From contig JAQGDQ010000183.1 of assembly GCA_030141605.1 (NCBI GenBank), positions 126,001 through 167,254 of the forward strand: 41,254 nucleotides of DNA. The letters are read 5' to 3'. A program made the position numbers and the translations under genes. This DNA comes from Tubiluchus corallicola (taxonomy: Eukaryota; Priapulida; Priapulimorpha; Priapulimorphida; Tubiluchidae). The notes under the pieces are model-generated. The model did not search any database and was not told the origin of the DNA. It saw only the letters and a program-made list of their open reading frames with translations. This document shows, piece after piece, positions 1 to 41,254 of the stretch (within the stretch, counting starts at the first letter, position 1; the number at the start of each line of letters is the position of its first letter).

Positions 1-468
1 ATTTTTAGTGTTTTTTAAACAGTTTCTTAATAATTTGATGCTAGAATATAAAAGTCCAATATATTTAGCATTAGTTTTTACAAAACACAAAAATTTGACA
101 GTTGACCAAACTTTTAGGTCATTCTAGTTTGAAACATCATAATTTGGTCTTAACTATGCCGACTTATGGATGGTTTTGGTTTGCAAGCACACACATTATA
201 ATAATATAGACAAAGATTTTAAGAGCGTCCCCTATTTCCAATTTACTAACCTGGTAACCCTATGCATCACGCATTACGGACTGTGCATTACACACACATG
301 GAAACACTTTCACATGTTTAAATACCAAACCGTTGTGTATGCATTACGGGTCATGCATCACACATACGCGGAGTTGTATCTCTTATCACTGGTGTGAATG
401 TCACCACACACTGCAGAAAGTTTTCAGTAAAAAGGTTTTACTTCCGAGTACGGCTTCAACATTCTTAC
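1..468 (-). other. ACSS3 intron 8 (partial)
   Basis: AT-rich intron sequence. The words GCATTACG and CATCAC recur at 263-355, but no coding sequence or bounded repeat is visible. Confidence 0.6.
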
Positions 469-668
469 CATTGTAACCCGGCACTGGCATGCCCGACACT
501 CCGTGGGGAGGATTGAGACTGTTCTTCAAGCCGACACAACTAGCGGTGATGGCCCACGCTGTCTCCGTTTGCCACCAGTTGTCCAAGACCGGCACCCCGA
601 ATGCCCACTTTCCCCAGTTCAACGTCTCGTTGTCGCAATGCTCGCCGGCTACGAAGAGATACCGAAAT
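469..668 (-). CDS. ACSS3: ACSS3 exon 8 (WWQTE motif)
   Basis: 200 nt. Acceptor TTTTCAG|A; the first base completes Lys443. Then 66 residues follow ([42 protein letters not shown]), ending one base into the next codon at donor AATG|GTAAGA. WWQTE is the conserved adenylate-binding motif. The next exons are outside the window. Confidence 0.94.
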
Positions 669-3600
669 CTGAAAAGAGGTTATGATTACGAAAGGAATGG
701 ATACATCAGACATTAAATGCACAAATTTAATTTTGCGAAGAAGTTAAATAAAAAACGGACGATTGTGTAAACACGAGTTCAGAATGAACAATGCCCTAAA
801 ATACTGAAAACTACAATAGCTTTTTTTAAATCAAGGCTTAGATTAAATAATAATTACCTCGGATACTCAAATTTTGTTAAACTTTGAAAGCTACGCACGG
901 CTCAGTGAATCTACTAAGATTGGCAGCGGGGCCTTTTTGTCACATTCGCGTGGCCAACAAATAAAAGGCGGTACCGTGATAACCATGATCATGAATTGCA
1001 GTTTTAGTTTTTGACGTAATACGACGTAGAACCCATTTTCGTGACATCACGAATCTAAACAGTAACACCTATACAAACGTGCTTGACGCGCAAGGAAAGA
1101 TGCCTGCCATTGCACAAACTGTGGTTAGTTTCTGACGTAAGCAATAGCTGTGTTCGGTTGCCGTTAATTAACTTTCTAAGCTAATTATTCAAATATAAGG
1201 ACCAATTGCTTTTATAGGCAAAAAATGTATATTGTGGACAGTAAATTAAAATGAGATGGAGTCTAAACAATCGTCCAGTCTTCCTTTAATAATGATGTAT
1301 TGCTAACTGACAAACGTTAGTGTAAGACAAACTGTTTTGTTTGACATTAGTGTAAGATAAAGTTTTTGAAGGTGAAGCCATTTATCAATCAGAATTTTAA
1401 CAAAGAAACTACCAGGCAACAACACAAAGATGAAGACATTCGAAACATGTTCCGAAGACATTCGAAACACTAAAAATGTTATGGCGCTTTCAGACTAGAG
1501 AGTTTTCTTGCTAAGCTAACTTGCCGCGTAACTCACAAGTGTGTTCAGACTATAGACAAAAATTTGCTTTGAGTTACTCTCCAATAGTAAGCACGAGCTC
1601 GCACTCAATTCTCTATTTGCTGCGAGAATTATCGAGAGTAACTAACCGAGGCATTCACACTAGACAGTAACCTCACACGTAAAAAATCAATTTGCAGCAA
1701 CCGTCGGAGAGTAACTTGCAGACAGTAACTCACAAAGCAGTTTGCACTTGCAACTTCACTGTCAGAGAGAAAACTCACGACAGAAATTCCCTAAGTTTGA
1801 AAGTGCCAATAGATAATAATTTTTTAATGCTTCCAGAAAATTTAGCAAATTATTTTACATTCGCAAGTAAGACCAACACTAGTCGTTAAGCTCCACCTGG
1901 TTAAGGTAACAGAAAACTTTTATCCATTTCCAAATATGCCGAGGCACTACCTCTCCAAAACTTTAACACACACTATCCAGGCGAAACTATTTTCTTAAAA
2001 ATGTATTAATCAAAATAAAGCAGACACATAATAGTGAAAAAAAATTATGCCCAAATTTTTATAAGGACATTTTTTGGTGTGAAACAACTCTAGGATGCTG
2101 GCCACTGCTTCACTGTTTTAAAAACTACGGTAATTAACTTGCAGTGTTGCGCAAGCCTTCTACGAGAAAAAAATTTACATAATAAGCCTTTTCACAGTTC
2201 CAGTGATTGATGATGATCGTGAAAAGGTCAAAGGTTAAGTGTACAAGACAACACATTTGTGTACACTCGACAATGCCTAGCAGCCCAAGGTATTGTAATA
2301 TTAACAGTTTTAACAGCTAGCTAGAACCTTACCTAGTTCATTTTTTATTGCTCCCAAGCAAGATCCTGCTAGTAAATCACTCTACATGCAGACATAAGCA
2401 TAATTAAGTAAATACCACGTAAAACAACTGAAAGCACTGAACTGATGTTTTGATTTACCCACACATCACGTGACGATTGTAGTTGAGACGAGTTTGGTGT
2501 GGTAAACTTAACCTTTGACCTACAGCAACTCCGCGTGCGCACAACGAAACTACAAAAAGGCTTATTGAACTTTTAAAAACATAAAATTGTCTCAGCTCAG
2601 GTGCAGTATGGCATAAACCAGTTGACAACAAACAAGCAACAACATGAGTACTACTTTATAATTATCACATGCGGCCAAACTAAACATTAAAATTATTAAT
2701 ATCAACTTACAATACCATCAATACAACTTAGGCAAGCATCAAACAAATTGCAAAACAAACAATAAAAAGACCAGCTTTCTATTCCACAATAACAACATAA
2801 TGATGAAATTAATACATAGTTATTTGACAAATTTGTAAAAAAGGCGGAAACTGCAACCGGATAGGAACCATGCACTTCACCAGAAGAGGCATGGAGCAAA
2901 GTCTTACCATAAGAAGGTTTGCGATATCACTAGTAATAACATTCATACTCTTTCTCAAGCGTACCTGCTACCTTGCAGGAAGTTATACACTTTTTGCAAA
3001 TTCAAATCCTGCATACCTTTGAAGTATGTTATTAAACATGACAATATAATTAGTCAGATAACATTAGACATTGTTTGTTAAGGTCTGTTCTCAGTTGCTT
3101 AACAGAGTTAACTTAAATGTAAAATACAAAAACATACAGAAAATCTATGAAAATTGACTGATAATGTTAAATTAATATCATTACCAGGTAAAGGAAATCA
3201 AGCAGGAAGTCGGGCAAATTGTAACACATACAGAGTTAGGGAGCTTTCAAACTGGCGAGTTTTCGGGCGAAGTTAACTTATCAAGTAACTCGCAAGCTTG
3301 TTCAGACTAGACAGCAAAACTTGCCGCGAGTTACTCTCCATGGCGAAACAAGAGTTAACACTCACTTCTCTATTCACTGTGAGAAGTGTCGAGAGTAACT
3401 CGTCGAGGAAGACGGTAACTCGCAGCAACTGTCACTGAATTCGCAATAACTTGCCGACAGTAACTCGCAAAGCAGTTCACACTTGCGTGTTTACTGTCAG
3501 AGAGAAAACTTGCGACAGAAAACTCCCTAGTTTGAACATGCCGACAACGAAAAAGAAGAAGAACACAAAACAGGCTCAATTTACTTCACAAAGTTTCACG

Positions 3601-6600
3601 CAAATATGTTTCTCAGATGAGCCGAGAAAAATGCAAGACAGTTTAGGTAAAAAAAAAAGCAAGACAATCTCCTAACAATCAACACATCTCTAAAAGAGGC
3701 ACCTGGCAACCCTACGAGCCTGTACTAGTGTTATAAATCATGAAATCTACAGTACTAAAGCATCTTGAATGCTAATCCATTCGTTTAGCCAAAAAGGGTT
3801 ACCGGATGGTCAAGAACGGAATTAAAAAAACTTAGGTGTTCTTTTAGCTTGCATGTCACCTAGCTCCTGTTTCCATGGCGACAACAATCGTATTTCAAAT
3901 TTGAGAGCAACGTACTGCCAAAAATTTATGCACAACTTTTATTTTTTCATTAATTTTTTTACTGTTTTTGTTTACCCATACAATGTTTATTATTTTTTTT
4001 TAAAATTACCTGAAAACTCAGCTTCATTGGGTATTAGTCAGTAGGGGTGAGCATAAAACATTAGAATTCAACGTTCAAATTTGATTAGCAGGGGCTTTTT
4101 TTAAACCTAAAATTATGTATTCGAATAATCGATCACTTCAAATATAAACGTTCTGTATCGTTAAAACATTTCAAACATCGTCAACGTGGCGAGACTTCTG
4201 TGCACAATTTTTAAACAAGTTATTAGTATTTTTACTGCAGGACAAAATCGACTAATATGCACGACCTTTGCGAGACGGCCTTTTATAAAGCGAATTTGAA
4301 TTTGATTCGGATTCAAAGTCCTGAAGTTCGGTTTTGATTTGAGTTCGAAAGTCACAAATTCTCCTTCACGATTGGAATTCTCCTTCAGACAAAGAATGCT
4401 TGCCCCTACCTGCCAGTGTTTAAGTTGGTATCGACCACGTAGCTTAGTGTATCATTGCTACGCAGATGGCATCCCCATCTAGCGGTAAAAAAGGCACAAG
4501 CTGTTAAGCTTATTTCACAACACCATTTTGCAGAAAATGACGTAAAACAATAAGCCTATAAGCCTTCTAGATGCTTTAGTAGTGTGTCAGTTTGCAACCA
4601 AGGTTTTGGGTAATGAAAATGTACGGACAAAACAGCACATGGATCCACCTTTGATAAAGTTCAGAATTGAGTATAACGGGCCGCCAATCACGACAAAAAA
4701 TCATACAATAGCATAGAATAACATTAAATGTTAAAACAGTTTTTGTTCTAAATGCAAGCAGACCTGCCACAGAGCAAGCTTTTATGACACCAACCAGTAC
4801 AGAGCAGGAAAAAGGACGAAAGTAACTACAACTAGATAGACTAGCACTTGAAGCATTAACGAGAAAGTGACTTTGAGTGGCGTTAGAAAGTTTGAAGGAG
4901 TTCACCAACCACCTCTGTCAAATCCAGCTACCTACTTGTACAGCGTGTAGCGTCTACCAAAAACTATTTCGGGATCATCTTGTCGAACGGCTCGTAGTGC
5001 CGTCGGGGCGATAAACAGCGCCGACACCTCGTGATCGTGAATTACTCGGAACAAGCTGCCCGCGTTCGGCGTCCCGACCGGCTTGCCCTGCAAGAGAAGG
5101 AAATCGGCTCAGGGTAAAGTCAACTACGACGCTTACTTGTTCAGAACGTGATGTCTGCCGCGGAGAAATTCCGGATCCGCCGTACGTAGACCTCGCAGTG
5201 TGGTCGGGTCGGACAGGGCCGCAACGATATTGTGTTCGTGTATAACACGAAACATGGCACCGGCATTAGGAGTGGAAACGGCATTACCCTGAAAGTAAAA
5301 TTAGTACAACGAAACAAAATGATTCAGTTTAAATTGTCAATATAAGAGCTCTGCACGAGAAATGGTCTCTGTTGTCAAAAAAATTATAAATGCAGGGCCA
5401 TCTTAACAGCATTATAAGCCTCTGGGCAAAGCAGTGCACTGAGATCCCTATCAGTGCTTAAAGTGCACCGGGTCTGTCAGGGTCGCAGACCCAAAACCTA
5501 AATTTACTGACCCTGCACCTAAAGAAAAAACAATGTATCGCCCAGTTCACATATTTAGCTTTCTCACCATTTAATTACCTATAAGCATATCCGTAACACG
5601 TTAGTAGCACAATTTCCATCTTTCACTCAACAAAATTGAATTGTAGACGATAACAATGTGTACCTCACTTTTGTTGCAATTTTTCAGGAAAAAGCACGTT
5701 TCTTGATAAGTTATGCACAAGTAGTATAACGACTTAACTCTTTTTATCACCTAGTAACTTAGTTGTAATAAAATTTAGCTCTAATCAGGTGGCATGAGTG
5801 GCGCGATTGTCTTTGACAGAAGTAAATCAACATGTAAATTAGAGCTCGCGCACCTTGCTGTATTTTGTTTGCTCACTGATTCCTCGCGGTTAAACAGTTT
5901 GAGTAGGCCAAGACAGCTAGTGGATGAAAATTACTTAATTCCCTGATTAAAGAGCAATTGCTGTTTTTGAATTAAGACCTAAATTTTGTACCCTTGAAGA
6001 CGAAAAACCGTTGAGAAATTGCTTACTAAACTGACGTTTTTTCTACCATTAAAGGTCTCAAAAGCCTAAAATCAAGGACAATATAAGCCCCAATGGGGAA
6101 CCTTATAGTGCTCTCCAAGACCTTCTAGCTGTTTCTTGTTCTGTTCTAGCACTAGTCCCTACCTCTCCCCAGAGGTCCCCTACTAGTCCCTAGTCACAAC
6201 CAGTCACAGGAATAAAAATGTAAATGATTGGTAAAATGAAACAAAATTATATTTATTGTATTGGTATACAGTATTGGTATTTACACAAATTCAGTGTTTA
6301 AACATTAAAGAGCATGCAGTACAGCAAAGATTAATCAACACAAACGTTTTAACAGTACAAAATGAGTCTTGAGAAACACAAAAATTTTAACATATAAATG
6401 ATACTCTATTGGTAAACCATACAGATGGAAATGGTGCCGTATGAAATTTCTATGAATTATTTATTATTAATCAAGTATTCAACAAAAAAAATTGCTTAAT
6501 TTGCTTAACGTCAGCGGTCTTCAGAAAGTCATCTTCCGTACGAATGAGTGGAAGCCAGGTCAAACGCTAGTGGTCTTCGAAAAGTCATCTTCCATACGAA

Positions 6601-9600
6601 TGAGTGGAACCCAGTTCAAATGCTAGTGGTCTTCAGAAAGTCATGTTCCGTACGAATGAGTGGAAGCCAGTTCAAATGCTAGTGGTCTTCAGAAAGTCAT
6701 CTTCCATACGAATGAGTGAAAGCCAGTTCAAACGCTAGTGGTCTTCAGAAAGTCATCTTCCATACGAATGAGTGGAACCCAGTTCAAATGCTAGTGATCT
6801 TCAGAAAGTCATCTTCCATACGAATGAGTGGAACCCAGTTCAAATGCTAGTGGTCTTCAGAAAGTCATCTTCCACACGAATGAGTGGAAGCCAGTTCAAA
6901 CACTAGTGGTCTTCAGAAAGTCATCTTCCATACAAATGAGTGGAAGCCAGTTCAAACACTAGAGGTCTTCAGAAAGTCATCTTCCATACGAATGAGTGGA
7001 AGCCAGTTCAAACTCTAGTGGTCTTCAGAAAGTCATCTTCCATACGAATGAGTGGAAGCCAGTTCAAACTCTAGTGGTCTTCAGAAAGTCATCTTCCATA
7101 CGAATGAGTGGAAGCCAGTTCAAATGCTAGTGGTCTTCAGAAAGTCATTTTCCGTACGAATGAGTGGAAGTCAGTTCAAACACTAGTAGTCTTCAGAAAG
7201 TCATCTTCCATACAAATGAGTGGAAGCCAGTTCAAACGCTAGTGGTCTTCAGAAAGTCATCTTCCATACGAATGAGTGGAAGCCAGTTCAAATGCTAATG
7301 GTCTTCAGAAAGTCATCTTCCATACAAATGAGCGGAAGCCAGGTCTAATGCTAGTCGTCTTCAGAAAGTCATTTTCCGTACGAATGAGTGGAAGTCAGTT
7401 TAAACGCTAGTGGTCTTCAGAAAGTCATCTTCCATACACATGAGTGAAAGCCAGTTCAAACGCTAGTGGTCTTCAGAAAGTCATCTTCCGTATGAATGAG
7501 TGGAAGCCAGTTCAAATGCTAGTGGTCTTCAGAAAGTCATCTTCTATACACATGAGTGGAAGCCAGTTCAAACGCTACTGCCTCATTCTGCTAGGAAGCT
7601 GATTTTTTATAAGTTTCAGTCTTCAAAATGAACATTGTCCTACACAGAGCCTTAAATCAGAGACAAATGCCAATGTCTGCTCGTAACCTTAGACCTTAGT
7701 CCTTCCTGCGCATTGATGCACATTGGGCAGATAGCATTTTCCACTGAGTTCTATCGGCGGCTTCGTTCTCTACGTTTTCCCAACGTCTGTTGACAGCTCG
7801 AAGGTCTTCTTTGAAGGATCTGCGCCACGTTGTTTTTGGCCGACCTCTTTTTCGTTTCCCACCAGGTGGTTCCCACTGTACTGCTGTTTTGGCGTAGCGA
7901 CTTTCTGATAGACGGAGAATATGTCCACCCAGTTTCATTCTTCTCTCTGTAACTATATCTTGTAACCGCAATGACTGCGCTCGTTGAAGAACTTCTACAT
8001 TGGTGACATGGTCGCGGTAGGAGATTTTTAGTATCTTTCGAAGGCATTTTTGGTGGAAGACGTTCAGTTTCTTTGATAACTCCGCTGTGACTTTCCAGGT
8101 TTCGCTGGCATAGAGAGCCGTTGGCAGCACAATGGCGTTGTACAGACGAAGTTTGATTTTCATGTCAATTTTCTTGCTTGTCCAGATTTTTCCCATCTTC
8201 CTAAATACTGCTGTTGCTTTGCCAATTCTCCCCCTGATGTCATTTTCTGTACCAGATATGAAAAACTGGTAACGTTCTTAACCATTTGGCCTCCCACTGT
8301 TATATGTACATCATTCTGTTGGTTTGTCCACACTTTCAAAACTTTGGTCTTTTCTTGACTAATTCTCAATCCAATTTTTCCCACTACTTCTTCCATACTT
8401 GTGGTCAGTTGTTGCAGGCTTTCTTTTGATGTTTCCAGAAGAGCTATATCGTCAGCAAAGTCCAGATCTGCCAATCGTTGTTGTTGTTTCCATTGCATTC
8501 CTAGATCTTTACCATCAACCGCCTTGTTCATGATGAAATCAATCGTCAGTAGGAACAGGAATGGCGACATAATGCAACCTTGCTTAACTCCAGTTTCGAT
8601 GGTGAAATACTCGGTGTTTCCCTCTTGTGTTCTTATACAACAGCCGCTGTTTTGGTAAAAGTTCTGGATGGTTGAAATGAATTTCTGTGGGAAACCATAC
8701 AGAGAAGCAATTTTCCATAGAGACTGCCTGTGAACAGAGTCAAAAGCCTTCTTGAAATCAATAAAATTGATTAATAAGGGCTGTTGGAATTCCATACATT
8801 GCTCAATGATGTTTCTGAGAGTGAATATCTGTTCACAGCATGATCTTCCTTTTCTAAATCCAGCTTGTTGTTCTCTTAGTCTTATATCAACAGCATCTCT
8901 CAACCGATCTAGCAGCACTATACTCAGGACTTTTCCAGGTATTGACATCAGAGTTATTCCTCTCCAATTGTTGCAATCTGTCAGGTTCCCTTTTTTAGGC
9001 AACTTCACGATGACTCCATTTCTCCAATCTTCGGGGACCTTTTGTTGTTCCCAGCAGCTGTTCAGGAGCTTTGTCATTGATCGTGTTATCCCTTTATTAC
9101 CGTGTTTCAGGAGCTCAGCTGTTATTTGGTCCTCTCCAGCTGCTTTGTTGTTCTTTAGTTTTTTGATGGCAGTTTCGACTTCCAGTTCACTGATGTTGTC
9201 CAATCTTACATCTAGCTGTTGTTGTCCAATTTCATTCTCAAAATTGAATAATGTTGTTGGGTTTGGCTGGTTGAGAACTTCCTTGAAGTGTTCCACCCAT
9301 CGTGCGTTTTGCTGTTCTGTTGTTGTGAGAGTCACACCACTTTTGTTCTTGACTGGCACAGCTGGGGTGCCTCCTGTTCCCGTTAGATCTTTAACAATTC
9401 TGTAGAGAGTCTTGGTATCATTATGGCTGGCTGCTAACTGTGCTTCTTCACCCTTCTTTTCAAACCATTCGTTCTTGTCCCTCCTGCAACGTCTTTTTAC
9501 TGCTCTATCTGCCAGTTGGTACTGCTCATTGGCTTGACTCCTGCTTTCTGGTGTTTTTGCTTGGTCTTTCATTTGCTTAGTCTTCTTTCTTTCATCAATT

Positions 9601-12600
9601 AATTCCCAAGTTTTTTCTTGTATCCACATTTCTTTTCTGTTACCCCTTCTTCTGCCGATCTGTTCATCTGCAACTGCTGTTACTGCTTCTTTGAATATTT
9701 TCCACTGTTCTTCAATATCGTTGGCTTGTAGTAGTGGTTCAAATTTGTTGCTAAGTGCAAGTTCAAAACTCCTTGCTTTTTGTTGGTCTTTCAGGTTTTC
9801 AACCGCAAAAGGTCTTGTGATTTTTGGCTTTTATGTGATTTTATTGGCTATTTTATGATCTAAATTGCTACAGAAACAGACAGAAACAAACAAACAAATC
9901 TACTGCTCGTAACACAATAACAAATATGTATAGTTTGGTATAGTATAGTATTTTTTTTATTTATTCACAGCATAGTGAAGATTAGCATGAGCCCCTATGC
10001 GTGTGGTGTCCCCGGGCAACTGCCTAGCATGCCCATGCATTAAGACGGCCCTGTATAAATGCTGGTTTTGCCAGGTTAAAAATTCAAACGGTATATTGTA
10101 GTATGCTAAATAAATGCAAGTAAAAAAATTAAACGAAATGAATTCAATCAAATAGAGACTCAATTCGAATTCGCTTTCTGGTAGAGCATGCTCTTCCCAA
10201 GCAAAGAGGTACACTGCCAAAATCTCCAGAGCAAAAAAAAAAACTCTCCAGAGCAGGTATTGAACCTGGAGGTCACTCATCCATTCACTGACCAGACTAG
10301 GCATTGCTTAATTTGGTTGTGGAGCACATACCATCACCACTTCCAGTTCATCTATTTATTGAGCCTAGATGTCACAAGACATTCACAAAAAGAATACGAG
10401 CGGGACCACTCGGCCATGAACACCATCACATTACTGTTACAAAAGTAGAAACATCTGTTAGTGGTAAAAATACCAGGCACACTCACTCGAATCATATTAC
10501 TTTACTATGAAATGCTACAGTTTCCATAACTTACTTCATATAAAACAGACGTGTTGCATGTCAGCAGTGGAGCATAGCAGATGTAGGAATGACCCACGAC
10601 CCACCCAAGGTCGGACGCGGCCCACCAGACCTCGTGCGGGTTGATGCCGTAAATCGCTTTCATGCTCCAGTTTAAGACCACCGCGTGTCCACCACTAGGG
10701 CGCACCACTGCCTAAATTAAATATACAAATGCAGAAAATATCATTTATGCCAAAGCATGCATCAAACTTTTTTGAAAAAAAAATCATTCATTTTTGTAAC
10801 TCTTAAACCGAAATCATGACTCGCTTAAGAAATTTTCACAGCAGAAGTGCGCACCTTTGGTAATCCAGTAGTTCCAGAAGTGTACAATATGTAGATGGGG
10901 TCGGTGGACGGTATGGGAACACAATCGTGACTGCGAGCTGTGTACATTTCTTCATCCCAGTTTACGTCTCTACCTGGATGCAGTCGGGCATCTTCCTAAA
11001 ATTGAATAACAAATCGGGTTACCATCACAATTAACAGCTTTGCTAGGCTAGCTAGGATCCTAAAACTGAATAACAAGTAAGACTGATGATGATCGTGAAA
11101 AGGTCAAAGGTTAAGTGTACCAGACAACGCATTTGTGTACTCGTGACAGTACCTCGCAGCCCAAGCTGTAGTAATATTAGCACTTTCCTTAGCTAGTTTA
11201 TTTTTTCTTGTTTCCAAGCAAAATCCTGCAAGTAAATCACTCTACACAGAGACTAATGTGTAAAATAAGTAAAGCCCACGTACAGTCCACATATGCTATC
11301 TAAGAAAGTTCATGTGTTCAAATACCAATTAAGATATCTAAATTATGTTAAAGTTAAAGTTAGTGTACAGAACAATGTGAAGAATACAACGGGAAACAAT
11401 GCATTTTAGCAAACTGCACTGAATCTATTTTGATGGCTCAAAATGCTGCCGCACTTTCTCTGTATGAAATGGGGACCAATTTGCTCTCTTGGCATTCTTC
11501 TGCTTCCAAGAATCACTTCCTTACCAGGTCACATCAAAAGTCAATCCTAATTTCTCACCACAAGAAACCAAAATTAAGAGAAAGAACAAGTCACTCCACA
11601 TCATGGGTCTGTTTTACTGTTATTACTTAAAGATAGAAAAATATAACAAAGAAATAACTGTCTATAAAGTGTAAAGTTTATTTATACTACTGCTGTATAG
11701 AAATTTTCAGGTGCGGTGGTAGGCGTCATTCACTATAAAACTATGACATAACTGGGAGACTTCATGACTTTTTGTAAACACATCATGGCTTTCCATAAAC
11801 ACGCACTGCTTAAACTAATTCAAACTTCTGCAGCTTATCTAACATTCATGCGAAAAATATTACAAGATTAGCTATCTAATTTTTTGTAAGGACTTGTTAT
11901 ACTTCTTACGGAAATTGACAAGTGTGTTCCTTTTCTTCAGCTATTAAATGACATCATTGGTGGAAGAACTGGTGTTCAAAATGGAGGTGCGCAAGGGTGA
12001 AATGATCAGGATTCTAATGTGATGTTACTGATTGCATGAGATGATCTCGCAGTTTTATTATTAAATCCTTCTAACATTTTTTTGCAAACACTGAAATAAG
12101 TCAAACTTCCCAGCAGGATTGGCTTTTCCTTTAATCAGTAATTAAGTAGTAATTTAGAAATAATGAAGTTGAACTCAAATCAAAATGTATTCAACTCCTG
12201 CTGTTGATTAATAGCATTATTAACCCAAAGTGTTTTTATCATTTCATAACAATTTTGACTTGTATTTCACATAAAATCTAAATGCAATTTTTAGTTTAAT
12301 CAAGATTGACCTTATTTTGTTGCCCGCTAATTAAATTACATACATGTATATTCTTTTCTCTGGATTATATAGAAAATACTATATAATTTATATATAAAAA
12401 TTACTAATGTTTCCTAAAATTAAACTGATAACATTAATGCCCACCAGTGTCTAAAAAATCTTTTTATTTATATTCGGTAAAGGAGAGCAGACCAGGTGAC
12501 TTTATAGTCTTTTCGCTGTCCTTTCTCTAGTTCTAGATCTATATATTTTAATCATTTTTCAAGATTTATTAGAGATTCTTTTATTAATCATGTTTTATTG

Positions 12601-13097
12601 TAACACTATAGAGATAAATAAATTGAAATTGAATTGAAAAAAGTAATTACACTTGGTTAGCAAAATCTATACAATTTGCTGATTGTCAGCAGAACATAAA
12701 TCATATTTCAATAAGGGAAATCTCCTACCATTTGTGGACGGTTTAATATAATGCACTTGTCTGGCTTGTGATCGCACATGTCAACGGCGTCGTCTAGGAT
12801 GGTTTTGTAATCCACCAAGCGTCCGGGTTCGATGCCGCAGTTTGCCGACAAAACAACTGCAGGCTAAAATGAAAAATAACAATAGCTTGCATAGTGCACT
12901 AAGATTTTCATTTATGCATCTCATACAGTAAGTGCTGCAATAATTTTAGTAGTAGTAGTGGTATTGGTGGTGTTGGTGTTGGTGGTGGTGGTAGTGGTAG
13001 TGGTGGTGGTGTTGGTATTAGAGGTGGTGGTGGTGGTGCTGGTGGTGGTAGTGGTAGTAGTAGCAGCAGTAGCAGTAGCAGTAGCAGTAGCAGCAGC

Positions 13098-13167
<70 letters not shown>

Positions 13168-16100
13168 ATAGTTTCATTCACTTAGGACATAGTCCAGCGA
13201 TACCACCTTAAGTTGCTCAGTACTTATTTCCAAGGGGTCCTTAGAGGTGCCCATCGAATGTTAGAGTTCAATTCAAATGAGTTTTTAGTTTGAATTCGAT
13301 TCGAACCTAAAATTACAGATTCAAATAATTCAGCACTTCAGCCACACACGTTCCTTATCACAAAACGTTTGAAACGTCATGCAATTAGCACAATTTAACT
13401 TTTAACTGCAGTTTCGGTGCACAACAAATTATTAGTTTTATTGCAAAACAAAATCATGTAATATGCACGATCTTTGTAAGACTGCTTTTTACTGGTTGTT
13501 TGAAAACTTGGTTTGAATTTGAAACGCTGGAATATTGATGTTTTTTACGTTATTCTCGTTGTAGCATGCAAGACCTTATAACAACTGTATCAGCTGTAGG
13601 TACCTTATTAGTACAATAACTGTACAAATAACTATACAGGTAAAATTATTTAAAGGTAAGATTACATTAAGACTTTTAAAATTGGTAACATATTTCTCGA
13701 CACACCATTAAAAGATCACTCAACCTTCTTCAATACATTACCGTTCATCAGGCGATTAATAATCACAGTTTACCAAAGCTCATTACTGCCATAATAAGCT
13801 ACCTGTGCATGATTTATTCGGACGGCAAGTTCTCGGGCAGCGAATCCGCCAAACACTAACGAGTGAATGGCGCCTATCCGGGCACAAGCTAACATGGATA
13901 TCACCGCTTCCGGTATCATAGGCATGTAGATGAGGACACGGTCACCTTGTTGTACGCCATATTTCACGAGAATTCCGGCTAATCTTGCCACCTGCAAATG
14001 ATATCATATAACGGTTACGAACGCACAGCTCGGAAGCTGTCTTACGATCTAGTAAATACCATTAGTTAACGTAAACGTAAAGCATAAACATAATTAATCT
14101 AATGTAAACAATATGACGGCAGTCTTGTACAGGGTGTTCCAAAAGAAACAGTGCAATGAGATCATAATGATGTAAAAATAACATTATATTTTTGTCACTA
14201 TACGAATTTTCCGCTGCAGCTGGCTTTTTTAAACTAACCCTCAAACTGTATGTGGTGTATTACTGTAAGTAAGTCACACAGTAGTAAGTACTGAAAGTTT
14301 GAGAATCTTTTAATCTATGCCAGAGTGGTCTAAATGGCTGTGCACAGTGGGCAGTTGCCACAGCTGCCAGGAGGGCCCATAAGCATAGAGGACCATGCTA
14401 ATCTATGTGTGTTGTGACTTGCTGTCAATAAAAAATTACTATACTATACTAAATTATATAAATATTTGTTAACGTGTTACAAGTGGACATTGGCATTTGC
14501 CTCTGATTTAGTATCACAGCCACCTCCGCACAATTAAAATAGTCAGTCAACTCCTTCAGGACCGTGCCATTCAAAATAGGTCTTATAAGACCTATGACTT
14601 TTGCTGTTAGTGTATGAGCACGGATGTAACTAAATGATTACAAATTAGGTACTGTTCTATTCAGGAGAATATCAGTTATCCAATCATGTTATTTGTTTAA
14701 ACACTTATAAGTGATTTATTTGGATAAAATCCAGAAAAGCACGCCCTCTTCGGACACTCTAACTTAGCCTTATTGAGTAACTTAGTCTGGTGTACACTTG
14801 CGTGATCGTACACACTATTTTATTGATCGCCTGCTTGCTACAGAATCAGCTGTACAGAGTTCTGCTGCTATTCCAGGAAAAACCAACTGATCAGCCAAGG
14901 ACAACTTAAGGCCGTTTTATATTTTAACAGGAATTTTTCCTTAAATAAAGAATAGCCTTTAAGCCAAAGTGTTCGAGAGCGTTGCGTCTGGATAATAGAA
15001 ATTCTCTGCATTAGCCGATTTCACAGAAGTGATACCGTATCTTGTTACAGTGCAAACATTGCAGTTACTGAAAGCTTTTTTCGATTTATTCATCAAAAAT
15101 CGATTTTTAATTTATCTAATGTAAGCATTTCATGTATAATTTTGCATGAAAGTTCATTGTATCAAGAGTAGAAAGCTGCAAAAATTATCAAATGTAACGT
15201 AATCACAGCTTAGTGAGTGCAGTTTTTCATGAACCCACACAAAATGCACCAAACGCTTACGGTCTTAAGTATCTAGTTATCATTCTTTAATTAATCAATC
15301 AGACTTAATTCGTACCTTTTGCTGCAGTTGTCTGTAGGATATATTCGTCATGGTCTTTGTCACAGGACTGTCGTGAATGATGGCGACTTGGTTCCCAAAA
15401 CCCCTTTCCACCCACCGATCTACGCAGTTGTAGCAAGTGTTCATCTCACCACCAACAAACCTGGAAAAAAATCAATAATTACGTATTTTTTTCAGATGGA
15501 CAGTTTTTAGCTCTGAAACAATAAGTATAGAAGGGAAGGTAAAAATAAAAAATGTGCATAATTATCATAATGTCGAGAAAAGGGCATTTCACTAACTGCC
15601 CTAGAAGCTTATAAACAAAGAACCTTGTTTTAAGATGAATAAATCGTTGGATGCCCTTTATACTCTCATAACAGATTATTTATTTCTTTTGGGAGCTTTT
15701 GTTCTAACAGGCCTCATCAGCTGACTAAAGTATGCTGCTAACCTGGCAGTGTAGGAAGCTCCAGTGCTAACCCTCAGTGTAAGGATCACGCTACCACTGA
15801 GTTATTACGCCACCTGGTACTACCAGGTAGTACCTTAGAGCATTTTATCTGGGAATTTATTTTAGTACAGATAAGGCATAAAATATACAGCTATCTGCAT
15901 CATTTACGGTTTATAAAAAGTTTAGCAGAGCACTTTGCTATTAATTTTTCAAACTGAACTGTTTCACACTGAAATGACTAACTCTAGCAGTGGCGGTGTA
16001 CAGATACTGTAAAACTGCAGCACACTCTATTTTCACTTAATATTATCGATAATATTTAATATAACAAGTCTTTATTCTTTAGTTCCTTCTTTATACTCGT

Positions 16101-19100
16101 ACGAAACCAGTGGACGTGAGGGTAGTACAATTTGCTTCACCGCCCAGCACAGTGCGCTCCGGCAACGCGGTGTTTGGCTGTTGTGTGCATACGGCCGTGA
16201 GCACATGTCTGAATCCAGGTAAAGAACGTATTGTCTTGATCCTTAGAGATAAATGCACTTAGGACATTGCAGCGAGTAAGGAGTCCTGGGCATAGGGAGG
16301 TGAACAGAATCATGTCTCTGGACGTATGATCATTTGATGATGAAGTCGTTCACGCAGTTGTTGTAAGCTGTCAAGTGCTTACCATGAATGAATCAAGCTT
16401 GACCTGTGACAATTTAGGCTATCAGTAAAGTTTAGGATTTTATCAAGTTTATGTATAAACATTCATGTGTTTGTCTGTTAAAAATTAGAACGTTAAAATT
16501 ACGTATGTTTGTTTCGTTTTACACAGTATTAAAACAATGGATAAAAAAATTTTCAAGGAGCATCCCCAGTAATTATAGCTACGAGCTGCCACTAGTTAGC
16601 AGCACTCTCAGGTCAGCACCACGGTTTATTCAGCTGATGAGGCACATTAGAGCAAAAGCTCCCAAAATAAAGAAATAATCTGTTATTAGACTAAGAGCAA
16701 TCAACGTTTTCATATTAAAGATGGCAGTCTCAGGAGTTTACTTTCGTATTTTAACTTTATTTGTGTCAAGATATACATAATGCATACACGTCATTGACTT
16801 GATGGGAAATGAAAATTTACATTGTCTGCATTACAAATCAATAAGATTTTAAAATCAACCACATAGAGGAACAATGGTTCGGGTGATATTATTTGTGGTC
16901 TACACATAAAGCGTGAAAAAAGTCACACCCGGGATAAGGCCCTTTACACTCCTATATTCAAAGTACAAAAACTTAAATGAGCACTTTTATCCATCTGACA
17001 AAGCGGCCATGCTGTATATTTAGCGACTGCAGTTAAACAATGCTATGTCCGGTCAGTGAATAGATGGGTAAGTTAAATACTTGCTCTGAACGATAATTTC
17101 ACTCATTGTACTGACTTTATTATTTACTTTTTAAGGAGTAATCTATTTAGTACACAGTTTTCTCCAAAATGTCCCATGACTGAATAACAGCAGATAAAAT
17201 TAGCCAAAAAAGCTGACACAAGGTGTCTCTGCCAGCAGATTTTGTAACACGTTCCATATTCAGTCTAAGTACCCAATGTGTCCAAACAATCCATGTGTCC
17301 AAACAACATATTTGTCCAAATTACTTTGTGTCCAAACAGCCCGTGTCCAGAATTTTCTGCGTATAAAATTAAGCGTGTCCAAATTGTTTGTGGTCGAAAT
17401 AGCTTGTGTCTAAAACCCCTGTGTCCAAAACCAGTGTAACCATGGCAACTATTATCACGTTTTAGTGGTGCCCGAATATTTTGAAAAATTAATATCAGTA
17501 AGCTATACAACCAAGCATTTACGTAATCTTCGGAGTTTTGCCAATGCTTGTTTACGCTCACTCCAAGACGGCTTTAGATGTCACGGCGTTCCTCTCTAAA
17601 ATTAGAATTTGTTTACCAGACGGCGAGACTTGGCTTGATTAACACCACTGGCTGGGCAAACGAAGAAAAAAAATAGCAAAAAATTCTTGAAGCAGCCGTG
17701 TGATACAGGATGCCACCAAGTACTGCGTCGGTTACATTTTTTGCTTTGAAGCAATGGTTAAAGTTAGTGCAATGAGTTCTTAAGCACGTATAGATGTTTT
17801 GGGAGACAGGCATACAAACAAAAAGCGAGACAGACTGACAAGTACTCGGAAATAGAAAAAACCCATGCATGAAAAACAAGCTATTAATTAAAACGTAGCT
17901 AAAAAGACATAAACAGACAAACAAGCAGCAGGCATACAAGCATGTATCTAAGAAACCAAACAGTCTACTTTATGGACGTGAAAATGAATAATACGTTTGC
18001 AAATTTAAAAAATTTAAACAATTTTTATGTAACTAGACAATTTTTTAATTGTTACAGCATTATTCTACCTTTTTGTATTTTTTGAGTTTAAAACTACGAA
18101 AGTGTTTTCAGCATCAAAAATTCAATAAACAAACAATTACTAGACATGTATCCCATTTTGGAGCCGATAAACGATGCACGTGTAAACAAAATATTTCAAA
18201 CTCAGAAGTTTCAGTTACTGGTAGCGCTACCGCCCTGAGCAACAAATCATTTAGAAGCTGATTTCGGTAACTACTGCCCATGTAATGCAAGACTCCCCGA
18301 AATCTGGGACAATCTTAAAGCACTCCGGGAAATCTGGCACAGAGTAAACCAAATGTCCTTGAAGACAGAAAAACGGTCAATCCCTCAAGCATGAAGGTCA
18401 CAGTCAATCGGTCAATGTTAAACTGTTCAGTAAAGTTAGTAAACACTGTAGAAATGCCATAGTTCACACCAGTTTGTGTTTGCATAATGTCTTTATAGGT
18501 ACAGCTGCAACTTTATTACTGTTAAAGTTTACCTAGTGTATGCAAGGAAGTTACATGAACTTACACATGATATAAATTCTTATATAATAGTGTAAAAAAC
18601 AAGAGAAATAAGTGCTAATGCGCGTACGAAGATAGATAGAAATTAAAATGCCCGTGAAGCATGAATTAAACATAACAACTGTACGCATGTAGGCAGGATT
18701 AGCTTAGCGTACAATGTACCGAATATAGATGTTTGTGACATGACTGACACCTAGCTCTTTATTAAGAATAATTTTCTAAAATAAGACACTAAAACAAGCA
18801 GAAGAGTGTTAGCCGTGAACGTGATGCATAAGTCTATACACTTGCTAATCTCGGAAACACACTGCATATATGTGTGTATAGTGAGAACATATGCGTCAGC
18901 ACAGCAATAAATTCGAATTTTAATTTAAAATTTGTTGAGTTTTTTTATATCACACCATATGGCACTGTACTACAAGTCACTTTTTTTGCAAATATGTGCA
19001 ATACGCTCACGGAATGTTTGTTCTGTTGAAAATAATGTTCAGTTGTGAGGTCGTCACTAACTGAGTTCCCAGTCATTAATCAGTTTTTAACCTATTATTT

Positions 19101-20933
19101 ACTCACTAGAAAAAGCTGTGGCAATACATTATGTGCTAAAATATATACTTTTTACAATACTTTAAAATGGTGTAAGATATGAAAATTCCTACTGTTTTCT
19201 TTTAAATTACTGAACTTAAGGCATCTGTCAACAATTTCTTCTTAATTCAATCATAAACAAGAATCACTTTATTAATTAATTCGACTATAGAGGTATGATC
19301 CAGGGTTTGCATACCGCACATTTCAATTACAGTCAGGAAATGAAATAAAAACTTCTTGTTTGACTTGCAAATGTCAATTTCATGCAGAATTTCCCAATAA
19401 CAAGCAGTTATTATTGTGCCAGTCTAATTGCAGACTAAACGCTTTTTGCAGGTAGATCTTCTGCTTCTCAATTTAAGGTTGTAACTTGAATTCATAAGCA
19501 AGTCTTTATACAACAAATAACGTGATGTAGCTTTAAAGGGAAACAGGTTGATTTTTCACATCCTATCCCATTTTCAAGTACAGTAAAAAGTAGACATTTC
19601 AACACCTATAATAATGCCAAAGCATTTCTGATACACAGAATTAAATAATAAGTTAGAAACTTAAAAGCTGGCGAACCTAATTAGTGATCATATCATAGCT
19701 GAACATAATTTCAACAGCGCAAACATTTCACGAGCATGTTGCATATGTTCACAAATCAAAAATTGAAGTACAGCATTCATGATATACAAAAACTCTGCAA
19801 ATTTAAAATTCAAATTTAATCTTTGCAGCTGTGCTAGCACATCAGCCCTTGAACATGCGTTCTATATCAGACCTGAACACCTCTGAAATGAGAGGTACAG
19901 CACTTGCTTTTTGGGCAATGTGTTTGCAAATGCAGGTGCCAATGCCCATCTAACTAGCGAACTGCAAAATGCAAAGAGAAGAGCTAGCCATGCGAAATTA
20001 TGTTTCAGTGGTAATAATTCGTTCGTGTCAATTATTCTTGAAAAAAATACAATATTTCCTTTCAGTATTTTATAGGACAAATTATTTTGAGTTATTAAGG
20101 TCCAGTTTTCCTATAATTGTATCTGAGACAAAAACGTCTACTGCAACTTGCCTACTAAATAAAATGGTCAATTTTTAAGGTGCTTGGTTTCAGTTTGCAT
20201 GATGCCAGTGGAGGAAACATCTCAGTTAGAAACCCCACTGTAGTCGGATACTAGTATATTGGCCACGAGACCAGAACCCCGACAACTCGAACAGAAACAA
20301 AGGGCTGAAGACACTGGAAATGAACCTACAACGCTACACTGTTTATTTCTCTGCCTAAAATGGTAGCATTAACGGAAGCCACTAAGGATCACTCCTTGAC
20401 TATTTCGTGCAATTATGGCCAAAAGCTGTGCATTGAAAAGGACACTTTCCATACTGGTAAATGATGGTTATGGACTTGGTCCTTTGACAAAAAATAATGT
20501 CAGATATCTACCACACCACAAGCAGTTAGTGCCAATTTTCTTACCACTGTGTGAAAGGTGAATTAGCGTCATCTAGGACTCTATCCCACTTCTTGTGCCA
20601 CGTAAGTTTTTCCGCTTGCTCTGCCCAGAAATCTTCAGGATTATTAACAGATGCCCGAAACACCTCTTCATATTCTCTGCTGCGGAATCGTTCCATTTCA
20701 CCGTATGCCTTCGTTGCAACATGTTTGGGATCCCTTGGAAATGGTGTTGGCACGGGGTCTTTTTGAGGAGTTGATTGTTCAGGCGCTTCGCCTACATCTT
20801 CATCACTGACACTTTCTGAAGTTGAGGAACAATGTTTCGCATGCTGCAAGAGTCGAAGTCGCAAGCATTGGTTTGTAACGTCTTGCTTACAGAAACCTCG
20901 AAGCACTTTCTGAATTATACTGGATGAAAACAT
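469..20933 (-). CDS. ACSS3: ACSS3-type acyl-CoA synthetase, short-chain, mitochondrial (multi-exon, 3' end outside window)
   Basis: Eight exon positions joined by GT-AG introns give about 509 residues resembling ACSS3 (686 residues in human), so roughly 175 C-terminal residues lie beyond the left edge. Family role: ATP-dependent ligation of propionate and other short acids to CoA through an acyl-adenylate, in the mitochondrial matrix. Visible features in order: a basic, Ser/Leu-rich N-terminus like a mitochondrial presequence; an ACAS_N-like segment (about 88-150); the AMP-binding domain with P-loop [10 protein letters not shown] (324-333); [15 protein letters not shown] (362-376); FIAPTA (417-422, exon 7B); and WWQTE (474-478). 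The ACSS3-like stretches [20 protein letters not shown] and ITASCVGL favour ACSS3 over ACSS1/2. Met at 20933 has A at -3. All exon phases match. Exon 7 exists in two alternative versions. The introns hold most of the repeats in the left half of the window. Confidence 0.93.
748..1285. mobile_element. piggyBac-like MITE, copy 1
   Basis: 538 bp flanked on both sides by TTAA (744-747 and 1286-1289). The left end has ACGGACGATTG; the right end CAATCGTCCAGTCTTCCT is its inverted repeat. A second full copy lies in the opposite orientation at 35399-35925. TTAA target sites with short terminal inverted repeats are typical of piggyBac-derived non-autonomous elements. No ORF. Confidence 0.75.
1483..1807. 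mobile_element. GAGTAACTCG-palindrome MITE, copy 1
   Basis: 325 bp with terminal inverted repeats (GGCGCTTTCAGACTAG at the left; right end, complement, GGCACTTTCAAACTTAG). The interior repeats GAGTAACT and AGTTACTC in both directions, so a transcript could fold back. Other copies are at 3239-3542 and 33153-33384. The superfamily is not decided because the target duplication is unclear. Confidence 0.65.
2181..2566. mobile_element. Tc1/mariner-like MITE candidate
   Basis: The ends read AATAAGCCTTTT and, inverted, AAAAAGGCTTATT. About 40 bp inside each end, AAGGTCAAAGGTTAAG and its complement extend the symmetry. A TA on each side could be the target duplication. A second partial copy lies at 11078-11290. 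Confidence 0.55.
3239..3542. mobile_element. GAGTAACTCG-palindrome MITE, copy 2
   Basis: 304 bp, homologous to 1483-1807 over its length. Left end GGGAGCTTTCAAACT; right end, complement, GGCATGTTCAAACT. Internal GCGAGTTACTCTCC and GAGAGTAACTCG can pair. The short ORFs through it are incidental. Confidence 0.65.
4042..4408. mobile_element. hAT-like MITE (TAGGGGTGAGCAT family), copy
   Basis: Left end TAGGGGTGAGCATAAA; right end GAATGCTTGCCCCTA. The interior shares about 130 bp (TTGTAATATGCACGA-type core) with 13242-13530 and, inverted, with 28795-29159. The target duplication is eroded. Confidence 0.6.
4936..5087 (-). CDS. ACSS3: ACSS3 alternative exon 7B (canonical version)
   Basis: 152 nt, phase 0 to phase 2, acceptor CTCTTGCAG|GGCAAG, donor TACAA|GTAGGT. 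Encodes [16 protein letters not shown], then [16 protein letters not shown] and YTLY, matching the ACSS3 consensus closely, including the APTA motif. It joins exon 8 to read [13 protein letters not shown]. Only 49 bp (5088-5136) separates it from 7A, against 143 bp for the next shortest intron in this gene. Confidence 0.9.
5137..5288 (-). CDS. ACSS3: ACSS3 alternative exon 7A (divergent duplicate)
   Basis: 152 nt, phase 0 to phase 2, acceptor ACTTTCAG|GGTAAT, donor GAACAA|GTAAGC. An open frame of 50 residues from [20 protein letters not shown] to the end, homologous along its whole length to exon 7B (25 of 50 identical). Of those 25 conserved residues, 16 use different synonymous codons, so the copy is old yet constrained. 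The core motif differs: LSDPTT replaces FIAPTA (Ile to Ser, Ala to Asp, Ala to Thr). Using both copies in one mRNA would shift the frame, so this exon should replace 7B. It may give an isoform with altered acyl or CoA handling, or a non-catalytic one; this is inference. Confidence 0.82.
6507..7580. repeat. 56-bp minisatellite, about 19 units
   Basis: Head-to-tail units of 56 bp, each containing GGTCTTCAGAAAGTCATC and GAATGAGTGGAAGCCAGTTC. The unit phase is constant (for example GTCT at 6517 and 6573). Units differ by point changes (CATACG, CGTACG or CATACA; GCTAG or ACTAG), so the array is not freshly amplified throughout. It ends about 100 bp from the LINE insertion. The 56-bp period is not a multiple of 3 and shows no coding signal. 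Confidence 0.9.
7688..9902 (-). mobile_element. Non-LTR retrotransposon (LINE), 5'-truncated
   Basis: 2215 bp flanked by a perfect 11-bp direct repeat CTGCTCGTAAC (7677-7687 and 9903-9913), the target duplication. It encodes a reverse transcriptase with no endonuclease upstream, so it is 5' truncated. The 3' end is only about 8 bp past the stop codon, as in RTE-like elements with very short 3' UTRs; the clade is an inference. It inserted into an older MITE whose uninterrupted relative is at 14330-14515. Confidence 0.9.
7696..9830 (-). pseudogene. LINE reverse transcriptase ORF, one frameshift
   Basis: The frame is open from about 9830 to a break near 8250-8254, then continues in another frame to a TAA at 7696. 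The RT palm is complete: [47 protein letters not shown] and catalytic FADDI near 8450. After the break come [26 protein letters not shown] and the Lys/Arg-rich [13 protein letters not shown], the conserved C-terminal region of RTE/BovB-like and related elements. The upstream endonuclease is missing. The single frameshift and open remainder suggest a fairly young but dead copy. Confidence 0.88.
9914..10056 (-). mobile_element. CAGGGCC-family MITE, right part (split by the LINE)
   Basis: Continues at 7640-7676 on the other side of the LINE. Reading the minus strand it starts CAGGGCCGTCTTAATGC and, past the LINE, ends near TTAAGGCTCTG, a loose terminal inverted repeat. It carries a run of ATACT units. 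The intact relative is 14330-14515 in the opposite orientation. Confidence 0.6.
10080..10197 (-). mobile_element. hAT-like MITE fragment
   Basis: The complement of 10140-10195 reads GAGCATGCTCTACCAGAAAG then GAATTCGAATTGAG, like the left end of the 28795-29159 element. The other end is missing. Confidence 0.4.
10230..10425 (-). repeat. tRNA-related SINE-like repeat, copy 1
   Basis: The minus strand has ATGGCCGAGTGGTCCCGCTC, an A-box-like stretch of the Leu/Ser tRNA type, near 10418. A weaker box follows, then a body containing GGTCAGTGAATGGATGAG and GGTTCAATACCTG. Parts of the body recur at 17035-17090 (plus) and 37100-37215 (minus). Dispersed copies plus pol III-like boxes support a SINE, but the boundaries are unclear. 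Confidence 0.45.
10535..10711 (-). CDS. ACSS3: ACSS3 exon 6
   Basis: 177 nt, 59 residues (334-392), phase 0-0. Contains [29 protein letters not shown] and ends NTSVLYE. Acceptor AATTTAG|GCAG, donor TATGAA|GTAAGT. The phase-0 end joins equally well to exon 7A or 7B. Confidence 0.95.
10855..10995 (-). CDS. ACSS3: ACSS3 exon 5 (adenylate-forming P-loop)
   Basis: 141 nt, 47 residues (287-333), phase 0-0. Contains [16 protein letters not shown] and the ATP/AMP-binding loop [10 protein letters not shown], whose final Lys is the last codon of the exon. Acceptor ATTTTAG|GAAG, donor CCAAAG|GTGCGC. The loop is intact, so the enzyme should form acyl-adenylates. Confidence 0.94.
10996..12728 (-). other. 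ACSS3 intron 4
   Basis: Holds a partial copy (11078-11290) of the MITE at 2181-2566. The rest is AT-rich with no recognisable feature. Confidence 0.55.
11078..11290. mobile_element. Partial copy of the AATAAGCC MITE
   Basis: Matches 2208-2430: GATGATGATCGTGAAAAGG, then CAGCCCAAG and AGTAAATCACTCTACA. The terminal inverted repeats are missing. Confidence 0.6.
12729..12863 (-). CDS. ACSS3: ACSS3 exon 4
   Basis: 135 nt, 45 residues (242-286), phase 0-0. Reads [15 protein letters not shown] and later [15 protein letters not shown], matching the ACSS3 segment around IEPGR. Acceptor ATTTTAG|CCTGC, donor CAAATG|GTAGGA. Too short for an ORF-length filter; found by homology and splice sites. Confidence 0.92.
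12946..13168. repeat. Trinucleotide microsatellite (GTG/GTA/GCA)
   Basis: Variant triplets grade from GTG/GTT to GTA/GCA and then to more than 20 pure GTA units. Long open frames (poly-Val, -Leu, -Thr) are by-products of the period of three. Confidence 0.95.
13242..13530. mobile_element. hAT-like MITE, decayed copy
   Basis: Starts TAGAGGTGCCCATCGAATG (compare TAGGGGTGAGCAT). It shares the core TGCAATTAGCACAATTTAAC with the complement of 28795-29159. The right end is not recognisable. Confidence 0.5.
13803..13991 (-). CDS. ACSS3: ACSS3 exon 3
   Basis: 189 nt, phase 0-0, 63 residues (179-241). Contains [14 protein letters not shown] and [18 protein letters not shown], a highly conserved block of the acetyl/propionyl-CoA synthetase family. 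Acceptor ATTTGCAG|GTGGC, donor GCACAG|GTAGCT. Confidence 0.95.
13992..15315 (-). other. ACSS3 intron 2
   Basis: Contains the CAGGGCC-family relative at 14330-14515. The rest is AT-rich with no recognisable feature. Confidence 0.55.
14330..14515 (+). mobile_element. CAGGGCC-family MITE, uninterrupted relative (empty site)
   Basis: Homologous to the complement of 9914-10056 joined to 7640-7676, including ACTATACTATAC, AATATTTGTTAACGTGTTAC and GACATTGGCATTTGCCTCTG. At the position of the LINE this copy has GTGTTACAAGTGGACATTGG with no insertion and only one copy of the target. Confidence 0.7.
15316..15460 (-). CDS. ACSS3: ACSS3 exon 2
   Basis: 145 nt, acceptor TTTTTTCCAG|G and donor CAAAAG|GTACGA. 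It completes Trp130 and adds 48 residues ([16 protein letters not shown] to ISYRQLQQK), the family's conserved N-terminal block with the '[10 protein letters not shown]' motif. The frame is open and ends in phase 0. Confidence 0.92.
15644..15830 (-). repeat. tRNA-derived SINE, full copy
   Basis: The minus strand begins with a tRNA-like head: TAACTCAGTGGTAGCGTGATC (A-box type), then GGGTTAGCACTGG in the B-box position. The body has CAGCTGATGAGGCC and AACAAAAGCTCCCAAAAG, and the tail AATAATCTGTTA. Body and tail recur inverted at 16580-16705. Heads with degenerate internal promoters and a shared body are typical of SINEs. Confidence 0.6.
16580..16705 (+). repeat. SINE copy without clear tRNA head
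   Basis: The plus strand has GTTAGCAGCACTC, then CAGCTGATGAGGCACATTAG, AGCAAAAGCTCCCAAAATAA and AATCTGTTATTAGA, matching the complement of 15644-15770. It faces the first copy about 0.8 kb away, so the pair could form a long RNA hairpin in the intron. Confidence 0.55.
17276..17433. repeat. Degenerate TGTGTCCAAA tandem repeat
   Basis: About nine copies of TGTGTCCAAA or close variants spaced roughly 15-28 bp apart, with variable spacers. The minus-strand ORF here (FGH, IWT repeats) simply reads the repeat. Confidence 0.7.
19068..20095. mobile_element. Long-TIR element, eroded copy
   Basis: The left part 19068-19200 and right part 19700-20095 match 33015-33150 and 33420-33840 (shared words: GAGAGGTACAGCA, GCAATGTGTTT, GTGGTAATAATTC). 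The left terminal repeat is lost, and the interior differs from the 33-kb copy. Confidence 0.55.
20545..20933 (-). CDS. ACSS3: ACSS3 exon 1 (start codon, presequence, N-terminal domain)
   Basis: Encodes residues 1-129 plus two bases of Trp130. The start [14 protein letters not shown] is basic with no acidic residue before D18, consistent with mitochondrial import. Residues about 36-70 are acidic and Pro-rich, likely a linker. From about 75 the sequence ([24 protein letters not shown]) matches the ACAS_N region. The donor is CAGTG|GTAAGA and the phase fits exon 2. Confidence 0.93.
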
Positions 20934-21500
20934 TTTCTCCTCTCTTTGCTATGCTGGTTTACAATCGTAAGCAGCACTGCGAGATCTGCAATAGTGGAAA
21001 ATGCTATAAACACGACAAGTTCTATTGCACAATCTAAGCGAGGCAATTCTACCGATATTACTCTTAGTGCTGTGTAACAGCAACAACGAATAGATGACCC
21101 ATATAACTGATATTTGCAATAATGGTATACCTATATTTTTACAATCGCACTTTTACTTCTTTTGATGCCTGTGAATACATTAAACGAGGTCTTAACAGTG
21201 TAACAAAAATAACAGTTATATACACCAAAAGAGTACTCATAACTAACTCACTTTAATTACGAGCTTCGTGCTTCGACAGCTACTCTGATACAGTAGAATT
21301 ATACAGCACGACAGCGACAGACAGTCCAGACACGTTGTTTACGCCCTGGCAAGGAGAACCAAAAGGGAAACGATATTTCAAACAGCTTTTAATTACACAA
21401 ATTATTAAATTTTTGGGCGTTAATAGGTTTGAAATTAATTAAAAATTTATTGCAGTTACCCCCGTAATAAACTCTCTGAAACCCTATTAACCAAATTTCT
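20934..21500. promoter_or_regulatory. Probable divergent promoter region of ACSS3 and GOLGA1
   Basis: Placed by position: upstream of the ACSS3 start (minus) and before the putative first GOLGA1 exon (plus). No TATA box is evident and it is not a strong CpG island. The transcription starts are not visible. Confidence 0.35.
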
Positions 21501-21710
21501 TAGAATTAGTAAATATTACTACTTTTTTATTTTGGCTGGTTGTCTGTGTCTGGCAGGTGGTGACGGTGGCAACTGTCATGGCAGCGCCCTTTTGAAGTCA
21601 ATTTCGTTGCAAAAGTTACAACAGACTTTGTGGGAAATTGTCAAACTGGAACAGCTTTTTATCTTAGTTTCTTTGATTGACCTTTACTTTGGTAGCTCCC
21701 TTGTTTACCA
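21500..21710 (+). other. GOLGA1: Possible non-coding first exon of GOLGA1
   Basis: Ends at a strong donor (TTTACCA|GTAAGTAA, GT at 21711). A good acceptor (TTTTATGTTTCAG|G) at 23272-23273 lies 49 bp before the start codon. The two would define a 1563-bp 5' UTR intron. The exon start is unknown. It contains a short upstream frame, ATGGCAGCGCCCTTTTGA. Confidence 0.35.
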
Positions 21711-21989
21711 GTAAGTAATCATTGCTCGTGGCTAGTTTTTGCTTGAGTGATTATTAATATCATGTATTTATTATTCTAGTAATAAATCAATGAATGTGGT
21801 ATAAAAAATTTCAGAGACAGAAACATTTTAATTATATATTTTACCATAAGAATTATAATTATAGTAGTTAATATGGCTATTATAAGAGCAACAAGAAACG
21901 TTACTCATTGTATTCGAATCAATTCAATTTCAATTTAGTTTTATATGCTGTAGTGCAATATGTTACTGGTGTGTACATTAGCAAGTCAT

Positions 21990-22700
21990 GCTTAGGGTTG
22001 CCAGATTAGAAAATTAGAAATATGGGGCACCCTTAAAATCTCTCAATATATTACTACATAAATATGTAAATTTATATGCCCAGACCAATATATTATATAA
22101 AAGTAGAGACATAACAGTAATTTAAAAACATAAAGCAAGAATTTTAATGTGTATGAAGAAAACAAAAGTAAAATCATTTGGAAATTATTTAATACAGGCT
22201 AAAAAAATCATTTTAAAATATTTATCTAATACAGACAACGGGGAAATATTATTATTACTTAATACAGACAATACAGATAACTAAACAAAGCTCTTATTCA
22301 ATTGAGACAATATAAAAATGTAAAGGAAAATAATTTTGAAAATTATTATTTAATATGTTATTTAAATAATACAGAAAATAAACTAAAAAATTATTTAGGC
22401 TGGAGTGCATAAAGGTAACCGTAGCAGCTGAACAAGTTACAAATAGGCAGCAAACATGTCAGTTTTGTGTAATCTACTAGCTATATAGTTTCCCTTTTAC
22501 ATTCGTCAAGAGAATCTGAGAAAAGAAAGAATAATTGCTTATAAAGTTACAACTAATAACCGTAAGAAGGTGGTAAAAATATATTTTTATTACAAAATTT
22601 GAAAATAAACTAAATACAGGACACTTGGGTTTCCCTGAATGGTCAGTAATGGACAGGGGACAAAATTATCAATTATAAGGGATGAGGGATTTCTGGCACA
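21990..22700. mobile_element. Possible inverted-repeat element before GOLGA1
   Basis: Left end AGGGTTGCCAGATTAGAAA; right end GGGATTTCTGGCACA is a partial inverted match. The interior is very AT-rich with repeated TAATACAGA. Only the ends support it. Confidence 0.3.
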
Positions 22701-23312
22701 CTTATTCATGTAGGAGAAGTCGTGCAGACTTCTACTTGTACTCGCATTTTGCTTTCTAAATGTATCTTTTTACGTAACTACTACGTTGTATGACCAGAGG
22801 CGTTTTTAGTTCGACATTTATAATTATAAAAAGTTCTGAACTTATTGTGTTCATTTTAGCCAAGTTATCTTTATATTTTGCTTTCAAATTTTGTTGATTT
22901 TTATTTAGTTGTCTTCATGTACTTGACAGGTCACACTTAATTGTCTTTGATTACGGATAGGGGTGGCTGTCCTGGTGACTATTGGCCTTTTTGCACCCCT
23001 TCTCTTCTCTTTTTTATTTTATTTTGTTTTTACTTTTGTTAAGTTTTAATATTAGAGACAAATAAGATTAGTTACTTACTATAAACTACAGTCGGATTCA
23101 CTACTATTAAATTGGCGATTTTGTCATAACATCAAAAACAGTTGTCATGGCCTAGTGCCTTAAGTTACATTATTCTGATATCTCTAAGTTCTTGAGGTGC
23201 TTATTTGTGACACTTACAGTACTTTTAGCATCTATGAAAAGAAACATCAACAGTAATTGCTTTTATGTTTCAGGTAAATTGACATTTGTAGCCTTTTATG
23301 CGTCACTGACGC

Positions 23313-23320
23313 TGACGTCA
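23313..23320. promoter_or_regulatory. Perfect CRE palindrome TGACGTCA beside the GOLGA1 start codon
   Basis: Consensus CREB/ATF site two bases before the ATG. It would be in the 5' UTR if the upstream acceptor is used, or proximal promoter if transcription starts locally. It could be chance. Confidence 0.3.
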
Positions 23321-23322
23321 AG

Positions 23323-26300
23323 ATGTTTACAAAATTAAAAAAGAAAATAGTTGAAGACGAAGGTGCTGGTAGTGCCAATGGCAATGAAGGTGTATTGCCA
23401 AGTCCTGTTAAAACTACGGACTCAAAACTTGGCAGTTTAATTGACCTGTCTAAAACAGTAATAGCTCAATCTCCACCACGAAGTCCGACTCCGTCCGTCA
23501 CCGGATCTGATGTGTCTCATTCTAGTCAGCGAAGCGAAAGCCGAGCCGTGGAACAACTAAAACGACTTCTTCAAGAGCGGACCGATCACGTGAGGAAGCT
23601 GGAGAAAAGTTTGCAGGAGTCAGAAGAACAGCTTAAAGAACAAGTGAGGCAGAAAGACAAAATTGAACTGGCGCTGGAGAAACAGCAAGATTCCGCTGCT
23701 AAAAGAATCCATGAGCTAAACGAGACCCATCACTCCGTGCAAGCTCGGTTAGCAGAGTCGTTTAAGAAGAAAGAGGAAGAACTTCATAACAAAATAGATA
23801 AACTACAAGAGCAGCTGGCCGACATTGATGCAATACGAGAAAAGGTTTATAAACAACAAGAGGATATGGACGAAATGCAAGGTCTTCAAACACAGGAGAC
23901 GGCAAAAATAAAGCACATGTTACTTATTACAAAAGAAGAGTTACGAGAAAAAACTGAATTAATCGAAAAGAAAGATGAAGAGATGAAGCAACTAGAAGAT
24001 GAACTAAAGAAAGAAAAAGTAAGAGTACACAGCATTTCTAGTGAGAGGGATGAAATTAAAGAGCAAGACAATCACCAGACTTCTTATATTGATGTTGTAA
24101 CAGCTGAGCGCGATTCATTAAAAGCAAATGTTGCTGAACTCACTAAACAACTTGATGAAAGAATCATGACTCACCGGAGTGAAAGTCATGCCGCACAACA
24201 ACAGAAGGACGAATTGGAAACACAAGCTGCAGAATTAAAGCAGAATTTGGAGAACCGAGATAAGCAAATTCAAGATTTGCAAAACCAAGTTGTACATCAA
24301 ACTGAGTTGGAACAACAGTTGTCTCACGTGCAAACGGATTTGAATTTGAAAAGTGAAACTTTAGTGAATTATGAAAGTCAAGTCCAAGATCTTCAGAATA
24401 CCTTAAGTGAAAGTTCCTCTAAGCAAAAAGATAAAGAGAAAGAACTACAAGATAAAAACGTGGAATTTGCAAGTGTGAATTTACAGTTGCAGCAAAAGAT
24501 AGATGATCTGGAGACAGAAATACGACAGAAATCTGAAACATTCCATGACGCAGTCCAACGACTAAAACAAGAAATGCAAAATAAGAATGAACAACTACAA
24601 AAACTTAATGAGCATTGCGCTAATCTGGAAAGAAAATACGCAGATAAGAAGTATGAATTGACCGGCGCAAAGGAAACATTGACACAAACAGAAAGTCAGT
24701 TATCTGTTTTGCTGTCTGAATTAAAATCTAACCAAACTGAAAAAGAGCAAGCACAAAAAGTTCTGGAGAATAAAAGTAAGCAGCTTTTAGCTACTGAAGA
24801 AAAATTTAAACACCTGTCTGATGAAATCGAGATCTCCCGGTCACAGCTTGCTTATAGCCAACAGCAGGTTATTCAGCTCCAACAAGACCTTGAGTCAAAA
24901 TACAAGGAACTGAACAATGACTCTGAGTTTAGAGAGAAAGAACTCACACATTTAAGAGCTGATCTAGAAAGCAAGGAACAAGAGTTGATTAGAGAACGTG
25001 ACGCTGTTCGCGATTTAGATGAAAAGATGAAAATTAAGTGTGGAGAGTTGGAGCAGTCATTAGCCGACATGAATCAACAAAACGCAGCTATGCAAAATAA
25101 AATAGATGAGCATGATCAGCAAGAAAATGCTTTAAAATCTGAACTACAAGATAAAGCAAAACAGCTAGACAAACTTAAGCAACTTGCCAGAAAATTTCAG
25201 GTACAAGCAAAAGAGTTAGAACAGGGAAAATCAGCATCTAACTGGGAGATTGAGACATTAACACAAAAACTAGGAGATGCCAACAGCAAAATTCAAGAAA
25301 CCGAACAACAACTTGCAGAAAAAATTACTACTGTAGAAGAACTAGAAGAAAAACTAGAAACAATAAGAATTGAACATAAAGAAATGCTGATGGAAAAGCA
25401 AAGACACATCGATAGTTTGCAAACTGACATTGTTGATAAAGTCGCATCCCTAGAGGTGTTACAAAAGCAGCAAGTTGAAATGAATGATTATGTGACAAAG
25501 GAACAAAAACGAGTGGAATTATTACAATCACAAGTTGAAGAAAAATCAACGTCACTAGAACAGCTACAGAAGGAACAACACGAAAAGGACGAACTTGTTG
25601 CAGAAAAGCAGAAACAGGTAGAATCACTGCAAGCGGAGGTACAGGATAAAACGGCATTGCTGGAGCGTTTGCAAACTCAACAAATTGGAGAGAAAGAGCT
25701 TATTACAGAAATTTCCAAACTAGAGCAACAAAATAATGAGTCCAAGCAAAGATTGTCAGCTTTCCAACATGAGCTTGAACAAAAAGTAGAAGAAATAGAA
25801 ATGTTGGCTTCAAAATTAGAGGGTGAGAAGAAACATTCACATGGACTTGAAAACCTGAATGATGAGAAACAAGCAACAATTATATCTTTGCAGTCCAATT
25901 TGGAAGACAAAAATGTTGTAATTACTGATTTGAAGAAAAATCTAGAAGAAGTAAGCAATAATTTGTCAATCTCAGTAGCTGAGCTGGAAAGTAAAAGTAA
26001 CAAAATTTCTGAATTGGAATCACACGTTGAGGTTGAGCTTGCTAAAAATTGTGAAATTATATCGAAACTGGAAGTGAAACTGAATGAGAGCAATTCTGCA
26101 ATTTCAGATTTCGAATGTGCATTGCAAGCAAAAGAAGAGGTAATTTCAGAATTACAATGCAAGGTTGATGAACTGAGCCATGGGAATGCTGAAGAAGTTA
26201 GACTAAAACAGGAAATTATCTCCAAACTTGATGCCGAACTTACTGACTATAAAGCTAATGCTGCAATTCTCCAGCAGACCTTGGACTCAAAAGTGCAGCA

Positions 26301-28572
26301 AATTGCATCTTTAGAACAGGAACTGGAAAATACAAGGCTGACTTTAGATAATTTTAACCAAGAAAAGGATTCAAACTTGACTACTCTCTCAAATCTCGAG
26401 AGGCAGGTACAGGAAATGCAAGAAGCCATTACCTGTCTCCAAGATGAATTAGAAGTTAAAGATTCGAAAATATCTGGTTTGGAAGCTGACTTAACAAGCA
26501 CAAGTGCTATACTGAAAACATCTGAGACCAAGTGTGAGCAGATGAGCACAGAAGTTATAAGACTACAGAATGAATTGGGCCAAAGTGTAGCTAAACTTGT
26601 TGAAGCAGAAGAGCAGTTGCAAGATGAAATTCAAAATTCTTCTGTCCTAAAAGCTGACTTGAATGAGAAAAACGAGGTTCAGTCAAAATTAGAGGACATT
26701 GTTGAGGAGAATAAGCTAAGAATTTCTGACTTTGAGAGTGAATTAAGGGAGTTAGTAGAGAAAAATACCAGTTTAGAAAGAAGTTTTGAACAAGAGCACC
26801 GAGTTGCCCAAGAGAAGATATCAAGTCTTCAAAGCCAAGTAGAAGAAACAGCTGAGTGCAAAAAAGAAGTTGAAAAGAAAAGTATGGATATTACAAACTT
26901 GGAGACAAAGCTCGATGAGTCTAATAAACAACTGTCATCTGTGGAAGAGTTGGTCAAAGAACAAAAGAAAACAATCGAGAAGTTAAATAAAGAAGTAGAG
27001 GCTGAAACAATAACGAAACAAAATTTAGAAAAAGAAATTTTAGATGTAAAAAAGAAGGTGGTATCGATGGAAGCTGAATTATCTGAAGGGCAAACCAGAG
27101 TGGCAAGTTTGGAGAATGAACTTCAAGCAGCAGCAGAACACAAAACGGTAGTTGAGGATAAGATACTGGAAATTACTAATTTGGAGATGAAACTAGGTGA
27201 GACTAGAGAGCAACTGGTGTCTGTGGAAGAAATGGAAAGAGAACAAAAAGAAATGATCGAAAAACTACGAGGAGAAGCAGAAGCTGAAACAGCAATGAAA
27301 CAAAATTTAGAAAAAGAGATATTAGATCTAAAAGAGAAGATTATGTCTGTCGAAACAGAATTGTCTGAAAAACAAGCCAAAGTAATAAGTTTGGAAGGTG
27401 AGCTAAGTCATATGAAACACGTAGCCGAAGAATTGCAAGTTACTGCATCTGACAGAGAAACAGGAGCAAATCAAAAACTTGAATGGCTTAATGGAGAAAT
27501 AACAGGGTTAAAAACTCGTATGGCAATGGAACAATCGAAATATGAAGAAAAGCTGCAGGACCAAGACAGCCAGATAGCTTATGAACAAGCACAGCTGGAG
27601 GCAGTGAAAATGGAATTAAATATGTCCAAAAACGAGCGCTTGTCCTTTCAGTCGCAGTTTGAAGAAAAACAGTCTGAAGCAAAAGAGGTGTGGAACAAAT
27701 TAGTTTTAGCTGAAGCAGAGGTGAAAAAGCTCTCGTCAGAACTGGAAAACTTACAGAAAAGGCATCATAGTGTCAAGGAAGATTTGAAGAAAACAACTAA
27801 TGAGAAGGACGGCCTGCTATTGAGAAATGCAGAATTGTCGCAAGGGTTACAGGAGAAGCAGCGACTAGCAGCACAAGAAAGCGTGGATCTACAGCAAAGC
27901 ATGGACGAGCAAGCAGAGTATATCAGATCCCTAGAAACCCAAGTCTTGGAACTTACTCACCAGATAGCTGAAAATCGGAAACTCGGTACAGATGATTCAG
28001 TGAAATCTGATCAAAATAATGACTTTAGTGACCAACAGGCTAAATTAATTGGTGAACTAGAAGCGCAATTGTTCGATAAAAACAAAACAATTAAAATGCA
28101 ACAACAGCGATTAAGTGACCTTAAGAAAACATTACAAAAAGAACTGAAGATGCAGTCTTTACCCAAAGATGCATACGATCTTCTCGAAACGGGGACCAGT
28201 AGCACACCGCTGCATGCTGTGAATTCGGGTGATAGAACACCTTCCCCTTCCACGAGCAGGAAGGTGTCTTCTACAGTGCACAATAGTTCACTTTGTGGAA
28301 CCTTCTCACCGGACGACATTAACTTTCAATACCTGAAGCATGTTGTGATGAAATTCATTTTATGTCGCGAGTCAGAAGCATTGCAGCTAATGAAAGCCAT
28401 TGCCACAGTGTTACAACTAACTGCAGAGGAAGAGCAAATTGTGAGAGACACCATAGAGTGGAAGATGTCTTGGTTTGGTACCAGGCCGGAGCTTACATCT
28501 CCTGTGCAGCGGTCACCAGCCCAGAGGTTGCCCGTTCCCCGTGCACAACATCATCGATCCCGTATCTCTTGA
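23323..28572 (+). CDS. GOLGA1: Golgin-97-like trans-Golgi tether with GRIP domain
   Basis: An uninterrupted 1749-residue ORF. The N-terminus MFTKLKKKIVEDEG matches golgin-97, then a Ser/Pro-rich stretch (about 42-72), then heptad-rich coiled coil to about residue 1620 (including KLEKSLQESEEQLKEQ and DEMQGLQTQETAKIKHMLL, both golgin-97-like). KTIKMQQQRLSDLKKTLQKE (about 1588-1607) and the GRIP domain (about 1664-1713, INFQYLKHVVMKF with Tyr1670, ending EWKMSWFG) are the clearest golgin-97 signatures. In this family the GRIP domain binds Arl1-GTP on the trans-Golgi and the coiled coil captures endosome-derived vesicles. Human golgin-97 has 767 residues; the extra length here is in the coiled coil, which carries internal repeats (three 35-residue units at about 690-800; two 94-residue units at about 1180-1367). 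Start context CAAGATG has A at -3. Confidence 0.93.
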   Translation: MFTKLKKKIVEDEGAGSANGNEGVLPSPVKTTDSKLGSLIDLSKTVIAQSPPRSPTPSVTGSDVSHSSQRSESRAVEQLKRLLQERTDHVRKLEKSLQESEEQLKEQVRQKDKIELALEKQQDSAAKRIHELNETHHSVQARLAESFKKKEEELHNKIDKLQEQLADIDAIREKVYKQQEDMDEMQGLQTQETAKIKHMLLITKEELREKTELIEKKDEEMKQLEDELKKEKVRVHSISSERDEIKEQDNHQTSYIDVVTAERDSLKANVAELTKQLDERIMTHRSESHAAQQQKDELETQAAELKQNLENRDKQIQDLQNQVVHQTELEQQLSHVQTDLNLKSETLVNYESQVQDLQNTLSESSSKQKDKEKELQDKNVEFASVNLQLQQKIDDLETEIRQKSETFHDAVQRLKQEMQNKNEQLQKLNEHCANLERKYADKKYELTGAKETLTQTESQLSVLLSELKSNQTEKEQAQKVLENKSKQLLATEEKFKHLSDEIEISRSQLAYSQQQVIQLQQDLESKYKELNNDSEFREKELTHLRADLESKEQELIRERDAVRDLDEKMKIKCGELEQSLADMNQQNAAMQNKIDEHDQQENALKSELQDKAKQLDKLKQLARKFQVQAKELEQGKSASNWEIETLTQKLGDANSKIQETEQQLAEKITTVEELEEKLETIRIEHKEMLMEKQRHIDSLQTDIVDKVASLEVLQKQQVEMNDYVTKEQKRVELLQSQVEEKSTSLEQLQKEQHEKDELVAEKQKQVESLQAEVQDKTALLERLQTQQIGEKELITEISKLEQQNNESKQRLSAFQHELEQKVEEIEMLASKLEGEKKHSHGLENLNDEKQATIISLQSNLEDKNVVITDLKKNLEEVSNNLSISVAELESKSNKISELESHVEVELAKNCEIISKLEVKLNESNSAISDFECALQAKEEVISELQCKVDELSHGNAEEVRLKQEIISKLDAELTDYKANAAILQQTLDSKVQQIASLEQELENTRLTLDNFNQEKDSNLTTLSNLERQVQEMQEAITCLQDELEVKDSKISGLEADLTSTSAILKTSETKCEQMSTEVIRLQNELGQSVAKLVEAEEQLQDEIQNSSVLKADLNEKNEVQSKLEDIVEENKLRISDFESELRELVEKNTSLERSFEQEHRVAQEKISSLQSQVEETAECKKEVEKKSMDITNLETKLDESNKQLSSVEELVKEQKKTIEKLNKEVEAETITKQNLEKEILDVKKKVVSMEAELSEGQTRVASLENELQAAAEHKTVVEDKILEITNLEMKLGETREQLVSVEEMEREQKEMIEKLRGEAEAETAMKQNLEKEILDLKEKIMSVETELSEKQAKVISLEGELSHMKHVAEELQVTASDRETGANQKLEWLNGEITGLKTRMAMEQSKYEEKLQDQDSQIAYEQAQLEAVKMELNMSKNERLSFQSQFEEKQSEAKEVWNKLVLAEAEVKKLSSELENLQKRHHSVKEDLKKTTNEKDGLLLRNAELSQGLQEKQRLAAQESVDLQQSMDEQAEYIRSLETQVLELTHQIAENRKLGTDDSVKSDQNNDFSDQQAKLIGELEAQLFDKNKTIKMQQQRLSDLKKTLQKELKMQSLPKDAYDLLETGTSSTPLHAVNSGDRTPSPSTSRKVSSTVHNSSLCGTFSPDDINFQYLKHVVMKFILCRESEALQLMKAIATVLQLTAEEEQIVRDTIEWKMSWFGTRPELTSPVQRSPAQRLPVPRAQHHRSRIS
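25390..25722 (+). repeat. Three 35-residue (5-heptad) repeats in golgin
   Basis: Successive units anchor on DSLQTDIVDK, ELLQSQVEEK and ESLQAEVQDK exactly 35 residues apart, each followed by a SLE.LQK-like stretch. The spacing is five heptads, so the duplication keeps the coiled-coil register. Confidence 0.75.
26860..27423 (+). repeat. Two 94-residue repeats in golgin
   Basis: The units share ITNLE.KL, then EAETxxKQNLEKEILD and a later SxEAELSE/SVETELSE. The offset is 282 bp (26884 to 27166), 94 residues, not a multiple of seven. Confidence 0.75.
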
Positions 28573-29885
28573 GCTTGACTAAGCCGGCTCTACCAGAGTC
28601 TCAGTTCTAATGTCCAAATGAATGCAGCACATCTGATCCAATTATAGTGTTAAAATGACTGCAATAGAATAATGATCTTACATAGACATCAGTTGTGTTA
28701 AACCGAACTGATGTAAACACTATTGTGTACATAATACATCATAAGGCCTATTGTAAAGAGGTGCATATCCTAACCTCTTTTTGCATCTACACATTAGGGG
28801 TGAGCATTCTTTACCAGAAAACGAATTCAAATCGAATTTGTAAGTTTGTAATTCGAAGCGAATCGAATATTAGTATTTCGAATTCGAGTTGATTTGGAAA
28901 GGTTTTCAAACAAGTTTTCGAACCATTAGTAAAAAGTGGTCTTATAAAGATCATACATATTACCTGATTTTGTTAGTTTGTTAAAAGTTTTGCACTGAAA
29001 CTTCAGTTAAATTGTGCTAATTGCATGCCGTTTCAAACATTTTAATGATAATGTATCTGGCAGAAGTGTTGAACTAGATTCGAATCGAATTCGAACTTAA
29101 AAAACCTTTTTCGAATTCGATTCGAATGTTCGAACTCGACTGTTTGATGCTCACCCCTACTGCACACTGTAAACACACTCTGCATGTTTACAATGCCAAG
29201 TTCGTCATTTGTGCAGGTTGCATTGTTTATGTTACATGCTTTCTGTATGATATGCACAAAGAATGTAAGAATAATTTTTGCTGTGTGCAGAGGTTGTACT
29301 TTCACAGTTAGAAATGTTGATCTAATTTAGTTACGAATAACACAAAATATGGTTTCTAACAACACGTGCTAGGTTTTAATGCTGTAAGCGTAGCCTAACA
29401 TATTATCATAATTCTACAAAAATTGGACATAGAATGACATCTCTTTGAAGAATACAAGACTGTTGCCTATTAAATGCAATTTGTATTTACTGTGCCAAAC
29501 TCCACAAATTAGATGGCATTATTTAAGTCTGAATAGAATCCCTTGGTTATAATGTAAATAGCGGGCCATTTCATGTCTTGGGAAATACGTCAAATTTGAC
29601 CCTTATTTTAATTATTGTATTCATTTTCTCAATTGTTGCGGCATTTTATTACTTCTTTTCTGGTAATTACAACTGGTTTATGAGGGTTATATCAGTGTAA
29701 TTATTGTTACTATTTAATGAGACAATTTTACGACACTGGTGAAATTGTCGTAAAGTTATTGCACTTGATAATAAATCATAAGTCTGGCCTTTTAATTTAC
29801 TGCATTATGTATTACATAATATTATGTGCTTGTATTTATACTGTATAGTGATATAAGAATAAATTGTTTGATAATTTTTAATAAA
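28573..29885 (+). other. GOLGA1: GOLGA1 3' UTR region with poly(A) signals
   Basis: AATAAA hexamers at 29770, 29858 and 29880 could end the transcript. The region includes a hAT-like MITE (28795-29159). No genomic poly(A) tract follows the signals. Confidence 0.5.
28795..29159. mobile_element. hAT-like MITE in the GOLGA1 3' UTR region
   Basis: 365 bp, ends TAGGGGTGAGCAT and ATGCTCACCCCTA, an exact 13-bp inverted repeat. Candidate 8-bp target copies CTACACAT and CTGCACAC match at 6 of 8. Both arms contain GAATTCGAATCGAA-type palindromes. It is the best-preserved member of the family seen at 4042 and 13242. Confidence 0.75.
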
Positions 29886-30109
29886 TTGTTTAGTAAATTA
29901 CTAAAAGAATTTCATTGAAATAATTTTTAAAAGTGGGGAGTAATAATCTTTTGCTTGGTGAGTTTATTTTTACGAAAATTCCAAGTTTATTGTAGACAGC
30001 GTTCGACAAAGCGGCTGAAACAAAATTTAGGATAAAAGCAATAATTATTTTTAAAACAGTTGCTGCACTGGTGTGGCATGTTGTACATTTAGTTACTCCC
30101 GCCGTTCAC

Positions 30110-30121
30110 AGATGGCGCTAA
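30110..30121 (+). promoter_or_regulatory. CTCF-like motif (CAGATGGCGCTA)
   Basis: TTCACAGATGGCGCTAAG fits the CTCF core variant AGATGGCGCTA. It lies about 160 bp before the TATA box at 30272. Motif match only. Confidence 0.35.
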
Positions 30122-30271
30122 GAGATCAAAATCCAGGCGCTCGTGTTGCCAAAACAAACCTTAATAGCCGGGCTGTAATACATATTGTACAGTACGACTG
30201 CTCGTTTGATCGAGATGTGTTTTTCATGATTATTGGGATTAAATCTAGTCAGCTTTTAACTGCGTTTTGGA

Positions 30272-30345
30272 TATAAAAGGATTGAAGTAAACTGTAGCAG
30301 TACACTTAAGCATTCATTTTAGAGACTTTGGCACAAGGCACATTC
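30272..30345 (+). promoter_or_regulatory. Candidate TATA promoter and short first exon
   Basis: TATAAAAGG (30272-30280), a CAGT initiator-like motif with A at 30299 (27 bp downstream), and a strong donor CATTC|GTAAGT at 30346. AATAAA at 30426 allows an alternative reading as a solo LTR or a short transcript. No downstream coding exon is recognised. Confidence 0.35.
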
Positions 30346-31261
30346 GTAAGTATTTGAGTGGTTGTCGCTTTTTCATGTACAGTTATTTTGTGATTAGTCG
30401 TGTATCTACTATATTAATTTATTATAATAAACTGCAGTGTTACAGATTTTTCAAGTTAGTCTTATTTTGAAAACTTGCGATTTATGATTACGTAATTACA
30501 TTGTGTAAAAAAATTACGTAGCTAGCCAGCAGCCTAGCCTGTTACGTTTGGTATTTGCAGTAAGATTAATGTTATTTGATGCTGTAGCCTGTACATAGTT
30601 GACAAAATCACAAAACTGTTATACTCGGGATCATACTGTCAAGGCGGATAATAGAGGCATGTTTGATGTGTGTGATATAAGATGCGACGCACATCGTTTC
30701 ATCATTAAAATAATTATAATGATTTAATATTTTTCAAGTATAATATATATATAATAATATATTTCAAGTGAATATACTTATAAATAACATGTGCATTACG
30801 TACAATGTAACAGAGTCATAAATGATAATAATGTCGTACGTGTAGGATGCAAATTTTTGTAGATTTTACCAGATTTTTTAAGCCAGGCTCATAAAAGAAC
30901 ATTTCGATTGGCATTTTGCTGTTAACAATTATGGTTTAGCTTATGTGGATTGGCATATTCTGAGATCTTATTGAGATTTCTAAAATAGTAACAAGAAAAG
31001 AAAACATTTTGCCTGAAAAATTCTGGAATTTAGTTGTTGATTCTAAAACTAGAGAACATAGTTTAAAACTGTTTAAAGAGCTGTCACATCTTGACATTCG
31101 TAAATATTCATTATTGTGAGAGTAGTGAATGAATGGAATAATCTGCCTGCCATAGTGATTACTGCAGATAAACGTTTTATTTATCTCCCCATTTACACCA
31201 GAATACAAATAGACTATTATTGCTGTAGTTATTAATTAAGCAGGATACATTATGCATAAAG

Positions 31262-31667
31262 CAGGGGTGTGCAAATTATCTGACTAGCCGGGCCACATCA
31301 AACATTCCCGCAATTCCTGCGGGCCACATGCAGTTTGGTCTAGGAGCCATGTATAGTAGGACCTAATAATGTTTTTTTGCATCCGATTTGCGCACATCAT
31401 TACTACTGCACTACTACACTCCAGAAACTATTTTAGAAGTTATTAAAATTTATATTAAAAACCAAACATGTCCGACAGTGACATTAAGTGACAACGGTTT
31501 TGTAAGGGTTAATGCCATCCGATCTAGAGAAATAAACTACCCGCACTATCTTTGCGATATTGGCGCGGACTTCAGCTGGATCGCGTGGGCCACACTTTCA
31601 TTACGTTGACAAACCTCTTCGCGGGCCGCACAAGATCTCTCGGCGGGCCACAGTTTGCACACCTCTG
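31262..31667. mobile_element. hAT MITE with perfect target duplication
   Basis: 406 bp, ends CAGGGGTGTGCAAA and TTTGCACACCTCTG (13 of 14 match when inverted), flanked by an exact 8-bp duplication GCATAAAG (31254-31261, 31668-31675). Sub-terminal GGGCCACA and GGGCCGCAC motifs are common in hAT elements. No transposase. Confidence 0.88.
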
Positions 31668-31675
31668 GCATAAAG

Positions 31676-32737
31676 GAAAGAGTTAGGGGGGGTGCAGGAG
31701 AAAGAGTAGCGAAGGACCAATTGGTCATCAAGTCAGCTACCCTTCTCAGGTTAGTGTAAATTGTAAAAAAAATTGTAGCGCTGCTAATTAAACCGTGTAA
31801 CATAATTATGAAGTTAGGTTAAGAAAATCAAGTGTTAACATAAATTAATAAGGGAAAAAATTTAAACTTGAATGCGAAATAACTAAATAGTATATGCAAC
31901 AAGGAAGCATTAAGTTAAAATGGAAAATATGAAGTGATGATCAACCAAATACGTAAAGCATTTAACTAACCGATTAAAACGTAAACAAACTAGAAAAACA
32001 AGTCTAACCAAAAGAAGAAAATAAATAATGAATCAGTGAAGGAAACAAAGTATGCATGATGAAATCAAACTATATAATGAATATAAATATATGTATATCA
32101 GTACAATGAAACAAAAATATGCAATAGTGTTTAATCAAATTCTGATAAGTGCACCAACCGTAGTAAAGTTTAAATCCTTAATCGACAATTACTTTGTGGA
32201 ATAATATGGGGTTTCTATGAGAGTACGGCCTTGACTCCTAATCGTGACAGTGTAACAGTATAGCTATAACAGTATGTCACAGATGTAGTCATTGGTTATT
32301 CTATTCCCTGTTCACGGTGTCATTTTGTTGTAATGATTGTATCTAGCTGCGCATGAAAGGTAAAAGCTGAAACCTAATTAATGCATCACCAACAGCTTCC
32401 CAGCACATCAAGAGTGGTAATCAGATAATTTCAAAGCTATCTTCTCACTTAATGACTTGAGTGCCTTCAGGTCATGGCAACCATCTATTTTTGTTCATGA
32501 CAGAAACCAGCATTAAGCTTGCACTGAAACCGTTGAATAATGCTGTAAAGTCTATTTATTTAAATCGCTATTTAAATTGAGAAATTCAAAGTTTATGGTT
32601 TGATTACCACATTGACCACTTACAAAGCACTTTTCCTAGCTAATGCCATAGTCTAGTTGACATTCAAAGAGAAATTCCATTTTGGCATTGTGTGGCAGTC
32701 CGAGTTGCTTAGATATTTATGTAGAGAATTTTCATCT
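31676..32737. other. Intergenic, no feature recognised
   Basis: AT-rich DNA. No homology, splice-site pattern or bounded repeat is recognised. Confidence 0.5.
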
Positions 32738-33863
32738 TTAAAGCAAAGCCAGACCCAGTCTTAAACTGTAGGCCAAAACAATCTACTCTTTAAAATATTG
32801 AAAGAAAACATATTATTTTTTCAAAAATGACTTTGTGTAAGAATTATTACCACACAAACACAATTTCGCATTCGTGCCACTAGTTCATCGCTGTTAGATG
32901 TATTTCGCCATTCGCTAGTTAGTATTTCGCCATTTGAGAAACGCATTGCACAAAAAAAGGTGCTGCACCTCTCAGTTCAGATATGTTAGTTTGTGTTCTC
33001 ATCAATAGTTGGGCTCACCAGTCGTTAATTAAGTTTTTAATCTATTATTTAATTATCAGAAATGCTTTTGTAGTATTAATTGTGTTAAAATGTATACTTT
33101 TATCAGACTTGAAAACGGAGGGTAGCATATGAAAAATCATCCTGTCTTCCTCGGGGTGCGTTCAGAGTAGCGAGTTTTCTTACCAGGTAAACTCGTCAAG
33201 TAACTCGCAAGCTTGTTCAGACCAGAGAGGAAAACTTGCTGCAAGTTACTCTCTGACAATAAACGTGAGCTGACACTTCTTTATTTGCTACCAGAACTGT
33301 CGAGAGTAACTCGCCAAGGCGTTCACACTTGACAGTAACTCACAGTAAATCAACTCGCAGCAACTGTCGGAGAGTTTGCAATTTCTTGCCCTATTGATGA
33401 TATATAAACATTTTCAACAGTAAAAATATTCCCCGAGCGTGTTGCACGTGTTTGCGAAAGCAAAAATTGAAGTACAGTGCTACTGTGAGATATTCAGTGT
33501 GTTGTACTAAAACTAAGCAACTTTTAAGATAAAGAATCGAATGTCTAATTTACTGCTTTGCTCACGCATGAGCTGTCGAACGTGTATACTACGTCACAAA
33601 CTAACACATGTGAACTGAGAGGTACAGCATCTGTTTTTTGTGCAATGTGTTTCCGAAATGCAGGCGCTAGTGCCCGTCTAACAAGCGAATGGCAAAATGC
33701 ATGTAACAGCGAAGAACTAGTGGCGCGAATGCGAAGTTGTGTTTGTGTGGTAATAATTCTTTCACGTAAGTCCTTTTTGAAAAAATAACATGTTTTCTTT
33801 CAATATTTTAAAGAGTAGATTGTTTTGACGTACAGTTTAAGATCTGGTCAGGTTTTGCTTTGA
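32738..33863. mobile_element. DNA element with about 245-bp terminal inverted repeats
   Basis: 32738-32980 and 33611-33863 are inverted copies (shared when inverted: GAACTGAGAGGT, TTGTGCAAT, GTTTGTGTGGTAATAATTCT, TTTCAATATTTTAAAGAG). The interior carries a truncated copy of the GAGTAACTCG MITE (33153-33384) absent from the relative at 19068-20095. No transposase ORF; a long-TIR non-autonomous element. Confidence 0.75.
33153..33384. mobile_element. GAGTAACTCG-palindrome MITE, nested and truncated
   Basis: Left end GGTGCGTTCAGAGTAGCGAG, interior AAGTAACTCGCAAGCTTGTT and GAGAGTAACTCGCC. The right terminal repeat is missing, with loss after AGAGTTTGCA. Confidence 0.6.
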
Positions 33864-33914
33864 TATAGAGTGCGTTGAGTGCATGCATGTGCGAATAAAA
33901 CGAGTGATGTAACA

Positions 33915-34020
33915 ATTACTGAGTGACAGAGTGAGTGAATGAAATGATGAACACATGAATGAATGCATGAAGGATGAAGGAATCAATGAATAATAGAACA
34001 GAACAGAATAGAATAGAATT
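33915..34020. repeat. Degenerate TGAA repeats followed by (GAATA)n
   Basis: Imperfect TGAATGAA units, then AGAACAGAACAGAATAGAAT. It may be the decayed tail of a retroelement, but no body is recognised. Confidence 0.5.
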
Positions 34021-34228
34021 TTATATTTTTTACATGGAGCTCATTAAATCGTATACACAAAATTTCCATAATGGTCCATGGCATGTTTAAGTATTAATTA
34101 AAATATAAAATAGAACAGAATACATTAAAAGTAAACAAAACTAAAACTAAAGTACTAAAACGTATAAATAGTAAAATACTTTGTAAAATTAGATATGGAC
34201 TGAAAGCAAAAGTATTAAATTAAACAGA

Positions 34229-34455
34229 TTAAAGTTTTTTGCAAAATTAATCATAATAAAAACAAAAATTAAACTAAATTGAGAGTTAAAATTCTTTGCA
34301 AAATTAATCATAATAAGAACAAAGATTAAACTAAATTAAACTAGTTAAAATTCTTTGCAAAATTAATCATAATAAGAACAAAAATTAAACTAAATTAAAC
34401 GAGTTAAAATTCTTTGCAAAATTAATCATAATAAGAACAAAAATTAAACAAAATT
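34229..34455. repeat. 59-bp tandem repeat, four units
   Basis: GCAAAATTAATCATAATAA recurs at 34241, 34298, 34357 and 34416 (spacing 57, 59, 59), with AAAATTAAACTAAATT between. Confidence 0.85.
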
Positions 34456-34599
34456 AGGTACAAGTACTAAATTAGACAAATTATAAAACATTTCGTAAAA
34501 TCAGACATAAAGTAAAGATCAATTTGTAGAATTTCAGTCAATAAATCTGTGTTAGGCGTTAAAATATAATCAATAAAACGTTTTTGATGCATAATACAA

Positions 34600-34711
34600 A
34601 CATACATACATACATACATACATACATACATACATACATACATACATACATACATACATACATACATACATACATACATACATACATACATACATACATA
34701 CATACATACAT
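34600..34711. repeat. (CATA)n microsatellite
   Basis: About 28 uninterrupted CATA units. The ORFs in it (HTYI, CMYV repeats) are artefacts. Confidence 0.97.
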
Positions 34712-34857
34712 AATACAGGCAAACACAACTTTAAAACATAGTTACGCGTATAAGTACTTTAAAATAAACATGATTTACCTATGTGTTGATAACTTTATAG
34801 TATAATAATGACATTAGAGCTGCTGAGCTCCACTCCGAATGGAAAACCCCACTGCTT

Positions 34858-34876
34858 TGCAGCGCCCTCTGCCCTG
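34858..34876 (-). promoter_or_regulatory. CTCF-like motif (GCAGAGGGCGCTGC)
   Basis: The minus strand reads GGGCAGAGGGCGCTGC, close to the CTCF consensus CCASCAGRGGGCGCT. Motif match only. Confidence 0.4.
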
Positions 34877-35398
34877 CATCTGCCTGTTTACAGCAGATCT
34901 ACCTACACTTGAAAGCCAGCAGGGAGGAGGTTTTGACACGTGGCGCGCATTACTACAAAAAACACAATCAGTTTGTAATTTAAACCTAATTGCGCGCGGT
35001 TTTACAACAAACCCAGCAAGCGAAGTCAACAGAAACTTCATAACTGCAGAAATGTTTGTTCGGTTTATACACGGCGAGTAATTTTAGTGTCTGTATAAGT
35101 AGCGTTAGCTCAGCATCTATTGTTAAGTAATTGAAACACTCAGTTTTAATAGGATATTAAAGCACAAGAGAATGCACTTTATAAATAAAGTCTGATTAGG
35201 CTAATAGTTAATCCTCCCCTGTTTGTCAACACACTAAAGAAAATCAAAGAATACAGTTTCAAACGTCTAAGTGAAGAAATTCGCGATTTTTGATTTCTTT
35301 ATTAATTAATTAATTTATTTGTTTGTTTGTTTGTTTATTTATTTGCTTATTTATTTATTGTACAGCGGACATTTTATTGCTGTATAGCGCAAACTTAA

Positions 35399-35925
35399 AG
35401 GAAGACCGGACGATTATTTAGAACCAATCTCATTTTATTTTACTGTCCAAAATATACATTTTTCTTGCGTGTAAAAGTTAGCAATTGTTTCTTATGTTTG
35501 AATAATTACATGTAGCTTGGAAAGTTAATCAACAGCAACCGAAGACAGCTATCGCTTACGTCAGAAACTAACCACAGTTTGTGCAATGGCAGGCATCTTC
35601 CGTTGAGCGTCAAGTACGTTTGCGTTATGTCACGAAAATGGGCTCTACGTCATATAACGTCAGAAACTAATACTGCAGTTCATGATCATGGTTATCACGA
35701 TACCGTCTTCTATTTATTGGCCACGTGCACGTGACAAAAAGGTGCTGCTGCCAGTCTCAGTAGATTCACTGAGCCGCGCGTTTGAACTTTGAAAGTTTAA
35801 CAAAATTTGAGTTTCCGTGGTAATTATTATTTAATCTAAGCTTTGAAAAAAAGCTGTTGTAGTTTTTAGTATTTTAGAGCATTCTTTTTTCCGAACCAAT
35901 GATTACACAATTGTCCGGTTTTCCT
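35399..35925. mobile_element. piggyBac-like MITE, copy 2 (inverted)
   Basis: About 527 bp. Left end TTAA (35395-35398) then AGGAAGACCGGACGATT; right end CAATTGTCCGGTTTTCCT, where the flanking TTAA has become TTAC. Shared with copy 1 in the opposite sense: CAGAAACTAACCACAGTTTG, CATGATCATGGTTATCACG. The interior is more GC-rich than its surroundings. Confidence 0.75.
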
Positions 35926-36449
35926 TACTTTTACTTTTACTTCCATTACTTCCATGTACAATGCTACATTATTGCATGTAGAACTTGCGTTAACAGTAAC
36001 GCTGTATAAAATTTGTAAACTTAGACTCCCGGGATTGCAATTAAGTGCAGCCATTTTAACAGTAAGTCGTTTGAAACAAGTTTAGATGACATTTCGTAAA
36101 GTTTTAAAAAATAATCAGAGCATTCGTAGCACAATCGTCACTAATTAGTGAAAGTATAAATTACCTTATATTGTCAGCAAGATCAATAATATGTTTTTGG
36201 TGAACCAGTGGTGCACACTGAGGTGGCGAAACAGTGACGTTTGGGCAGGTTGCTTGAACATTTTAAATTGTTAAGAATTTTCTTTTCCAATTTCGTAAGT
36301 GCAATGCAGGGAAGTGTAATACTAAGTAATATAACTTTGTATGTAAAATCTTTTGGAATATCCATTTAATTTTGACATGGATATAGATATGGTGATTTTT
36401 TTGGGATAGGCTATTTCTTTATGTCCAAAATTAAGTTGATAAAGATAGG
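35926..36449. other. Intergenic, no feature recognised
   Basis: No coding or repeat signal recognised. Confidence 0.5.
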
Positions 36450-36457
36450 CTTGTGAT

Positions 36458-36972
36458 TAGTGATGGGCGATTTTAAAATTTTCTAATTCGATTATAATTT
36501 AGTTCTTGTAATTTTATATCACGATTAATCTTTTGCGACAATTTTTTTAGTGTTCTAGCCATATTTTTGATACATTGCTGCACTGAAACATAGCCTATGA
36601 ACTTCTTCAATGCTTTGGTCGCTGGCTGCCATTTTTGTACTCGTTAACTATTTTTATAGACGCATACATTCATTTATTACTCTATTACTATGTCAACCAC
36701 ACGCGTCACGCGAAAGCGAATAAGAAACCCTAGTTTGCAACACTGTGGCTTACAATTGTGCACATTGTGTAAGGTGAGAAAAACGAAGAAGAAAATGCAA
36801 GAATTCAGTTTATTTGTGCTAAAACTCTACCTTTTAGTCTATGTGTAACGCGTATAATTGTGCTTTCGAATAATCTCGCTTAATTGAATTACGGTTCAAT
36901 AGTCGATTATATCGATTTATACATGGTTGTAATCTCGATTAATTCGATTAATCAAATAATTACTCATCATTA
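36458..36972. mobile_element. hAT-like MITE (TAGTGATGGGCGA)
   Basis: 515 bp, ends TAGTGATGGGCGA and, inverted, TAATGATGAGTAA. Flanks CTTGTGAT (36450-36457) and CTTGTCAT (36973-36980) match at 7 of 8, an 8-bp hAT-type duplication. Sub-terminal TAATTCGATTA palindromes. Confidence 0.7.
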
Positions 36973-37099
36973 CTTGTCATTGCTAATCCATCTAAGATGA
37001 AACACTGAACCGGCCGGTGTGCCTCATAGTCTCAGCCATGCTTTATGATGTCATGCTATACGCTCCTGGAACATGATACATCAACAAGATAGACAAGAT

Positions 37100-37215
37100 A
37101 AAATGTTAAACCCGCTGGTCGCTCATCTATGCAATAGCCCGTCTTGGCATTGCTTAAATTTTATTGTGGAGCACACGCCATCACCACTGTGCTGTTCATT
37201 TTGTTTCACAGCCTC
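37100..37215 (-). repeat. SINE-like repeat, partial copy
   Basis: GTCGCTCATCTATGCAATAG, GGCATTGCTTAAATTTTATT and TGTGGAGCACACGCCATCAC match 10270-10370. The tRNA-like end is not preserved. Confidence 0.45.
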
Positions 37216-37593
37216 ATTAATAGCACAGAGGGCCTCATTTAAATTTGATGCATAATTTTAAATGTCTAATGGGAACTGTTTGTTAGAATTTTGTTTAAAC
37301 ATAACTGTCTACTGTGACATGTCAGCTTTTCGCAATATTTTGAGCCTCATTTTGCCAAACTTATGCAAACATTTATTATGCTAATAGAGTTTGAACTTGA
37401 TAGAGTTGAGTGATGCTTATTTAATTGCCTTTGATAACATTATCCGTTTAATCTGAGCGTTCTCTAATGCACTTGGTAAACGCAATTGCCGGCTTCTTTA
37501 AACTGAATTAATGTAACTGGATGATTGTGAAATGAAAAAAAGTTTTTAGAGCAATTACTATACTCCATTTATACATCCCTGTCTCTTTCTGAA

Positions 37594-37636
37594 TTTCTCT
37601 CTCTCTCTCTCTCCCTCCCTCTCTCTCTCTCTCTCT

Positions 37637-37678
<42 letters not shown>

Positions 37679-37879
37679 TCTCTTTCTCTTCCCGTCTGTC
37701 TCCAGCTTTCTCCTTCCCTTCTCTCTCTCTCTTTCTCCTTCTCTTTCTCCCTTTCTCTCTCTCTCTCGCTCTCTCTCTCTCTCTCCCTCCCCCCTCTCTC
37801 TCACTCTCTCTCTTTCTCTTCCCATCTGTCTCCCTCTTTCTCCTTCCCTTCTCTCTCTCTCTTTCTCTTTCTCCCTTTC

Positions 37880-37925
<46 letters not shown>

Positions 37926-37962
37926 TCTTTCTCTCTCTCGTTCTCTCTCTCCCTTTCCTTCT

Positions 37963-37993
<31 letters not shown>

Positions 37994-38086
37994 CCTTTCC
38001 TTTCTTTCTCTTTCTCTCTCTCTCTTTATACATCCCTGTCTCTTTCTGAATTTCTCTCTCTCTCTCCCTCCCTCTCTCTCTCCCTC

Positions 38087-38169
<83 letters not shown>
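37594..38169. repeat. (CT)n microsatellite block, about 575 bp
   Basis: Mostly CT with CCCT and TTTCT variants. It carries internal duplications: TTCCCRTCTGTCTCC recurs at 37689 and 37818 (129 bp apart), and ATACATCCCTGTCTCTTTCT occurs at 37572 and 38030, so larger segments were duplicated. The Arg-Glu ORFs on the minus strand are artefacts. Confidence 0.95.
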
Positions 38170-38171
<2 letters not shown>

Positions 38172-38477
38172 GTCATTTTATATAGTTCGATTGCTACCCG
38201 TCAATGAAAATATAAAACTAAGAGTTATTTAAAAAATTAGGTAAATATAAATTTAAACGTAAATCTAGCTATGTTGCTTGTAGTTGTTGATCTGTTTTTG
38301 TATATAAGCGTTTTACTGTTATCATAGTCACCAGTGATATTAAAAGGGACAATTGTAATTATTTTCTAACTTATTATAATAATGCTCATACTGGTCCATG
38401 CAAATAGAGGGAATTTACGTATATTATGTATGTATGTTAATATATATAATAAAATAGAGTTATAATAATAATAATAA

Positions 38478-38482
38478 TCTCT

Positions 38483-38566
<84 letters not shown>

Positions 38567-38582
38567 TTCTCTCTTTCTCTTT
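38478..38582. repeat. (CT)n microsatellite
   Basis: Pure CT preceded by (AAT)n at 38463-38478 and ending in TTTCTCTC units. Confidence 0.95.
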
Positions 38583-38988
38583 CCGCCCAATACGAGATCT
38601 CAAATCAGGTACTTAATAATAATTGCGGCCATAATTTACGTGATGGCGAATCTAACCAGTTTATGCATGCTTTCCTGAACACTGGAAAGCTAATAAATTT
38701 GACAATCTTTGGCAAGCGATGTTCTGTGTTACTAGTCATGAAAGCTGGTTTACAGTTATAAAACGATTGAAAAGAACTGATTTTAATACACATGTTTACA
38801 TAACATTCTGCCGACATTTGACATTGATTCTCGAAGAAAACATATTAAGTGAAACAAAAAAAAAACGCGAGTAAACAGTCTTCCTGAGCCTCAGTGGTCT
38901 CGCTTGGTTGCACATTCCAAGGAAACCCTAGCCGATCTTTCTGCATCTGTTCAGGGAGTCAAAGTGGAAGCAGAACAATTTGATGCGG

Positions 38989-38996
38989 TGACGTCA
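38989..38996. promoter_or_regulatory. CRE palindrome TGACGTCA
   Basis: Consensus CREB/ATF site in GGTGACGTCACACG, about 400 bp before the TATA box at 39395. Confidence 0.3.
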
Positions 38997-39025
38997 CACG
39001 CCTGGGTCTTGGCATTGGTAGAGTT

Positions 39026-39297
<272 letters not shown>

Positions 39298-39394
39298 AGG
39301 AAAAATCAAGTTGATATTCTGATAAAATATTGTACAGAACACCCCTTTCGCACTAAATGTAAGTTTCTGTTGAAGCTAAGTTATGTATCTGCCC

Positions 39395-39580
39395 TATATA
39401 AAAGCGGTCGTCTCTGCTCTTTTACTAGACCAGTTAGCTTAATCCACAACGGTTTGAACTCGATTTCACCATTATTTTTGAATCTACTTCATGTAATTTG
39501 CCAATAAAGCTATCGTTTAGAAACACATCATTCTGTTGTTTCGTGGATGGAAGAGTCATAGACTGCTTGGTCTCCGCATC
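39395..39580 (+). promoter_or_regulatory. Candidate TATA promoter, possibly LTR-derived
   Basis: TATATAAAAG (39395-39404), a CAGTT initiator-like motif at 39431, AATAAA at 39503, then GCTGGTACCGAACC at 39582. TATA, start, poly(A) signal and a TGG-starting motif in this order resemble an LTR followed by a primer-binding site, but no LTR-element ORF follows. It could also be an ordinary promoter. Confidence 0.3.
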
Positions 39581-39879
39581 TGCTGGTACCGAACCAACCT
39601 GGGTAGTTTTAACCCCTGTCTGCAAGGTACCGCCTACACTTCAATATATTTTAATATACTTTGCGTATTTTTTATTCTTTGGGCAATAGAATACGTTTAC
39701 AAACAAACAATTGCATTGTTTATTTAAATTCGTTTATGTTGCCTGAAAGCGAACAGCGTAAAGCTACTGCAAATTTGCATTATTAAATAAAACATTCTTT
39801 CCTATAGTCTACTTTTTTGTAATTTTATTTTTTGCCTACCTCTTTTAAAAGAGGCGTTTCTTGCGCGGTTAGAAGCACA

Positions 39880-40210
39880 TATGGCCTGACTTTTTAGTTT
39901 TTCTTCGCTGGAGTTCGAGTACATATCTTTTTACCTACATGTATAAATTTCATCATGATTTCTGAGCTTGATAGCACACACGCACAGAACTTCAGTCTTA
40001 TTGGTGCCAATCTCATACACAACCACCATGATTATTACAAATGGCCTGACTTTTTTAGTTCTTACTTCACAGGAGTTCGAGTACATCTCTTATCTAATTA
40101 CCTAGATGTATAAATTTCATCATGGTTTATTGGCTTGATAGCACGCACGCACGCACGCACGCACAGAACTTCAGCTTCGTTGGTGTCATTCATGCACAGC
40201 CACTGTACTT
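39880..40210. repeat. Tandem duplication of about 165 bp
   Basis: Two adjacent copies (39880-40038, 40040-40210) share ATGGCCTGACTTTTT, GGAGTTCGAGTACATCT-like, TGTATAAATTTCATCATG and CGCACAGAACTTCAG. The second has an expanded (CGCA)n. Confidence 0.8.
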
Positions 40211-41254
40211 GATTAAAAAGCCATTATTCTCTAAATACGTACGATAGTCGTGTAGTTTGCAAAATAAACCTATGAAGTAGGACTGCTGATAATCATTCAA
40301 TCATTGTAAACAGGTAGAATCACCTACCTGCGCACTTGACACACAATCCATTCTGCAATGCATGGTCGACTCGCATGTGCCGGTATTTGAGGGGCGGGGT
40401 CGTATTTTCTACTGAAACTTAGCACCCCCATGTACGGATTTAAGTTTTGAAATCTCTGTTTTGAACTAGCATTGGGTGCTGAGTTGTATTTTCAAAACTA
40501 ATAGACTTATCCACCTTCCAAAAAGTAGTTTGGAGGCAATATATAACAGTGGTTAGGTCGTCCCGGGTTGCCACCTCTTTCTGCACGTGAGCGCCCCCTG
40601 TAAGCACGTCATCCATGAGTAACTGGTCATTGTTGATGTACTATATTCCCTTCCATGTTTGAACTGACACGGGAGGGCGTCGGTTACACGGAGTTCAGAT
40701 ATTTGTGTATTTAGTTTTTTTATCCGGGTTTCTGGTTTAAAAGTGCCGCACGTTTGATCTTTTACGGAATAAGATTTAGAGTGAGTATCAAATCATTTGT
40801 GTCTTTACGTATGTATAGACTATTTTAAGTTTGTTTTTATGACTATAAGCGTAATATGTGGTTGAAAGGGTAAACAACGCCTAGTTTGGCTTTCCTATAT
40901 GGGCGTGAGTGTTTACAAGTTTTGTGTGCGTTTGAATTTGAACTGTAAAAGTCGTACTAAATTTTTGTCAAGAAATCAAAAGTAGCTAAAGAGTTAGCTT
41001 AAACATAATTTATTATAGGATTGGATCAGACAGTTTGAACAACATGATTTAGGATCCTCACCACAACAGACTTTATACACTATTTACAAAAACATTTACA
41101 GTAAGAATAGACTATAAGTACACAAGCTGACAAGTTTTACTTACATTAGACATTAGTAGAAAATGACGGTTAGAAAATATTAATGTACGAATATTTAAGA
41201 CTGATGCATTTCATATCAGATAGAAACTACTGGAAGCTAAAGAGTTAACGTACT
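40211..41254 (+). other. Right end: possible promoter and first exon
   Basis: Moderately GC-rich 40560-40790 with a CTCF-like core (minus strand ACAGGGGGCGCTC near 40590-40602), ending at a donor-like AGA|GTGAGTATC (GT at 40780). From there to the edge the DNA is AT-rich with no coding sequence. A gene starting here and running right is possible but unproven. Confidence 0.25.

Follow-up and report, generated by a model that had tools for sequence, protein, structure and literature searches.

A tandem-duplicated, putatively mutually exclusive exon pair in an ACSS3-like acyl-CoA synthetase gene of Tubiluchus corallicola

Among acyl-CoA synthetases, mutually exclusive exons are described for ACSL1 and ACSL6, in which F-gate and Y-gate exons encode alternative versions of a 26-residue segment (PMC1543647; here and below, papers are cited for the sections of their text that were available). 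As in the gene reported here, a homologous exon pair swaps a short segment on the active-site side of an acyl-CoA synthetase of the same superfamily. The ACSL enzymes differ in belonging to the long-chain family, and their exons carry the fatty-acid gate motif, the two members of the pair being distinguished by a Phe or Tyr gate residue. Transcripts without both ACSL exons are also reported, whereas skipping both breaks the frame in the ACSS3-like gene. A second precedent is provided by exons 4a and 4b of OGDH, likewise a duplicated exon pair in a mitochondrial metabolic enzyme, where one isoform has a regulatory property absent from the other (4b contains a Ca2+-binding motif) and where branch points 25–41 nt from the 5' splice site, under a proposed steric threshold of ~50 nt, enforce exclusivity (PMC7969005). 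OGDH is an unrelated enzyme, and its intron, 118–131 nt long in birds and mammals, has mapped distant branch points, whereas the whole intron described here is 49 nt long and its branch points are candidates from sequence. Human tandem duplicated exons are also homologous and mostly old, and their substitutions mostly keep functional residues and are conservative; the fly Cacophony pair, with 16 of 39 residues in common and many non-conservative changes, is as divergent as the pair reported here (PMC9741552). Mouse ACSS3 itself activates propionate in mitochondria (PMC8858619).

Literature searches on ACSS3 and alternative splicing, and on mutually exclusive exons and acyl-CoA synthetase, gave no report of such a pair in a short-chain acyl-CoA synthetase, both judged by titles and abstract openings among the matches listed. 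The main text of PMC9741552 contains no word starting with ACSS or ACSL, and that of PMC5740500 none starting with ACSS3 or ACSL. A search of the splicing literature for Priapulus gave no paper naming this genus among the matches listed. The kind of exon pair is already known from ACSL1/ACSL6 and OGDH, and the ACSS3 example appears to be new. We know of no earlier mutually exclusive exon pair in a short-chain acyl-CoA synthetase; if both exons are used, the present one would be the first.

The window analysed, meaning the whole stretch of 41,254 nt, lies on contig C1714 of the 343.5-Mb T. corallicola assembly and carries the ACSS3-like gene on its minus strand (Table 1). In a full-length search with the protein containing exon 7A (7999 proteins scored), the best-scoring relative was the ACSS3-like protein P0003 of Priapulus caudatus, with 75% identity overall and 78% outside exon 7, and the two sequences grouped with 100% ultrafast bootstrap in a 47-sequence tree built without exon 7. 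The product containing exon 7B fits ACSS3 and PrpE, with N-terminal domain homology, the P-loop YTSGTTGxPK, WWQTE and the C-terminal catalytic Lys motif PKTRSGK. The top NCBIfam model was propionate--CoA ligase, which scored 484.9 bits with 7B and 473.9 bits with 7A, both below the cut-off of 955 set for the whole protein; only the first 509 residues served as query. The C-terminal exons with PKTRSGK and the stop codon lie outside the window, at C1714:115.8-124.0 kb, and read intact; the search did not locate one short exon, ~20 residues long, that belongs between exons 8 and 9. Judged by these sequence features the gene is ACSS3, as an earlier note on this DNA had named it.

Table 1. Exons of the ACSS3-like gene and the intron between exons 7A and 7B, in window coordinates
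Feature	Position	Strand	Gene	Remarks
Exon 1, from first ATG	20545..20933	-	ACSS3-like gene	
Exon 2	15316..15460	-	ACSS3-like gene	
Exon 3	13803..13991	-	ACSS3-like gene	
Exon 4	12729..12863	-	ACSS3-like gene	
Exon 5	10855..10995	-	ACSS3-like gene	[10 protein letters not shown]
Exon 6	10535..10711	-		DLGWVVGHS; phase 0 at end; upstream splice partner common to 7A and 7B
Exon 7A	5137..5288	-		Divergent alternative, 152 nt; GNAV...LSDPTTLRG
7A-7B intron	5088..5136	-		49 nt, proposed too short for splicing; YTNAY at +17 and +22
Exon 7B	4936..5087	-		Canonical ACSS3 exon, 152 nt; GKPVGT...[10 protein letters not shown]
Exon 8	469..668	-		VAGEHCD and WWQTET; entry phase 2; downstream splice partner common to 7A and 7B

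Exons 7A and 7B are of the same length, run from phase 0 to phase 2, have AG/GT borders and are separated by 49 nt. Their peptides are identical at 25 of 50 residues and their DNA at 85 of 150 nt; a different codon is used for 16 of the 25 common residues, and the third base differs at 13 of the 17 fourfold sites that they have in common. The numbers given in the earlier note for these two adjacent exons with good splice sites, including the 50% identity and the 16 of 25 different synonymous codons, were all reproduced. A search of the window with the 7B peptide recovered 7A at E 3.7e-15, and four exon-7 queries revealed no third copy in the window (besides 7A and 7B, no match at E < 0.5); no Rfam family was found in the window. 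When consensus frequencies were used for scoring, all four splice sites of 7A and 7B ranked at 98–100% relative to decoys taken from the gene's own introns (1121 GT and 1070 AG), the donor score being higher and the acceptor score lower in 7A than in 7B. Exon length, splice-site and phase compatibility and peptide homology, by which mutually exclusive exons are recognized in the available text of PMC3228551, are all found in this pair. An assembly or haplotype artefact, for which the single assembly gave no supporting point, has an almost negligible probability: merged alleles would not be expected to show saturated synonymous divergence, only 50% amino-acid identity or a 49-nt spacer flanked by proper splice sites.

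Inclusion of both exons breaks the frame, as had been claimed, and leads into stops, and skipping of both does likewise, which means by frame arithmetic that a productive mRNA requires exactly one of the two. Very short introns are spliced in some invertebrates. The other seven introns in the window measure 143–5246 nt, and four 3' introns of the gene that were measured range from 561 to 3816 nt. Branch-point-like YTNAY candidates occur at +17 and +22 of the 49-nt intron. Any branch point in this intron lies below the ~50-nt threshold between 5' splice site and branch point quoted in PMC7969005, which, if it applies in this animal, agrees with the earlier suggestion that the intron is probably too short to splice well. 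On the best reading of the sequence, 7A and 7B probably arose by tandem duplication and are used in a mutually exclusive way. Exon 6 would be joined to either 7A or 7B, and the chosen exon to exon 8; splicing of 7A to 7B would be prevented because the 49-nt intron has no room for U1 and U2 together, and products of double inclusion or double skipping would be frameshifted. We infer that both exons are spliced in vivo and that this steric mechanism operates here.

The early stops that arise when both exons are included would also suit a regulatory (poison) role, in which 7A is spliced together with 7B and the resulting frame shift leads to mRNA decay and so tunes the ACSS3 level. This would require splicing of the 49-nt intron, and a poison exon needs no homology, equal length or open frame, all three of which 7A keeps. 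Past protein-level constraint on 7A, described below, also argues against such a role, which we regard as highly improbable.

The duplication was said to be old, and the divergence of 7A from 7B (dN 0.43–0.46; dS 1.9–2.6, saturated) indicates the same. It had further been claimed that both copies are under selection. In simulations without indels that took 7B as the ancestor and assumed an omega of 0.08 for 7B, a wholly neutral 7A that was given as much time as 7B matched the data in 0 of 600 runs at each of the nine distances, a match being defined as at least 25 identical residues, at least 34 third-base differences and no stop. An omega of ~0.2–0.3 on 7A came close to the observed data. In mixed-model simulations, neutrality over the last 20–30% of the time fitted at d = 0.8–1.0, and neutrality over up to about half of the time fitted at d = 0.6, a distance at which the observed third-base divergence was rarely reached. 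In a test free of the equal-time assumption, the neutral probability of having both no stop and so high a BLOSUM sum was P = 0.016–0.021; conditioned on the absence of stops, the clock-free test was weaker (P 0.055–0.066), and its count of conservative changes in 7A was unremarkable under drift (P 0.28–0.40). Rejection of drift since the duplication suggests that 7A was coding for much of its history.

The distribution of changes was examined relative to an inferred ancestor, comprising the 44 of 50 columns inferable when 7B was compared with P. caudatus and with the family majority; this procedure tends to assign differences to 7A. Since this ancestor, 7A has acquired 21 changes, which fall alike on conserved and on variable columns (p = 0.45), and 7B has acquired 6. 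With other references the column-conservation test was mildly favourable (p = 0.043 against the family majority, p = 0.079 against 7B); the ancestor-based value is preferred because it isolates the changes of 7A itself. The lack of avoidance of conserved columns suggests that 7A evolved unlike a normal ACSS3 exon, and such an even spread is expected under drift and under altered function alike. The claim of selection on both copies thus holds insofar as drift of 7A throughout is rejected under equal time, and fails insofar as ordinary ACSS3 selection on 7A is contradicted. The sequence is consistent with 7A having coded for protein through much of its past while following other rules than ACSS3 does; decay may have followed later.

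Compared with the family, 7A changes GKP to GNA, F to L and APTA to DPTT. In the GKP loop, K is present in 240/240 and P in 239/240 homologues, where 7A has N and A; the F of F-x-(A/V/S)-PTA, present in 238/240, is L in 7A. Asp at the A/V/S position and Thr at A30 each occur in 0/240 homologues, which bears out the reported conversion of APTA to DPTT. The 7A product lacks the GKP and F-x-(A/V/S)-PTA residues expected of ACSS3/PrpE. Relative to the human tandem pairs (PMC9741552, available text), 7A alters several positions at which its family varies hardly or not at all; if 7A is used, the pair would depart from the human pattern, in which functional residues are mostly kept.

No 7A-like segment was found in the 240 homologues examined, which distinguishes 7A from ACSS3 and the bacterial PrpE propionate-CoA ligase (PDB 5gxd). 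In the full-length search with 7A, in which the 7999 candidates sharing most words were scored (all E <= 1e-20), none of the best 120 was 7A-like. A fragment search with exons 6+7A+8 placed 812 of 888 candidates at E <= 1e-10, with nothing 7A-like among the 120 matches listed, and a search with the 7A region (residues 391–450) gave 7 candidates, none at E <= 0.1. The annotated protein of the closest relative, P. caudatus, has the 7B type only. For placement of 7A, 46 homologues were picked from 120 (coverage of at least 85%, below 80% mutual identity, P. caudatus kept regardless). When 7A was tried on every branch of a fixed tree of these homologues and 7B, with exon 7 as the sole data, the branch of 7B was best; P. 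caudatus, one internal branch and two other single branches (P0091, from a lizard, and P0116) came within ~2 log units and were not rejected by the AU test. With several branches unrejected, the placement does not fix the date of the duplication.

These observations bear on whether 7A has lost, or is losing, its function, having remained coding long after the duplication but drifting at present while 7B alone is used. Such decay would account for the replacement of residues that vary hardly or not at all among the 240 homologues, for the even spread of changes over conserved and variable columns and for the 7B-only protein annotated in the closest relative, and the simulations allow roughly the last 20–30% of the time, or more at short distances, to have been neutral. 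It sits poorly with an exon that has no stop and no indel, an intact phase and a strong acceptor and donor, with the low probability under drift of such mild replacements and no stop, and with the rejection of a wholly neutral history under equal time. We consider decay of 7A unlikely, and return to 7A and 7B as alternative coding exons.

On the latter reading, 7B would give the ordinary mitochondrial propionate-activating ACSS3, and 7A a variant in which the same helix-strand-helix segment folds but differs in the GKP loop and at the strand end and helix start (FxAPTA). The second, CoA-using half-reaction would then be changed (slower, or with a different acceptor), or the isoform would be an inactive regulatory partner; the acyl pocket would be unaffected. 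We infer that 7A folds and that its changes have a biochemical effect. In the AlphaFold model of the Priapulus protein, helix 405–414 begins immediately after residue 404, the site of the Ala-to-Asp change. Asp is a good helix cap. This change, the most notable one in 7A, falls at the position of Ala357 of Salmonella Acs, to which we ascribe a CoA-side role. A CoA/pantetheine-tunnel role for Ala357 was not stated in the papers that could be searched, and a search with the peptide motif APTAIR gave only papers unrelated by title among the matches listed. The available text of a CoA-pocket study describes tests of Arg, Tyr, Lys and Gly residues (PMC10455477), which map by position outside exon 7. 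An alteration on the CoA side of the active site is plausible for the 7A isoform, given the role ascribed to Ala357. That splicing disables or redirects the CoA half-reaction, making 7A adenylation-only, directing it to another thiol or amine acceptor, or making it an inactive damping partner, is a tentative and rather unlikely proposal, based on Asp at the family's small residue beside the CoA path and on the rewritten GKP loop. If true, splicing would here switch an adenylate-forming enzyme between its two half-reactions. The pair offers a natural test of the roles of the GKP loop and the APTA segment in propionate activation.

A switch in acyl or CoA specificity had been suggested in the earlier note, of which the CoA side stands as plausible and the acyl side is unsupported. 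An acyl-chain switch would resemble the gate-exon switch proposed for ACSL1/ACSL6, where the exon pair would swap acyl-side residues (PMC1543647, available text), and exon 7 directly follows the exon with a DxGW gate-like motif. This motif, the short-chain counterpart of the ACSL gate, is however found as DLGW in exon 6, common to both isoforms, and the gate motif is absent from the 7A/7B pair. The residue that sets acyl size in Acs, Trp414 (PMC10455477, available text), falls in exon 8, within WWQTE. With Trp414 encoded outside exon 7, a direct acyl-specificity switch is less likely, and we judge it distinctly improbable. Further acyl-pocket residues, V310, T311 and V386, presumably correspond to exons 6 and 8, which both isoforms have in common.

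Other features were recorded in the window and elsewhere in the assembly. An uninterrupted 1749-residue coiled-coil-like ORF (23323-28569, plus strand), is golgin-like and carries a GRIP domain at its C terminus (Pfam E 2.8e-13). It and the ACSS3 gene are arranged head to head, with ~2.4 kb between their first ATGs. Intron 6 contains a retrotransposon fragment (7696-9830, minus strand) with a reverse transcriptase domain (E 7.6e-34) and a frame broken near 8160-8277, adjoined by a 56-bp tandem repeat of 19 copies with 91% matches (6516-7577). Long microsatellites of CT, AG, TACA and CTA/CCA type were noted by eye at 37600-38170, 38480-38580, 39090-39300, 34600-34715 and 12950-13170. On another contig (G000:C1874:3130002-3166191), five long and one short AMP-binding (PF00501) matches occur within 36 kb and appear to form an expanded acyl-CoA synthetase-like array. 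Single open frames of 527–655 codons with PF00501 matches were found on C731, C452, C1809, C1761, C1092 and C230 (L001-L005, L008), and some of these contigs may be bacterial.
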